From Candidatus Peribacter sp. (GTDB taxonomy: Bacteria > Patescibacteriota > Gracilibacteria > Peribacterales > Peribacteraceae): DNA of 58,802 nt. Under the pieces are notes generated by a model. The model saw only the letters and a program-made list of their open reading frames with translations. It was not told the DNA's origin and searched no databases. The position numbers and the translations under genes are program-made. This document shows positions 1 to 58,802 of the stretch, in pieces. How positions within the stretch are numbered: the stretch's first letter is position 1; each line of letters starts with the position of its first letter. The DNA is taken from NCBI GenBank assembly GCA_018652955.1, contig JABIBA010000016.1:1-58802 (forward strand). Reading direction: 5' to 3'.

Positions 1-905
1 TATTCATACCATCCATAGACAAGGCCAATAGTTGGCATGCTGAGAATGACACTCGCAATAATAATCCAGAAAAAAAGCTTTCGTAGGCTGACACTTAGTA
101 AAAACTTTCTAAATAGCAGTACTCCGACAATACTCATTCCATGAGAGATGACGCTGAGTCTTCCAAAAAATTCAGCATCAAATCCAAGTTCATCAATCAT
201 AAAATACGAAAGTCCTCCACCACTACTTGGAGTTGCTCTCCACACAAAGATAAAGAGGATTGCCCAGAGTAGATCTCTTGTCATTGCACCCTTTAGTTTT
301 CGCCATGTTTCTTTAAGTGAGAACTTCACTACTTCTGTTACTTCTTCAGTAATAATTAGTGCAAGAGCACTCGTAAGAAGTGGCAATGTTCCCGTTATAA
401 AGAATACATTTCTCGGCCCAATAGCTTCGACAAGAATACCCGCTAGATACGCTACAGATAGGGCTCCAACCATTATCGATGCCCTGCAAATACTCTGCAG
501 TTTTCCGGCATGTGCTTGGCTTCTACTTTTCTCCGCAACGATTCCATCAACAATTACATCAGCCAAGGCAAACCCCATTCCAGAAATGAATAGAGCGATC
601 ATTACGGTGTGAAACGAATCGACCCATGTTGCCATAGAAAAATATCCTGCAGATCCCATAAGACCTGCGAGGAACAAGTAAGGCTTTCTTCTGTATCCCC
701 AAATAGGCTGTCGATCTGAGAAGAATCCATAGAGCGGCTTAATGCTCCACGGGATTATCGCAATAGATCCAAGAAGTGAAACTTGTGCAGGTGTAAGGAG
801 GAGATCGTCCTTGTAGTAGAACGTCGTTGCTACAGAAGCGATACCAGTGGCACCTGCAATAAAGTAGACGAACGGGATCAGAATTCTTGAATAGTCTCTT
901 TTCAT
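1..905 (-). CDS. Folate/biopterin transporter (BT1) family permease, partial
   Basis: An open minus-strand frame starts at an ATG at 905 and runs off the left edge, so about 300 N-terminal residues are visible. The protein is strongly hydrophobic with many membrane segments. The first loop reads IKPLYGFFSDRQPIWGYRRK, followed by ADVIVDGIVAEKSR and later SYFMIDELGF. These match the BT1/FBT branch of the major facilitator superfamily, which imports folates or pterins. It starts 9 bases after the purD stop, so it is probably co-transcribed with purD. With folD nearby, folate or pterin uptake is a reasonable inference, since CPR cells usually lack complete folate synthesis; another MFS substrate is possible. 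The C-terminus is outside the window. Confidence 0.75.
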   Translation of the reverse strand, partial: MKRDYSRILIPFVYFIAGATGIASVATTFYYKDDLLLTPAQVSLLGSIAIIPWSIKPLYGFFSDRQPIWGYRRKPYLFLAGLMGSAGYFSMATWVDSFHTVMIALFISGMGFALADVIVDGIVAEKSRSQAHAGKLQSICRASIMVGALSVAYLAGILVEAIGPRNVFFITGTLPLLTSALALIITEEVTEVVKFSLKETWRKLKGAMTRDLLWAILFIFVWRATPSSGGGLSYFMIDELGFDAEFFGRLSVISHGMSIVGVLLFRKFLLSVSLRKLFFWIIIASVILSMPTIGLVYGWYE

Positions 906-914
906 ACAGAGATA

Positions 915-2237
915 CTACCCCTTTCGAACCTCTTCTATCAAACGGATCCTCTGATCTATCACTTCCTGCGTCCCGATATCATTACGAAATCGCACAGGGC
1001 CTTCTACCTGCTTACAGAGCTTCTGTGCTATGGCTTCTGCTTCTGCGATACTATCTCCTATACCGACGATCCCTGCAGTGCGAGAGCCTCCTAGGGTTAG
1101 CGTACCATCACTTTCTGATACATCTCCAAGGAAGATGCGTGCATTATCACCAACATCTGGCAGTGTTACACCTTCACCTTTGTTGTCTTTGCTCTCCGGG
1201 TAACTTTCTGGAGTGATGTACTTACAGACCGTTGCTTTATTGGCGAACGTGACCATGTCTTCGCTGAGTTCCTCGTTTATGATTCCTTGGCAGATATCGA
1301 CAAAGTCAGACTCCAGTAGGGGCAAGATATTGAGCGCCTCTGGGTCACCAAATCTCGCATTGTATTCGATAAGCTGAATCCCCTTTTTTGTCGCAATAAA
1401 TCCTCCGTACAAAATTCCTTTAAATGGACTTCCGCATTCATCTAGTAACGCTTTTGCTGTCTGCTTGTTAAGTAGTGAAGCAGCTTCAAGATCACTAGCA
1501 TTTAGGAAGGGTAGGGAATGGTTACTATCTGAGTACGTCCCCATTCCTCCTGTATTTGGTCCCGTGTCTCCTTCATAGGCTCGCTTATGGTCTTGGACAG
1601 CAGGCATATCGATGACCTGTGTACCTGAAACAAAACTCAGCAAACTAAATTCTACACCAATCAACTTCTCTTCTATGACTACACGCCCACACTCTTCTAT
1701 GCACTCGATAGCGTACGCGACACCTTCATCAATAGAGTGCACGTGTTCGCCACTGACTTTTACACCTTTTCCTCCTTTGAGCGCATCGTACTTTACTACG
1801 TAGTTCCCCTCGAGCTCATCGAGAAATGATCGAATAGAAGTATCATCTGTTTCTGTAAAGACTTTGTATGCAGGTGACGCGTCTATGCCGTGCTTGGTAA
1901 GTAAGTCTCTGGTAAATCCTTTACTGGCCTCTACTTGAGCAAGAGCTTTTTTAGGTGCTACAGAGGCGATGCCAATATCTTCTAACGCATCGGTGAGCCC
2001 TGCTCCTATAGGGTCATCAGGTGCAACGAATGCAAAGTCTGGTTGTACTTTTTTGGCAATATCAAGTACTGCATCAAAATCCATCAAGTCGGCAACAAAC
2101 TGCTCAGACGCAAGTGCTGCAATGCCAGGATTCTTTGCAGGAACGATCGAAACTATTTCTGGATTCTGAGGACTGCGCGCAAGAGCATCTGCAATTGCGT
2201 GACCGCGAGCGGCAAGTGATGTGAGGAGAATCTTCAT
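915..2237 (-). CDS. purD: Phosphoribosylamine-glycine ligase (GARS)
   Basis: A 440-residue protein catalysing the ATP-dependent joining of glycine to phosphoribosylamine, the second step of purine synthesis, in the cytoplasm. The ATP-grasp fold is clear: NYVVKYDALKGGKGVKV (about residues 145-160), the HKRAYEGDTGPNTGGMGTY segment (about 240) that is diagnostic for GARS, and IEYNARFGDPEALNILPLL (about 290-310) with the metal-binding Glu and Asn. The length is normal for the family. The N-terminus, MKILLTSLAARGHAIADAL, is a divergent version of the usual start. An extended -10 (TGATATGAT) ends 8 bases before the ATG, so the mRNA is probably leaderless. The permease downstream likely belongs to the same transcript. 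purF lies nearby on the same strand but in a separate unit. Confidence 0.96.
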   Translation of the reverse strand: MKILLTSLAARGHAIADALARSPQNPEIVSIVPAKNPGIAALASEQFVADLMDFDAVLDIAKKVQPDFAFVAPDDPIGAGLTDALEDIGIASVAPKKALAQVEASKGFTRDLLTKHGIDASPAYKVFTETDDTSIRSFLDELEGNYVVKYDALKGGKGVKVSGEHVHSIDEGVAYAIECIEECGRVVIEEKLIGVEFSLLSFVSGTQVIDMPAVQDHKRAYEGDTGPNTGGMGTYSDSNHSLPFLNASDLEAASLLNKQTAKALLDECGSPFKGILYGGFIATKKGIQLIEYNARFGDPEALNILPLLESDFVDICQGIINEELSEDMVTFANKATVCKYITPESYPESKDNKGEGVTLPDVGDNARIFLGDVSESDGTLTLGGSRTAGIVGIGDSIAEAEAIAQKLCKQVEGPVRFRNDIGTQEVIDQRIRLIEEVRKG

Positions 2238-2245
2238 CTGCCTAG

Positions 2246-2254
2246 ATCATATCA
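2246..2254 (-). promoter_or_regulatory. Extended -10 promoter of purD
   Basis: On the minus strand the sequence TGATATGAT fits TGn plus a -10 hexamer (TATGAT). It ends 8 bases before the purD ATG, placing the transcription start at about the start codon. It lies at the edge of the terminator of the preceding small gene. No good -35 is visible. Confidence 0.55.
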
Positions 2255-2283
2255 AAAAAACCCGACCAATGAAGGCCGGGTTG
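2254..2283 (-). terminator. Intrinsic terminator after the small membrane protein gene
   Basis: On the minus strand AACCCGGCC and GGTCGGGTT form a 9-base-pair stem (one G-U) around a short loop, followed directly by a run of T. It lies just beyond the stop of the gene at 2294-2632 and just upstream of the purD promoter. Confidence 0.85.
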
Positions 2284-2293
2284 AGATCTTTCT

Positions 2294-2632
2294 TTAGTTC
2301 TTTCTACTAGTTCCAAGTACCAATGCTACGACAGCGACGCCGCAGTGGACGTATGTTTCCATATCTGAGGCAGAAAATAGCCCAAGAATGTCACCACCCA
2401 AGAATCCTAGAATGGCGATAGCAGCGTAAACAACGGCTACGAGAAGAAGGAAAAATCGCTCTTTAGAACTGCTTGCAGCCCAAAGGCCAATAATACCAGT
2501 AGCGATGTAGAGCAAGTTTTGATTCATCTCTCCATCAAATACCCAGACGCTTCCCATGAAGAATCCGGCGATACCAAGAAGAGTAAATGCAACTCCAAGG
2601 AGTTGAGTGATAGGTCGTACAAGTGATTTCAT
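2294..2632 (-). CDS. Small membrane protein, DUF4383-like
   Basis: A 112-residue protein with about four predicted membrane segments (around residues 9-30, 38-53, 60-82 and 92-107). The segment NQNLLYIATGIIGLWAA resembles the core of DUF4383 membrane proteins, whose function is unknown; this assignment is from recalled family pattern and is tentative. It starts 43 bases after the purF stop, so it may be read through from purF, and a strong terminator follows it. No catalytic motif is visible. Confidence 0.7.
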   Translation of the reverse strand: MKSLVRPITQLLGVAFTLLGIAGFFMGSVWVFDGEMNQNLLYIATGIIGLWAASSSKERFFLLLVAVVYAAIAILGFLGGDILGLFSASDMETYVHCGVAVVALVLGTSRKN

Positions 2633-2675
2633 TAAAGTAGTTGGAAGGAATTATTGGCAATATAGTACCACCAAC

Positions 2676-4184
2676 TTACACAAGACTCATAGTCTTACTT
2701 CCGTCACCATCTTCATCGTAATCCTTTTTGTTGCCGGTATCACGAGAATCATTGCGACTACAGCCAAGTTCTTTAAGCAGTTTTGGAGTAACTTCTGGAG
2801 TGGGGTACTTCTTAGTAAAGCATCCTTCAGAAAATTTCTTAATCTTCTTGTTACCATAGGTAATAGCTTTGTGGAGATCTTCAATCTTGCTGTAGAAGAG
2901 ACCATCAGCTCCGATAAACTTTCGAATTTCTTCGATGTCTTTGCTTCCAGCGATCAGTTCAGATTCTGTAGGAAGGTCGATACCATATGGGTCAGGTCCA
3001 ATGATTGGAGGAGACGCAGAAGCGAAGTACACCTTCTTAGCCCCTGCCTCTCGTACGAGTTCTACGATCTTCTTACTCGTGTTTCCTCGAACAATAGAGT
3101 CATCAACTAGCAAAACATTCTTCCCTTTAAATTCTAGAGAGATTGGGTGAAGCTTAAATTTAAGACTGCGTTTTCGCATCTTTTGACCAGGCATGATAAA
3201 TGTTCGACCAATGTATCTGTTCTTCACAAATCCTTCTCGGTAACGAGCTTTTACTTTATCAGCGAGACCTGTTGCAGATGCGCGACCTGTATCAGGGATA
3301 GGAATAACGGAATCGATCTTGATTCCAGCTTTGTTTATTTGGTCTGCGAGATATTCTCCCATGCGTACACGAGCCTTGTAGACGTTTACACCATCTAAAG
3401 TAGAGTCTGGGGCTGCAAGGTATACCCACTCAAAAATACACGGGTTAAGTTTTCCTTCTTTAACAATTTTGCTGTGCAACTTATTCTTTTTATCAATATA
3501 AATAACTTCACCAGGCTCGACGTCTCGAACAAATTCAAACTCAAGACCATAGAACGCACTGCTTTCTGAAGCGAGAATATATTCTTCTTTCATACCGTAC
3601 TTTCTTTTTCCGAGACAGAGCGGCCTAATTCCATGAGGGTCTCTAAAGCCAACAATTCCGTGTCCTCCAATGAGAGCTACAGCAGAGTATGAACCTTTGC
3701 ACTTTTTAAATACGGTCTTCATTGCAGCAAATACATGTTCTTCAGTAAGTTTTTTTGGTTTCTGGTTTCCGAGGGCAACTGCAAAAATATTGAGGAGGAT
3801 CTCGGAGTCTGCCGAAGTGTTTAAGTGTCTGTAGTGTTTTTCGAGGAGTTCTTTTCCGAGCTCTTTATAGTTTGTGAGGTTTCCATTGTGCGCAAGTGCA
3901 ATTCCAAACGGGCTATTTACAAAGAATGGTTGTGCTTCAAATTCACTGCTACAACCTGCAGTTGGATACCGCACATGACCAATACCCATAGGGCCTTTAA
4001 GTCGAGCAAGTGACTTTGTATGAAAGACATCGCGCACCATCCCTTTTGCTTTCTTGAGGTGGAATTGGTTGTTGTACGTCATGATACCCGCTGCATCCTG
4101 TCCCCTATGTTGCAGTAGCATGAGTCCATCGTAGAGATCTTGAATCACATCTTGGAAACCGGAGATCGCTAAAATTCCACACAT
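2676..4184 (-). CDS. purF: Amidophosphoribosyltransferase
   Basis: A 502-residue enzyme that makes phosphoribosylamine from PRPP and glutamine, the committing step of purine synthesis. It starts MCGILAISGF, so Cys2 becomes the N-terminal nucleophile of the class II glutaminase domain without a propeptide. The glutaminase part includes HVRYPTAG and ALAHNGNLTNY. The phosphoribosyltransferase part carries the PRPP loop VLLVDDSIVRGNTSKK (about residues 355-370) and then ASASPPIIGPDPYGIDL. The length is normal. The last ~25 residues are polar and charged. No Shine-Dalgarno is seen; the 123 bases separating it from folD hold no obvious riboswitch. Confidence 0.97.
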   Translation of the reverse strand: MCGILAISGFQDVIQDLYDGLMLLQHRGQDAAGIMTYNNQFHLKKAKGMVRDVFHTKSLARLKGPMGIGHVRYPTAGCSSEFEAQPFFVNSPFGIALAHNGNLTNYKELGKELLEKHYRHLNTSADSEILLNIFAVALGNQKPKKLTEEHVFAAMKTVFKKCKGSYSAVALIGGHGIVGFRDPHGIRPLCLGKRKYGMKEEYILASESSAFYGLEFEFVRDVEPGEVIYIDKKNKLHSKIVKEGKLNPCIFEWVYLAAPDSTLDGVNVYKARVRMGEYLADQINKAGIKIDSVIPIPDTGRASATGLADKVKARYREGFVKNRYIGRTFIMPGQKMRKRSLKFKLHPISLEFKGKNVLLVDDSIVRGNTSKKIVELVREAGAKKVYFASASPPIIGPDPYGIDLPTESELIAGSKDIEEIRKFIGADGLFYSKIEDLHKAITYGNKKIKKFSEGCFTKKYPTPEVTPKLLKELGCSRNDSRDTGNKKDYDEDGDGSKTMSLV

Positions 4185-4307
4185 ATTAGAGAGTGAGAAG
4201 TAGGTTTAAGCAGGCTCGACAGAAATTTTTCTGAGGAGGCCGAATTTGCGGCGGAAGGTCGTTTTCCACGGAGTTATTCTATAGATATTTTTTTATATCG
4301 CAAGCGA

Positions 4308-5159
4308 TTATCTGATGGCCATTTGCCGTTCTTTGGCTGTTACGCAGTTTCTAATGAGGCTAGCGACGGTCATAGGCCCTACTCCACCCGGTACTGGAGA
4401 GATGGCTGAGACCTTGGATTCAAGGCCTTCAAAGTCCGTGTCACCACTTAAGCCCTCGTCTGTTCTATGGATACCGACGTCTACGACAACTGCTCCATCT
4501 TTCACCATATCTGCCGTGATCATTTTTGGTTTTCCGACAGCAGCGATAACAATATCAGCTTGTTTAATCTGCTCAGCGAGATCTGCAGTTTTGCTGTGGC
4601 AAATAGTCACGGTTGCATTGCGATTGAGAAGCATAATAGCCACAGGTTTTCCTACAGTGTTACTACGTCCAACAACTACGGCGTGCTTACCTGCAATTTC
4701 AATATCAAAATGCTCTAGTAGTCTGATAATTCCAGAAGGGGTAGCTGGTGGAAGATGCTCAAAGTCTTTAGAGAGAAATACTTTTCCTAGGTTGTAGGCA
4801 CCAAATCCATCAATGTCTTTCATGGGATCTATTGCCTTAATTATATCTGGCTCGTGTGATTTAAGATGAGCGGGCAATGGGAGTTGCACAAAAAATCCAG
4901 TGACATCGCTGTCATTATTCAAACCATCTATCACTTCCATCAATTCTTCGATTGTAATATTTTCATCTAAATGCCGGTGCTCATGTCGCATGCCAACACT
5001 GTCACAGCTCTTTACCTTTTGCTTAATGTAGCTGGCACTAGCAGGGTCGTTACCTACTTGAACAACGGTGAGCTTTGGGTCGAGTGTTTCGACAAGTGGT
5101 TTTAGAAAATCAAGCAGGGCTTTGCTGGCTATTTTGCCGTCGAGAATCAGGGGTGACAT
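4308..5159 (-). CDS. folD: Methylenetetrahydrofolate dehydrogenase / methenyltetrahydrofolate cyclohydrolase
   Basis: A 283-residue bifunctional enzyme interconverting methylene-, methenyl- and 10-formyl-tetrahydrofolate, supplying one-carbon units for purine and thymidylate synthesis. Family signatures are present: ASASYIKQKVKSCDSVG with the catalytic Lys (about residues 41-57), FVQLPLPAHL (about 92), PATPSGIIRLL, the NAD(P) site VVVGRSNTVGKPVAIMLL and the C-terminal SPVPGGVGPMTVASL. The length is standard. It begins 9 bases after the tmk stop and is probably in one transcript with it. Its presence fits the folate-type permease at the left edge. Confidence 0.97.
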   Translation of the reverse strand: MSPLILDGKIASKALLDFLKPLVETLDPKLTVVQVGNDPASASYIKQKVKSCDSVGMRHEHRHLDENITIEELMEVIDGLNNDSDVTGFFVQLPLPAHLKSHEPDIIKAIDPMKDIDGFGAYNLGKVFLSKDFEHLPPATPSGIIRLLEHFDIEIAGKHAVVVGRSNTVGKPVAIMLLNRNATVTICHSKTADLAEQIKQADIVIAAVGKPKMITADMVKDGAVVVDVGIHRTDEGLSGDTDFEGLESKVSAISPVPGGVGPMTVASLIRNCVTAKERQMAIR

Positions 5160-5168
5160 AATACTAGT

Positions 5169-5789
5169 TTAGCCTACCTTCACCGTACTTTCCTCCGAAA
5201 TTTCACCAAAGTGTTCTTGGTACTGTCGTAAGACAAAGTCTGCTGTCATTTTCTTGCTTCCGGACGTATCAACAAAGATCACATTTGGATCTTCTATAGA
5301 CTTGTAGTTTTCATAAACGCGTCGCTGAAAGTTCTCCATCTCAAATTGATCGCGCATCTTTCGTCGCTGTAATCGTTCCATACACACATCAAATGGAGGA
5401 AGTGTGATGAACGTAATATCAGGTTTAGGAAATTTGGCATTAATCGATTCTAACCATTCTTTATCAATTCCTTGAGCAGCCCCGTACACAATTGTCGAAA
5501 GGCAGTAGCGATCACTGACAATTGTTTGGCCTTTTCGAAGGGCAGGCTCCAGTACTGTACTGACATGATTAGCCCTATCTGCGCAGAAAAGTAGTTGTGT
5601 AGCGTCTGGTGAGGGCATTGTATCGTGTAGCAACATACCCCGAACCTCTTGACCAATTTTTGAATCTGTGGGCTCTGCAGTCTGCAGGACCTTTTTGCCA
5701 CTTTTCCGCAAGGATTCGACCAAAAAGGCACATTGGCGTGTAGTTCCAGATCCATCCGGGCCGTCGAAAACGATAAACTTTCCGTCCAT
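5169..5789 (-). CDS. tmk: Thymidylate kinase
   Basis: A 206-residue enzyme that phosphorylates dTMP to dTDP. Visible features are the P-loop region FDGPDGSGTTRQ near the N-terminus, the DRY-type segment IVSDRYCLSTIVYG (about residues 90-104) and the lid region ERLQRRKMRDQFE. The P-loop lacks the usual Lys after GSG (GSGTT instead of GSGKT), although the rest of the family pattern is intact. I chose the ATG at 5789 over an upstream GTG at 5810 because an extended -10 (TGGTATACT) lies 11 bases before it, overlapping the longer reading. folD follows 9 bases after the stop. Confidence 0.93.
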   Translation of the reverse strand: MDGKFIVFDGPDGSGTTRQCAFLVESLRKSGKKVLQTAEPTDSKIGQEVRGMLLHDTMPSPDATQLLFCADRANHVSTVLEPALRKGQTIVSDRYCLSTIVYGAAQGIDKEWLESINAKFPKPDITFITLPPFDVCMERLQRRKMRDQFEMENFQRRVYENYKSIEDPNVIFVDTSGSKKMTADFVLRQYQEHFGEISEESTVKVG

Positions 5790-5800
5790 AGAGTTAACGG

Positions 5801-5809
5801 AGTATACCA
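5801..5809 (-). promoter_or_regulatory. Extended -10 promoter of tmk-folD
   Basis: On the minus strand TGGTATACT matches TGn plus TATACT, 11 bases before the tmk ATG. It implies a leader of only a few bases. It is divergent from the promoter of the gene at 5858. Confidence 0.55.
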
Positions 5810-5825
5810 CGGGTACGTCTAAACC

Positions 5826-5854
5826 TTCAAAAAATGCCTTAAATATGCTATAAT
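5826..5854 (+). promoter_or_regulatory. Promoter of the membrane protein / Clp-like ATPase operon
   Basis: TTCAAA at 5826-5831, a 17-base spacer and TATAAT at 5849-5854. The -10 ends only 3 bases before the ATG at 5858, so either the mRNA is leaderless or translation starts at the in-frame ATG at 5876. The same TTCAAA-N17-TATAAT promoter occurs at 56325. Confidence 0.6.
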
Positions 5855-5857
5855 CAG

Positions 5858-6298
5858 ATGATACCCCTTAAATTTATGGGTCCGCTCGATTTAATTAGGC
5901 ATCCGCTGATATTCACCGGCATCACCCTACCAGAGTTCATTCGCTGGTACTTCTGGGAACAACCAAGCCGTATCTTGCGTGTGTACTTTGAGTACTTGCG
6001 AGCGTTTGTGGAAATATTTTCATTTATCTTCCTTGTGCGCACCTTAATTGCTCCTTGGAGACAGATAGCAGACCCGTATCAAAAAAGAGGGTTTAACCTA
6101 AGTCAGTTTTCTCAAACCCTTACACTAAACGTTGTTAGTAGGATTATTGGACTGATATTCAGATCGGTAACACTAATCTTTGGATTAGCGGCAACCGTCG
6201 CGCTTACTGTTTTCTTTGCTGCGTTCTATATGGCTTGGCTTTCGTTCCCCATTGTATTTTGGGTTGGTCTTACTTATGTATTTAGTGCTGCGTTTTAA
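5858..6298 (+). CDS. Small membrane protein, partner of the Clp-like ATPase
   Basis: A 146-residue protein with hydrophobic stretches near residues 50-65 and 95-145, the latter probably two membrane segments (for example IFGLAATVALTVFFAAFYMAW). No catalytic motif or known family is recognised. It sits 3 bases before the membrane-anchored ClpC-like ATPase gene and behind the only promoter, so the two are surely co-transcribed and may form a membrane complex. The start is uncertain: the -10 box ends 3 bases before the first ATG, and the in-frame ATG at 5876 is an alternative. Confidence 0.8.
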   Translation: MIPLKFMGPLDLIRHPLIFTGITLPEFIRWYFWEQPSRILRVYFEYLRAFVEIFSFIFLVRTLIAPWRQIADPYQKRGFNLSQFSQTLTLNVVSRIIGLIFRSVTLIFGLAATVALTVFFAAFYMAWLSFPIVFWVGLTYVFSAAF

Positions 6299-6301
6299 TT
6301 C

Positions 6302-8716
6302 ATGCAAGTTCAATTTGATCCAACGGCTACAAGAGCGTTCTCAGCAAGAGTGCTGCGCCGCTTTATAGAAGGGCCTATTGCTATATTGCTTTTGGTACTT
6401 GTTGTGGGAGTTGTGCTATTTGAAGATTATCGAGAGCACACATTAAATCACTTTATCGTTGGTATTTCACTTCTTGCATTCGCCTACATTGTTACGCAGA
6501 GCTTCATCACCGATATGCTAGAGAATGATAATCGAAAAGCTCTCAGTAAGAAAAACGCTGCATGTCTTTTGACGTTTCATGTACTGCGTAGACTGTCGAA
6601 CAAAGCAGACACTACGTATGAACTCTTAGAGGCTGCTATTAAAACTGAGAGAGGAAAGTTTATCCTCAATGAAATGGGACTCGATAAAGAGCGTCTTATA
6701 GAAGTTGCTAAACCAGAACTTGAAAAAGAGAAGATTGTTCCATTCCTCGGTGAGGCTGCAGCGAACATGAATCGCTTTGGTGTGAGGAAGATGGGGGCAG
6801 GTGTAATCTTGTTTACATTATTCCAGCGCGAAGGACCTCTAGAGCAACTCATGAACTCCCTCGATCTTTCTATCGCAGATATGGAGATGATTGTGAAGTG
6901 GGAACACTACCACGCAGCAGTGTGGCACAAAGATAAAGTCCTAAGTCCTGCAGGTCTTACAAAGACGTTCGGAGGAATGGGGCGAAAGTGGGTGACAGGA
7001 TTTAATGATATTCTCGATAGTATTACAGAAGACATCAGCCAGAATATTCTGTATCGCGGAGAGCACAAGGTAACCATTCACTTAGATAAGCTGAAGGATG
7101 CTATGCACATTCTTACACGCTCATCTCAGCACAACGTTATTATCACCGGTGATGATGGATCTGGTAAGAAGACGTTTGTAGATAACATTGCCTATCAGCT
7201 TAGACTTCAAGAGAGCCAAAAGGGATATGCCTACACACGCGTGCTTACTCTTAAGGCACAAGACCTACTATCTGGTGAGCATGATCCGGACACTGTGCTC
7301 TTGCAAGCCCTAAAGAGAGCCAATAAACAGGGGCACTTTATATTGGTATTAGAGAACATTGGGCTATTCCTCCAGTCGAGCGATGCAAAGATTGCAGGAG
7401 TACTTAGTAAGTTCCTTCAGACAAAAAACATTAATGTTATTGGTATTGCAGACACCAAGGACTATCACAAGTACATCAAAACAAACCCTGCTCTCGAGAC
7501 ACAGTTTGAAGTGATCTCTCTAGAGCCAACAGTGTTTGCAGACACGATGTCTGTACTTATGGAGGAGTACTTTAATATCGAAGAACGTCAGCACACACAC
7601 GTCACTTATAAAGCACTCAAGGGAATTATTGACCTTGCAGATCGCTATGTAAACAAAGGAGCCTTCCCAGGTAAAGCGATCGACCTCCTCTACGACGCAG
7701 TCGCAAATGCTAAGGAAGCAAAGGCTGAGTTTGTCACAGAGGATAATGTTCGTGAGATGATCTCTCTACGAGCGCACATGGATATCACAGGATCAGATGA
7801 CAAGCAGAAAGAAGTCTTAAGAAACCTCGAGCAAGAAATGGCAAAAGAAGTTATCGGTCAGCGTGACGCACTCACCTCTATTTCTAATGCGCTCAAGAGA
7901 GCGAGTGCAGATATTACCAATCGCAAGAAGCCAATAGGAACATTCTTATTCCTAGGTCCTACCGGTGTAGGTAAAACACAGACTGCGAAGACGCTTGCGA
8001 AGAACTACTTTGGATCTTCAGAAAATATGATCCGTATGGATATGAATGAATACGGAAACGAAGATAGTGTGAGCATGGTTATCGGATCTACTGATCCTCG
8101 TTATCCATCAGAAGGATTCCTCACCCGTGCCGTTCAGGACAAGCCATTCTCTCTTATCTTGCTCGATGAGATTGAAAAGGCAGATAAGAAAGTGCTGAAC
8201 CTCTTCCTGCAGATTCTTGATGAAGGTCACTTGATCGATGGGCAAGGAGTAAAGACTGATTTCCGTAATTCAATTATCATTGCCACATCTAATGCTGGTG
8301 CTCAGTTTATTGTCGAGTTCCTCAGAGAACATCCAGATCCAGATGCCGATACATTCAAAAAGACATTGCTTGATGAGCTGATTAAGTCTGGAAAATATTC
8401 TCCAGAGTTCTTAAACCGTTTCGATGACGTCATCTTGTACCAACCTCTATCTGTAGAAGAGACTGTACAGGTAGCCTCTCTTATGATTGGTTCAATTATC
8501 AAAGAACTTGAAGAGGGTAAGGGTATTGTCATTCAGATTGATGACGATGCAGTCGCAGCTATAGCCAAAAAAGGGCACTCCATAGAGTTTGGTGCTCGTG
8601 AAATGAAACGTGCTATCACCGATACTCTAGAGACATACGTAGCGGATTATGTGCTAAATAACGACGTACAGCGTGGAGCTGTATTAAAGATTTCTAAAGA
8701 TGATTTGAAGCTCTAG
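6302..8716 (+). CDS. Membrane-anchored ClpC-like AAA+ ATPase
   Basis: An 804-residue protein with two AAA+ modules. Two hydrophobic segments near residues 25-70 anchor it to the membrane, which ordinary ClpA/ClpC lack. Residues about 85-200 resemble a degenerate Clp-N-type helical region. The first ATPase domain has a Walker A GDDGSGKKT (about 282) and a weak Walker B (LVLENI). The second has GPTGVGKTQTAKTLA (about 550), LLDEIEKADKKVLNLFLQ and the sensor-1 segment IIATSNAGA, followed by a Clp D2-small domain. Known Clp ATPases unfold proteins for ClpP or act alone in disaggregation; here the membrane anchor suggests work on membrane or exported proteins, which is inference. Its stop codon overlaps that of the convergent oxidase gene within CTAG. 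Confidence 0.88.
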   Translation: MQVQFDPTATRAFSARVLRRFIEGPIAILLLVLVVGVVLFEDYREHTLNHFIVGISLLAFAYIVTQSFITDMLENDNRKALSKKNAACLLTFHVLRRLSNKADTTYELLEAAIKTERGKFILNEMGLDKERLIEVAKPELEKEKIVPFLGEAAANMNRFGVRKMGAGVILFTLFQREGPLEQLMNSLDLSIADMEMIVKWEHYHAAVWHKDKVLSPAGLTKTFGGMGRKWVTGFNDILDSITEDISQNILYRGEHKVTIHLDKLKDAMHILTRSSQHNVIITGDDGSGKKTFVDNIAYQLRLQESQKGYAYTRVLTLKAQDLLSGEHDPDTVLLQALKRANKQGHFILVLENIGLFLQSSDAKIAGVLSKFLQTKNINVIGIADTKDYHKYIKTNPALETQFEVISLEPTVFADTMSVLMEEYFNIEERQHTHVTYKALKGIIDLADRYVNKGAFPGKAIDLLYDAVANAKEAKAEFVTEDNVREMISLRAHMDITGSDDKQKEVLRNLEQEMAKEVIGQRDALTSISNALKRASADITNRKKPIGTFLFLGPTGVGKTQTAKTLAKNYFGSSENMIRMDMNEYGNEDSVSMVIGSTDPRYPSEGFLTRAVQDKPFSLILLDEIEKADKKVLNLFLQILDEGHLIDGQGVKTDFRNSIIIATSNAGAQFIVEFLREHPDPDADTFKKTLLDELIKSGKYSPEFLNRFDDVILYQPLSVEETVQVASLMIGSIIKELEEGKGIVIQIDDDAVAAIAKKGHSIEFGAREMKRAITDTLETYVADYVLNNDVQRGAVLKISKDDLKL

Positions 8717-10200
8717 TTTGAAACTTTGAACATCCCCATCATTCCATTACTGAGGTGTTCTGCTATATGGCAATGGAACATCCATTCTCCTGGATTTGAG
8801 ATATCGAAAAGAATATCAACTTCGTGTCCGATAGGAACAAGGGTCGTATCTTTCCACACAAGATTGGTGTTAGGTACTCCGTTATCTGAGAGCACTAAGA
8901 ACCGCTGACCATGGAAGTGAATCGGGTGCTGCATAGGATGTGCACTGTCTTCTTCGTTGATAATGCGCACTTTTACAACGTCTCCTACTTTGAATTTCCA
9001 CATGAAGTCCATATTGGCTTTACCAGTTTCTCCATCTACTAGCTTCCACTGGAAGTCCTCGCTGGCCATAGTGGTATTCATCATTGGCATTGTATCTTCC
9101 CATTCTATTCCGGTTTCATCGTGATGCATCATCATACCTTCATGCATCATGCCCATACGATCATCAAGTTCTATGGTGAGTCGAAGGGTCTTATCTACAG
9201 GCCGATCAAACTCCGCTCTAAAGGCGTCGATATCTGCAATGACATCATCGTAAGATCTGATCTCATTGAATGCTTCTGCATAGGATTCGTAGACCTTTTC
9301 TTCTGTAATAGAGAAGTCTCCAAGAGAAAATTCTGCAAGAGGGCTGGTATGCATCAGTTTGTAGTCACCAGCTTCTTCAAACAACGCTTCTACAATATAG
9401 CGTTCAGCTGGAGCGATAGTTACAGCGTCTACAAAGCTATCGCGTTCATACCGCCCGACATCAGAGCCGACAAGTTTAAGTTTGGCACCTGGGATATGGA
9501 GACGGAATGTTCGGGTATTAGCGACGTTGGTGAAGTAAAACCGTACGACAGACCCCTTAGAAAACGTCTGATCGTAGTGTGTATCTCCATTGATAAGCAT
9601 CTGGTTTCCAAATCGTCCCATTAACGCAAAGTTTGGATGATCTTTTCCATAGGGAACATTCTCTCCATTTTCATCCAAGAACAGATCGTCAAGGACGATA
9701 ACTTCTTCTGCGTTTACAGGATTATATTCTGTCTCGTCATCGGGTTTTACAAACAGGTTTCCATAGAGACCCATGTCTTGTTGTATATCCTCTCGCACAT
9801 GTGGGTGGTACCAGTAGATACCTTCATCAGGGAATTTTACAGTGTAGCGATGCGAGCCTCCTGGGAGAGTGACATCCATAGTCACATCCGGGACACCGTC
9901 ACTTTTGTTATCAAGTCGCAGTCCGTGCCAGTGAATCGTAGTCTCATAATCAATATGGTTAGTACTGTCGATTGTTATTGTCGCTCCTTGAGGAGCTTTG
10001 ATCATAGGACCGGGAATTTGGCCGTTGTATCCATACATCTTGAATGTTTTCCCATTGATCGTCTTAGAGACGATAGTAGGATCTATGCGTATCTGATCTC
10101 CATCAGAAACTTCAAGAACTTCCGAGGGTTGTGCCTCAGGAAAATTCTGACCTTGGCATCCTGCAAGAAGTACTGCACTAAGAATTAGGATTCTCTTCAT
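8713..10200 (-). CDS. Multicopper oxidase lipoprotein (CueO/laccase-like)
   Basis: A 495-residue secreted enzyme. The N-terminus has a lipobox (VLLAGC, Cys15), so it should be lipid-anchored outside the membrane. All four copper-binding clusters are visible: HWHG (residues 90-93), YWYHPHV, HPIHFHGQ and HCHIAEHLSNGM (476-487) with the type 1 Cys477 and axial Met487. A Met/His-rich insert (MGMMHEGMMMHH, about residues 350) precedes the last domain, as in copper-tolerance oxidases such as CueO, where it binds Cu(I). The likely reaction is oxidation of Cu(I) or an organic substrate with reduction of oxygen to water. It is the last gene of a three-gene copper operon; its ATG overlaps the previous stop (TAATG). 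Confidence 0.94.
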   Translation of the reverse strand: MKRILILSAVLLAGCQGQNFPEAQPSEVLEVSDGDQIRIDPTIVSKTINGKTFKMYGYNGQIPGPMIKAPQGATITIDSTNHIDYETTIHWHGLRLDNKSDGVPDVTMDVTLPGGSHRYTVKFPDEGIYWYHPHVREDIQQDMGLYGNLFVKPDDETEYNPVNAEEVIVLDDLFLDENGENVPYGKDHPNFALMGRFGNQMLINGDTHYDQTFSKGSVVRFYFTNVANTRTFRLHIPGAKLKLVGSDVGRYERDSFVDAVTIAPAERYIVEALFEEAGDYKLMHTSPLAEFSLGDFSITEEKVYESYAEAFNEIRSYDDVIADIDAFRAEFDRPVDKTLRLTIELDDRMGMMHEGMMMHHDETGIEWEDTMPMMNTTMASEDFQWKLVDGETGKANMDFMWKFKVGDVVKVRIINEEDSAHPMQHPIHFHGQRFLVLSDNGVPNTNLVWKDTTLVPIGHEVDILFDISNPGEWMFHCHIAEHLSNGMMGMFKVSN

Positions 10201-10517
10201 TACGAGGCTTTGTTACAAGCGGTATTTCCACATCCACATCCACCACGTTTAGGCGCGTTTGGTTTTTGAGCGATGTTGCAACTACAACCACTTCCTTCGC
10301 ATGTCTTTGGTTCTTCGTTGGCAGCAGGCTTAGAGAGCTCTCGCATCATTTCCATGTGTTCTTCAGGTGTTTGCTTTCGCAATTCTTCTACAGAGATATC
10401 CATGTATTCAGCCATATTGATTTCACTTTGCGAGGCATCAGCAGGATGAGCTGTATCTGAGCCAGCTGTATGGCTGCACGCTGCGAGAAGTAGGGAGAGG
10501 AGGAGTAGACGTTTCAT
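10200..10517 (-). CDS. Cys-rich lipoprotein of the copper operon
   Basis: A 105-residue predicted lipoprotein (lipobox LLLAAC, Cys14). The middle is Met- and Glu-rich (EEHMEMMRELSK). The C-terminal third carries seven Cys in the pattern CEGSGCSC, then GGCGCGNTAC, typical of a metal-binding tail. No known family is recognised. It sits between the CuA-like cupredoxin and the multicopper oxidase, with an 11-base gap upstream and an overlapping TAATG downstream, so a copper chaperone or copper-buffering role at the cell surface is the best inference. Confidence 0.85.
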   Translation of the reverse strand: MKRLLLLSLLLAACSHTAGSDTAHPADASQSEINMAEYMDISVEELRKQTPEEHMEMMRELSKPAANEEPKTCEGSGCSCNIAQKPNAPKRGGCGCGNTACNKAS

Positions 10518-10528
10518 GAGATTAGGGG

Positions 10529-10936
10529 TTATTCAATAATAATAGTTCCTTGCATGTCACCGTGACCTGCGCCACATTGTACATTGCAGAAGAAATCAAA
10601 TGTACCAACTTTGTCTGTAGGAATCTTAACGAGTTTCATTTCACCCTGAGCCATGCTTTCTTTTATCCCAAGACCAGGAATTGCTACTCCATGGTTTCCT
10701 TGTATGCCCATAAGGTGAAGGGAAACATTTTCTCCTTTCTTGAGTCGAATGGTACTAGGCTCAAATTTCCAGTCACTGGTATGCAGCATAATTGTGCGCC
10801 CTTTTGTATCTTCTTGAATAGTGGGCGCATGGTTAGAAGGCGCGTTTGAGTTACTATTCAAAAATTTAGGACCAACAATTATTACAAGAGCAACAACTGC
10901 GAGGGCGGGTAGTGCTTGTTTAAGTTCAGAGTTCAT
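10529..10936 (-). CDS. Membrane-anchored CuA-type cupredoxin
   Basis: A 135-residue protein with one N-terminal membrane segment (about residues 9-26) and a single cupredoxin domain outside the membrane. Residues His82, Cys117, Cys121, His125 and Met128 reproduce the CuA binding pattern of cytochrome oxidase subunit II and nitrous oxide reductase (C-x3-C-x3-H-x2-M plus an upstream His). There is no oxidase subunit I or N2O reductase catalytic domain in the window, so it is a stand-alone electron carrier or copper-binding protein. It is the first gene of the operon with the Cys-rich lipoprotein and the multicopper oxidase. A TACACT -10 lies 24 bases before the ATG, followed by a short ACTACCCC-type direct repeat in the leader. 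Confidence 0.9.
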   Translation of the reverse strand: MNSELKQALPALAVVALVIIVGPKFLNSNSNAPSNHAPTIQEDTKGRTIMLHTSDWKFEPSTIRLKKGENVSLHLMGIQGNHGVAIPGLGIKESMAQGEMKLVKIPTDKVGTFDFFCNVQCGAGHGDMQGTIIIE

Positions 10937-11025
10937 ATATAGGGGTAGTGGGTAGGGGTAGTGTAATCCTCTGCAAATTCTCTGTCAAAACATATCAAAT
11001 ACACCATTTCTAAATGGCTCCGCAA

Positions 11026-11043
11026 AGCCAAAAGCAGCTCTTA
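11026..11043 (+). repeat. Direct repeat, copy 1 (heads small-peptide cassette 1)
   Basis: AGCCAAAAGCAGCTCTTA occurs here and again, identical over 18 bases, at 11313-11330. Each copy is followed by CCTTGAT, an AT-rich stretch and then a small membrane-peptide gene, so a whole expression cassette of about 287 bases appears duplicated. Confidence 0.85.
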
Positions 11044-11125
11044 GAGCCTTGATTTATTTACGCGAATATGTAAGCGTGATACTTAGTCAATTCACAGGCC
11101 TTAACCATTCAACGGAGGAAGAACA

Positions 11126-11242
11126 ATGAACGAAACGATGGGGATCATCATTGGTGTGATGATCTACACTTATACCGGATTCCTTAAGGCACAGTTCCTT
11201 AGGGGCATCAGGAGACAGAGTGACCAAAGCCAACAGAACTGA
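11126..11242 (+). CDS. 38-residue hydrophobic peptide, cassette 1
   Basis: An ATG at 11126 opens a 38-codon frame ending in TGA. A strong Shine-Dalgarno (GGAGGAA at 11114-11120) sits 5 bases before the ATG. The N-terminal half is hydrophobic (MGIIIGVMIYTYTGF) and the C-terminal half is basic and polar (RGIRRQSDQSQQN), so a single-pass or membrane-inserting peptide is likely. A perfect 10-base-pair hairpin and then an intrinsic terminator follow. No homologue is recognised. The layout (own promoter region, small hydrophobic peptide, own terminator, tandem duplicate) is reminiscent of type I toxin peptides, but no antisense RNA could be identified. Confidence 0.7.
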   Translation: MNETMGIIIGVMIYTYTGFLKAQFLRGIRRQSDQSQQN

Positions 11243-11245
11243 TCA

Positions 11246-11310
11246 GTATCTTCGGGTCCGAAGATACAAGACTAAGAACCCGGTGACGACATACTGTCGC
11301 CGGGTTTTTC
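11246..11310 (+). terminator. Hairpin plus intrinsic terminator of cassette 1
   Basis: GTATCTTCGG and CCGAAGATAC (11246-11267) form a perfect 10-base-pair hairpin just after the stop codon. A second hairpin pairs AACCCGG (11277-11283) with CCGGGTT (11300-11306), followed by TTTTC. The second is a typical rho-independent terminator; the first may protect the mRNA end. Confidence 0.85.
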
Positions 11311-11312
11311 TT

Positions 11313-11330
11313 AGCCAAAAGCAGCTCTTA
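11313..11330 (+). repeat. Direct repeat, copy 2 (heads small-peptide cassette 2)
   Basis: The second identical copy of the 18-base repeat at 11026. The following sequence also resembles the first cassette (CCTTGAT, then ACGC, AATAT and GTA or AGTA in the same order), supporting cassette duplication. Confidence 0.85.
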
Positions 11331-11412
11331 CTTCCTTGATAAATATATAAAATCACGCAATATAGTAGGCAGTTAGTCTACTAGTCTCACTGTTACAGAA
11401 GGAGCTTCTCAA

Positions 11413-11538
11413 ATGATTAGCTCGATTATGGCTTACTCCCAAAGAATCGAAATATTGCTTTGGGGGATTCTAATCCTCGTAGTCGCCATCATGATAGCTG
11501 GCTTCTACCAAAGCAGAGATAAGCCAGGAGGCTGCTAG
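11413..11538 (+). CDS. 41-residue single-pass membrane peptide, cassette 2
   Basis: An ATG at 11413 opens a 41-codon frame ending in TAG. GGAG at 11401-11404 is a Shine-Dalgarno 8 bases upstream, and TATAGT at 11361 is a plausible -10. The peptide has one clear membrane segment (ILLWGILILVVAIMIAGF) followed by a short basic tail ending in Cys. An 8-base-pair hairpin overlaps the stop codon and a strong terminator follows, the same plan as the 38-residue gene. No homologue is recognised. Confidence 0.7.
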   Translation: MISSIMAYSQRIEILLWGILILVVAIMIAGFYQSRDKPGGC

Positions 11539-11612
11539 CACTTTCGGTTCTCTCAAATGAGAGTGCCAACCCAATTACCCGGACGACGACACTCTGTCCT
11601 CCGGGTTTTTCT
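11538..11612 (+). terminator. Hairpin plus intrinsic terminator of cassette 2
   Basis: GCACTTTC (11538-11545) pairs with GAGAGTGC (11559-11566) with one G-U. Then ACCCGGA (11577-11583) pairs with TCCGGGT (11600-11606), followed by TTTTCT. The next gene's -10 box lies directly behind the T run. Confidence 0.85.
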
Positions 11613-11614
11613 GC

Positions 11615-11620
11615 TACTAT
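11615..11620 (+). promoter_or_regulatory. Extended -10 (TGCTACTAT) of the EamA transporter gene
   Basis: TGC precedes TACTAT, and the hexamer ends 8 bases before the ATG at 11629, so transcription should start at about the start codon. It sits immediately after the terminator of the upstream cassette. Confidence 0.5.
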
Positions 11621-11628
11621 CTACCCAC

Positions 11629-12582
11629 ATGGCTCTACTTACTTCAGATCTAGACAAGCAAATGCGCATAGCAAGCCTGCTTGCTGCTGTTGTACTTTCC
11701 AATATGAAACCGATCTTCTCTAAGATTTTGTATCTCGAGGGATGGAGCCCTGTTCAGCTGTACTTTGTCTCGTTACTAGTAATGGCAATAGTACTGCTTA
11801 CACATGAAATGGTTTCACTCGAAAGGGGAGTGCGATGGGGAATGACACGGCGAGATTTTCGAGGAACTATTATCGACGCAATCATTGGAGGAGTCATTGG
11901 TCCTGTGATGTTCTTTACAGCCCTAAGCACAGTCACAGCGTCACAGACTATTTTGCTGACGAGTATCTCACCGTTTCTCGTTGTAATTTTTGCAGTCCTT
12001 ATGCTCGGCGAACGGATGAATGCACAAATGGTTTGGGGAGGGGTATTTATTCTTGCAGGACTTGCTGCAGCTCTTTGGTATGATTTGTCTGAACTGACTC
12101 TCTCCACAGGAGCGCTATTACTACTTGGGTCTTCTGTTTGTGGAGCGTTTGCGACGATTGTGCATAAGAAATATGTAAAACACCGTCACTTAGATTCTAT
12201 TGTTTTTGTAAAAACACTTATCAGTCTTGTGCTTGTTGGAGCATGGTTACAGTTTACAAGCGAAGAGGGGCTCAGCTTCCTCGCTACCCCGCAAAACGTT
12301 TGGGGAGTTATGGCGATGCCAATACTTTCTTTCTTGCTTCCGTTTTTCTTATTCTTTAAGGCACTTAAAAAGACAAAAGCTACGGATGCGGGAATGGTTG
12401 CAGCGTTAGGTAGAGTAATCGCTCTAATGCTTGCGAGCGTATTACTTGGAGAAGCACTAGAAACAAATCATCTTATTAGTATTAGTCTAATTGTATTCGG
12501 AGTGCTATTTATTAACGTTCCACTAACCAAGTGGAGAGTGGTTCCATCGCGTCTCATGGAAATTGGTCCACTACGAAAATAA
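11629..12582 (+). CDS. EamA / drug-metabolite transporter family permease
   Basis: A 317-residue protein with about ten hydrophobic segments arranged as two similar halves, as in EamA (DMT) transporters. Typical patterns include NMKPIFSKILYLEG in the first helix region, ASQTILLTSISPFLVVIFAVLMLGERMN at the end of the first half (cited as separate pieces of the EamA signature) and GVLFINVPL near the end. The substrate cannot be told; family members export metabolites or amino acids. I chose the ATG at 11629 because a longer reading would run through the upstream terminator. The stop codon overlaps the stem of a bidirectional terminator. Confidence 0.88.
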   Translation: MALLTSDLDKQMRIASLLAAVVLSNMKPIFSKILYLEGWSPVQLYFVSLLVMAIVLLTHEMVSLERGVRWGMTRRDFRGTIIDAIIGGVIGPVMFFTALSTVTASQTILLTSISPFLVVIFAVLMLGERMNAQMVWGGVFILAGLAAALWYDLSELTLSTGALLLLGSSVCGAFATIVHKKYVKHRHLDSIVFVKTLISLVLVGAWLQFTSEEGLSFLATPQNVWGVMAMPILSFLLPFFLFFKALKKTKATDAGMVAALGRVIALMLASVLLGEALETNHLISISLIVFGVLFINVPLTKWRVVPSRLMEIGPLRK

Positions 12583-12609
12583 CCGGCGTCGCAATGGGCG
12601 ACACCGGTT
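12575..12609 (-). terminator. Terminator between convergent genes
   Basis: AACCGGCGTCGC (12581-12592) and GCGACACCGGTT (12598-12609) form a 12-base-pair stem that is complete, with one G-U, when read on the minus strand, followed there by ATTTTC. It serves the 118-residue minus-strand gene and may also stop the EamA transcript. Confidence 0.8.
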
Positions 12610-12627
12610 GGGAAATCTTCGTCTTGT

Positions 12628-12984
12628 TCAGGCTTCGACGAGTTCTTCAGGGCGCTTGACTGGCCGAACTGTTTCGGCGAAGTCATCAGTTGTCTGGTCC
12701 CACTCGATGCAGTATCGATGATTCCGCTCGAACGGAATAATCATGAATTCCGGTCCGAAAGCTGCTACACTTCTGCGAAGCATGTATTCTGACAGAGGCG
12801 CAAAGCCTTCCAGAACCATGACGGCTACGTCAGCGTTTGGAGGTAACTTCCCTCGAATGCGACCGACCGCTCTAATCTGCAAGCGTCGACTCTGACAAAT
12901 GTTTGTAAAGGGCTGCCAAAATGGTGCACCTTCCGTGGCTATGCTCCTGACGATCAGGAGCTTCTTCCGTGTCTGTGAATTCAT
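12628..12984 (-). CDS. Hypothetical protein, 118 residues, own strong promoter
   Basis: A 118-residue soluble-looking protein, basic in its first half (RKKLLIVRSIATEG, RRLQIRAVGRIRG) and acidic at the end (VKRPEELVEA). No signal peptide, membrane segment or known family is recognised. It stands alone: a perfect consensus promoter (TTGACA-N16-TATAAT) lies upstream, a hairpin lies in its roughly 60-base leader, and a strong terminator follows. No good Shine-Dalgarno is present. Its base composition looks more GC-rich than the surrounding genes. Both the unusual promoter strength and the codon style set it apart from the metabolic genes here. Confidence 0.75.
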   Translation of the reverse strand: MNSQTRKKLLIVRSIATEGAPFWQPFTNICQSRRLQIRAVGRIRGKLPPNADVAVMVLEGFAPLSEYMLRRSVAAFGPEFMIIPFERNHRYCIEWDQTTDDFAETVRPVKRPEELVEA

Positions 12985-13025
12985 AAACTCGTGCTTTCTG
13001 CCTATTCAAGTAAAGATCGGGTTAA

Positions 13026-13044
13026 CCAGTTCGAAATGAACTGG
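13026..13044 (-). promoter_or_regulatory. 5' leader hairpin of the 118-residue gene
   Basis: CCAGTTC and GAACTGG form a perfect 7-base-pair stem with a 5-base loop, placed in the leader between the consensus promoter and the start codon. It could stabilise the RNA or bind a regulator; function unknown. Confidence 0.6.
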
Positions 13045-13052
13045 ACCGCGGC

Positions 13053-13080
13053 ATTATACTCACAATATAAGATATGTCAA
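13053..13080 (-). promoter_or_regulatory. Consensus promoter of the 118-residue gene
   Basis: On the minus strand TTGACA (13075-13080), a 16-base spacer and TATAAT (13053-13058). Both hexamers match consensus fully, which makes it the strongest-looking promoter in the window. Confidence 0.85.
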
Positions 13081-13119
13081 TGCAGGGTATGTACCCCTGA
13101 AATGTGTTATTCTCTTTAC

Positions 13120-13296
13120 ATGACAGAGTTTCAGCGCCAATTACGCCTCGATTTCGATGCTCAGACTGTTAGTGCTCTAGCAGAGAGAAGTGCCACTCTG
13201 GCAGAAGTGCAAAGACTGATGAATGAGGGGAAGAACCAAGAGGCTGGGGAGCTACTGAAGACTGTTGAGCGTACAACAAAAAGGACTGAGGACTAA
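13120..13296 (+). CDS. Hypothetical 58-residue helical protein
   Basis: A 58-residue protein predicted to be largely helical (VSALAERSATLAEVQRLMNEG, given in part), with charged residues and no membrane segment. No family is recognised. A longer reading from 12991 is possible but would overlap the divergent promoter; the ATG at 13120 is preferred because an extended -10 (TGTTATTCT) ends 6 bases before it, as for many genes here. The stop codon abuts a large inverted-repeat element. Confidence 0.6.
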   Translation: MTEFQRQLRLDFDAQTVSALAERSATLAEVQRLMNEGKNQEAGELLKTVERTTKRTED

Positions 13297-13430
13297 CCTC
13301 ACCCCCGACCCCTCTCCTTCCTCCCCTATCTCCTTTCCAGGAGAGGGGAGCTTCGTTAAATATGAGTATTGAATTTCCCCCTCTCCCTGTAGGCAAGTGG
13401 CGTGGAGGGAGAGGGGGTTAGGGGGTGAGG
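13297..13430. repeat. Palindromic intergenic element with nested hairpins
   Basis: The outer arms CCTCACCCCC (13297-13306) and GGGGGTGAGG (13421-13430) are perfect inverted repeats. Inside are two further hairpins: CTCCCCT plus CTCCT pairing with AGGAG plus AGGGGAG (about 13321-13350), and CCCCCTCTCCCT pairing with AGGGAGAGGGGG (about 13377-13417). The whole could fold into a three-way junction. It fills the gap between the 3' ends of two convergent genes, so it may end transcription from both. C/G-rich extragenic palindromes of this look are scattered in many genomes (recalled, not searched). Confidence 0.8.
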
Positions 13431-13438
13431 TAATACTT

Positions 13439-15097
<1,659 letters not shown>

Positions 15098-15125
15098 GAT
15101 AAAGGTTAGAATTAGGAATTATAAA

Positions 15126-15449
15126 TTAAGATATTTTAGATCGAATAGAATCTGCAGAGAGAAACTTCACCTCTACATTTTTACCATTTTCATCTTTTAG
15201 CTCTATTTCTTCTCCTGCGTATTGCCCGTAAACAACGCGGTCACCTACTTTGTAAGAAGAGGCATCGATACCATCTTTGTCTTTACCAGATCCTACTGCG
15301 TAGACAGTTCCGATAGAAGATTTCTTATCTGATGCAGTATCAGGAATAATAATTCCAGAAGCTGTAACATCGTCACGAGTATCAGGAATAACGGCTACAT
15401 GTCCTGCGGACGGTTCTAGGGTTACGGAGAGTTTTGGTAGGTCTGACAT
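15126..15449 (-). CDS. groES: 10 kDa co-chaperonin GroES
   Basis: A 107-residue GroES with the usual features: a first segment with the mobile loop region (TASGIIIPDTASDKKSSIGTV in pieces), GDRVVYGQYAGEEIEL and the C-terminal strand. It caps the GroEL ring. It is first in the groES-groEL operon. The promoter overlaps a CIRCE operator, so the operon should be repressed by HrcA and induced by heat or misfolded protein; hrcA itself is not in the window. Confidence 0.98.
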   Translation of the reverse strand: MSDLPKLSVTLEPSAGHVAVIPDTRDDVTASGIIIPDTASDKKSSIGTVYAVGSGKDKDGIDASSYKVGDRVVYGQYAGEEIELKDENGKNVEVKFLSADSIRSKIS

Positions 15450-15483
15450 AAATTTTTTGGTAGTTGATTACAAAGACGACCAA

Positions 15484-15513
15484 TCTTAGCACTCGAAAAT
15501 ATAGAGTGCCAAC
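15484..15513 (-). promoter_or_regulatory. groES promoter with overlapping CIRCE operator
   Basis: CIRCE half-sites TTAGCACTC (15486-15494) and GAGTGCCAA (15504-15512) are separated by 9 bases, the classic HrcA operator with one changed base. On the minus strand TTGGCA (-35) and TAAGAT (-10), 18 bases apart, coincide with the two ends of the operator, so HrcA binding would block RNA polymerase directly. Confidence 0.92.
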
Positions 15514-15524
15514 TAGAAAACTCA

Positions 15525-15553
15525 CAAAAAAACCGGCTCTGAAGCGAACCGGT
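15525..15553 (-). terminator. Terminator of the STAS-domain gene
   Basis: On the minus strand ACCGGTTC and GAGCCGGT pair (one G-U) around a 6-base loop, followed by seven T. It separates the STAS gene from the groES promoter. Confidence 0.85.
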
Positions 15554-15587
15554 AATGAATCAATCAATCCGTCGTTATATGAATTGG

Positions 15588-15953
15588 TTAACGAGTCAGA
15601 AACTCGTAAGCTTTATCGAATGTATCTTCAAATGAGAATAAGCATTCGCCTTCATCTAGCGGTACAGCAAATTGCTGAACCACATCATCATCCATTGCGC
15701 ACGTGCATACAAATGTACCATTTCGGGTAGCATCCTTCTTAAACGCAATGAGAATGCCCATAAACTGCGAGGAGACATACTCTACTCCATCGAAGTCCAG
15801 AACAATTTTGCCACAGTCCTTTCTGGGCAAGATTGCTCTCAGTTGAGATTGTAGTGTTGCGATATCTTTGTCATCTCTATAGAACTTATTCAAAAACTGA
15901 ACGTGCGCTACTCCACGCACCATTTTGATTGAAATGGGATTATTAGTCTCCAT
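15588..15953 (-). CDS. STAS-domain protein (anti-sigma-factor antagonist-like)
   Basis: A 121-residue single-domain protein. The segment KIVLDFDGVEYVSSQFMGIL (about residues 49-68) matches the core of STAS domains, with the Ser pair at the position phosphorylated in SpoIIAA/RsbV-type antagonists. Such proteins relieve anti-sigma factors or act in scaffolds, but no partner kinase or sigma factor is encoded nearby, so the role is open. It is monocistronic: TTGACA-N16-TAATTT promoter, a leader of about 40 bases, a strong AAAGGAG ribosome site 10 bases before the ATG, and its own terminator. The promoter is back-to-back with that of the 56-residue gene. Confidence 0.8.
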   Translation of the reverse strand: METNNPISIKMVRGVAHVQFLNKFYRDDKDIATLQSQLRAILPRKDCGKIVLDFDGVEYVSSQFMGILIAFKKDATRNGTFVCTCAMDDDVVQQFAVPLDEGECLFSFEDTFDKAYEFLTR

Positions 15954-15997
15954 GGTATGTATTCTCCTTTATATAAAGGACCGACTGATTCTTTATT

Positions 15998-16057
15998 AAA
16001 TTACGCTAGTGTTGTGAATTGTCAATAAATTGACTTTCAATAATAATATGTTAGAGT
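15998..16057. promoter_or_regulatory. Back-to-back promoters sharing a palindrome
   Basis: Minus-strand promoter: TTGACA (16020-16025), 16-base spacer, TAATTT (15998-16003), for the STAS gene. Plus-strand promoter: TTGACT (16030-16035), 16-base spacer, TAGAGT (16052-16057), for the 56-residue gene. The two -35 boxes form the perfect inverted repeat GTCAATAAATTGAC (16021-16034), so polymerases or a regulator at this site would affect both genes. Confidence 0.65.
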
Positions 16058-16141
16058 CTTGCCACTTTTTTCTGAGACAGACAAACACTCCAAGAACATG
16101 GGTTCGGAGGTCTGTAATCAGATAAGTAAGGAGAGCTGTGT

Positions 16142-16312
16142 ATGTCCTCAGGACATGAGGCTGAACCGAAGCGTCTCTACTCTGTTTGTCCGGTAAATGG
16201 TCTTCAGTATGAAGACTCTGCCGGAGATACCATCGTCGTAGGCCATGGATACTCAAGCGTCGCAGAGGACGCTGCACAACAACACCGAGCATTTGAACGC
16301 TCGAAAATGTAG
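16142..16312 (+). CDS. Hypothetical 56-residue protein
   Basis: A 56-codon frame from ATG 16142 to TAG. The Shine-Dalgarno AAGGAG (16128-16133) lies 8 bases upstream. The product is soluble and mixed in charge with one Cys (RLYSVCPVNG) and a His/Gly segment (VVGHGYSS); no family is recognised. A hairpin (TGTAGC pairing with GCTACA, 16308-16323) spans the stop codon and an intrinsic terminator follows. Its leader is about 75 bases, much longer than those of most genes here. Confidence 0.65.
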   Translation: MSSGHEAEPKRLYSVCPVNGLQYEDSAGDTIVVGHGYSSVAEDAAQQHRAFERSKM

Positions 16313-16338
16313 CATTTGCTACAAGCTCACCACACTTT

Positions 16339-16376
16339 GCCCCCTGTTGATTTCACATCGGCAGGAGGGCGTTTTT
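16339..16376 (+). terminator. Intrinsic terminator of the 56-residue gene
   Basis: GCCCCCTG (16339-16346) pairs with CAGGAGGGC (16362-16370) with one bulged base, followed by GTTTTT. It lies just before the stop codon of the convergent SLH protein gene. Confidence 0.75.
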
Positions 16377-16385
16377 GTTAGAACT

Positions 16386-17765
16386 CTACAAAGGCTTATC
16401 ACTCACGATAAAGCCTGCAAGATCTAGATACATATCTTTCTTTGCAACGGTGAACGTATCGAGTGTTCCTATGGTAGAGAAAAATCCTAGAGCATCGAAC
16501 ACATCGTCTGCTCTGCTACGGAAGCTTATTGAGTTATTGTTAAACACTTGCTCGCCATCGTATTGAACGATGAGACTTCCGTTAAGGCGGCGCACAGGAA
16601 CAGTATTGGAACGCGCAATGATATCGATACGGTGCCACTCGTTATCTGCAGCTAAATCTATTTCTGTTATGCGAGAGATATCAAACTCGTCTTGGAATCC
16701 ACCATGAATAGAAAGCTCACCTTTCTTCGTCCACCCGGCCCCTACAAAGTAATCTGACCCGAGCACTCCATAGTTACTCGTAGTGATTCCTCCTTTAACT
16801 CCTGGCAGAGATCCTGACGTACCAAAATCGAAGTCTTCTGGGAATCGAACATAGTAGCGCAGGTGAATATTTTCTGTTGGCATCATCTTTCCTTGTCCAA
16901 TAGCAACGACACCAGCCTTCGCCTTATCGTAGAAATGGGCAATAAAGTTACTCCCAGCACCTTTCGGATAGTGAACACGAAGGAGTGCAGGGAATTTGCC
17001 TCCAGGCTCTTCAATGCGCTCTACACGATCCAGATCCAACTTTGCTACAAGGTTAATACCATCATCTGCTTCTATAACAGGTGCGTCATTATCTATATAA
17101 AAGTTCCACTCGTCCTTCCAGTTTGAGCTAAGTGGAAATGAGTACGGATATTTTTTTCCTTCAGAAAAACTCTGGGTGCGGGCAACAGGTGTGCCTCCCA
17201 AGCTTTCATAGCTACCTGAGTCTAGGTGAGAAATCTTCGCATCGAGGCGGTGAATAATTTCTGCCATATCTGCTCTGGTAAGCTCTTGATTAAAGCTTCT
17301 GATGTTTACTGGAATAGCATTGCGACTTGCAAGACCTCGGACAAATTCTGCAAACCACTCGTCACCTTTCTCTCCACTAAGATTAAATCCATTGGAAATA
17401 ATTTTAGCTGCTTCTACAAACTGCACAGGACGCTCCGGCTGAAATGTTCCATCAGGATATCCACCAATCATTCCAAGCGTCTTTGCATAACAGACATACT
17501 TGGCAAACCATTGATCAGTAACATCAGGGAAGCAGCTTCCTCCAGTAGAGGAGTCATAGAGAGATTCAATAATAATCTTTGTAAACTCAGCACGATTGAT
17601 AGATTTGTTTGGGCCAAAGGTTCCATCAGAATATCCTTTTACTATTCCCTTCGACTGTACGTAGTCTATTGCCGCTTTATTTTGATGATGAACAGAGACA
17701 TCAGAAAAACTTGCGAGTGCAGTAACAGGAATAAGAAGTGCTGTAAGCAGGAAGGATATTTTCAT
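16386..17765 (-). CDS. SLH-anchored protein with polysaccharide-lyase-like domain
   Basis: A 459-residue secreted protein with a signal peptide (cleavage near ALA-SF, residue 19). Three S-layer-homology repeats follow: the first two carry GIVKGYSDGTFGPN...RAEF and GMIGGYPDGTFQPE, the third (about 128-180) is diverged. Residues about 200-459 are rich in beta strands; HLRYYVRFPEDFDF, then LPGVKGG, resemble alginate-lyase-type (PL14-like) glucuronan/alginate lyase cores. SLH domains bind pyruvylated wall polymers, so the enzyme or lectin would be held at the surface. The lyase assignment is from recalled pattern and catalytic residues were not verified. It starts 13 bases after the stop of the sensor gene and is likely co-transcribed. 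Confidence 0.82.
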   Translation of the reverse strand: MKISFLLTALLIPVTALASFSDVSVHHQNKAAIDYVQSKGIVKGYSDGTFGPNKSINRAEFTKIIIESLYDSSTGGSCFPDVTDQWFAKYVCYAKTLGMIGGYPDGTFQPERPVQFVEAAKIISNGFNLSGEKGDEWFAEFVRGLASRNAIPVNIRSFNQELTRADMAEIIHRLDAKISHLDSGSYESLGGTPVARTQSFSEGKKYPYSFPLSSNWKDEWNFYIDNDAPVIEADDGINLVAKLDLDRVERIEEPGGKFPALLRVHYPKGAGSNFIAHFYDKAKAGVVAIGQGKMMPTENIHLRYYVRFPEDFDFGTSGSLPGVKGGITTSNYGVLGSDYFVGAGWTKKGELSIHGGFQDEFDISRITEIDLAADNEWHRIDIIARSNTVPVRRLNGSLIVQYDGEQVFNNNSISFRSRADDVFDALGFFSTIGTLDTFTVAKKDMYLDLAGFIVSDKPL

Positions 17766-17778
17766 AATGCGATGGGTA

Positions 17779-18735
17779 CTAAGTATTGCCTTTTAAATTC
17801 TCAATTTCTTCTTTGAGCTCTTTCATTTTCAACTCTCTTCCAATCATCAGATCATTAAGCTTCTTCAGTTCATCCACTTTCTCAGATAGTTCCTTGGTGC
17901 GCTCAACAACCTGTTTCTCACATTCTACCTTTGCATCTTCCAAGTCTTTGGTGCGTTTTTGTACTTCTACTTCAAGGTCTTGACCGTGCTTTTCGGAGTG
18001 CTTTCTGCGCAGCATTTCTAGATATTGCCTTCTTGTTATATAGAAGATATACACAAGGAGAATAGAGCCAGCAAGCACGACTACTGCTAAGGCTTTAGGG
18101 GGTAGTGACAAACTTGAAAGCGAGAGGAACGTATTGGCATCTATGTCGATTCCGAGAATTGCTACAGCTTTTCCATTCGAATCCAAGATCGGTGCGTAAC
18201 CCGAAATCCATGACCCCCATTGGTCGTGAGTTATTTCCGGATCTACTGCAGGTCCTTCCCATGCAGCCTGTTGCATGGCAGGCATTTCAGAGATGTCAAA
18301 GAGTTCACCGGGTACTACCGCTTCTTCATCTGTATCTACAATTCCATTGTTGTCAGTATCTAACTCTTCGTCAGAAAAGAGCATGTCATTTTCTGCGACA
18401 AACTCTAACTGCATAGGATCTCCTGTTTTTCGCATGATGTATACGTACTCAGAATTCGGAAGCGCTTCTTGAATAGCAATAAGCTTGTCTGTCAGAGGTT
18501 TAAGTTTTGGATCCGACAGGTCATCTTCAGAATCGATCCCCTCAAATTCACTTGCCTCTATTTGAAGTACAGCAAGAGCAGCACTGTTTCTAACATCATC
18601 TTTTATATGGATACTCATATAGGACCTGCTCCTTGTTATGAATGCATAACTACAGGTAGACACTATTCCTACAATAATAATAGGAATGATATATGCTTTT
18701 ATTTTTCTACTCAGTGGAGAGGTGTGTTCTTTCAT
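17779..18735 (-). CDS. Membrane sensor with extracellular domain and coiled coil, no output domain
   Basis: A 318-residue protein with two membrane segments (about residues 10-30 and 207-226) enclosing an extracellular domain of about 170 residues that resembles Cache/PAS-like sensors (SEYVYIMRKTGD, WGSWISGYAPILDSNG, VAILGIDIDA). It contains an EF-hand-like Asp-rich loop, DTDNNGIVDTDE. The cytoplasmic part is a long coiled coil ending DLMIGRELKMKELKEEIENL, a segment commonly seen just before histidine kinase domains, but the protein stops there. It may act through a separate partner. Of several in-frame ATGs, the one at 18735 sits 9 bases after TATATG, a possible -10; 18747 is an alternative start. 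Confidence 0.78.
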   Translation of the reverse strand: MKEHTSPLSRKIKAYIIPIIIVGIVSTCSYAFITRSRSYMSIHIKDDVRNSAALAVLQIEASEFEGIDSEDDLSDPKLKPLTDKLIAIQEALPNSEYVYIMRKTGDPMQLEFVAENDMLFSDEELDTDNNGIVDTDEEAVVPGELFDISEMPAMQQAAWEGPAVDPEITHDQWGSWISGYAPILDSNGKAVAILGIDIDANTFLSLSSLSLPPKALAVVVLAGSILLVYIFYITRRQYLEMLRRKHSEKHGQDLEVEVQKRTKDLEDAKVECEKQVVERTKELSEKVDELKKLNDLMIGRELKMKELKEEIENLKGNT

Positions 18736-18791
18736 GGGCATGATCATATATCAGATCGCGAAAATGCAAAACCCTGTGTAAGATACCCCTA

Positions 18792-20804
18792 ATGAAAATT
18801 ACCAACCCCTTTGCTCGGACAAAAGTACCATGGTGCACTACCTGTGAGTGGTTAGTATTGGGTCTTCTCGTTCTATCTATTCTATGGAGAGGAGGAAAGA
18901 GTCTGGATATGACGTGGCTTCTTACGGGGGTCGCAGCCTTTATTACACTCGTTTCACATACGAAAAATCGTCGCATCGGAAATAAAGATGTCCCTCTAAT
19001 GCTTTGGGGGGCAGTAATGGGATTTATCGCTCTCACAATAATTTCGTATCTTCTGTCTACTACAAGTAATTACGGATTAGATGAAGTACTTAGAACAGGG
19101 GCACTTAGTCTTGTTCTTCTTTGGATCATTCGAGCAGCATCAGATGGTGATGCTGGTGATGAATACATTGTTCGAATCGTTCGCATTCTGTGTATTACGG
19201 TAATCGTTGCCTGTGGTATTGGTATAATGGTGTACGTCTTTCAGCCGGTGAATAGACTTGTTGGGTCGTTCTTCGACTTCCGTTTTCATACTGACTACTG
19301 GCCAAATGCATGGGCACAGTTCTTATTGCTTACGTGGCCCTTGGTGCTCTACTGGGTACTAAGAGACTATCGCTTTGATACTAAGGACCTACGAAGTAGG
19401 TCAGAGCTGCTCATGCGGTCTGCAATCGTCGGGTTAGTCTTTGCCTGCCTTCTTCTATCATTCTCTCGTGGAGGATTCTTAGTATTTTTGTCACAGCTTT
19501 CTCTATGGGGACTGATTATCTACAAGAAGACGCGTCCACAGTTTCCTGTTCGCAGCATAATACCCGTATCAGTCGTAGTAGTTACTGTCGCCATTGGATG
19601 TTTCTTGTCTATAAACGCAGTGCGATCTAATTTATATGAAGTGCAAGAGGTTGGAGAGAAAGTTACACTGTCTGCTGCAGAAGGATCGAGCTCTGTAAGT
19701 GAGCGGTTTGGGTTTTGGTCTCAGGCATTAAACCTCGCTACCCAAAAACCACTGTTTGGTTGGGGTCCGTATAGCTTTCGTTTTGTTCAACCGCAGTTAC
19801 AGAGACAGGTGCTTGCAACATCAGATCACCCTCATAATGTGATTTTAAAAATTCTTATGGAGCGAGGAATTTTAGCAACAGTTCTCTTCGTCATCTTAGT
19901 AGGACTAGTAATGTATAGAGCAACAGTGCAACTGCTATCCGATCGTATAGAAGTCGGTTCATTAAAGTTTTCGTTACGCACGCTTATGTACATTGGACTC
20001 GTGGGTGTGATAGTCCATAACATGATTGATTTTAATTTGCAGTTTGTCGGTATCACGCTTCCATTTTGGCTGCTGCTTGGAATCTTAATGACCTATTTGG
20101 ATATCGACTCACTAAGAAATGTACCACCAGCAGTCGCACGGTGGACCGAGATACTCTTAGCCAGCGCCCTACTTGTTGTAGTGCTCTATGAAGGTGCGTA
20201 TCTTGGCATCTCTTCTGCTGGAAGAAGAGCTGAAGCTATTGGAGATCCATTCACTGCTATCGAATGGTACGAAAAGGCACAAGGTGAATACTTTACGAGG
20301 GATCTTCATTTAAGTCGTGCAAAAATATATGTTCAAGAAAGTAAGTACAAAGAAGCACAGGCTGCATTAGATGAGTACTTCGCTGTAAACAATGAGGACT
20401 TTAGAGCGTGGAAGAGGCAAGGGGATATCGCTCTTCTCTCAGGAGAGAAGCAACGAGCTCTTGAGTCGTACAAGCATGCCTTTGAACGTGGCAGATACAA
20501 TGACCTCAGCGTATTGCACGGATTGATAGAGGCATACCTTGCTCTAGACCTGAAAGAAGAGATAGAGAGTCAAAAACCTATGATCGACGGATTGCTCGTG
20601 ATGTTTGCTGATGCAATAGAACGCAATGCTCATCACATTGCCCTATCGCCAAATGTGGAAGAGTTGATAGCTATTTGTAATATGCTGGCGAGGCTCTACC
20701 CGCAGGAAGCTCCTCGGTATCAGGTAATGGCTGCAAAGGCAGATCACCATGCCCAATTCGAGCGTAATAGGATCCAAAGCAGGCCTCCAGGATTCCTGTG
20801 GTAG
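18792..20804 (+). CDS. O-antigen ligase-like (Wzy_C) membrane protein with TPR tail
   Basis: A 670-residue protein. The N-terminal two thirds hold about a dozen membrane segments with the Wzy_C/O-antigen ligase hallmarks LLLSFSRGGFLVFL (about residues 218-231), a large loop containing PLFGWGPYSF and the conserved His in SDHPHNVILKILMERG. The C-terminal part (about 485-650) consists of TPR-like helical repeats (ALDEYFAVNNEDFRAWKRQG). Such proteins join glycan chains to lipid or protein acceptors outside the membrane; glycosylation of the abundant surface proteins is one possible role. TAAGAT ends 7 bases before the ATG, so the mRNA is probably leaderless. Confidence 0.88.
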   Translation: MKITNPFARTKVPWCTTCEWLVLGLLVLSILWRGGKSLDMTWLLTGVAAFITLVSHTKNRRIGNKDVPLMLWGAVMGFIALTIISYLLSTTSNYGLDEVLRTGALSLVLLWIIRAASDGDAGDEYIVRIVRILCITVIVACGIGIMVYVFQPVNRLVGSFFDFRFHTDYWPNAWAQFLLLTWPLVLYWVLRDYRFDTKDLRSRSELLMRSAIVGLVFACLLLSFSRGGFLVFLSQLSLWGLIIYKKTRPQFPVRSIIPVSVVVVTVAIGCFLSINAVRSNLYEVQEVGEKVTLSAAEGSSSVSERFGFWSQALNLATQKPLFGWGPYSFRFVQPQLQRQVLATSDHPHNVILKILMERGILATVLFVILVGLVMYRATVQLLSDRIEVGSLKFSLRTLMYIGLVGVIVHNMIDFNLQFVGITLPFWLLLGILMTYLDIDSLRNVPPAVARWTEILLASALLVVVLYEGAYLGISSAGRRAEAIGDPFTAIEWYEKAQGEYFTRDLHLSRAKIYVQESKYKEAQAALDEYFAVNNEDFRAWKRQGDIALLSGEKQRALESYKHAFERGRYNDLSVLHGLIEAYLALDLKEEIESQKPMIDGLLVMFADAIERNAHHIALSPNVEELIAICNMLARLYPQEAPRYQVMAAKADHHAQFERNRIQSRPPGFLW

Positions 20805-20865
20805 AGGCCAAAAAACTCTAGTATCCACTGTTGTCTTATTGAAATCCCTTTTACAATTATCACCT

Positions 20866-21369
20866 ATGAAAAATCTCTCTCTCCTACTCCTTTCAGTTCT
20901 CCTTCTCTCCGGTTGCGGTGGTGACCGTAGTGAACGCCAAGAAGAACTCGATACAGAACAAATTCAGTACCCTATTCCAACGGGTGGCAAGGTAGAATTT
21001 GATAAACACGGAGAAGAGACATGGTTTGCCTACGGAGCAATGACAGAGGTGGGTGAGTACAGAGCAAACGGTGTTACGCAAGCGCATCAATTTGAAGACG
21101 GATACTATTTGCATACGGTAACGCTTAATATTGATCCTGCTGAAGATGGATTCTTTTATGAAGGATGGATAGTAAAGGGACCAAGTGTTATTTCTACCGG
21201 TCATCTTAGTAACTACTTTAGTGACTCACGCCACAGTTTACGTTTCACATCAGAAGACACGGATTACACAGGTCACACCAAAGTTATTATCACACTTGAA
21301 CCAGATGACGGAGATCCTGCTCCTGCAACTCATGTTGCGGAAGGGGAGTTGAAGGTAACAACTCGGTAA
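20866..21369 (+). CDS. Lipoprotein with beta-sandwich domain (RskA-like pattern)
   Basis: A 167-residue predicted lipoprotein (lipobox LLLSGC, Cys19). The rest is beta-rich: FFYEGWIVKGPSVISTGHL and KVIITLEPDDGDPAPATHV resemble the extracellular domain of anti-sigma-K-factor RskA proteins, though there is no cytoplasmic anti-sigma region. Function is unknown. A longer reading from 20749 would overlap the upstream gene and hide the signal peptide, so the ATG at 20866 is preferred; TACAAT ends 8 bases before it. Confidence 0.82.
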   Translation: MKNLSLLLLSVLLLSGCGGDRSERQEELDTEQIQYPIPTGGKVEFDKHGEETWFAYGAMTEVGEYRANGVTQAHQFEDGYYLHTVTLNIDPAEDGFFYEGWIVKGPSVISTGHLSNYFSDSRHSLRFTSEDTDYTGHTKVIITLEPDDGDPAPATHVAEGELKVTTR

Positions 21370-21562
21370 TAGGAGCTTTAGGAAGGAGTAGTTCGTATGC
21401 TTCTTGCAGCATTCCATCAGAAGTCATTTTAATATGACGAGCATAGATCCAAAAGTTCATGCCGTCCTCTCCACGAAGCACCATCTTACGAGTTTCATCT
21501 GGATACATATCTTTGTGATCCTCTTTAGTTTGAGTAGAAGTGATAGGTTGGTATTCAAGCAT
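21290..21562 (-). CDS. Possible small hypothetical protein
   Basis: A minus-strand frame of about 90 codons from an ATG at 21562 (a GTG at 21595 would add 11). The translation looks protein-like (DMYPDETRKMVLRGEDGM, NFWIYARHIKM) but matches no known family. Its 3' end overlaps the convergent lipoprotein gene by 80 bases, which is long for this window, so the last residues are doubtful. Real-gene status is uncertain. Confidence 0.4.
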   Translation of the reverse strand: MLEYQPITSTQTKEDHKDMYPDETRKMVLRGEDGMNFWIYARHIKMTSDGMLQEAYELLLPKAPITELLPSTPLPQHELQEQDLRHLVQV

Positions 21563-21595
21563 TGGAATTAGTAGTGAAGTAGATACAAAAAACAC

Positions 21596-22186
21596 ACCCT
21601 CCGTATAAAATCGGGGGCGCAGTTACGAGTACGTCAAACCCCCCTTACCTGCAGCAACAGGATGCGATAGGAGAGCAGTTGAGGACGTATGCACTATTCA
21701 TCACTGCGATTGTATACCTGAATCAGGTCATTGCAATACCAAAAAAAGTGTCTAAGACCCTATAGCCTCTAGGAGGATTTTTTCAGTTCTCGCTGTGTGT
21801 GTTTGTGCGAGTGGCTACTAGCCTTAGCATCTATTTATCCTACTATCCTCTTAGCCAAGAGTGGGCAGGCTCATCATCATGGACAATGTCATGAAGACAA
21901 TGAGTGCGGTGTGGAGTTCCACTACCGGAACAGATGCCGTGGGTGTGAATTGCTTCACTGGTACTATTGTAGGATTAATCATAGAGCTGCGGCAGTTTAC
22001 GGATCTAAAACGTGGTGTCTAGTACCATTTGACTACATCTGGTGTTCATATTGCGGTAATTGAATGTAAAGATGCTTTATGTAGAGCCATTTACCTGTTG
22101 GCAGTACTTCAGATTATTTCCCTGACTTTTTGTATATAGAGGGTAGAGTAGGGGATTTATTGAACAAATAATGTATACAAAAAGAG
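21596..22186 (+). other. 590-base gap without a convincing gene; possible structured RNA
   Basis: TATAAA at 21604 could be a -10, followed by a sequence starting GGGGGCGC whose G run can pair with ACCCCCC at about 21638-21645. Further on, CCTGCAGCAACAGG forms a small hairpin, and GCGATTG...CATTGC encloses CCTGAATCAGG (about 21705-21737). CCTCTAGGAGG followed by ATTTTTTC (about 21766-21783) could be a weak terminator. Short open frames (for example 47 codons from 21881) have no recognisable product. I found no match to the conserved cores of RNase P, SRP or tmRNA. Confidence 0.3.
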
Positions 22187-23221
22187 ATGACATATTTATC
22201 TAAATATTGCCTAGTACCGCTCTACAGTAGAACGCTCTTGAAAAGAGCAGTCGAAAAGATCAATTTATTGGAGTACAGTAGTTGCATGCTTTCTTCGGTC
22301 ATCATTGCATATTACTTGCAGCAGTTTAGTCAGCCAGTGCGTCTTCCGCATAGAGTAGACCAAAGTCCTCGACATATTCAGTCAGTACATCCTCGAGGAA
22401 ACCTGACTGTAGCAGCTGAATCTTCTGGTGCAGCAACTGTTCCTCCCGGGGCACAACGCGTAGAAATGATGAGGCTACGAATGACTGCTGGATGCAGTGG
22501 AGACATTACGATTAATACTATTTCTGTTCAGAGGAGGGGACTTGGAGCTAATGCAGACATTGCATCTATCTATGCAGTGCATCGTGGAAAGCGTATATCA
22601 AGAGCGCGACCAGTTTCGCGCAAAGATGGATCGGTAGATCTAAACGTACGAAATTTTAAACTTCCTGCATGCGAAGCAGAAGATATCTTGGTTCTTGTAA
22701 ACTTTTCTCCAACTGCTTCTGCGGCAGGGGAGCATAGATTTCAATTACGTGGAGTAGAAGCTGCGGGTTCTACTGTTCGTATAGAGCAACACATCGCAGC
22801 GCCAAATGCTGCACGAAGGACATCGGGGCGTGCGGTTGGTCAGATTGATGTGGACTATTTAAACCTCACACGAAAGGTACGGTTTGGCAGAAAACAGACA
22901 CTTTCAAGATTTACGTTGAAAGCGGATAAGAAAGATGACCATCTTCTTCGCGCAATTACATTCACAAATAACGGTTCTGCAACGAAAAGTGACCTAAAAA
23001 ATCTCTACATTGGCTTTCGCAATAGGCGTATTTCTACCCTTGTACCACAGTTGAACGGTGACACTGCACGCATAGAGTTCGATCCACCGTTTCTTCTGAG
23101 GAAGAACCAAAAGTTAAAGTTTGGGCTACACGCAGACGTAAACGCTAGTCGAAGTCGCACAATTCAGTTCGTTATAGAAGAAGAAGGTGACCTCGAAGCA
23201 ACTCCTGCAGTTGGGCGCTAG
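22187..23221 (+). CDS. Secreted or membrane-tethered protein with two beta-sandwich repeats
   Basis: A 344-residue protein of unknown function. Two related domains follow an N-terminal hydrophobic region: residues about 80-200 (DITINTISVQRRGLGANADI, IYAVHRGKRI, EAEDILVLVNF) and about 215-340 (HLLRAITFTNNGSATKSDL, LYIGFRNRRIST, LRKNQKLKFGLHADV). This layout, strand-rich with a short dynein-like loop of polar residues, recurs in CPR surface proteins. The start is uncertain: ATG 22187 has TATACA 7 bases before it, while ATG 22286 (MLSSVIIAYYL) would begin at the hydrophobic segment and has TACAGT 6 bases before it. Confidence 0.75.
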   Translation: MTYLSKYCLVPLYSRTLLKRAVEKINLLEYSSCMLSSVIIAYYLQQFSQPVRLPHRVDQSPRHIQSVHPRGNLTVAAESSGAATVPPGAQRVEMMRLRMTAGCSGDITINTISVQRRGLGANADIASIYAVHRGKRISRARPVSRKDGSVDLNVRNFKLPACEAEDILVLVNFSPTASAAGEHRFQLRGVEAAGSTVRIEQHIAAPNAARRTSGRAVGQIDVDYLNLTRKVRFGRKQTLSRFTLKADKKDDHLLRAITFTNNGSATKSDLKNLYIGFRNRRISTLVPQLNGDTARIEFDPPFLLRKNQKLKFGLHADVNASRSRTIQFVIEEEGDLEATPAVGR

Positions 23222-23263
23222 GAAAGATGGCCGTTTTCTGGCAAACTTTATACAATCCTTCTC

Positions 23264-24241
23264 ATGAGAATTCACCGTTTATCATTTGTACTTTGCTTTG
23301 CGCTTGTAGCGTGTAGTAATCCCGAACCCGTTCAGCCGGACATTGCACCACAAGAGGTGTTGCAACGTGCTACGCGTGCTGCAAAGACGCTAGAGTCTGC
23401 TCAGTATGTATTGCAAGGGGAATTTGATAGCAAGACAGATGCACTGTCTGCACTTGGTACGGTACGCATGGATGGAATGCTCGCAGGTGGTGGAGAGCAG
23501 TTGCGGTTCCAGATGGATCTCACTGCGGATATGGAAAGCATAGAAGGTAACTCTTCTCTTACGGGGACGTTGGAAGTTGTCGTGATCTCTGAAGAGGAGG
23601 TGTATATGAATATTCGCTCTCTTGTTTCTCAGCCCAGCTCAGCATTATTTCAACCTGAATTAATTGCAACCCTTGCAGGGCAGTGGTGGCTGCTTTCCGA
23701 AGATGATACTCCACCAATGGCTGAATCCGTTACACCTGATCCACGCCTGTTACAAGCACAAGCCCAGGTGGTAAGCGTCACTCGTGATAGAGGAGTCGTA
23801 TCCATCGATGGAAGAGATGTCCATCACTATGATGTTGCCTTGGATAAGATCAAGCTTGCAGAGTATCTTTCCGCAGTAGCTCTTGAGAAAGGAGTAGACT
23901 TTGACACTAAAGAAACTACGGATGCAATTGAAGAAATCCAGGCTAGTGGGCAACTATGGATAGATGCGGAGACGTACTACGTACAAAAAATAAACTGGGT
24001 TGTACAATCTATGCCACTCGATAACGGAGGGACAGCTTCTATTTCGTTTACTGTGAACTTCCGAAGCCACAATAACGCTCCTGCAATCCTGCCGCCTACA
24101 GGGGCAAAGCAGTTTTCTCCTGGATTATTGTACACACTACCTTCAAAAGCTTTATTTCCAGAAGAGCTTCGGAATCAAATCCCTGCAGAATATAGCGACG
24201 AAGATTTATTTGAGGTATTACAACAAATGAATTCCTATTAA
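23264..24241 (+). CDS. Lipoprotein, LolA/LppX-like fold
   Basis: A 325-residue predicted lipoprotein (lipobox FALVAC, Cys17). The body has the half-barrel pattern of LolA/LppX/LprG-type lipoproteins: TLESAQYVLQGEFDS, VRMDGMLAGGGEQLRFQMDL, SGQLWIDAETYYVQKINW. Such proteins bind lipids or serve as envelope scaffolds; the fold assignment is by recalled pattern. TACAAT ends 7 bases before the ATG. It is followed after 2 bases by the PKD protein gene, so the two are probably made together. Confidence 0.82.
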   Translation: MRIHRLSFVLCFALVACSNPEPVQPDIAPQEVLQRATRAAKTLESAQYVLQGEFDSKTDALSALGTVRMDGMLAGGGEQLRFQMDLTADMESIEGNSSLTGTLEVVVISEEEVYMNIRSLVSQPSSALFQPELIATLAGQWWLLSEDDTPPMAESVTPDPRLLQAQAQVVSVTRDRGVVSIDGRDVHHYDVALDKIKLAEYLSAVALEKGVDFDTKETTDAIEEIQASGQLWIDAETYYVQKINWVVQSMPLDNGGTASISFTVNFRSHNNAPAILPPTGAKQFSPGLLYTLPSKALFPEELRNQIPAEYSDEDLFEVLQQMNSY

Positions 24242-24243
24242 TT

Positions 24244-26295
24244 ATGGATCCAGAAAATACACCTAGCGTCGATGGCATCACCCCTTCTCCAAGTGAAGAA
24301 GAGTCAGCTCCAGACCCTCTGAAAAAAGAGAAGAAAGAAGGATCTGAATCTAGTGCACGCTTCGCTCTCGTGACCATTGTAGGTATTCCATATGCTATGT
24401 ATTTTGCGTGGTCGTTTTTCTTGCTTGCAGTTCTGCCAGATGGATCTGGCAAATGGGATTTTCTCATTGCGTATGAAAAACTTATCGCAATGTCATGCGG
24501 AATGGCATTAGCGCTCGCTGCCTTGTTTGCAGTGTTGCGTATCGGAAAAGCCTCTGGAGCTTCTGATAATGTTCGATACGGTGGATTTGCAAGAATTGTC
24601 ATGTTTGTATTGCCAGGAATAGCCATGAGTATCTTTGCTCCGTATTGGATATCTCAAGAACCACCGCTTCCCCTTGTTATAGTAGCTCCTCCATTAGGCA
24701 ATGAATTTGTAGCGCCGCTTTCAATTTCCTATAGCGCAGAGGAGGCAGCAGCAATATTAAAACGCAGAGGGATTAGCACAAAAAATTTCAAATGGGATTT
24801 GAGTGGTGATGGGAAAATTGATCAAGAGACTGTTACTCCAGAATCTACAGCGTACTACGACAGGCAAGGGGGATATAACGTTAGTGTAACGTTGGAACTT
24901 GGTGACGGGACAACACGAACCATAGCCAAGCGTGTTGTTATTCCACAAGCGGTATTCTCGTATAAGCCTTTTGTCCCTGTGATCGATGAGCCAATTGTAT
25001 TTAGCGTAGCGCATCTTCTTCCTGATGAGAGAGAGTATGAAGTCCGTGAAGTGCAGTGGGACTTTAATGATGACGGGATTCCTGATGAGTCTTCGAATGA
25101 CCTAGAGGCTACTCACACATTCCTCAGAACAGGTCCGCAGCGTGTAGTCGTAACGATGTTTAATACAAACCAAACACAGCAGCAGTTCTATCGCGTATTA
25201 GATATCCAAAAGCCACTTCCAAATCCATTCCCTGTCTCTATTGAGACAATTCCGGCGTTCCTTGAAAGTCCTCCTCCATTCCAGGTGGTATTCAAGCTTG
25301 TTACAGATGAGCCTCTTCAGGATATTAAGTGGGATTTCGATGATGGTTCTCCAGAAGAGACTGGTGATCGTGTTGGTCACACGTTTAGAAGTCGAAAGGT
25401 GTATCAGGTAAAAGCAAAAGCCCGAAATGAAAATGGCCAAATTTCTAAGGCTGTGAAGCTCGTAAAAATTGTAGAAAAGCTCGTCATTCCAGATCTTACA
25501 TTTGAAGGGTCTCACCAAGTAGATAGCAATGAGATTATTGCAGAGGCTCCTGTAGCAATTTCTCTAACACCAAAGACTATTATGCCTCTAGTCGATTTCT
25601 GGTGGGAAGCTCCAAATGCATCTCAGGTAACTTCAACAGATACGACACTAAAGGCAATTTTCCGAGAAGAAGGTGTCTACACACTGGTATTACTTGGTAA
25701 AGACGCTGAGGGAAGAGTGATGCGCATGCCAATAAAACTCAATGTAAAACCCAAGACGCAATTCGTAACCTTTGCCCTCAAGCCTGCACAGGGTATCGCA
25801 CCACTAACTGTACAGTTCGATGCTTCAGAAAGCTTTATTCCTGGAGAGACAATCAATGGATTCATCTGGGAATTTGGCCTTGAGCAAGGAGCACAAACAT
25901 TTGGAGATGGGCATGCGTCACATACATTTGATATTCCTGGTGAGTACATAGTCTCTCTTACGGTACGAACAGAGTCTGGGCGATCTGAGACGGCCGCTAA
26001 GACTGTGGTTGTACGTGCACCGTTCCTTGATGCCTGTTTCACAAAGAGTCGTTCTGTTGGGCTCGTAGCCCCTGCTGGTGTGCGGTTCTTCTGGGAGTGT
26101 TCTACAGGTAGGCCAAAGAGTGTTGTGTGGAGTTTCGGGGATGGATCGGAATCTGATTCAGATCCAGATACAGGACCACAAGATAGATTTACTGATCACG
26201 TTTTTGAGAAGCCTGGTGTATACTCCGTCCAGCTTACGATCGAGAATGCTACAGGATCCAAAAGCACTACTACTCAAATAATAACCGTTGATTAA
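24244..26295 (+). CDS. Membrane protein with several PKD domains
   Basis: A 683-residue protein. After an acidic N-terminus (residues 1-36) come three membrane segments (about 40-60, 75-98 and 112-135). The rest is extracellular with five or six PKD-type Ig-like domains, each marked by a W-D-F or W-x-F and GDG core: FKWDLSGDGKID, VQWDFNDDGIPDE, IKWDFDDGSPEET, FIWEFGLEQG, VVWSFGDGSESDS, and the HVFEKPGVYSVQLTIEN strand. PKD domains mediate protein or carbohydrate contacts at the surface. It belongs to a unit with the upstream lipoprotein and the tiny downstream peptide. Confidence 0.88.
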   Translation: MDPENTPSVDGITPSPSEEESAPDPLKKEKKEGSESSARFALVTIVGIPYAMYFAWSFFLLAVLPDGSGKWDFLIAYEKLIAMSCGMALALAALFAVLRIGKASGASDNVRYGGFARIVMFVLPGIAMSIFAPYWISQEPPLPLVIVAPPLGNEFVAPLSISYSAEEAAAILKRRGISTKNFKWDLSGDGKIDQETVTPESTAYYDRQGGYNVSVTLELGDGTTRTIAKRVVIPQAVFSYKPFVPVIDEPIVFSVAHLLPDEREYEVREVQWDFNDDGIPDESSNDLEATHTFLRTGPQRVVVTMFNTNQTQQQFYRVLDIQKPLPNPFPVSIETIPAFLESPPPFQVVFKLVTDEPLQDIKWDFDDGSPEETGDRVGHTFRSRKVYQVKAKARNENGQISKAVKLVKIVEKLVIPDLTFEGSHQVDSNEIIAEAPVAISLTPKTIMPLVDFWWEAPNASQVTSTDTTLKAIFREEGVYTLVLLGKDAEGRVMRMPIKLNVKPKTQFVTFALKPAQGIAPLTVQFDASESFIPGETINGFIWEFGLEQGAQTFGDGHASHTFDIPGEYIVSLTVRTESGRSETAAKTVVVRAPFLDACFTKSRSVGLVAPAGVRFFWECSTGRPKSVVWSFGDGSESDSDPDTGPQDRFTDHVFEKPGVYSVQLTIENATGSKSTTTQIITVD

Positions 26296-26296
26296 T

Positions 26297-26389
26297 ATGA
26301 AAAAGAAAGTACTTGTCCGCTCACTCGCTATTGTTGCCGTCGTTGGTCTTACGCTTAGTGCGTTGCTGCCAGCTCTTACTGCGCTTTAG
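26297..26389 (+). CDS. 30-residue hydrophobic peptide
   Basis: A 30-codon frame that begins one base after the PKD protein stop. The product is a short basic head (MKKKVLVR) plus one hydrophobic segment (SLAIVAVVGLTLSALLPAL), like an isolated signal peptide or single-pass micro-membrane-protein. The tight spacing and overlap of its stop with that of tsaD (4 bases) argue that it is translated. Function unknown. Confidence 0.55.
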   Translation: MKKKVLVRSLAIVAVVGLTLSALLPALTAL

Positions 26390-27390
26390 TGTATAAAAGC
26401 ATCGAGAGGGATTGTTGCTGATGTTTCAAACACATCAGTAGGTATGCCGTCCTCTTTTGCAATAAAGTATCCAGCAGAAGCAATCATTGCAGCGTTATCT
26501 GTACAGAGTCGTATTTCTGATGGAGTACGAACTGGGATATCAGAAACAATTTCACGTGTGAGTTCCCGTAGTCGCAGGTTTGCAGATACACCTCCTACGA
26601 GATGTATTTCTTGTATTTCGGGGTGCTTTTTAAGTGCGCGCTTTACTCTGTCTGTGAGTTGTAAGCAGATAGCCTCCTGATAGGAAGCTGCAAGATTGTT
26701 CGTGTCATCAGGGTGTTCTTTTACGGTATTTTTTAATGCGGTCTTTAATCCAGAGAAACTGAAATCAAATGTATCTACTCCAGCAAGAGCTATAGGTAAT
26801 TTGTATGATTTCTTATCTCCTTCGAGAGCTGCATTCGCAATAGAAGGACCACCGGGGTAGGGAAGTCCGAGCATAGAAGCTCCTTTATCAAATGCTTCTC
26901 CAGCTGCATCATCACGCGTTCGCCCAAGTAATTCTCCTTTTGTGTGTGCTGTGCGGTACCACAAATCCGTGTGCCCTCCAGATGCACTGAGTGTTAGAGA
27001 TGGGAAGCATGGCTTAGGATCTGCACCGAGCCAGACAGAGGTAAGGTGCCCGAAGGTGTGGTGCACTCCAATAAGAGGTTTTTTCCAGAGCGTAGAGATA
27101 GTACGAGCACAAACAGTTCCTACAAGCAGAGAACCAAGAAGACCAGGTCCACGTGTTACGGCAATAGCATCAATATCTGCAATATCGAGACCAGATTCCT
27201 TCAGACTCGCATGTAACACCGGAAGAATGCACTCCACCTGCCTCCTAGCGGCGTCTTCTGGAACCACACCACCAGACATGGAGAATACCTCTTTAGTACT
27301 AGCTATGGTATTGCTAAGCACCGTGCAGCCATCTTCTACAATGGCTACTGCGGTCTCATCACACGAACTTTCAATTCCAAGGATAATCAT
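26386..27390 (-). CDS. tsaD: tRNA threonylcarbamoyladenosine synthase subunit TsaD
   Basis: A 334-residue ASKHA-fold enzyme that transfers threonylcarbamoyl to A37 of tRNAs decoding ANN codons, together with TsaB and TsaE. Visible signatures are GIESSCDETAVAIVEDG at the N-terminus, GVVPEDAARRQVE, the metal site GVHHTFGHL (about residues 104-112), SASGGHTDLW, FDKGASMLGLPYPGGPSI and HLVGGVSANLRLR. The length is standard. TACTAT ends 7 bases before the ATG, so the mRNA is probably leaderless. Confidence 0.97.
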   Translation of the reverse strand: MIILGIESSCDETAVAIVEDGCTVLSNTIASTKEVFSMSGGVVPEDAARRQVECILPVLHASLKESGLDIADIDAIAVTRGPGLLGSLLVGTVCARTISTLWKKPLIGVHHTFGHLTSVWLGADPKPCFPSLTLSASGGHTDLWYRTAHTKGELLGRTRDDAAGEAFDKGASMLGLPYPGGPSIANAALEGDKKSYKLPIALAGVDTFDFSFSGLKTALKNTVKEHPDDTNNLAASYQEAICLQLTDRVKRALKKHPEIQEIHLVGGVSANLRLRELTREIVSDIPVRTPSEIRLCTDNAAMIASAGYFIAKEDGIPTDVFETSATIPLDAFIH

Positions 27391-27457
27391 GTGAACAATA
27401 GTACAAGAATTTACCCCAAAGGCTACTTTCTATTGAATATATGCATAAATCAGATCA

Positions 27458-27486
27458 TTGTCAAATAGAGCAAAATATAGTATAAT
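27458..27486 (+). promoter_or_regulatory. Promoter of the sortase-lgt operon
   Basis: TTGTCA (27458-27463), 17-base spacer, TATAAT (27481-27486). The -10 ends 7 bases before the GTG at 27494, predicting a leaderless transcript. This is the clearest example of the arrangement in the window. Confidence 0.8.
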
Positions 27487-27493
27487 AATAGTA

Positions 27494-28351
27494 GTGAACA
27501 AATATCAATTTCGTACGGTCCTAGTGGCCATATTGGCAATCGTTGCTTCTGTAGTTCTGTGGACTAGTGCTATTTCGTCAGTATCTCTTCCGCAAATTTC
27601 ACAAGAAGTGGTTACACAGTTTGACGATTACCTTCGTACATTCTTTAAAGCAGACTCACAGAAAAAAGAAGTAAGTGTTACAGAGGTAACAATAGAAGAT
27701 TTAGGGACGCACTTTGCGCGCAGCGTAGATCAGACACATGTGACAGCATCGGTCATAGAACATTCACAGAAGGTTACTGCAGAAGAAGCTACCGTCGAAG
27801 TTGTTGATGGTGATACAGGCGGTGATCTCGTCGAACCACCTGTTGTTATACACCCGTCTGCTTCGGAGCTTGATCAGTGGGATATATCCAGAGCGTGGAG
27901 TATCGCAATTCCAAGTCTTGGTATTCGTGCACCAGTGCTTCTGCCTTCAATGAAAAACTGGTCCTCAAGAGCATGGGATGTACTAGAAGAACAAATGCAA
28001 GTGGGCTTAAATCATGGAGCAGTAGCGTACCCACACTCTTCAGGTCCTGGTCGTAAAGGGAATCTCATTATTGCAGGTCATAGCAGTCCTCCAACAGAGA
28101 GCGCACGTAATAGTGAATTTGGAAGTCTATTTTCTCAACTTCCAAATATTGAAGTCGGAGAGGAGATTTCTATTGTGACAGCTGGTAGCCCTGTTACATA
28201 CCGTGTAGAAAAAAAGACAATTGTATCTCCGCAGACCACCTCGATCTTAGAGCAGCAGCAAGATGAAAGCATACTCAAGCTCATTACGTGCTACCCAGTA
28301 GGTACTACACGTGACAGAATGATTATTCTTGCAAAGAAGATAGAAGACTAA
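27494..28351 (+). CDS. Sortase
   Basis: A 285-residue transpeptidase with an N-terminal membrane anchor (about residues 9-28) and a linker of about 110 residues. The catalytic domain has the active-site His in IIAGHSSPP (about residue 195), Cys in LITCYPVGTTRDRM (about 265) and Arg a few residues later. The TCYPxGTT pattern places it near class D/E sortases. Sortases cut C-terminal sorting signals and attach proteins to the cell surface; the giant Cys-rich protein at 38836-46758 has a candidate signal. The start is taken as GTG 27494 because the -10 box lies inside the longer reading from 27458. Confidence 0.92.
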   Translation: MNKYQFRTVLVAILAIVASVVLWTSAISSVSLPQISQEVVTQFDDYLRTFFKADSQKKEVSVTEVTIEDLGTHFARSVDQTHVTASVIEHSQKVTAEEATVEVVDGDTGGDLVEPPVVIHPSASELDQWDISRAWSIAIPSLGIRAPVLLPSMKNWSSRAWDVLEEQMQVGLNHGAVAYPHSSGPGRKGNLIIAGHSSPPTESARNSEFGSLFSQLPNIEVGEEISIVTAGSPVTYRVEKKTIVSPQTTSILEQQQDESILKLITCYPVGTTRDRMIILAKKIED

Positions 28352-28369
28352 ACAGCCCTTTTCTGCACA

Positions 28370-29842
28370 GTGGCAAGCACGTATGCTAGAGAGGTGACTA
28401 CGAATTCTATTATCCCTTGGCTACGAACTCATAAGTTTAGTTTGGTGATTTCTGTGTGTCTTATTACTTTGCTCGTAAAATTTCTAGCACCACTCTTTTT
28501 GTTTGATATTCCTCTTGGGTACGACCCAGGAATATACAGATACCTCTTCCTGCAGTATGCGCAGAGTCTTAGTAGCTTTAGTTTTCCAGAGCTGCTTCCT
28601 TGGGCGACAGAACACCCATCAGGACTATTTGTATTAGCATCCCCCTTTATTGCTGTAGGACTCCCTGTAGATGCATTGATCGGGTGGATGTGGAATCTCT
28701 TTCCGGTAATCTTGATTGTAGTCTTCTCTATTATAATGACAAAACGAGAGGGTAGAGCAGTTGGAGTATGTGTGCTACTTATGGGGATTTTATCTCAAGC
28801 TTTTTTCGATGGGTTCTTCGCGATGTATATGAAAGCATATGTTGCTCTTCTTCTTACTATTTACACATATTTCTTAGCAGAGAAGAAGTCGATGTGGTTT
28901 GTGCTGACCGCTCTGGCCGCAGTGCTGATCCATCAGCAGACAGGACTTATTCTTACGTTATCCCTTGGTATATGGTGGCTGTTCTCATTAAAAAATAACT
29001 GGAGTGATGCAAAGTACCGTCGCATAACCTATGTCTTAGGACTTGCAGGAGTTATTGCCCTTATCTGGTACATCCCACAATGGGAGCGAGCTATTTGGAG
29101 CCCTCTAAAATCTATCTTCTTATTGCGAGGAGACAATGCTCCTGCTGGAGCATTTCCTGATGCAAGTTTCTATGTACATACTATGGGGGTAGTCTTGCTT
29201 CTTGGAATTTTTGGATTGGTAATCAGTACAAAAAAAGACAAAGGATCTCTGTGGCAACTTTCTGTACTGGTGTGTGCTGTTTTTATCCTATTTAAGTTAG
29301 TGTTTTATAAGCGATTTTACCTCCAACTTGATTTCTTCTTAATGCCTTTTGCCGCTATCGCTTTAGTGTGGATATGGAATACCGCTTCTGCCTACTGGTC
29401 ACGAGGCTTGCTGATTATGGTTCTCATAGCTCAGGCTGTTATCGGATTCCAGGCTATGCAGCTTCGGGCTCCACGGTTTTCTGCTCGTGAACTTACACAG
29501 ATAACTGCACTATCAAACACCATTGAGCCAGACGCTTCTGTGATTGCCTTAGAGAATATCTCTGGAACGTGGCTACGTGGATGGCTTCCTTATAGAAAAA
29601 TTGGAGCACCAGGGTTATTCGATTACCCCAATTGGAGCTACGATCAATGGGAGACGTTTGTAGATGGTACCCAGAAAGACAGAAAGGCTCTCCTTCAAGA
29701 GCTAAAGGGACCTGTGTACTTCTTATTGTCACCAGCATTTACTCGGTTCTATGGTGATCGTGCTCAGAACATTATCCTCGATCCCTGCATGAGCATCATC
29801 GAAGATGCTCCACTTATTAAATCTCTTTGTTCTCAAGACTAA
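28370..29842 (+). CDS. Polytopic membrane protein, probable GT-C glycosyltransferase
   Basis: A 490-residue protein with about ten membrane segments and a C-terminal soluble part of about 120 residues. An acidic motif after the first helix (DIPLGYDPGIYRY) is what GT-C-fold, polyprenyl-phosphate-sugar-using transferases show in their first loop. The C-terminal part (IALENISGTWLRGW, YPNWSYDQWETF) is like the soluble part of such proteins. The acceptor cannot be inferred. It starts with GTG 18 bases after the sortase stop, and its stop overlaps the lgt start (TAATG), so all three genes are one operon. Confidence 0.72.
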   Translation: MASTYAREVTTNSIIPWLRTHKFSLVISVCLITLLVKFLAPLFLFDIPLGYDPGIYRYLFLQYAQSLSSFSFPELLPWATEHPSGLFVLASPFIAVGLPVDALIGWMWNLFPVILIVVFSIIMTKREGRAVGVCVLLMGILSQAFFDGFFAMYMKAYVALLLTIYTYFLAEKKSMWFVLTALAAVLIHQQTGLILTLSLGIWWLFSLKNNWSDAKYRRITYVLGLAGVIALIWYIPQWERAIWSPLKSIFLLRGDNAPAGAFPDASFYVHTMGVVLLLGIFGLVISTKKDKGSLWQLSVLVCAVFILFKLVFYKRFYLQLDFFLMPFAAIALVWIWNTASAYWSRGLLIMVLIAQAVIGFQAMQLRAPRFSARELTQITALSNTIEPDASVIALENISGTWLRGWLPYRKIGAPGLFDYPNWSYDQWETFVDGTQKDRKALLQELKGPVYFLLSPAFTRFYGDRAQNIILDPCMSIIEDAPLIKSLCSQD

Positions 29843-30621
29843 TGCAATTTCTTCCTACCAGACAAGTAGCAGTAGAAGTTCTTGGATTTTCTGTGCACTG
29901 GTATGGACTTCTCTACCTTGCAGCTTTTCTTCTCGCATATCATCTTGTCTTAAGACTCCAGCATCTGCGGTCACTTGAATTAGATAAAGATGCTGTGTCA
30001 TCACTCCTTAGCTGGGCAATTGGAGGAGTTATTGTTGGAGGAAGAATGGGATACGTACTCTTTTATGAGTATGCATATTTTAGTCAGAATACGCTGGAGG
30101 TCCTTGCGGTATGGAATGGGGGAATGTCATCCCACGGAGGGTTTATAGGAGTAGCGGTTGCTCTGGGTATTGCCTTAAAAAAGAGGGGAGTTCCAGTGCT
30201 CGCTTTTCTCGATGTCATCACCGTTCCGATAGCCTTGGGGCTTGCGTGTGGAAGACTGGGAAACTTTATAAACTGGGAGCTCTATGGGACAGTCTCGGAC
30301 TTGCCTTGGGCAATGGTGATCCCAGGCGTAGAAGGGTTGCGACATCCAACGTTCTTTTATGCACTTATTAAAAATCTGCTGATAGCTGCGATCTGCTATC
30401 GCCATCTTCGGTTGTCTTATCCAAGACCTGGAGAAACGTTCTCCATCTTTCTTCTGCTCTACGGAATTTTACGGTTCTTTGTCGAGTACTTTAGAGAGCA
30501 GCCATATGGTTGGTTCGAAGTAGGAGTAATTAGTCTTTCAAGAGGTCAGTTACTTACGCTTCCTCTGATACTTATAGGTGTAATTAGCTTTTTGATGGTT
30601 GGGCGACGTCAAAATTCCTAA
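29842..30621 (+). CDS. lgt: Prolipoprotein diacylglyceryl transferase
   Basis: A 259-residue membrane enzyme that adds diacylglycerol to the lipobox Cys of prolipoproteins. It shows the conserved HWYGLLYLAAF start, GGRMGYVLFYE, the essential His region GGMSSHGGFIG, the signature GRLGNFINWELYG and RFFVEYFREQPYG. The ATG at 29842 overlaps the upstream stop (TAATG); a TTG five codons earlier is less likely. At least five predicted lipoproteins in this window would be its substrates. Its last bases overlap the convergent rnhB gene by 38 bases. Confidence 0.96.
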   Translation: MQFLPTRQVAVEVLGFSVHWYGLLYLAAFLLAYHLVLRLQHLRSLELDKDAVSSLLSWAIGGVIVGGRMGYVLFYEYAYFSQNTLEVLAVWNGGMSSHGGFIGVAVALGIALKKRGVPVLAFLDVITVPIALGLACGRLGNFINWELYGTVSDLPWAMVIPGVEGLRHPTFFYALIKNLLIAAICYRHLRLSYPRPGETFSIFLLLYGILRFFVEYFREQPYGWFEVGVISLSRGQLLTLPLILIGVISFLMVGRRQNS

Positions 30622-31186
30622 GGAATGTATTTCTGTGTAGCGGGCATACACCAAACATTTCTAATGCTTCAATATGTTGAGGGGCACCATATCCTTTGTG
30701 CTCTTCAAATCCATACTTGGGGTACTGCTTCGCGTATTCCACCATCATTCTATCGCGCAGTACTTTAGCGACTATAGATCCTGCGGAAATACAGGGTTCT
30801 GTTTCATCACCTTTTATTACGCCACTCTTTGGATAGTTAAACCAAAACTTATCACGACCATCAATTAAGAGGTACGTCGGTGTCACATGCTTCTCAACCA
30901 TTGCCAGTGCTGCGTGCATTGCCTTTTCTGTGCAGGCAAGTATTCCATTTGTATCGACTTCGGATCCAGCAACTATTCCGTATCCATAGGTGCAGTTCTT
31001 CTCAATCCAAGAAAAAGCTTCCTCTCGCTTCTCGGGAGACAGGGATTTACTATCGGCAATAAGGGGATGTTTCTCCAGTTGAGGATCTAGGAGGCAAGCA
31101 CCAGCCACTACAGGACCTGCCAGAGCGCCACGTCCAGCTTCGTCTACGCCGACGATAACTGCAGAATTCTCTAGTGGATCAGGCAT
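30584..31186 (-). CDS. rnhB: Ribonuclease HII
   Basis: A 200-residue nuclease that removes RNA from RNA-DNA hybrids and single ribonucleotides from DNA. The family core is clear: VGVDEAGRGALAGPVVAGA with Asp-Glu of the active site at the N-terminus, LIDGRDKFW, GDETEPCISAGSIVAKVLRD and PKYGFEEHKGYGAPQH. A GTG at 31240 would extend it by 18 residues; the ATG at 31186 (MPDPLENS) is preferred because homologues begin just before VGVDEAGRG. Confidence 0.96.
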   Translation of the reverse strand: MPDPLENSAVIVGVDEAGRGALAGPVVAGACLLDPQLEKHPLIADSKSLSPEKREEAFSWIEKNCTYGYGIVAGSEVDTNGILACTEKAMHAALAMVEKHVTPTYLLIDGRDKFWFNYPKSGVIKGDETEPCISAGSIVAKVLRDRMMVEYAKQYPKYGFEEHKGYGAPQHIEALEMFGVCPLHRNTFLRNFDVAQPSKS

Positions 31187-31262
31187 TTGAGATATTGACA
31201 AAATATAGTAAATGTTGCACAATAATAAGAGATCTTTCACACATAGTATAAGTCAACAAACG

Positions 31263-31293
31263 CCTTCATTGAAGGTGTACGGCGGAGCCGTAC
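31263..31293 (+). promoter_or_regulatory. 5' leader hairpins of the 99-residue gene
   Basis: CCTTCATTGAAGG (31263-31275) and GTACGGC-GGA-GCCGTAC (31277-31293) are two adjacent perfect hairpins in the leader, downstream of a possible -10 (TATAAG at 31247). They could stabilise the RNA or form a regulatory site. Confidence 0.6.
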
Positions 31294-31329
31294 CAGTGAG
31301 GGCAGAGTTGGCTTTCAAGGAGGAAAGTG

Positions 31330-31629
31330 ATGAGTTTATTTAGGCAACTATGGAATGGCGTGTGGCACTTCGAGACCCCTCAGGACGAAACAATCCGTTG
31401 GATTGTTGAGTGCGGTCTGGGAGAAATGATCTGTCTAGGGATACTATTTATCCCTGCGATAGCAATCTTTGCCGCCTACTGCCATGTCTTAGAATGGTTC
31501 TACTGGACCAAGCCGCAAATACGTTTCGAAGTTCGTCATACTATCGTCGAACAAACTGGGGATTTCTCAGTGTACGACATGACAGACGAAGAACTCGAAG
31601 CGCTTCACGACGCGGAGATTGATTTCTGA
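31330..31629 (+). CDS. Hypothetical 99-residue membrane protein
   Basis: A 99-residue protein with one or two membrane segments (EMICLGILFIPAIAIFAAYC, residues about 32-51) and a charged C-terminal tail rich in Asp/Glu (MTDEELEALHDAEIDF). No family is recognised. The AAGGAGG ribosome site (31317-31323) is 6 bases from the ATG, the strongest in the window; a GTG one codon earlier is possible. It is monocistronic with leader hairpins and a strong terminator, matching the other small SD-led genes here. Confidence 0.72.
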   Translation: MSLFRQLWNGVWHFETPQDETIRWIVECGLGEMICLGILFIPAIAIFAAYCHVLEWFYWTKPQIRFEVRHTIVEQTGDFSVYDMTDEELEALHDAEIDF

Positions 31630-31640
31630 AAGCTTGATTT

Positions 31641-31677
31641 CGGCGCCCTGCACTTTGTTGCACGGCGTCGTTTTTTT
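31641..31677 (+). terminator. Intrinsic terminator of the 99-residue gene
   Basis: CGGCGCC-C-TGCA (31641-31652) pairs with TGCA-C-GGCGTCG (31659-31670) with one C-C mismatch and one G-U, followed by seven T. The T run reaches the stop codon of the convergent Mur ligase gene. Confidence 0.85.
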
Positions 31678-32953
31678 AAAGCGCTTGCAATACTTCTCGT
31701 GCAACGACGCGCTCGTCCCAAGGAATCCTGCCTTCTAGCTTAGTAAACGTAGAAAAGGGCCCCATACCACAGAGAATAATTGCATCACCACTGCGCGCAT
31801 TCTTACAGAGAAATTCTATAGCTTCACGTCTATCGAATATTTTGTGTGCCTCACAAGCACTCTGGTCTATTCCTGCCCACACTTCTTCTAGTACCTTATG
31901 AGGATCTTCTCCGTATGTTTCATCTTCTGTGGCGACAACGATGTCAGCCATCGCACTACATATCTTCCCGATTATCGGACGTTTCTCTTCCATACGATTT
32001 CCACAACTTGAACACAGCACCATCACTCTACCTTGCGTGCCGACAATCTTACGCAACGCTTCTAGCCCTTTTTCATATGACTGTGGACTGACGGCAAAAT
32101 CTACGAATACAGAAAAATCTTGTCCTTCATCTATGCGTTCCATACGACCAGGAAGGGCGGTAAACGATTGTAGTGCATCAATACTTTTTCTTTCTGAAAC
32201 TCCTAATGCCTTAGCACACGCCATGGCACACATAGCATTTTCTAAATTAAATGTACCAGGAATACTGAGACCCAAAGGAAATTCTTGTCTGCCAGAAACA
32301 ACAGTTGCTCTACAGCTTTTTGAATTTGCTTCGATTGCTTTTACATAAATATCACTAGAATCTGTTCCATATTCAACGGTAATAATTGAAGGAATTTTTC
32401 GGAAAAGCTCAACACTTTCATCAGCTGCATTAAGTACTTTTACCCCTTTGCCTTTAAGCATCTGAAATATAATTCCTTTATCTTTGCGGTACTGCTCCAT
32501 GGATCCGTGATAATCAAGGTGCTCTAGGGCAGTATTTGTAATACCAGATACCAGAGGCCATGTATAACTGACGCGTCCTTGTACAAGGCCATGAGAGGAC
32601 ATTTCAATCACAGCGTACTCGCATCCTTTACGAACAAGAGTACGAAGAAATCTTTGTAATTCAAACGGACTTATAGAGGTGAGGTGTGTAGCGTTTTCTT
32701 CTGTAATGTCATCTATTTGTAAGAAGGCTGTAGAAGCAGCTCCAACGCGAAAGCCTGCTTTACGCAAAATATGCGCTGTCATTCCTACGGTAGTTGTCTT
32801 TCCATCGGTCCCAGTAATAGCGACGATACAGAGCTTTCTCGCTGGGAATCCGTAACGTAATGCTGCAAAAAATGCCTTATTTTTATACCAAAGAATGCGC
32901 AGTGGATTTCTATTTCCAATCAGGGATTTAAGACGTTTTAGCATGAGAGACAC
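31676..32953 (-). CDS. MurE-like Mur ligase lacking the N-terminal domain
   Basis: A 425-residue ATP-dependent ligase. The central domain has the P-loop AITGTDGKTTT (about residues 44-54), EMSSHGLVQGRV and TNTALEHLDYHGSMEQYRKDK (in part), all MurE-like, and PGTFNLENAMCA and LPGRMERI follow. The N-terminal UDP-binding domain of MurE (about 90 residues) is absent. In the C-terminal domain the diaminopimelate-specific DNPR box is replaced by EDET and the usual YAHxPD by FAVSPQ. It is therefore probably a variant peptidoglycan or related amino acid ligase with altered substrates. It overlaps the riboflavin kinase gene by 16 bases and is third in an operon that starts with an SLH protein. Confidence 0.88.
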   Translation of the reverse strand: MSLMLKRLKSLIGNRNPLRILWYKNKAFFAALRYGFPARKLCIVAITGTDGKTTTVGMTAHILRKAGFRVGAASTAFLQIDDITEENATHLTSISPFELQRFLRTLVRKGCEYAVIEMSSHGLVQGRVSYTWPLVSGITNTALEHLDYHGSMEQYRKDKGIIFQMLKGKGVKVLNAADESVELFRKIPSIITVEYGTDSSDIYVKAIEANSKSCRATVVSGRQEFPLGLSIPGTFNLENAMCAMACAKALGVSERKSIDALQSFTALPGRMERIDEGQDFSVFVDFAVSPQSYEKGLEALRKIVGTQGRVMVLCSSCGNRMEEKRPIIGKICSAMADIVVATEDETYGEDPHKVLEEVWAGIDQSACEAHKIFDRREAIEFLCKNARSGDAIILCGMGPFSTFTKLEGRIPWDERVVAREVLQAL

Positions 32954-33309
32954 AGCATAGCACGAGCTGCTTCGCAGTCGCGGTGAAGTTGCTGCGAAAG
33001 TTTCTCTACACTGCCAAAATCGCTAATAGCTCGTAGCTTCTCGGCTACTTCTACAGTGACAGAGTGTGGGGCTATAGCAACAATCTGGTCGAGCACATGC
33101 ACCTCACAAGAGGGTATTGCACCAAGTGTTGGTCGAGAACCGTAATGCATAACAGCAGGAACGCGAATGCCATGTTCGCCGAGGCGAGCAAAGCAAGCGT
33201 AGACCCCTTCTTCAAGCTCGGGCACAGAGCTCATTTCTAAGTTGAGAGTAGGGAAGCCAATTTCTTTCCCCTTTCCTGTGCCGGTAATAACAGCTGAGGT
33301 GAAGTTCAT
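32938..33309 (-). CDS. Stand-alone riboflavin kinase
   Basis: A 123-residue protein equal to the C-terminal flavokinase domain of RibF: GKGKEIGFPTLNLEM with the Gly-rich nucleotide loop (about residues 12-26), the catalytic-region GSRPTLG, and CEVHVLD. It should convert riboflavin to FMN. The FAD synthetase half of bifunctional RibF is missing, so FAD would need another enzyme or import. Its ATG overlaps the SLH-gene stop (TAATG) and its end overlaps the Mur ligase start. Confidence 0.87.
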   Translation of the reverse strand: MNFTSAVITGTGKGKEIGFPTLNLEMSSVPELEEGVYACFARLGEHGIRVPAVMHYGSRPTLGAIPSCEVHVLDQIVAIAPHSVTVEVAEKLRAISDFGSVEKLSQQLHRDCEAARAMLCLSC

Positions 33310-34340
33310 TACTCTTGTACGTTTGCAGCGGCTTCTTTTTCGGTGCGAGCACTATCTGCCATGTTCTTTGATATAACCTGAACTTGATCTGCAATTTGTG
33401 CGAGCTCACTATTCTTTGCTCTTGCACGGTCAGATAGATTCCAGGCTTCTCCAGCAAGACGAATAGTCTCGTCAAAATCTTTTTCAACTCCTGCACGATA
33501 TCCTCGTACAAGTGCGCGGAATGCTTCGGTAATTTTTACAGCTCCCTGAACAATGCTTTCATCAGGCTTTGCAGCGTGAGCTCCACGCGCTGCAAGCAGT
33601 GCTCGAGCAGATGCATACTCTGCCTCGGTTATGTCGTTCTTTTCTAGGAATGTAAGAATGATAAGAATCTCACTTTCTGCTTCAGAGAGGAGTGCTTGTG
33701 TCCTTCGCTTTTGCTCGTACATGATAAACCGATGCAAGATGACAGCGGTCTCAGCACGGGTAAGTTGTTTTGCAGGTGTGAGTGTTCCTTCTCCAGAAAT
33801 CATAGTCATAGAAGCAGTAATTCCGTAGCGCATATATGGATAGAACCACTCGTCTGTATTGGTAACATCTTGGGCAAGTGGTAATTTGATTTCACTAAAA
33901 GCAGTTTTAGGTTTTGCACCAAATGCTTCTTGCACCATCTTCATAAACTCAACTTTGATAACCAGATTCCCTCCGTTGAATTTATCTTTCTCTGGTGGGC
34001 CATCGATAATCTTCGCAGCCCTAGCGAGTTCTACATACGGTTTATACCAATCATCATTGCTGACATCTGAGAACACAGTGTTTGCTTCTTTGGCTTGTGC
34101 TAGTTGCTCTTCGGTGATTAGTGGCGCAACAATAATCTTTAATGCTTCTGCTCTATTCACTTTATTATCAGGCTTAAATGTTCCATCAGGATATCCAGAA
34201 ATAATTCCTTGGCTTCGTAAATATGTTACAGCCTCATAGGCGTAGTGGTCTTTTGGAAGGTCTGAGAATGAATCTTCTTGAGCAAACCCACTTACTGGGA
34301 GAAGGAGGAGAGCTAGAAGGAAAAGAGGGGTGTTTTTCAT
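33309..34340 (-). CDS. SLH-domain protein with helical C-terminal region
   Basis: A 343-residue secreted protein: signal peptide (about residues 1-20, cleavage near GFA-QE), three SLH repeats (GIISGYPDGTFKPD...RAEALKI; then a second with FSDVSNDDWYKPY and a third with WFYPYMRYG and LTRAETAVILHRF), and from about residue 205 a mostly helical, charged region (AESEILIILTFLEKNDI). The SLH repeats should tether it to wall polysaccharide. I chose the ATG at 34340; the upstream GTG is less likely because TAGGAT ends exactly 7 bases before this ATG (TTGGTA at 18 bases further up). Confidence 0.88.
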   Translation of the reverse strand: MKNTPLFLLALLLLPVSGFAQEDSFSDLPKDHYAYEAVTYLRSQGIISGYPDGTFKPDNKVNRAEALKIIVAPLITEEQLAQAKEANTVFSDVSNDDWYKPYVELARAAKIIDGPPEKDKFNGGNLVIKVEFMKMVQEAFGAKPKTAFSEIKLPLAQDVTNTDEWFYPYMRYGITASMTMISGEGTLTPAKQLTRAETAVILHRFIMYEQKRRTQALLSEAESEILIILTFLEKNDITEAEYASARALLAARGAHAAKPDESIVQGAVKITEAFRALVRGYRAGVEKDFDETIRLAGEAWNLSDRARAKNSELAQIADQVQVISKNMADSARTEKEAAANVQE

Positions 34341-34421
34341 ATGCACAATCCTAACAGACCAAAGGCCTCTCTACCAACGTAAAACACCTCTAGAGTACCA
34401 AAATATGACGTTCTAAGGTTA

Positions 34422-34450
34422 TAGACATAAAGTCAATAATATGTTAAAAT
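34422..34450 (+). promoter_or_regulatory. Promoter of the surface-protein operon
   Basis: TAGACA (34422-34427), 17-base spacer, TAAAAT (34445-34450), 10 bases before the ATG at 34461. It predicts a leader of about 4 bases. Confidence 0.65.
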
Positions 34451-34460
34451 AATAAGTCAA

Positions 34461-35231
34461 ATGAACAAATACTCACAACAATACTTCTTGGCTATCTGCA
34501 GCGTTATTCTGATGGTGCTTCTCGTGCCTTCACATTCTTTTGCTGCCGATAGCAGCTCGTTTAGACTATATGATGGCGTCTCTGATATTGCAGATTCTTC
34601 ACCGTTAGGGTCTACATCGTTTTCCCTAAATGAAGGTGGAGAGACTTGGGTTGCGTATCCTATAACCGGTAGCAACTTTCAAATTGTTACTGCTCCACCA
34701 GCAGCTGCGGAGTCTAGTAGCTCATCTAGTACGCAGTCGTCAGAAGAAGAAGCTTCAGATGACAGTGGAGGTGGATCTGGAGGAGGACACCGTGGAAGTA
34801 GAACGAATGAGGGAGGCTCACCAACGAAGCCATCTGCCCCACCCAAGCCAGCATTACCTGGTCAAATTTCAGATCAGCCAGATTCTACAATTGACGAGCC
34901 AGAGGCAGATATCCCACTTCCTGGTGCAGATCTCTCTGTTCCAGATGAGCCAGTCTTCACGACTCCTACAGAATCAATTTCAGATGTACGAAGAGAACGC
35001 AGAACAGTTCAACCACACTTCTTTGATATGACAGAAGAAGAAAAGCTTGTATGTGATTGCCCAGATACACACCCAGCACCGCCAAGGATTATCCCAGTAC
35101 CGACAGTCTTCCATGGCCCACTCCCATCTATGTTGATGCTGATGTTGGCATTTGGATTGGGGTATGTAAGCAGGCTCTACAGACCTGGACATGTACAAGT
35201 CTCTAAAAAGTCTCCTAAGAAAAAGCGATGA
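34461..35231 (+). CDS. Surface protein with Ser/Pro-rich linker and C-terminal membrane anchor
   Basis: A 256-residue protein: signal peptide (to about residue 29, SFAAD), a short beta-rich domain (SSSFRLYDGVSDIADSSP, GSTSFSLNEGGETWVAYP) of a type common at the start of CPR surface proteins, a low-complexity Ser/Gly/Pro linker (about residues 75-160), and a C-terminal membrane segment (LPSMLMLMLAFGLGYVS) with a basic tail (KKSPKKKR). It is therefore anchored with its N-terminal part outside. Function unknown. The stop overlaps the start of the next gene (ATGA), so they are translated together. Confidence 0.82.
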   Translation: MNKYSQQYFLAICSVILMVLLVPSHSFAADSSSFRLYDGVSDIADSSPLGSTSFSLNEGGETWVAYPITGSNFQIVTAPPAAAESSSSSSTQSSEEEASDDSGGGSGGGHRGSRTNEGGSPTKPSAPPKPALPGQISDQPDSTIDEPEADIPLPGADLSVPDEPVFTTPTESISDVRRERRTVQPHFFDMTEEEKLVCDCPDTHPAPPRIIPVPTVFHGPLPSMLMLMLAFGLGYVSRLYRPGHVQVSKKSPKKKR

Positions 35232-36784
35232 AAAATATAAGAATGATTACCGGCGCGTTCTTCCTTTTTGCAGGGCTGCTCAGCATTCCATTTGTCTCGG
35301 CAGAAACGACAGCTCCTCAGCGTGTCATCTACAACGGTCATTTACTAGATGCTTCAGGCGATGCGATAACAACGGAGCACAAGATCCGATTCAGCTACTG
35401 GACTAGTACAGACTATGTATCTGGAGACGTCACAGCTACTGGTGCCATTAATATCGGTGCTACGGAGTATGGTTCTTGGTACGAAGAGCACACAGTAACG
35501 CCAAATAGCGATGGATATTTCTCTGTAGAGCTTGGGAGTGTAACGGCACTTCCAGACTATTCAACGTTATCGGTAACGACGCTGCTTAATCTGCATTTAC
35601 AGGTTGAGGTAAAGCTCGCAACATCCGCAGATACAAGCTATGAACTCCTCGATAGAGATAGCTCAGATGACACAGTAGATCGCTCACCTGTACGCTCAGT
35701 CCCGTTCTCGCTCAATGCAAACTTGCTGGATCGACATGGGGTAGGTACAAGTAGTGGATCACTCAGCTTCCTTGGTAGCGGAGGTTACTTGCGTGAAGCG
35801 GGCACTCTTGCAAACCGCTTTACTATCGACGCAGATAACTCCAGTGGCGGAACGCTGTATTTGAGATTTGGAGCAAGTCTCGGAAAAGAATTGAGCTACG
35901 AACAAGACAACACGTACTTCAACTTTAACGACGATGTAAATATCGAAGGTAATATTACACTTTCAGGTCTTATTAATGGAGTAGATATCACAACGCTTGC
36001 AGCGGGATCTGACCAGGTTCACCTCAAGGTAAATAGTGGTGCAGGCCTCTCAGTTAACGTATCTGCAGGAGACTATCGTCTTAATGGAAATGTGACACAG
36101 TATGCAGGGGCAAGTAATCAATCCGTCACAGATGAAGCTACAAACTATGTCTTCCTCGGTTCTGGAGGTCTGACAATATATACGTCTGGCTTTCCTACCG
36201 GTGAATCCTTTATAAGGCTTGCAACGGTTGTGGCGACAGGAGGTGCTATCACTACTATTTCTGATAGAAGAGTATTCAATTCTGATGACCGAGAACGCAC
36301 TATTGTACGCACATATGCACCTTCTTATGAAGGGGCTGCCTATGAAGGAGATGGCTCAAATAACACGGGCCAGCTGTATGTAACAAATTCAGGTGCTGCG
36401 GTAACCAACCACTATGTCTGGACAAGTACCAGAACAAGCCTTCAGGACTACGATATTGTCATTCATGCAGAAATTCCTACAGATTTTGTTCGATGGGGGA
36501 CGACTCCTATTAGTCTCAATTACCGTACTACCTCAGGAAGCACGGTATACTCTCAGGCTGATATAGAAGTGTTTGATACAGCTGGTAACCAGGTAACACT
36601 ATCTGGAGATGCTTCAGACCTCTCTAATACTAGTTGGACTACAGCAGATATAGGATTTACCGGTTCTCCTACGTGGACGACAGGTAGTGGATTCCTTATT
36701 AAGATACGACCTTTCGCTAGTCATAGCCAAGAAGTCCAACTTGGACACGTCAAGATTAGACAGGTAGAGCTACAGAGCGAATAG
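35228..36784 (+). CDS. Fibre-like surface protein
   Basis: A 518-residue secreted protein with a signal peptide (cleavage near VSA-ET, residue 25). The N-terminal domain (APQRVIYNGHLLDASGDAIT...KIRFSYW) matches a domain frequent in CPR tail-fibre-like proteins. A central strand-rich region (YLRFGASLGKEL, INGVDITTLAAG, YRLNGNVTQYAG) resembles phage fibre shafts. The last ~150 residues form a beta-sandwich (YEGDGSNNTGQLY, WTSTRTSLQDYDIVIHAEIP, SNTSWTTADIGF) that is clearly homologous to the C-terminus of the next gene. No enzymatic motif. Likely a cell-surface adhesin or fibre subunit. Confidence 0.82.
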   Translation: MKNIRMITGAFFLFAGLLSIPFVSAETTAPQRVIYNGHLLDASGDAITTEHKIRFSYWTSTDYVSGDVTATGAINIGATEYGSWYEEHTVTPNSDGYFSVELGSVTALPDYSTLSVTTLLNLHLQVEVKLATSADTSYELLDRDSSDDTVDRSPVRSVPFSLNANLLDRHGVGTSSGSLSFLGSGGYLREAGTLANRFTIDADNSSGGTLYLRFGASLGKELSYEQDNTYFNFNDDVNIEGNITLSGLINGVDITTLAAGSDQVHLKVNSGAGLSVNVSAGDYRLNGNVTQYAGASNQSVTDEATNYVFLGSGGLTIYTSGFPTGESFIRLATVVATGGAITTISDRRVFNSDDRERTIVRTYAPSYEGAAYEGDGSNNTGQLYVTNSGAAVTNHYVWTSTRTSLQDYDIVIHAEIPTDFVRWGTTPISLNYRTTSGSTVYSQADIEVFDTAGNQVTLSGDASDLSNTSWTTADIGFTGSPTWTTGSGFLIKIRPFASHSQEVQLGHVKIRQVELQSE

Positions 36785-36870
36785 CCACTCAGCCCTGTAG
36801 TTAGCTAAAAAAACTCACAATAAACCTATTAACTGGTCAAGTCCTACTGCAAGCCAAGAAAGCCGTTTTT

Positions 36871-36879
36871 TGGTATAAT
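36871..36879 (+). promoter_or_regulatory. Extended -10 promoter with leader shared with the 979-residue gene
   Basis: TTTTTTGG TATAAT followed by TATGAAT and an A-rich leader. The same block, including TATGAAT, precedes the 979-residue surface gene on the other strand (49820-49828), so the two related genes share their control region. Confidence 0.65.
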
Positions 36880-36904
36880 AGTATGAATCATTAATAAAAA
36901 ACAA

Positions 36905-38752
36905 ATGCACATCCCTCTTACTATTAAGCGCCAACTACGCATGCAGTACCTGTTGAGAAACACAGCGGCAGCACTTTTGGTACTCATGGTACCGACGATT
37001 GCAGTAGCGAGTTCTTGGAGTCCGACTCTCCTTGTTAATACAGAAGCCTTCCAAACAATTGATGACGGAGATGGGTCTTCTAATATAGAACTTAGATTCG
37101 GAGCTACAGGAAGTGGTCTTATTTTGAACGTTACTGAGAATCAATTTGAGTTTGATACAGACTTAGAAGTTCAAGGAACTGCTTCTGGTAGAAAGCTTCA
37201 CGCACAAGACGATCTTACTTCTTCTGGAACATTAGTAGTAGAAGGTAAGGCGACATTCGGATCGAGTATCGTGCTAAACGGAGTGGAGTATATCTTCCCA
37301 TTTGGAGATGCATCTTCTACAGGTAAGATTCTTGCTTCTGATGGTGCAGGTAATCTTACATGGACATCTGCAGGGTCTACCCCAAATGTGTTCCAAACAC
37401 TTTCTGTATCAGGATCAGGGCAGAGTGACGTTGTGTCTGATGAGGCTTCGGATACGCTAACATTTGCAGAGGGAGCTAATGTAACCATTACCACAAACGC
37501 TGGAACAGATACGATTACTATTGCTGCTACAGATACGAATCAACAAACAACATTCACTCTCTCTGGTGATGGAGGAGGGTCAGACCAGACTATCTCTCAC
37601 GGAAATACATTGGAGATTGCTGGTGGTGACTCTATTACTACTACAGCTTCTGCAACCGATACTCTCACAGTAGACATTACCGATGATACGGTAGACTTTG
37701 CAGAACTTGCAGATTCTCTTACTGTAGATGCAGCTACTACAATCTCACTTGGTTCAAATAACTTTAACATCGATGCGACAAGCACTGGTGAATTTAGAGT
37801 AGAAGGAACAGCTTCTGGTACTCGTCTCCACGCAGATACAGCACTTACTTCATCTGGGACACTTGCTGTTGATGGTGCGATTACCTTTAGAAGTCTCACT
37901 TCTTGTACAAACCTTACAACAAACTCAGCAGGAGTCTTGGCTTGTAACAACACTGACTACATAGAAGAGAGTGAGTTGACCACTGAGGCGCATTTGGAAA
38001 CTCAGATTACAGATGTGACCAACTTTATTATCGAAGAGGAGATCAATACTGAGTCTGAACTAGAAGCTCTTCTAGGAGATGTTTCTAATGTACTGACAAA
38101 TAACGACTCTACAACAGATCTTACAGAAGGAACTAATCTCTACTTCACAGACGAACGAGTAGATGATCGTATAAACGCAGCATTTAGAGCTGGATCTGGT
38201 ATTACCTTTAACTATGACGATACTAATAACACGTTCACGGTAAACACAGGGTTCTCTAGTGGTGCTCAAGTAAGCCTCAGTCCTGAATACGCAGGTGCTG
38301 TGTATTACGGAGATGGTGCTAACAATGTAGGACAGATGGTACTTGCGTACGACTCTACTAACAAAGAGAACTACTACAAGTGGACTTCTACAGTATCTAC
38401 TCTTCAGGATTACAACATCGCTATTCGCGTAAAGGTGCCAGACGAATTTACACACTGGGATGGAACAGCACCGATTCAATTTAGGTACAGAACAAATGCA
38501 GCTTCTGCAGACGATAACCAAATGGATGTCACTATGCTGGATACTGCAGGAAGCTCTGTCTCTCTCACAGGAGGTACTAACTTTGCAAACACCTCATGGA
38601 CTACAGCGACTATTACCGGTCCAGAGGCTGCAGGAACATACACTCCAGGGAGTTACGTTACGATAATCATTGCTATGCAGGCGCGCACTACCAACTCCGG
38701 TGAGGCGCACGCTGGGTTCCTTAACCTTAACTGGTCGACGAAGAAGCGTTAG
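36905..38752 (+). CDS. Fibre-like repeat surface protein, chimeric
   Basis: A 615-residue secreted protein. After a signal peptide (to about residue 36, or 24 if it starts at the ATG at 36941), the N-terminal region (LLVNTEAFQTIDDG, SGLILNVTENQFEFDTDLEV) is nearly the same as that of the 979-residue protein, and EGTASGxxLHAxxxLTSSGTLxV repeats occur twice. Middle parts show phage-fibre patterns, including LTEGTNLYFTDERVDDRI. The final ~150 residues match the C-terminus of the preceding 518-residue protein (GDGANNVGQM, TSTVSTLQDYNIAIRVKVP). It thus combines modules of both neighbours. A terminator follows. Confidence 0.82.
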   Translation: MHIPLTIKRQLRMQYLLRNTAAALLVLMVPTIAVASSWSPTLLVNTEAFQTIDDGDGSSNIELRFGATGSGLILNVTENQFEFDTDLEVQGTASGRKLHAQDDLTSSGTLVVEGKATFGSSIVLNGVEYIFPFGDASSTGKILASDGAGNLTWTSAGSTPNVFQTLSVSGSGQSDVVSDEASDTLTFAEGANVTITTNAGTDTITIAATDTNQQTTFTLSGDGGGSDQTISHGNTLEIAGGDSITTTASATDTLTVDITDDTVDFAELADSLTVDAATTISLGSNNFNIDATSTGEFRVEGTASGTRLHADTALTSSGTLAVDGAITFRSLTSCTNLTTNSAGVLACNNTDYIEESELTTEAHLETQITDVTNFIIEEEINTESELEALLGDVSNVLTNNDSTTDLTEGTNLYFTDERVDDRINAAFRAGSGITFNYDDTNNTFTVNTGFSSGAQVSLSPEYAGAVYYGDGANNVGQMVLAYDSTNKENYYKWTSTVSTLQDYNIAIRVKVPDEFTHWDGTAPIQFRYRTNAASADDNQMDVTMLDTAGSSVSLTGGTNFANTSWTTATITGPEAAGTYTPGSYVTIIIAMQARTTNSGEAHAGFLNLNWSTKKR

Positions 38753-38779
38753 TCGTCGATTGAAAAGTCGTATAATTTC

Positions 38780-38803
38780 AATAGGGTCTTTGACTCTATT
38801 TTC
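38780..38803 (+). terminator. Hairpin terminator after the fibre-like gene
   Basis: AATAGGGTC (38780-38788) pairs with GACTCTATT (38792-38800), 9 base pairs with one G-U and a TTT loop, followed by TTCT. It could work for both convergent genes. Confidence 0.6.
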
Positions 38804-38835
38804 TGGTATAAGAATGGCTTAGGTAAGCCAAAACA

Positions 38836-41800
38836 CTACTTTCTCCTCTTTCGGCGCATCCAACTAAGTCCAGCGGCTGCACCTCCTCCTATGACTGCAA
38901 CAGCAGCAGGACCGGTGTCTCCGACAGGAGCTTGTTGCTGGATGAGAGGTTGTAGTTGTGCCATTGGTAGCTGGTACGGGAGTTGCTGGAAGTTTGGATA
39001 CTGAGGGAAGTTAAATTGTTGCTGGTTTTGGAATTCAATGTCAGAAGGAGCTTGTTTAGTATTCTTAAAATCAATCTGCTGTTTATCTGAAGCAAGAAGA
39101 GTCTCCTCATTACAGTAGCGGTCACATCCATCTCCGTTAATCCTGTTATTGTCGTCACAGATTTCATTAAGATCAATGATGCCATCTCCGCAACGAGCAG
39201 CTCCACAGTCTGGCCTACAAGATGCAGCTGGAGACGTGGAATTCAGGATTCCATCATCACACTCTTCACCAGGATCAATTATGTTATCTCCACAGTGAGA
39301 AGAATTGAAGCGACAATTGATACAGGAGTAGGGGAGTGCAGTGTTATGAGAACTCTGCTCACACTGTTCATTTAGGAGAGATTGCACAATCCCATCTCCG
39401 CAAATACCAATCTCTAGAAGACAGGTGGAGCTGCAACCATCGTTGTCCCTCCTGTTTCTGTCGTCACATTCTTCGGGACTCGATAGAGTACCGTCACCAC
39501 AAACGGTAGACGCAGCGACTAGAATTTCAACTGGTGGATTATTGGCAATTTCGCCATCATCGTTGTCGCCATCTCCATCATCATCACTTTTCTCAAGCAA
39601 AATACATGTACAGATACTCAGGTCACATACACGACCAAATTCACAAGAAAGCGATACGGAGTCGCACTGCTCTCCTGCATCAAGCTTTCCATCTCCACAT
39701 GTAGCGACAAGTGGTGAAGTTGGATAACATGTACAGCTGTCGAGATCACATGCACGCCCTGTGCCACAGTAGTCGACGCCAAACTCACACTGTTCACCTG
39801 TTTCAATTTTCTTATTCCCACAAGAGGGGAGTTGATGTTGTAAATTACTGTCTCCTTCATCATCCTCATTTCCGATCATTCCATCGTCATTGGTATCTCT
39901 TCTGGGCCTACGCACTGATGATGAAGAACTGAATTTAATAGGGCCGACTCCTCCAGTGTTACCTGTATCAGGAGCATTTGCATCGCTGTCATCATCAGCT
40001 CCAATTGAAGCAATAGATAGCGTAAGACGTGACAGTGACGAAGAAGATGTTACTACTGGGGCATTAATACTAGATGTAGACTTCGCAACGATAATTCTAC
40101 TTGTAGAAGAAGAGCTATCAGCATCAGGCTTTTTCTTGCAATCTTTACCACAGGTAGTGTTTTTACCTTCATCGTAATCACAGACGTTGAGCTCTCGGCG
40201 GCAATCTGTGTTAGAGGTACATGTTTTTCCACTCGCTACACCTCCGCAGTGACCTGTATCTCCTCCTGCTAATTGAGCAAGAAGGCTTTTGCTAAATCGA
40301 GACAATAAGTTTCCTTGTAGATTTGTTTTATCGCATGGAGCATAGCGGTAAATGCCATTAGCTTGCTTGGTAGTACCATAGGCAACGTTGCGCTCAGGAT
40401 CCCATGTCATCGAAGGTCTGTCGGCACTTTGAACGGAGCTTTTTACAAGAATATCTCCTTCAGGATCGTACGAGTACACCATTCTAGGTGTATCGTGCGT
40501 TTGAGCTATGCCAAAAATAAGTGCCTTGTCGTTTTCTGTGTCCCAAACTGCACTAAGACTTCCGTAAGAGTTTATGTTTGCGAAGGTGTTCGTTGATGTT
40601 GAAATAGAATCATTCACCGGATCAAATTCATGTATATATATGCTACCAAAAATATATATCTTTCCAGTTTTGGGATTCCACGCACTGGCACCTTGACGTA
40701 CATTTTCTTTGAGCTTAGATCCCATAGTTCGAATACTTCTTCTTACAGGATCAAATTCTAGTATTTCTTTTCCAACCGTACTTGTCCTGCTATTTGGATC
40801 ATTCTGGTCAGGAATTCCACCGAAAATGTATACCTTTTTTCTCTCGGCATCCCAAACTGCAGTAGACCATACTCGTTTTGATGGAAGAGAGACGCCTATA
40901 TTAGTTCTTAGCACTCCAACATCTCCGACTTTGGGATCGTACTGGTAGATCCCACTGGAGGCTTCGTACTCATCAGAGTCACGATTTGCATAGCCTCCAA
41001 AGAAGTAAAAGTTATCCCCATTATCATCATAGATAGCAGCAGCCCCTCCTAGTGAATGGTGTTCTGGAATGACTAGAAGCTTGGATGCTGTATCTTGGGT
41101 GATAGGATCAAACGTATAGAGATGATGACGGCTATCTCCAGGCTGAGGAGCTTGAGGATGAGTAAGTGGCCCGAGGATCATGCGTTTGCGATGAGAGTCC
41201 CACACTGCAAAATCCCCACCCCATAGTGAAGTTCTTGGAAGGCTCATTTCAGCTATGGTTTCCCAAGATTCTGTACACTCTGATGCTAGTGGATCGGATC
41301 GATAACACTTCGGTGTGTAGCTCAGAATTTGATCGTTTCCTCCATCTTGTCTCGTTCCAAACATAAATACTTTCTTGTAAACTGGATCCCACACAACAGA
41401 ACCTTCTAGTCTCATCTTTCCGGAAGGATAGTCCACCTCTATTTTCTTATACTGCGAGTTCGAAAGAGAGATTTTAGAAATATACTCACCTTTCCAGTCA
41501 CTAAAGAAGTACACATTTTCTTCATCTTGATCCCATGCAGCATTCATTAAATTATTATCATTTTGAAATCCACTGAAGTATTGTGTTTTAGAAAATGAAC
41601 CTGACTCAGGATCAAAGGTTAAGCCACCACGAGCTCCAAATATATGAATGAGGCCGGTATTAGCATCTTGAATGACCGAATGTGCTACAGGATATTCTGG
41701 CATACCTTCGCGTGTTAATACTGTATCGATCCTCGGGTCATAGACTTTGTACTGCCCCCCGTCATCGCCTGCATTGTAGTTCTCTGCAAAAATGTACACC

Positions 41801-44800
41801 TTATCTGTAGGCTCATCATAAATTGCTGCTGGTCGTTTGTATTCTATAATTTCATCGTAGCCAAGTACCTCATTCCATCCTCTAGTACGAGGCCCCAAAG
41901 TACCTGAATTCTTACGTATCGTATCTGCAATTGGGTCGTACTCTAGTACTTCAGTATGAGAATAATATTCAGTCTCTGATGCGTAGTATCCACCTAATAT
42001 ATAAATCTTCTTGCGCTTGGAATCCCACACTGTCGACATTTCATAGTGTGAGCTTGGAAGCTTGGCAGACATCGTTCTCACTTTTCCACTTGCAGGATCA
42101 AATTCTAATATAGCTGTTGACCAAGCGCCTTGGGAGATATAGGCATTGGACCCCCCTCCAAACAGATAGATCTTGCCGGTATCTGGCACATAGATGGCAG
42201 AAGAGGTAGTGAGATCATAGGGCAAGCGTACAGGCTCTATAACTACTTTTCCTTCGACGCATTCGGTTGGTGGAGAAGGTAGCAGATCTTCTTCTTGCTT
42301 ACGTTGTCCACAATCATCTGGGCAATACACATACCCCTCACAAAATTCTCCGTCACATCCAACTGCACCTTCGTTTTGACTGCAGACTCCATCTCCACAT
42401 GAAGAAGCAGATTTCTGTAAGTTATCATTACTATCTGCAACACAAATAGTCATATCTCTACACTCTGCATCTACCACACAAGTAGCTCCATCAATAGTAC
42501 ACTTAGATCCATTGTCACATTCTTCATCTTCATTAGTGACACCATCACCACATATGTCTCCAGTTATTGTCGAAGCAGAAGATGAAGAACTTATGCCTAC
42601 ATCATCTTTGCCGCACTTGGATTCACAGAGATCTTTTGATGAATAGGCAGGTCCAGCAGTAGGTGTGTCACATGACTGTGGCAGTTTTACACATGAGCCT
42701 TCACAGCATCCGTATCCTAAATCTTCTGATGCAGCAGAATGAGTAGATGATGAGGAGCTACTTTTGCCTGGTCCTCCCTGAGGGCAGTTTGGTACTGGTA
42801 GTTGTGGGCAGGTGTCTTCGTTGTCTGGAGGACAGTCGAGTGGGCAGCTAATGCTCGATTCACTAGAGTCACAGACGTAGTTATAGTTACAAGTTTCTTG
42901 GTGACAGTAACATGCACACAGATCTGGACCATTCGCCTGGCATCCAAAGTTACAGTGCACGCTGTACTTGCTTCCGTTGCACTGTGCTTCGCAGCTTATT
43001 TCGAATGCAGGTATCTCATTTCGCGGGATTGATACAGCGTTAGAAGCAGAAGGATCCACAGGGTAATTTGCTGCACAAGCACATTGTGTTTCCCATGCAT
43101 AAAATGGACAGCATTCATCAGTTGTTGGTACTTGGCCATTGTTACAAACTGCACTACATGCAGTAACAAGGGCTGGCATTTGTGCCGGGCTGGTATCTTG
43201 CCCTTCTTGGCATAAACTTGGAGCACTTGGATTGTAATTATCTCTTTGGGGTGGTGATACACAGGTACACGTATCAAAGTTACATCGTTGACCACCGCTA
43301 CAACTTTCATCTCTGTAGCATTCATCGTTGTTGATACTGCATTTGTTACGACACGCACAAGAGTCAGCGTCGCAGTACGCAGCTTCTCCACAGACTTCAC
43401 CAACTCCAGGTTCACATTGCTCTCCGAAAGAGAAGACTCCATCTCCACAGGTATTTGACGGAGCACACCAGCAATTGCTTGAGCATTCATATCCTGATGG
43501 ACAATCTTGCATTTCAAATGTTTCACCGTTGTCACTGTACACTTGGCAATCACAGGCTGAGCAACTTTGAGTCCGCACACCTTCTGTACTTTCTAAATTA
43601 CAATATTCATCGCATCCATCTCCGTTGTCATTATTTCCATCATCACACTGTTCTTGTCCTCTTTCGTATATTCCATTTCCACAGGTATCAAGATAGTTAG
43701 AGCATGTGTCACCACATCTAGCAGGACCGCTTTCGATATAGAATTCTCCTAGACAGGTGTCTTCTGTTGCATCGTCATACACTGGTTGGCAACTTGTTTT
43801 GTTTACAGATCCATCGGGCTGCGTTCTTCCATCCGGTAGGCAGCAGTGCCTGTATTCTGGTTCACAGTCTTCGCTACATCCGTCTCCACTATCAGTATTT
43901 CCATCATCACAGCTTTCGTCATATCCCTGTACGAAACCATCACCACAAACAGATTCTGGAACACCACAGTCTTCCATGCACTCTAGATATCCAGGATCAG
44001 GCTCGACAGAGCATACTTCATATGGTGCATCTGAGTCGTACGTTGGTCCATTGCAGTAGAGGTCTGGGAAGAAGCCTTCTGCGTAACAACCTTGTATTTC
44101 TTCATCTTCTCCGTCTGGATCCCAGCGATTTGGAATTGTTCCTTGATAACAACATATTTTCTCTTCGGTGATGCAATCTGCACTGCATCCATCGCCACTA
44201 TCAGTATTTCCATCATCGCACCACTCGTCATAGAGTGAATCTACATTTCCATCTCCACAGGTAGGAAGTGTGCAATCTGTATGACATGAATTTCTATCGT
44301 CTGCATTTTGAGAGCCATTATCACATTCTTCACCTACTTCAATAGTTCCATTTCCACAGTTGGTATTGATTTCCTGACAATCGTCGCCACATAGTGAATC
44401 ACTTGTGTCATAGACACAAGAGTTTGTTTGCCACTGGCAGTCAGAATCTGATGTACAAGAATAGCCTCCGTCTGCTCCTCCGCAAATACCTACAGGTCCT
44501 AGCGGATCAGTGCCAGTGTTAGAATTTGAATTTCCTGTGTTGTTACTATTCCCACCAGAGCAATTAGCAGCACCAGCTTCTACTGGCGTATTCACAGAAT
44601 TACTACAGTTTTGTGTTCCTTTGTGACAGAGCCGCATTGCAGTGCCAGCGGCAGGGTAGTAGCAACGTTGTCCTGTTCCAAAGCCGAATGAAATGTGGCT
44701 TCCTGCATTATGTGATCCTGCTTCTGTTCCTAGGAATGTAGACCACACTCCGTTTTCTTGCATCTCTAAAGTGATTGCTGTTCGCGATGGTGACGAGAAG

Positions 44801-46758
44801 GAATACTCAACAGTCAGCGTACCCTGATCTGCATGACTTAAGGAGTGTAGTGTAATTTGACCAAGTGCCACTTGGCCCAAGAGACTATTACCCGATGGTA
44901 GGTAGGCATTTGTATCTGGGAAGATACATGTTGATATGTCTGTGCAATCTGCATCATCTAAGCATGATGACCCATCGAATTCACAGACAGAGCCAGTGTC
45001 ACATTGTTCTCCTGTATCAACGACTCCATCTCCACAGATTGATTGATTGCAGTAATTATTACATTCCAGCTCTGCATCTGTGTAATCTACCTCTGCAAAT
45101 ATTCCACCCTGTGTACATCCATCCCCTGCATTTATATAGGTACAACTGTTGCCACTTCCAACTTGATCACAACAGTACGCATTACAATCATCATAAAGAT
45201 CACCTGTCCTTGCTATAGGAATTCCAACAAATGCTAAGAATTTATGGAATGGTGAATACGCAGTTTGTGGATTACACGGACTCACTTCAATTTTACAATC
45301 AAGACTACAGCCATCTTCATCTTCAATATTCCCATCATCACACTCCTCATCATCATCAACAATCCCATCTCCGCATGCTTTTAGCGTGCAGTCGGTTCTA
45401 CATACTCCGTTTGGGTTATCAGAGTTGTCGTCCGCTAGATCACACTCTTCTCCGCTATTGGACTGGATAGTGCCATCTCCACATACTTCATCTTTGCAGG
45501 TGCTATTACAGCCATCATTGTTTGTAGTATTTCCATCATCACACTCTTCTCCTGAATCAACAGTCCCATTTCCACATCCTTCTAATAAACAGGTGGAGTC
45601 ACACCCATCACCATCAGACTCATTTCCATCATCACACTCTTCTCCGTTATTGGACTGGATAGTGCCATCTCCACATACTTCATCTTTGCACTTGCTATTA
45701 CATCCATCATTGTTATCAGTATTCCCATCATCACATTGTTCAGTTCCTTCAGTTAATCCATTTCCACATCCTTCTAGCATACACGATGAGCTACATCCAT
45801 CTCCATCGCTTACATTCCCATCATCACATTCTTCTCCTGACTTTGTATTTTTATATCCATCTCCACACTCAACGTAGGTACAGTTAGCATCACAGGAAGC
45901 TGTTTCTCCACTATCATCACACTCTTCGCTTCCTTCGACATTTCCATCTCCACATACAGGTGTGCTAGGACCACCAGAGCTTTGGCATGTACCAAAATCA
46001 TAAGCCTCCATACCATCCTCGTCAGCGCAAAACAGTCCTGCTCCACATCCAAATGAATCGTGGGATGTATTTCCGCTCGTAGCATGTATCCAGCCTCTAT
46101 TAGCATCTAATATAGAACAAGGATGATCGTTGCAGGCATCTCCTAAAATTCCTTCTACTCTCAATCCATCACCGGGGCAAGGTGGATCCAATAACATACA
46201 AATTCTGGGGGATGAAAACTGGTCATTGTCTGGACCTGGATTTTCATACTCACACATGATGGCAAGCTGATCTCCCCAACAATCAATTAGTCCAGAATCA
46301 GAAGTATCACCATTTACATTGCAACTATACCCACAAGATTCACCTACATCTGCAACGCGAGAGCCTCCGGGGCAATCGGGATTTGTAAGGCATAACGGCA
46401 CCTCGTATGTATAACTATCGCAGTACATGCCTTCTCTACAATCCCAAAAGTCAAAGCCTGAGGTACAAATATTATTTGGATCATCATCCCTACTGTCACT
46501 ATGACAAAAGTATTGACCAGCCCCATACCCTAAACACATACCATTACCACATAGTAAGGCTGAATCACCCTCAGAGCAGTCTACTCTCCCTGCAGGATCC
46601 ATATCTCCTGAAGAGTTTCCAACATTGCTATCAGAGTCGTTACCAAATGCTCCTCGTAGACTAGTTGTTTGATTGCTCATACTTAACATGAGTGCTGAAA
46701 CAATGAGAACATTGAATGCCACAACTCGTAATTTGGCCGGTGTTACAGAAAAACCCAT
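38836..46758 (-). CDS. Giant Cys-rich repeat / Kelch surface protein with C-terminal sorting-like tail
   Basis: A 2640-residue secreted protein. A signal-anchor-like N-terminus (about residues 10-30) is followed by about 21 Cys-rich repeats of the DUF4215/Myxococcus type (CGDGxxxxGEECDDGNxxxxDGC...C): about seven between residues 265 and 490, others to about 1480, and six between about 2330 and 2550. Residues about 1500-2145 are free of this motif and contain Kelch-type repeats (GKIYLFGGGSNAYISQG, KKIYILGGYYAS, KKVYIFGGIPDQN), probably a beta-propeller. Ser-rich linkers are scattered through it. It ends GDTGPAAVAVIGGG, a small hydrophobic stretch and RRKRRK, resembling a sortase or exosortase sorting signal. 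The many disulphides imply oxidative folding outside the cell. Likely an adhesin or stalk for host contact. Confidence 0.92.
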   Translation of the reverse strand: MGFSVTPAKLRVVAFNVLIVSALMLSMSNQTTSLRGAFGNDSDSNVGNSSGDMDPAGRVDCSEGDSALLCGNGMCLGYGAGQYFCHSDSRDDDPNNICTSGFDFWDCREGMYCDSYTYEVPLCLTNPDCPGGSRVADVGESCGYSCNVNGDTSDSGLIDCWGDQLAIMCEYENPGPDNDQFSSPRICMLLDPPCPGDGLRVEGILGDACNDHPCSILDANRGWIHATSGNTSHDSFGCGAGLFCADEDGMEAYDFGTCQSSGGPSTPVCGDGNVEGSEECDDSGETASCDANCTYVECGDGYKNTKSGEECDDGNVSDGDGCSSSCMLEGCGNGLTEGTEQCDDGNTDNNDGCNSKCKDEVCGDGTIQSNNGEECDDGNESDGDGCDSTCLLEGCGNGTVDSGEECDDGNTTNNDGCNSTCKDEVCGDGTIQSNSGEECDLADDNSDNPNGVCRTDCTLKACGDGIVDDDEECDDGNIEDEDGCSLDCKIEVSPCNPQTAYSPFHKFLAFVGIPIARTGDLYDDCNAYCCDQVGSGNSCTYINAGDGCTQGGIFAEVDYTDAELECNNYCNQSICGDGVVDTGEQCDTGSVCEFDGSSCLDDADCTDISTCIFPDTNAYLPSGNSLLGQVALGQITLHSLSHADQGTLTVEYSFSSPSRTAITLEMQENGVWSTFLGTEAGSHNAGSHISFGFGTGQRCYYPAAGTAMRLCHKGTQNCSNSVNTPVEAGAANCSGGNSNNTGNSNSNTGTDPLGPVGICGGADGGYSCTSDSDCQWQTNSCVYDTSDSLCGDDCQEINTNCGNGTIEVGEECDNGSQNADDRNSCHTDCTLPTCGDGNVDSLYDEWCDDGNTDSGDGCSADCITEEKICCYQGTIPNRWDPDGEDEEIQGCYAEGFFPDLYCNGPTYDSDAPYEVCSVEPDPGYLECMEDCGVPESVCGDGFVQGYDESCDDGNTDSGDGCSEDCEPEYRHCCLPDGRTQPDGSVNKTSCQPVYDDATEDTCLGEFYIESGPARCGDTCSNYLDTCGNGIYERGQEQCDDGNNDNGDGCDEYCNLESTEGVRTQSCSACDCQVYSDNGETFEMQDCPSGYECSSNCWCAPSNTCGDGVFSFGEQCEPGVGEVCGEAAYCDADSCACRNKCSINNDECYRDESCSGGQRCNFDTCTCVSPPQRDNYNPSAPSLCQEGQDTSPAQMPALVTACSAVCNNGQVPTTDECCPFYAWETQCACAANYPVDPSASNAVSIPRNEIPAFEISCEAQCNGSKYSVHCNFGCQANGPDLCACYCHQETCNYNYVCDSSESSISCPLDCPPDNEDTCPQLPVPNCPQGGPGKSSSSSSTHSAASEDLGYGCCEGSCVKLPQSCDTPTAGPAYSSKDLCESKCGKDDVGISSSSSASTITGDICGDGVTNEDEECDNGSKCTIDGATCVVDAECRDMTICVADSNDNLQKSASSCGDGVCSQNEGAVGCDGEFCEGYVYCPDDCGQRKQEEDLLPSPPTECVEGKVVIEPVRLPYDLTTSSAIYVPDTGKIYLFGGGSNAYISQGAWSTAILEFDPASGKVRTMSAKLPSSHYEMSTVWDSKRKKIYILGGYYASETEYYSHTEVLEYDPIADTIRKNSGTLGPRTRGWNEVLGYDEIIEYKRPAAIYDEPTDKVYIFAENYNAGDDGGQYKVYDPRIDTVLTREGMPEYPVAHSVIQDANTGLIHIFGARGGLTFDPESGSFSKTQYFSGFQNDNNLMNAAWDQDEENVYFFSDWKGEYISKISLSNSQYKKIEVDYPSGKMRLEGSVVWDPVYKKVFMFGTRQDGGNDQILSYTPKCYRSDPLASECTESWETIAEMSLPRTSLWGGDFAVWDSHRKRMILGPLTHPQAPQPGDSRHHLYTFDPITQDTASKLLVIPEHHSLGGAAAIYDDNGDNFYFFGGYANRDSDEYEASSGIYQYDPKVGDVGVLRTNIGVSLPSKRVWSTAVWDAERKKVYIFGGIPDQNDPNSRTSTVGKEILEFDPVRRSIRTMGSKLKENVRQGASAWNPKTGKIYIFGSIYIHEFDPVNDSISTSTNTFANINSYGSLSAVWDTENDKALIFGIAQTHDTPRMVYSYDPEGDILVKSSVQSADRPSMTWDPERNVAYGTTKQANGIYRYAPCDKTNLQGNLLSRFSKSLLAQLAGGDTGHCGGVASGKTCTSNTDCRRELNVCDYDEGKNTTCGKDCKKKPDADSSSSTSRIIVAKSTSSINAPVVTSSSSLSRLTLSIASIGADDDSDANAPDTGNTGGVGPIKFSSSSSVRRPRRDTNDDGMIGNEDDEGDSNLQHQLPSCGNKKIETGEQCEFGVDYCGTGRACDLDSCTCYPTSPLVATCGDGKLDAGEQCDSVSLSCEFGRVCDLSICTCILLEKSDDDGDGDNDDGEIANNPPVEILVAASTVCGDGTLSSPEECDDRNRRDNDGCSSTCLLEIGICGDGIVQSLLNEQCEQSSHNTALPYSCINCRFNSSHCGDNIIDPGEECDDGILNSTSPAASCRPDCGAARCGDGIIDLNEICDDNNRINGDGCDRYCNEETLLASDKQQIDFKNTKQAPSDIEFQNQQQFNFPQYPNFQQLPYQLPMAQLQPLIQQQAPVGDTGPAAVAVIGGGAAAGLSWMRRKRRK

Positions 46759-46853
46759 ATTAGGAGTACCTTACCAAATAGCCCTCCTTATAAGGAAGCG
46801 GTTTGAGTTGCACTATCTATTTTTTACATACTGACTATCTATGCGTAATACAT

Positions 46854-49793
46854 CTACTCTAGTGCCAGTAAGCAATTAACAGTTCCAGTAGAATTTCCAC
46901 TATGTGATGCCATTGCAATACAGATAGCATCGCTACCATTATTCACCTGCCCCCCAACACCATCTGGAGCAGAGTTATTGAATCCAATACGATCTCCAAT
47001 ATTTACAGTACCTTGAACTTTAACGGGGATCTGACCAATGATTCCAATAAGCGCTTTTGATTCTCCTGTATTTGCTTCCAGGCCATTATTTCCAATAAAA
47101 CCAGGATTTGTAGATACTGCACCTATCATACGGAGTTGCGAGCTGCTACATCGTTTAACGTAACCAGGTCTCTCGGTATCGAGACAGACAATATCTCCAT
47201 CCGTCATACCATTATCTGCAGATGGGAACCATTCAGCGAAGTCAGCACCTGCACCACTGTAAGCATTATCAGAGAAGGTTGCACCATTTGCCTGAATACG
47301 AAAAGCAACATCATTAGTACTTGCTACATCTGAAACAATTTTAAAGATGTCCTGTGTACCTGTTGACTCTGCAGTGTGAATCACAAGCGCTTCATTGTTA
47401 AATGCATTATCAGTATATATGTTAAATTTAGCAGTTAAGCTGCTTCCAGTACCAACTCCCACATTTGCATTAGGTGCTACAAAGAATGCAGGCTCCGTAT
47501 CACCTGCCTGTGAAAATACTTTAAACCTCCAGTCTTGTGTAGGGGAAATGCTGTACGCAGTTGGTGCAGTAGTCAGATTTCCTCCTCCTCCACTAAATCG
47601 AATCCAGTAGTTACTTGTAAACTCTGCATCAATCGTTGTAGTAGACCAGTCTCCTCCAGGGTTAAACATCACGGTTCCATCTTGAGATAAGTTACTAGTA
47701 TTGTCTTCAATAGTAACCGATGACCACCCTGATCCGTTGTAGTATTCAGCAGCCAGCGTTATACCTGCTCCCGCAACTGCTATATCAAAATAGGTAATAT
47801 AGAACTTGTCTGCAAGTCCAACGTAGATGTAGTCGTTCGTTGGATTTTCTACAGAAAACAGTGTGAATGCTGTTCCAATAGATGTTCTTGCCTCTGTTGT
47901 ATTGTCGCTATACGAAGGAGTTCCATCATCGTAGTACACGACATCAAATCCAGGAGGATCTACTGCAAGTGAGCCACTTGTTGTAAGTGAGTTATACGCA
48001 TTGCGGAAGATGTTGGTATCGAACATATTGTCATATCCAAATAGAATATGAGGATTATCCGAGGCACTCTTTGTCGGCATACTAATTCGTATCCCTGGTT
48101 CTGATGTAGCTTCACTATCTATGTCTAGAGCTATACCGTCACCATCAGTATCTGCAAACAGAGTTGTTGCTGCACCGTCCTGCTGGAGATGCATTACCGT
48201 TGTGCTGTCTGCACTAGCATTGTCATTCTCAAGATGGAACAAGCTTCGCTTAGAAGTGTCGCTAGAATTTGATATTCCTGTAAAGATCAGTCCTGTACCA
48301 GTTGTAAGAGAATCTGCATCACCAACGTCGATAACTTTACCAGTTGTAAGTGTATCTGCCTGAATATTTATGACATCAACAGTTGTCGCTTCGGTGTCGA
48401 TATCGATACCAATGCCGTTTCCATCTTGGTCAACAACTACAGCTGTAGAAGTATCGGTGTTGTTTACATCTAATTTTCCATCTGGACTTGGATCTCCAAT
48501 GCCCACTCGTTCATTTGTCGTATCAACATTGAAGATTGTTGTACCTCCATCTGTGTCGTTAACTTGAAAGAATGTTGTCGAGTCTGTAGCACTTTTGAAT
48601 CTTGTTTGACCCTCTACAGATAGTGTTCCAGAAGACGTTAAACTATCTGTCGCATGCACTCTTGCACCAGATGCTGTTTCTCCTACCCAAAGATCATCAT
48701 CGGTATAGAGCGTATCTGCTTTTTGCCTAAATAGATTCGTATCAAATATATCGTTATGCCCAAAGAGGATATGTGGATTCACGATTTCTCCACTTGTATT
48801 TTTTGTTGTCGCCTCTATATCAATAATCATTGCAGCATGAAGTGTCGACTCACTATCAATGAGCTGACCAGATCCATTTGCATTTTGATCGAGGAAGAAT
48901 GATGCAGGGGAGAATAGGTCATTGGCCTCTAGAATCATTTGTCCAGAACCAGTGAGCAGGCGACCAAAGTGCAGATGCTCACCAGAGCTTGTACCTACAA
49001 CTTCTAGCGCAAGACCCGTATCAATACTGTTGCTTTCATTTCCTGTACCTACATCGATAAGAAGTCCTCCTGTCATGGTATCTCCCTCTACATGCACGTA
49101 ACGATTATCAAAGAATTCTTGAAGGGAACCTGTACCGGAGAAGCTACTTCCTCCTCCTCCACCTCCAGCTGCAGCAATAGTTACAGTGTCTGCTCCTGCA
49201 TCTGTGGTGATAGTAATATTGCTTCCTTCTACGAATGTGAGTGTATCTGTCGTGCCATCTGCTACTACATTACTTTGTCCAGAGACAGCGATTGTTTCAA
49301 ATAGATTTTGATCGGCGTCTCCCGTATCTGTATCTGTTCCACAGCTAAATCGCTGTGTTGTTGCATCCCAGAGAAGCTTACTTGTAGAAGCGGTATCACA
49401 ATCTTCAAGACCAGACCCTGCAAATCCATCGGCTACATAGAGAGATGCACCAGAGGCAGCTCCTTCAAATACCAATGTTCCAGAAGATGTGAGTCTGTCT
49501 TGAGCATGAATGGTACGCCCAGATGCAGTACCTTGAATCTCTAGGTTAGTATCAAACTCAAATTGGTTTGCAGTGATATTTAGAATCAAGCCACTTCCAG
49601 TATTACCAAATCTCAGCTCATAGTTTGAGGAAGTATCTGTTCCATCAATCTGTTGAAAAGCTTCTGTATTTACAATAAGTGTTGGACCCCAACTACTACT
49701 GGCATACACCGAGCTAGTATTAGCTATTACCAGGATCGAAATCGTGAGGATTCCAAGGATTCTGATAGCCGGTTTTTGTTTATTTAGAGACAT
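46854..49793 (-). CDS. 979-residue fibre-like surface protein with autoprocessing-like C-terminus
   Basis: A secreted protein with a signal peptide (cleavage near VYA-SS, about residue 31). The N-terminal region is shared with the 615-residue plus-strand protein. Several EGxxSGxxxHAxDxLTSSGTLxVEG units occur (about residues 87-113, 240-262, 380-400), and central parts have repeated DxDGxGIxxDIDSEAT-type segments. The last ~130 residues (GADFAEWFPSADNGMTDGDI, MIGAVSTNPGFIGNN, IGQIPVKVQGTVNIGDRI) match the C-terminal chaperone/peptidase G2-like domain of phage fibres, which trimerises the fibre and may cut itself off. It lies 95 bases upstream of the giant Cys-rich gene and may be co-expressed with it. 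Confidence 0.85.
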   Translation of the reverse strand: MSLNKQKPAIRILGILTISILVIANTSSVYASSSWGPTLIVNTEAFQQIDGTDTSSNYELRFGNTGSGLILNITANQFEFDTNLEIQGTASGRTIHAQDRLTSSGTLVFEGAASGASLYVADGFAGSGLEDCDTASTSKLLWDATTQRFSCGTDTDTGDADQNLFETIAVSGQSNVVADGTTDTLTFVEGSNITITTDAGADTVTIAAAGGGGGGSSFSGTGSLQEFFDNRYVHVEGDTMTGGLLIDVGTGNESNSIDTGLALEVVGTSSGEHLHFGRLLTGSGQMILEANDLFSPASFFLDQNANGSGQLIDSESTLHAAMIIDIEATTKNTSGEIVNPHILFGHNDIFDTNLFRQKADTLYTDDDLWVGETASGARVHATDSLTSSGTLSVEGQTRFKSATDSTTFFQVNDTDGGTTIFNVDTTNERVGIGDPSPDGKLDVNNTDTSTAVVVDQDGNGIGIDIDTEATTVDVINIQADTLTTGKVIDVGDADSLTTGTGLIFTGISNSSDTSKRSLFHLENDNASADSTTVMHLQQDGAATTLFADTDGDGIALDIDSEATSEPGIRISMPTKSASDNPHILFGYDNMFDTNIFRNAYNSLTTSGSLAVDPPGFDVVYYDDGTPSYSDNTTEARTSIGTAFTLFSVENPTNDYIYVGLADKFYITYFDIAVAGAGITLAAEYYNGSGWSSVTIEDNTSNLSQDGTVMFNPGGDWSTTTIDAEFTSNYWIRFSGGGGNLTTAPTAYSISPTQDWRFKVFSQAGDTEPAFFVAPNANVGVGTGSSLTAKFNIYTDNAFNNEALVIHTAESTGTQDIFKIVSDVASTNDVAFRIQANGATFSDNAYSGAGADFAEWFPSADNGMTDGDIVCLDTERPGYVKRCSSSQLRMIGAVSTNPGFIGNNGLEANTGESKALIGIIGQIPVKVQGTVNIGDRIGFNNSAPDGVGGQVNNGSDAICIAMASHSGNSTGTVNCLLALE

Positions 49794-49819
49794 TTATGTG
49801 AATTTTTGATATTCATATA

Positions 49820-49828
49820 ATTATACCA
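49820..49828 (-). promoter_or_regulatory. Extended -10 promoter of the 979-residue gene
   Basis: On the minus strand a T run leads into TGGTATAAT, then TATGAAT, giving a leader of about 20 bases. The block matches the control region at 36871. Confidence 0.65.
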
Positions 49829-49924
49829 AAAAAACACATTTTCGGCTGTAGCGATAGTGTTGTTATTATTTACAACAGTTGTGTAATACTATTTAGACTT
49901 TTGGGCTTAAATAAGCCAAAAAAG

Positions 49925-50014
49925 TGGCGGAGAGAGGGGGATTCGAACCCCCGAGACCCTTGCGGGCCTGACGGTTTTCAAGACCGTTGCATTCGACCAC
50001 TCTGCCATCTCTCC
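49925..50014 (-). tRNA. tRNA-Ser (anticodon UGA)
   Basis: A 90-base tRNA read on the minus strand from GGAGAGA to an encoded CCA. The 7-base acceptor stem pairs GGAGAGA with TCTCTCC. The anticodon loop CTTGAAA has TGA as anticodon, decoding UCA-type Ser codons. The long variable arm (CAGGCCCGCAAGGGTCT region) is characteristic of tRNA-Ser, and the T arm has GTTCGAATC. Confidence 0.97.
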
Positions 50015-50072
50015 ATGAGCTAGTGTAAAGACTCTGCGCCCGTACGCACAGTCAAAATAGGAGAATTTGTTT

Positions 50073-52376
50073 CTAGAGGGAGTCGGCCAATCTGTCAGCA
50101 AGATCCTTGGTCGTAGGCATGTCCTCTTTAGGACATTCACGACCAGACCAATATTCGCGTAGAGCATCGAGGTAGCCTTTTTGAGAGTGAAGCTTGGTCA
50201 TATATTCTTTCGCGCTCTCTGCGAATCTAGAGTGCTGCATATTGTGAATCATCTCATAGACTGCTGAGACAAATGCATCTTCGCCACCACAAACTTCGGA
50301 TCGAACTTCGTCTTGTACAGCGTCCGCAATAGAGTCACTGTCTATGCCCGCCATCAGATACAAGTCTTTCGCAGGTGCAGAAGGGAAGTAGTGGTTAGCT
50401 CCTAGGCGACGTAGGGAACAGGGGAGTGAGAAGTCAGCAATAATGTCTGCGACCTGAGTAGCCAGTCCACCCTCAGAATTGTGATCTTCCACAACAATGA
50501 GGTGACCTGTTTCTAGTGCTGCTTGAATAATTGCAGATGCATCTATTGGTCTAACAGAAGCCACATTCAGTACACGCACAGAGAGATCTTTTGTGAGTTG
50601 ATTCTCAAGAAGTACTTCTGTAGCACTCACAGCGGAGTGCACAGGAATTCCAGCTGCAATAATCGTAATATCATCGTCCACTGTTCCTTTTCCACGGATC
50701 AAATCGATCTTGCCGTCGAAGGTATAGTCGTCTCCATACAAGATTTCTCCATTAGGGGATTTGAATTGCTCGTGTCCGTCACGAGGGAAGAATGTGTAGA
50801 TACTTTTATGACCCTCACAGATTTTTTCGATAGCTTTTTCAGCCATGGCAGCAGCTTGGTTACTGTCTGCTGTCATCCACACTTCAGTGTGATCGAAAGG
50901 AATGTTTAGGTAATGACGCTCTTGGTGTGTCTCTCCGTCTTCTCCGACAGAAAGTCCTGCATGTGTACAGTCATTGATAATTCCACAGCGTGTGTGGCCG
51001 CAGTTTACGTCAATAAGTCTCGCGTTTGCCCTAGCCTCGTTTGTACCAAATGCTGCGAATGTGTAGGTCACAGGAAGCAATCCCGTCTGGCGCATACCTG
51101 CAGCCATCATGTACATGTTGGCTTCTGCTACTCCGACATTTATGCAGCGATCTGGAAACTCCGCCTCTACTTTATTAAATCCACCAGAGCCGGCTAAGTC
51201 TGCGTGCAGTACCATGATCCGAGGATCGACCTTCATCATATTCAAAAGATGTAGCGCTCCAAACTCTTTGCGGGCAGCACCCTTATCTGTCATTACAGAT
51301 CTTTTATATCCTTTGAGATTCGGACTAAGTTCAATGTCGGTTTCTATTCCACCGGCAAATCGTGTCTTCTCTTTGTCGTAATATTTTTGATATTGACTCA
51401 CAGCGTCGTCGAGTGAGTCGAGATCTTTTAGAGCTTCTTTCGCCTCGTCTTCTGAGAGTGGTGCTCCGTGGAAGTTCTTGCTTCCAGTGTTTGACCCTTC
51501 TTCCATCAAGGCAATTCCATGGCCCATTGTTGTGTAGTAACAGATGAATATTGGCTTACCCTTGCCAACAAGTGTGTTTGCCTTTTCGATAGCTGCTTTT
51601 ACTTGAGCAGGGTTATTTCCATTTTGCACTTCGATAACATTCCAGCCAGAGGCAGCAGCAATCGCTGCAAAGTCTGCAGCAACGGTGTCACTTGGTACTC
51701 CAGAAAGTTGAATGTCATTCCAGTCACCGTGCACGATAAGGTTATCAAGTTCTAAATGAGCGGCGAGTCTAAATGCTTCTTGGACTTGTCCTTCTTGAGA
51801 GTCACCGTCGGCGAGTAGTACATCTACAACTCCGTCTTTCTTTTGGTGCTTTAATCCGAAGGCAGTTCCGAGTCCGTGGCTCACAGCTTTTCCAAGTGGT
51901 CCTGTTCCAAAAGGAATATCTCCAAGTCCTGCTTCGATATGACCAGGCAGACCAGACGGTGTACGGAAAGTCGTAATAATATTCTGAGGGTGTGAGAGCC
52001 TCTCGTCTCCTTTATCGCGTCCAAAGAGGTAAATTAGTCCATATCCGAGGACAGACAAATGCCCAGGGCTCATACGAAGAGGCTGGTCAACTGTGGCATT
52101 CCGCATCTTGTAGACCCAGTAACAAGGGGTGAATGCAGAAAGGGGACCACCAGGGTGACCGGACTTATGTGTCAACGGTGCCATGACAGCTAGGTGACGA
52201 ATGATTGTGTGTGCAATTTCATACTGAGATACTTCTTCTTCGCTTAATGCTTTAGATTCATCTGGACCAATCCAAATTCGATCTCCAGGATTTGCAGAAG
52301 CTGCGATGCGTTGCAAGGACATGGGAAAATCGTGAGGATTTTTACCGGCGAGTGTTATAGTATCTGGTCTAGTCAT
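50073..52376 (-). CDS. tkt: Transketolase
   Basis: A 767-residue thiamine-diphosphate enzyme moving two-carbon units between sugar phosphates in the pentose phosphate pathway. The N-terminal part has HKSGHPGGPLS and the ThDP/Mg motif GDSQEGQVQEAF (about residues 192-203) ending with NDIQLSG. The pyrimidine domain has GVAEANMYMMAAGM and GLSVGEDGETHQE. It is longer than the usual ~660 residues, mainly at the C-terminus. I chose the ATG at 52376, not the TTG two codons upstream, since TACACT ends exactly 7 bases before it. With tal and gnd nearby it forms a pentose phosphate set. Confidence 0.96.
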   Translation of the reverse strand: MTRPDTITLAGKNPHDFPMSLQRIAASANPGDRIWIGPDESKALSEEEVSQYEIAHTIIRHLAVMAPLTHKSGHPGGPLSAFTPCYWVYKMRNATVDQPLRMSPGHLSVLGYGLIYLFGRDKGDERLSHPQNIITTFRTPSGLPGHIEAGLGDIPFGTGPLGKAVSHGLGTAFGLKHQKKDGVVDVLLADGDSQEGQVQEAFRLAAHLELDNLIVHGDWNDIQLSGVPSDTVAADFAAIAAASGWNVIEVQNGNNPAQVKAAIEKANTLVGKGKPIFICYYTTMGHGIALMEEGSNTGSKNFHGAPLSEDEAKEALKDLDSLDDAVSQYQKYYDKEKTRFAGGIETDIELSPNLKGYKRSVMTDKGAARKEFGALHLLNMMKVDPRIMVLHADLAGSGGFNKVEAEFPDRCINVGVAEANMYMMAAGMRQTGLLPVTYTFAAFGTNEARANARLIDVNCGHTRCGIINDCTHAGLSVGEDGETHQERHYLNIPFDHTEVWMTADSNQAAAMAEKAIEKICEGHKSIYTFFPRDGHEQFKSPNGEILYGDDYTFDGKIDLIRGKGTVDDDITIIAAGIPVHSAVSATEVLLENQLTKDLSVRVLNVASVRPIDASAIIQAALETGHLIVVEDHNSEGGLATQVADIIADFSLPCSLRRLGANHYFPSAPAKDLYLMAGIDSDSIADAVQDEVRSEVCGGEDAFVSAVYEMIHNMQHSRFAESAKEYMTKLHSQKGYLDALREYWSGRECPKEDMPTTKDLADRLADSL

Positions 52377-52393
52377 TTCCAAGAGTGTAAAGA

Positions 52394-52467
52394 GGAAAAC
52401 GGAAAACGGAAAGAGCTTCTTTGATGAGATTGTAATCTATTTTCCACTTTCCACTTTCCACTTTCCA
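52394..52467. repeat. Seven-base tandem repeats and a complementary block upstream of tkt
   Basis: CTTTCCA-type units are repeated four times at 52441-52467. An upstream block with three GGAAA(AC) units (52394-52413) is largely complementary, so the region could form an imperfect hairpin. It lies next to the tkt promoter; the remaining gap up to 52684 shows nothing else recognisable. Confidence 0.6.
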
Positions 52468-52684
52468 TTAAAATCAAGAGGGGAGTGTGCTATTCATAAA
52501 TATTTGATTGTGAAGAAAATTAGTGTTCAGCCCACTGTAAAGCCAAATAACTGTTTCAGTAGGGAATTTTTACGTAAAACCCAGTCCCCTATTATTTGTT
52601 AAATTTTGTATACATATGGCTCTACGTATTTTTAAGGATATGGCAACCTCTAACCCTTGTCTGGAAGAGGAAAAGTAGTAACCT

Positions 52685-52789
52685 ATGCAGGTTATGAGAC
52701 GACCAACATTTAACCGAAAACAGCTCCCATTGATGCAAATCAATATCTCGGCAATCCTCATGCTCAGCTTGCTGATGCTCGCAGTCTAA
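52685..52789 (+). CDS. Possible 34-residue hydrophobic peptide
   Basis: A 34-codon frame from ATG to TAA ending one base before the csaA-like start. The N-terminus is basic (RRPTFNRKQ) and the C-terminus forms one hydrophobic segment (AILMLSLLMLAV). No Shine-Dalgarno or homologue was recognised. It could be a leader peptide or a small membrane protein coupled to the next gene. Confidence 0.4.
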   Translation: MQVMRRPTFNRKQLPLMQINISAILMLSLLMLAV

Positions 52790-52790
52790 G

Positions 52791-53123
52791 ATGGCGACTA
52801 TAGAAGACTTCGATGCATTGGATATTAGAGTTGGACAGATCATATCTGTCGAAGACTTTCCGGAAGCTCGCAAACCTGCTTTTAAATTAACGATAGATTT
52901 TGGAGAAGAACTAGGAACTAAGAAATCATCCGCACAAATTGTTGCGAACTATTCCAAAGAAGATTTACAGGATAGATTAGTGATGTGTGTTGTGAATTTT
53001 CCACCGAGACAAATTGGTCCGTTTATTTCAGAAGTTCTTACTCTTGGAGTGCCGGATGAAAAAGGGGAGGTGGTTCTTATAAAACCGAGTGCCGATGTTC
53101 CCGTTGGTGGGAGGTTGTATTAA
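52791..53123 (+). CDS. CsaA-like tRNA-binding-domain protein
   Basis: A 110-residue protein made of one OB-fold tRNA-binding domain as in CsaA and in the C-terminus of MetRS: FDALDIRVGQIISVEDFPEA at the N-terminus, then SSAQIVANYS and the typical RQIGPFISEVLTLGV. CsaA is described as a secretion-related chaperone that also binds tRNA. The length fits stand-alone CsaA (~110 residues). A tiny frame precedes it by one base. Confidence 0.9.
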   Translation: MATIEDFDALDIRVGQIISVEDFPEARKPAFKLTIDFGEELGTKKSSAQIVANYSKEDLQDRLVMCVVNFPPRQIGPFISEVLTLGVPDEKGEVVLIKPSADVPVGGRLY

Positions 53124-53149
53124 GTTGTCATTGGCGTATATTGCTATAT

Positions 53150-53440
53150 ATGAAAACAGAACAAATGCTGATAAAAGAAATAGTAGAAGCAACAACTCCT
53201 AGGGATATGATGGAAGCTGTTAGTGCATTTCACACAGAATACTCCGCAGATGCACTATTGTCTGTTGCAGGATTTTATGAAGATCCTGATCTAAAGCTAA
53301 GCGTAGTTCCAACAGAACTACAAAAGACATCAGTAGAATCTACAAACTATTTATTAGTTAAGGCTATGGCTGATGCTGAGATTCAAAAAAGAATCATGCG
53401 CCCTATCCAAGACGCGTGCAGGAAAATAATGGCTCCTTAA
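53150..53440 (+). CDS. Hypothetical 96-residue helical protein
   Basis: A 96-residue protein, predicted mostly helical and acidic to neutral (IKEIVEATTPRDMMEAVSAF, LLVKAMADAEIQKRIMRP). No family recognised. The ATG at 53150 (MKTEQMLIKE) is preferred over an upstream in-frame TTG at 53141. Its stop codon overlaps the stop of the convergent peptidase gene within TTAA. Confidence 0.65.
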   Translation: MKTEQMLIKEIVEATTPRDMMEAVSAFHTEYSADALLSVAGFYEDPDLKLSVVPTELQKTSVESTNYLLVKAMADAEIQKRIMRPIQDACRKIMAP

Positions 53441-54168
53441 GAAGATTTCTTTTCAATAATCAACATCCTCTTAGGACCATTGCGGATCTCTTCTTTTACC
53501 CCTGTCCAGTCGTGGATCGCATCGAGAAGAACACGGTGTTTATATTTATAGTCGAGTCCCCTTTTGGTCCCAGGGTCGTTCGTAATAAAGTGTCTCCAGT
53601 TGTATCCTGTAATGACAAGCATGTGATACCACGGTCCTTGGCCTGAGAAGTTTGGGTTACCAAGGTCGCGACCTGCAGCAGGCACTATGACGGGGTTGCC
53701 TTTGGTAATTTCATGCATGATTGATTCTTTTGTTACATCTTCACTAATGCGTGTTTCGTAGCTGTAATACTCTTCGACAATCGTTGCGAGCTCTTCAAGT
53801 GAAACGTCGTACTTGTATCCGTGAGATTCTTCCCACGTAGTAAGCTGTAGAATTTCTCGATTTGCTTGGTCTGAACTTAAAGCAGATCCTCTCAAAAAGT
53901 AATCCACCATAATAACAGAAGCTTCTTCACATGCTTCTTGGTAAGGGTTATCCCAGTTAGCTTCTGGCGCTTGTACGGTAAATGGCACACTGAGGTATCC
54001 TTTGCTTGGAAGTGTTATTTCTTGGATTTCCCCAGATTCAGGGACTGGATCTGCATCATGCTCAAAATTTACCTTAGCTTCGGAAGAAGGCTCCAATTCC
54101 ACTGTAACAGTAGAAGCAGTGCATCCTGTAAGGATTATGGCCGAAAGGAGTCCTGTCCAGATACGCAT
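53437..54168 (-). CDS. C39-like cysteine peptidase lipoprotein
   Basis: A 243-residue predicted lipoprotein (lipobox IILTGC, Cys16). The C-terminal ~180 residues have the papain-like Peptidase_C39_2 layout: nucleophile Cys in NPYQEACEEASVIMV (about residue 83), His in WYHMLVITGY (about 190) and Asp in ITNDPG (about 204). Such domains cleave peptides, bacteriocin leaders or wall peptides, and some act only as binding folds. Lipid anchoring places it at the outer face of the membrane. No peptide substrate is obvious next to it. Confidence 0.86.
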   Translation of the reverse strand: MRIWTGLLSAIILTGCTASTVTVELEPSSEAKVNFEHDADPVPESGEIQEITLPSKGYLSVPFTVQAPEANWDNPYQEACEEASVIMVDYFLRGSALSSDQANREILQLTTWEESHGYKYDVSLEELATIVEEYYSYETRISEDVTKESIMHEITKGNPVIVPAAGRDLGNPNFSGQGPWYHMLVITGYNWRHFITNDPGTKRGLDYKYKHRVLLDAIHDWTGVKEEIRNGPKRMLIIEKKSS

Positions 54169-54204
54169 AGATGTAAGATTTGTTACACGCTACCTCTTTT
54201 AGGC

Positions 54205-54233
54205 TTAAAATCCAGTGAATTGTACTCTATAAT
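54205..54233 (+). promoter_or_regulatory. Promoter of tal-gnd
   Basis: TTAAAA (54205-54210), 17-base spacer, TATAAT (54228-54233), 27 bases before the tal ATG, so this transcript would carry a short leader of about 20 bases. Confidence 0.6.
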
Positions 54234-54260
54234 GCGAATAATTTCTCCCCAAAAACACTC

Positions 54261-54908
54261 ATGAAACTGTTTCTAGACACTGCAAATATGGCTCAGGTAA
54301 AAGAAATAGCATCGTGGGGAATTTTGGATGGAGTCACAACAAACCCAAGCCTTGTGGCTAAAGAAGAAGGGGCAGATTTCAAAGCTACGGTTACAGAAAT
54401 GTGCGGACTAGTAGATGAAGTAAGTGCACAGATTACAGCCACGGAATTTGAAGAGATGAAAAGCCAAGCAGATGAATACAGTAGCTGGCACAAGAATGTC
54501 GTAGTCAAAGTTCCAATGACCGTAGAAGGACTAAAGACATTAAACTACTGCAGCTCAAAAGGTATTCACACGAATACCACTCTTGTCTTCTCTGTTCCTC
54601 AGGCAATCATGGCTGCCAAGTCTGGCGCTACGATGATCAGTCCATTTGTTGGTCGCCTTGATGATCTTGGAATGGACGGCATGGATTTTATTGCAGATAT
54701 CATGCAGGCCTGGAGCCACTACAAATTTGATACACAAGTACTGGTTGCATCTATTCGCAACCTAGAGCACGTTGTTCGCGCCGCAACACTTGGTGCGCAC
54801 ATTTGCACTATTCCTTATAAAGTATTCCAGGAACTTCCACAGCATGATCTTACTGATAAAGGTCTTAAGAAATTTATGGAAGATTGGGAGTCCGTTCAAA
54901 ACCGATAA
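54261..54908 (+). CDS. tal: Transaldolase (short, fructose-6-phosphate-aldolase-like type)
   Basis: A 215-residue enzyme of the short TalB/FSA-like subfamily, transferring a dihydroxyacetone unit in the pentose phosphate pathway. Characteristic segments are MKLFLDTANMAQVKEI with the early Asp, DGVTTNPSLVAKE, the Schiff-base Lys in VVVKVPMT (about residue 85), NTTLVFSVPQAI, SPFVGRLDD, and VASIRNLEHV. Its stop overlaps the gnd start (TAATG), so the two are translationally coupled. Confidence 0.96.
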   Translation: MKLFLDTANMAQVKEIASWGILDGVTTNPSLVAKEEGADFKATVTEMCGLVDEVSAQITATEFEEMKSQADEYSSWHKNVVVKVPMTVEGLKTLNYCSSKGIHTNTTLVFSVPQAIMAAKSGATMISPFVGRLDDLGMDGMDFIADIMQAWSHYKFDTQVLVASIRNLEHVVRAATLGAHICTIPYKVFQELPQHDLTDKGLKKFMEDWESVQNR

Positions 54909-56317
54909 TGTCTATAAGCCAACTTGGAGTCATCGGCCTTGGAACTATGGGTGCAAACCTTGCACGTAATGCAGCCCGCAATGGAGCGAAAGTCGCGGTC
55001 TACAACAGAACGACAGAGGTGATGAATGATTTTGTAAAAGACTATAAAAAAGAGGGGATGATCGTACCGTGTAAAACGTACGAAGAGCTTATGCGTTCAC
55101 TCGACACACCTAGGGCTGTACTCCTTATGGTAAAAGCAGGACCTGCTGTTGACGCTGTTATAGAAGACTTGCTTCCGCACTTAGAAGAAGGTGACATCAT
55201 CATTGATGGTGGAAACAGTCACTATCCAGACTCTGAAAGACGTGTAAAAGAGTTAAAAGAAAAGGGGATCCGCTTTTTGGGAATGGGAGTGAGTGGTGGA
55301 GAAGAAGGTGCACTCCTAGGACCTAGTATGATGCCGGGTGGAGACGTGACTGCATGGGAAGATATGAAAGAGCTACTCGAAAAAATGGCAGCAGATGACG
55401 GTCTTGGAGGCAAGTGTGTTACCTATATAGGAGAAGGAGGGTCGGGTCACTTTGTAAAGATGGTGCATAACGGTATCGAGTATGGAATCATGCAGCTCAT
55501 TGCAGAGAGTTATGACGTGCTTAAAAATATCGGTGACTACACAAACGCAGAACTTGCAGAAACATTTGGTCATTGGAATAAAGGAGATGACTTGCAGTCT
55601 TTTCTTATAGAAATTACGGCAAAGGCCTTTGAGAAAAAAGACGATCAGGGACCTGGTGACTTGATCGATGTCATTCAAGATCAGGCAGGACAAAAGGGGA
55701 CTGGAAAGTGGACAACGATCTCGGCTCTGCATTACGGGGTGGCAATTCCTACAATTACTGCTGCTGTTGATGCTCGTATTATTTCTGGGAGTTTAGACCT
55801 AAGAGAAAGTAAGAGGCCTTACACTCCAGATCTCGAAGAGCCAGTTCCAAATAAGGAGAAGATGCGCATCATGGTACGAAGTGCACTGCACTTAAGCACA
55901 CTCTGTTCTTATAAACAGGGTTTTCAGCTTATGAAAGTGGCAAGCGAAGAACACAACTGGCAGCTCAATCTTTCTGAATGCGCACGGATTTGGCTTGGCG
56001 GGTGCATTATTCGATCGGTGTTACTAAAAACATTTATCGATGCCCTTAGTGGTGACAGTGCTAAAGAAGAAACAGCATCTCAATATTTCGAGAAGCAATT
56101 TAGTGGTGAGAAGCAGGTGTTCTGGAGGCAGATTCAAGAACTATCAGCCAGTAGAGGAATTCCAATTCCCGCTATCTCTGCATCATTAAGTTATTACGAT
56201 GCTATTCGTAGAGACAGACTTCCACAGAACTTAATTCAAGCCCAGCGTGATTTCTTTGGAGCTCATACGTTTACACGTACTGATAAAGAGGGAACATATC
56301 ACGCTCAGTGGGAGTAA
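54908..56317 (+). CDS. gnd: 6-phosphogluconate dehydrogenase (decarboxylating)
   Basis: A 469-residue enzyme that oxidises 6-phosphogluconate to ribulose-5-phosphate with NAD(P). The Rossmann start GVIGLGTMGANLARNAA, IIDGGNSHYPDSERR, GMGVSGGEEGALLGPSMMPGG and the catalytic segment GSGHFVKMVHNGIEYGIMQ (about residues 183-200) are all present, as is the C-terminal QRDFFGAHTFTR. The length matches the long (~470) form. I chose the ATG at 54908 because it overlaps the tal stop and directly precedes the Rossmann strand. Confidence 0.97.
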   Translation: MSISQLGVIGLGTMGANLARNAARNGAKVAVYNRTTEVMNDFVKDYKKEGMIVPCKTYEELMRSLDTPRAVLLMVKAGPAVDAVIEDLLPHLEEGDIIIDGGNSHYPDSERRVKELKEKGIRFLGMGVSGGEEGALLGPSMMPGGDVTAWEDMKELLEKMAADDGLGGKCVTYIGEGGSGHFVKMVHNGIEYGIMQLIAESYDVLKNIGDYTNAELAETFGHWNKGDDLQSFLIEITAKAFEKKDDQGPGDLIDVIQDQAGQKGTGKWTTISALHYGVAIPTITAAVDARIISGSLDLRESKRPYTPDLEEPVPNKEKMRIMVRSALHLSTLCSYKQGFQLMKVASEEHNWQLNLSECARIWLGGCIIRSVLLKTFIDALSGDSAKEETASQYFEKQFSGEKQVFWRQIQELSASRGIPIPAISASLSYYDAIRRDRLPQNLIQAQRDFFGAHTFTRTDKEGTYHAQWE

Positions 56318-56324
56318 GAGGCTA

Positions 56325-56353
56325 TTCAAAAATAAAGAGTTTTGTGCTATAAT
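56325..56353 (+). promoter_or_regulatory. Promoter of the Asp/Tyr-rich protein gene
   Basis: TTCAAA (56325-56330), 17-base spacer, TATAAT (56348-56353), 27 bases before the ATG at 56381. It is the same hexamer pair and spacing as at 5826. Confidence 0.65.
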
Positions 56354-56380
56354 AAGCCTTGTACATACACAAAAACTCAT

Positions 56381-57373
56381 ATGAATACTACTCAAGAAAA
56401 CAGGAAATGGATCGTTATAATTATGTCTGCATTCTTTGCATTTGCCTTCTCAATGAGCGCAAAGCAGGGGCTGCTCGCATCACTCGACTTTCATGACTAC
56501 ACAGAGCCTCAGCTCGAGCAGTATGATGGATTCGATCCTGCTGAAGGATTTGAATACCACTACGACTCAGATGTGCCATACGAACCATCTCCTTATAGTG
56601 GAAGTGACTACGAAGAAGGTTCATACGATGATACTAATTACGATTCATATGATTCTTATGACTCCTACGATTCTTACGATATCTATGATGGAACAGGAGT
56701 AGATGAATATCATTTTGATGATACAAACTATGGTGAATATGATTATGAGTATGATTACGACTACGACTACGATGCAGATGACCACGAAGACACACCGGTT
56801 GAAGCTGAAGATGACTACCCTACTTATCAGCCTTCAAATAAGGACACTACTCTACCACCAGTTAGTGGTAACGAATCAGGTACGTCTGAAGATGAAACGT
56901 TTACCGAAGGGTACTTTGAAGATGGAAATTTTATAGAGCAGCCTATCGAAGGTTCTGATTTTTACGAAGGGCACACAGACGAAGATGGAACGTTTGTTCC
57001 ACATGACGAAGGTGACCACCTAGAAGAAGGTACGTTCGATAATGTGCATTTTGATGAAGACGGAACAGTCGAAGAAGATCTTTACGATTCCTATGGAAAC
57101 TCATCTGCTGAGACAGGCTCAGATGGATACATTCAAAACTACGAATATGATGTAGAGGTAGTAGAGCCACAAGAGCCTGCTCCACCAGCACCGCAGCCAC
57201 TAGATGATTTGTATGCAGAGCCAACATATGAAGCAGCTCCTCAACCCGAAGCCCCAGCTGAAGACCCTGAAGAAGATCCGTATGATGAGCCTATTCCTTC
57301 TATAGAAGACGAAGACAACTCTCATATTTTGCAAAAGCTTCTCGACAAGCTCTTGATGATGTTCGGAGGGTAA
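56381..57373 (+). CDS. Acidic Asp/Tyr-rich secreted protein
   Basis: A 330-residue protein with a signal peptide or membrane anchor (WIVIIMSAFFAFAFSMSA, residues about 10-27). The rest is extremely acidic with tyrosine-dense tandem repeats: DSYDSYDSYDSYDIYDG (about residues 90-105), then YEYDYDYDYDYDADD, and later EGTFxxxFxEDGT-type units. A Pro-rich stretch (APPAPQPLDD) precedes a C-terminal hydrophobic tail (LLDKLLMMFGG). No enzyme motif. It could bind cations, form a surface layer or be sulphated/cross-linked through Tyr; function unknown. A longer reading from 56342 would include the -10 box, so the ATG at 56381 is preferred. Confidence 0.8.
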   Translation: MNTTQENRKWIVIIMSAFFAFAFSMSAKQGLLASLDFHDYTEPQLEQYDGFDPAEGFEYHYDSDVPYEPSPYSGSDYEEGSYDDTNYDSYDSYDSYDSYDIYDGTGVDEYHFDDTNYGEYDYEYDYDYDYDADDHEDTPVEAEDDYPTYQPSNKDTTLPPVSGNESGTSEDETFTEGYFEDGNFIEQPIEGSDFYEGHTDEDGTFVPHDEGDHLEEGTFDNVHFDEDGTVEEDLYDSYGNSSAETGSDGYIQNYEYDVEVVEPQEPAPPAPQPLDDLYAEPTYEAAPQPEAPAEDPEEDPYDEPIPSIEDEDNSHILQKLLDKLLMMFGG

Positions 57374-57393
57374 AAACCTGATACACTGAGGCC

Positions 57394-58802
57394 CATGTAT
57401 GCCTCTGCAACATGCGAAGAAATATTTCGTAAACTAGAAAGTTCCCTTGATGGGATTTCTGGTGAACTCGTTGTATCGCGAAGAGCGCAGTTTGGATTGA
57501 ACCAACTTCCGACAAAGAAGAAGTCTCTTGTCACACTGTTCTTCTCACAGTTTCAAGACACGATGGTGTATATCCTCTTTGCAGCTTTAGGAATATCTCT
57601 CGTAATTCCATTTGTAGAGAACGGAGGCAGTCCACATGCAGAGAGCTTTTTGGATGCCGCAGTAATACTAGCCATCTTACTTCTCAATGCACTCCTTGGT
57701 TTTATACAAGAGTACAAAGCAGAAGAAGCGATAGCTGCTCTAGCAAAACTCACCTCTCCACATTCACGTGTCAGACGAGATGGAGTAGAGCAGATTATTG
57801 ATTCTCGTGAACTTGTTCCTGGTGATATTGTGATAGTAGAAGCTGGAGATAGGGTATCTGCAGATGGAAGAATAATTAATCACTCACATTTGCGTGTGAA
57901 TGAGTCGAGCCTGACCGGAGAATCTCATGCGGTAGATAAAACAGACGAAGTAATGCATAAAGACCGACTACCTCTAGCAGAGCAGCACAATATGCTTTTT
58001 TCTGGAACACTTATAAGTAGAGGATATTGTGAATATATAGTTACTTCGACAGGTATTAATACAGAGATTGGAAAAATTGCAAAACTTGTATCCGAGACAG
58101 AGTTTCCGGAGACGCCCTTGCAAAAACGCATGGCACAGCTAGGAAAAATGCTAGGCATCGTTGTTATCCTTATTTGTGGAATTATTGCAGGTATTGGTGT
58201 GTATCAAGGATTGCTCTATACAGACATCCTTCTTATTACCGTAAGCCTTGCTGTGTCTGCTGTTCCAGAAGGGCTCCCTGCAGTAGTTACGGTGTGTCTT
58301 GCGATGGGAGTTCGCCGTATGACGAAGCAAAATGCGTTAGTGCGTAGGTTAGAATCTCTCGAGACACTGGGGAGTGTGACAGTTATCTGCAGTGATAAAA
58401 CAGGAACTATCACCCAGAATAAAATGAAAGTGATAGACAGTTGGCTCGCAGAGGGACAAGAAAAATCTCTCCTCGCACAGATTGCCTCGTCATGTAACAG
58501 AGCAAAACTTCCTGACATCGGAGATCCTACAGAAATCGGCTTACTCGAATTTGCAAAAAAAGAGGAGGTAGAGCGACTAAATGTAGATGATGAAGAGGTT
58601 CCATTTACATCAGAGAGCAAGTACATGCAGACACGCCACTCCGATCTAGTATTTCTAAAAGGAGCACCAGAGAAAATTGTCGAGCTTGCAGGAGGTGACC
58701 ACTCTGCATTAGAAGAGGCTGATGACGCTTTTGCATCAAAGGGGCTTCGAGTTCTTGCGTGTGCCGTTAAAAAAGGAAACGATATAACTGTAGTAGGACT
58801 CA
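57394..58802 (+). CDS. Cation-transporting P-type ATPase (Ca2+ type), partial
   Basis: The first ~470 residues of a P-type ATPase, cut by the right edge. It has an N-terminal cation-ATPase region (FGLNQLPTKKK), the actuator motif NESSLTGES (about residues 169-177), the membrane motif SAVPEGLPAVVTV typical of P2A/P2B calcium pumps, and the phosphorylation site CSDKTGTIT (about residue 333). It should export Ca2+ (or Mn2+) at the cost of ATP. TACACT, in an extended form (TGATACACT), ends exactly 7 bases before the ATG. Ca2+ export would suit a cell with a large Ca2+-binding acidic surface, but that link is inference. Confidence 0.94.

Follow-up and report, generated by a model that had tools for sequence, protein, structure and literature searches.

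A shared, probable C-terminal sorting signal on P0001, a modular cysteine-rich and probable surface protein of Candidatus Peribacter

Large cysteine-rich extracellular proteins, proposed to serve in attachment, have been described for Candidatus Peribacter riflensis, and the same account notes a sortase A in Peribacter and reports peptidoglycan synthesis (PeerJ 4:e1607, PMC4736985). The main-text passages of that account on P. riflensis mention no shared C-terminal sorting signal, Kelch architecture or pairing of cysteine-rich proteins with a sortase (PMC4736985). In the literature we searched, there was no link of Peribacteria to a sorting signal and no defined anchoring route for the Peribacter cysteine-rich proteins, and papers containing the letters GDTGP appear, by title and abstract, to be unrelated. 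These proteins bear on the question of how Patescibacteria (CPR bacteria) attach to other cells.

Several better-described systems resemble parts of P0001, the protein analyzed here. The LPXTG wall-anchored proteins of Gram-positive bacteria (TIGR01167) share with it an X-T-G site, a hydrophobic span, a basic tail, a sortase in the genome and probably an N-terminal signal; unlike them, P0001 has no LP, has a nearly fixed proline after TG and has a longer conserved upstream segment. Proteins with DUF4215/myxo_disulf_rpt repeats belong to the same repeat family, for which P0001 scores well over the cut-off, but in P0001 the repeats are accompanied by what is probably a double Kelch propeller and by a tail of the sortase type. 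Finally, the Kelch propellers of Keap1, KLHL20, NS1-BP and YjhT have a six-bladed fold in common with the modelled second half of the P0001 Kelch block (Z about 24), although identity is 12-17% and P0001 is a probably exported cysteine-rich protein that is likely to carry two such propellers in tandem.

Architecture of the P0001 protein

P0001 is encoded in the window, by which we mean the whole 58,802-nucleotide stretch of DNA that was analyzed; the genome it belongs to (G000), from an uncultured member of the Peribacteraceae, comprises 1.20 Mb in 17 contigs.

38836..46758, minus strand: P0001 gene, a single open frame for a modular cysteine-rich, probable surface protein of 2,640 aa
46651..46758, minus strand: putative signal peptide, residues 1-36, basic then hydrophobic by eye
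42259..45954, minus strand: N-terminal CGDG...ECDDGN disulphide repeats with unique spacer segments, residues 269-1500 (TIGR02232/PF13948 matches)
39109..39822, minus strand: C-terminal disulphide repeats, residues 2313-2550, common to most tail proteins of the same genome

The frame was intact and without interruption, and its product carries 196 cysteines in 2,640 residues, so that the single large cysteine-rich protein seen by the earlier note is borne out. The N-terminus is a probable signal peptide, judging by its composition, and the N-terminus of the syntenic orthologue in the congener G093 resembles residues 1-36. Where about 21 CGDG...GEECDDGN repeats had first been estimated, we counted 22 starts of CG[DN]x repeats over residues 70-2523. 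The repeats are far above chance because TIGR02232 (myxo_disulf_rpt) scored 279.8 bits against a cut-off of 20.8 (E 2.9e-85) with 12 separately significant stretches, and DUF4215 (PF13948) scored 109.5 bits against 27. Most spacers of residues 269-1500 had no relative among the fetched loci, and most N-terminal segments matched nothing else there; the parts of P0001 with relatives among these loci were the repeats and the C-terminal 330 residues. Residues 2313-2550 were compared with 11 other proteins bearing the same tail (see below) and were 39-69% identical to 10 of them and 31% identical to the eleventh. A search of the same genome for VKOR as a disulphide-forming enzyme gave no match.

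The cysteine-rich repeats are interrupted by a block with just 2 cysteines in residues 1501-2100, over which Kelch and attractin/LZTR1 propeller models matched above their Pfam cut-offs (PF24981, 66.2 vs 50; PF24681, 51.6 vs 50; Kelch_6, 32.8 vs 25.3).

40321..42207, minus strand: about 12 Kelch-like units, residues 1518-2146 (Pfam Kelch models and unit test)
40294..41253, minus strand: modelled second propeller, residues 1836-2155 (AlphaFold2, Foldseek and DALI-scale comparison)

By reading, the block holds about 12 units that follow the pattern AxWDxxxxKVYIFGG...EYDP. When these were put to a leave-one-out HMM test, 11 of the 12 scored above all 300 of their own shuffles (unit 7 was marginal and unit 12 did not pass), with units 1-6, the first half at about residues 1500-1835, all beating their shuffles. 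This unit count and test outcome therefore suggest two six-bladed propellers, and the block probably consists of two in tandem, the first of which we infer. The "Kelch-like propeller of about 640 residues" that had been proposed thus holds as to its propeller-like character but not as one propeller. Structure prediction, which the earlier note had advised for residues 1500-2145, gave a propeller-like result: AlphaFold2 without homologues modelled the block as a whole weakly (pLDDT 49), and the top Foldseek matches of that model were mostly double-propeller proteins, while residues 1836-2155 modelled from the single sequence reached a pTM of 0.68 and a pLDDT of 60 with 24 strands. For this half, Foldseek gave an E of 4e-10 to a human Kelch domain, and comparison with the Keap1 Kelch domain (9qdu_A) gave a DALI-scale Z of 24.0 (rmsd 2.6 over 253 aligned residues); it is accordingly the half predicted by modelling to adopt a Kelch propeller fold. 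Against PDB sequences the block had a weak match only (E 0.064). None of the other 55 family genomes had a full-length match to it, the sole partial one being in G137 (39%).

What the propellers do can be read in more than one way. P0001 might be anchored as we propose and yet be a structural coat or an enzyme rather than an adhesin, with galactose-oxidase-like, sialate-epimerase-like or nutrient-binding propellers and with cysteine-rich repeats acting as protective armour. We regard this as a possible though unlikely reading: the Pfam NANM model matched weakly (34 bits vs a cut-off of 45) and the second-propeller model resembles YjhT (2uvk, Z 23.8), but Kelch propellers of all functions score alike, so the fold says little on function. 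In our main reading P0001 may instead serve in adhesion or host contact.

The C-terminal tail and its distribution

The C-terminus of P0001 is a real, shared module with LPXTG-type anatomy and is probably a sorting signal.

38836..39018, minus strand: sorting-signal module, FPQYPNFQQLPYQLPMAQLQPL...RRKRRK (tail profile 123.7 bits; alignment A1)
38908..38922, minus strand: GDTGP core (V-G-D-T-G-P), proposed sortase recognition site, with TGP kept in relatives
38839..38907, minus strand: 17-residue hydrophobic span and RRKRRK, read from the sequence and conserved across 62 tails

The protein ends, as first described, in GDTGP, a small hydrophobic stretch (AAVAVIGGGAAAGLSWM) and RRKRRK, and the general tail pattern is [V/I/A]GXTGP, a 17-residue hydrophobic span and RR(K/R)n. 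The genome-wide search for this motif that had been called for found that other proteins do carry it. Scanning the P0001 genome for GAYACNGGNCCN gave 22 DTGP matches against 1 with the reversed pattern, and 12 distinct genes among the 22 end with the same tail module; the tail profile (alignment A1) found 14 copies in the 1.2 Mb, two extra copies reading GETGP, so that the number of tail proteins in this genome rests on DNA-pattern and profile searches together. The copies differ in synonymous codons.

A motif-anchored count over 62 tails demanded TG, which makes the invariance of T and G in it partly a matter of construction; it showed P at -4 in 50 tails, G at -2 in 56, G at +11 and +15, W at +18 in 58 and R at +20 in all 62, with the hydrophobic span and an R-rich tail following the core. 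Because of this requirement, we remeasured core conservation on hits of a profile search that made no demand on the motif: relatives yielded 55 distinct tails, of which 54 have TGP and one reads GDVGP. The residue before T in the tails that keep TGP was D in 41, Q in 6, K in 4 and E, N or R in one each, and a variable X beside a constant TGP is what LPXTG signals show as well. The literal LPXTG pentapeptide is absent from the P0001 tail, whose site is V-G-D-T-G-P. The NCBIfam LPXTG_anchor model (TIGR01167) scored the isolated tail at 16.9 bits against a cut-off of 15.9 and was not reported on full-length P0001 at E <= 0.1. Class E sortase signals (LAXTG) likewise have a residue other than proline at pentapeptide position 2; P0001, with glycine there, resembles LAXTG and other LPXTG variants in this respect. 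Separately, a cysteine-free protein in a 256-aa frame on contig 12 of the same genome (L033) ends LAPTGAGSILAASLMLGAVFYTIRKAGKSEAQI, which may be a second sorting signal, similar to LAXTG.

A hydrophobic span with a basic tail would suffice for stop-transfer, and cleavage in the sorting route we propose is itself deduced; the tail might then be an uncleaved C-terminal membrane anchor with its basic residues inside and no sortase involved. We consider this quite unlikely, since such an anchor needs no fixed T-G-P upstream, kept here in 54 of 55 tails behind a variable residue, and since the tail is common, as a unit, to proteins with otherwise different heads.

Of 44 genomes in the family the tail profile matched 36, against none of 198 other genomes of the class. 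A larger family sample raised this to 45 of 56 Peribacteraceae genomes, and in a 380-genome sample of the phylum the matches fell in family members only. A scan of 84,980 named genomes yielded 37 tail loci, most of them labelled Peribacteria or Peregrinibacteria; the remaining loci came from a bacterium MAG, a MAG of the Patescibacteria group and a Kiritimatiellales MAG; the Kiritimatiellales one might be a binning error. Family genomes that are negative for the tail still have cysteine-rich repeats, and in several of these genomes the repeat proteins that we read have neither hydrophobic span nor basic tail at the C-terminus, which argues that the tail is a separable anchor.

Within the P0001 genome the heads of the tail proteins differ: one has a LamG domain, and in others only the repeats were recognised. 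In the LamG protein (L029:8649-12797, on contig 8), residues 1218-1299 additionally match the C-terminal portion of FlhB/YscU (Bac_export_2, 60.9 bits, profile positions 250-331), and a similar gene lies at L102:4576-8751. The FlhB/YscU C-terminal domain normally sits on the cytoplasmic side of flagellar export. In a relative with a 1.4 Mb genome, a tail match (G027:C1:135433-135573) ends an open frame of 7,015 residues.

Sortases and exosortases of the family

The genome encoding P0001 has three sortases: one in the window, a second on contig 4 and a third on contig 10 (L038:4305-5612, with N-terminal SLH-like repeats).

27458..28351, plus strand: window sortase, 297 aa, with an N-terminal hydrophobic segment and catalytic LITC..R (PF04203, 7e-23)

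All three pass the Pfam Sortase model and none reaches an NCBIfam class cut-off; for the window sortase the best listed class score was 54.4 (class C) against a cut-off of 160, and the general sortase model gave 51.5 against 39.35. Of 56 family genomes, 55 had a sortase; in the sortase type that we read, the TLMTC..R active-site motif was conserved. The contig-4 and contig-10 types look near-universal in the family sample. SLH-like-repeat sortases of the L038 type and length were seen to recur in nearly all of the family genomes sampled. Since sortases also occur universally in relatives without the tail and throughout the class, co-occurrence of tail and sortase cannot prove a pairing.

The earlier note took a sortase encoded 10 kb away as a sign that P0001 is wall-linked, which implies a pairing of the two. 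The position is right, at 10.5 kb, but the inference from it did not fare as well. Orthologues of the window sortase (E below 1e-40) were found in 20 of 56 family genomes and were absent from 26 of the 45 tail-bearing and 10 of the 11 tail-negative ones (Fisher p 0.076). That this enzyme is dedicated to the tail proteins is decidedly unlikely: 19 of the 20 genomes that have it also have the tail, and G093 preserves the gene order between the sortase and the tail gene, but the 26 tail genomes that lack it include G046 and G137, which are in few contigs and have 4-8 tail proteins, while G254 keeps the sortase locus and no tail gene was found there. The window sortase is thus a neighbour at the level of the genus and probably not an obligatory partner. 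On this presence/absence table we rejected the window sortase as sole partner. With 26 of 45 tail genomes doing without it, the partner is therefore likelier to be one of the two family-wide sortases. In genomes of few contigs, tail clusters lay far from sortase genes, and we found no consistent linkage of the two outside the genus.

The family-wide sortase has an end of its own, -LPI in 18 of 20 sequences read (L037, L121-L140) and LAI or LPM in the other two. The idea that this end (STGPAPAALPI in G000) mimics the substrate was rejected, since most relatives do not have TGP there.

Processing by an exosortase in PEP-CTERM or MYXO-CTERM style is very improbable and was rejected for the P0001 genome, where Exosortase_EpsH (PF09721) had no match: two paralogue tails scored 15.4 bits with PEP_CTERM and 12.9 bits with MYXO-CTERM, both below cut-off, but 43 of the 45 tail-bearing family genomes have no exosortase, and such genes are if anything commoner in tail-negative genomes (G062, G109 and G258, 3 of 11, vs 2 of 45; Fisher p 0.047, kinship ignored). 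This pattern possibly reflects a swap of anchoring systems.

A fixed locus with differing heads

The window and the congeners G093 and G254 were collinear over tsaD, sortase, a membrane protein, lgt, rnhB, a mur ligase, ribF, an SLH protein, two small exported proteins and P0003. Beyond P0003, the window has P0001, and G093 carries, in the same orientation, a frame of 376 codons with 27 cysteines, whose ends align to P0001 residues 1-347 (29%) and 2489-2640 (54%) with the tail intact. The G093 frame has no Kelch block and differs from P0001 by about 2,260 residues net. The mid-protein Kelch insert, which had been singled out as unusual, is thus real. In G254, no tail gene was found after P0003, in a region with masked stretches. 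The comparison favours a gain in the P0001 line over a loss in G093, because full-length matches to the Kelch block are absent from all other family genomes sampled. In this one syntenic pair, the anchor and last repeats are constant and the heads differ between species.

Other genes in the window were observed in passing. P0001 is flanked by paralogous exported proteins (36905-38752 and 46854-49793) that share an N-terminal domain (SSW.PTL.VNTEAFQ), the larger of which has a C-terminal Peptidase_G2 match; genes 35228-36784 and 36905-38752 have in common a domain of some 150 residues at the C-terminus. Three adjacent exported genes at 8713-10936 look by eye like a multicopper-oxidase-type protein, a small cysteine-rich lipoprotein and a cupredoxin-like protein.

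Together, these data suggest, with a probability that we put at about 0.7, that P0001 is an exported, disulphide-stabilized modular surface protein that a sortase links to the cell wall. Following the LPXTG paradigm, the N-terminal signal would send P0001 through Sec, translocation would stall at the 17-residue hydrophobic span and RRKRRK, and a sortase, most likely one of the two family-wide enzymes and not specifically the one 10 kb away, would cut between T and G of [V/I/A]-G-X-T-G-P and join the threonine to peptidoglycan or another envelope acceptor; a Mur ligase gene lies near P0001 within the window. The cysteine-rich repeats may then form a protease-resistant rod that holds out the tandem Kelch double-propeller head, which would bind a partner surface, glycan or protein, with anchor and last repeats staying constant as the head changes from species to species.

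Three things go beyond what has been published on Peribacter: the sorting code, its spread across the family, and the difference between heads at one fixed locus. With the short, searchable code, candidates for wall display can be listed for every Peribacteraceae genome, and the size difference at the fixed locus marks where variation of the putative contact surface concentrates. In the broadest reading, to which we give somewhat better than even odds, a Peribacteraceae-specific code, [V/I/A]-G-X-T-G-P, served by the family's own unclassified sortases, displays a set of disulphide-armoured proteins, 14 of them in this 1.2 Mb genome, with heads that are exchanged or enlarged several-fold from one congener to another at fixed loci, and these proteins would make up a modular contact surface of an ultra-small, probably symbiotic bacterium.
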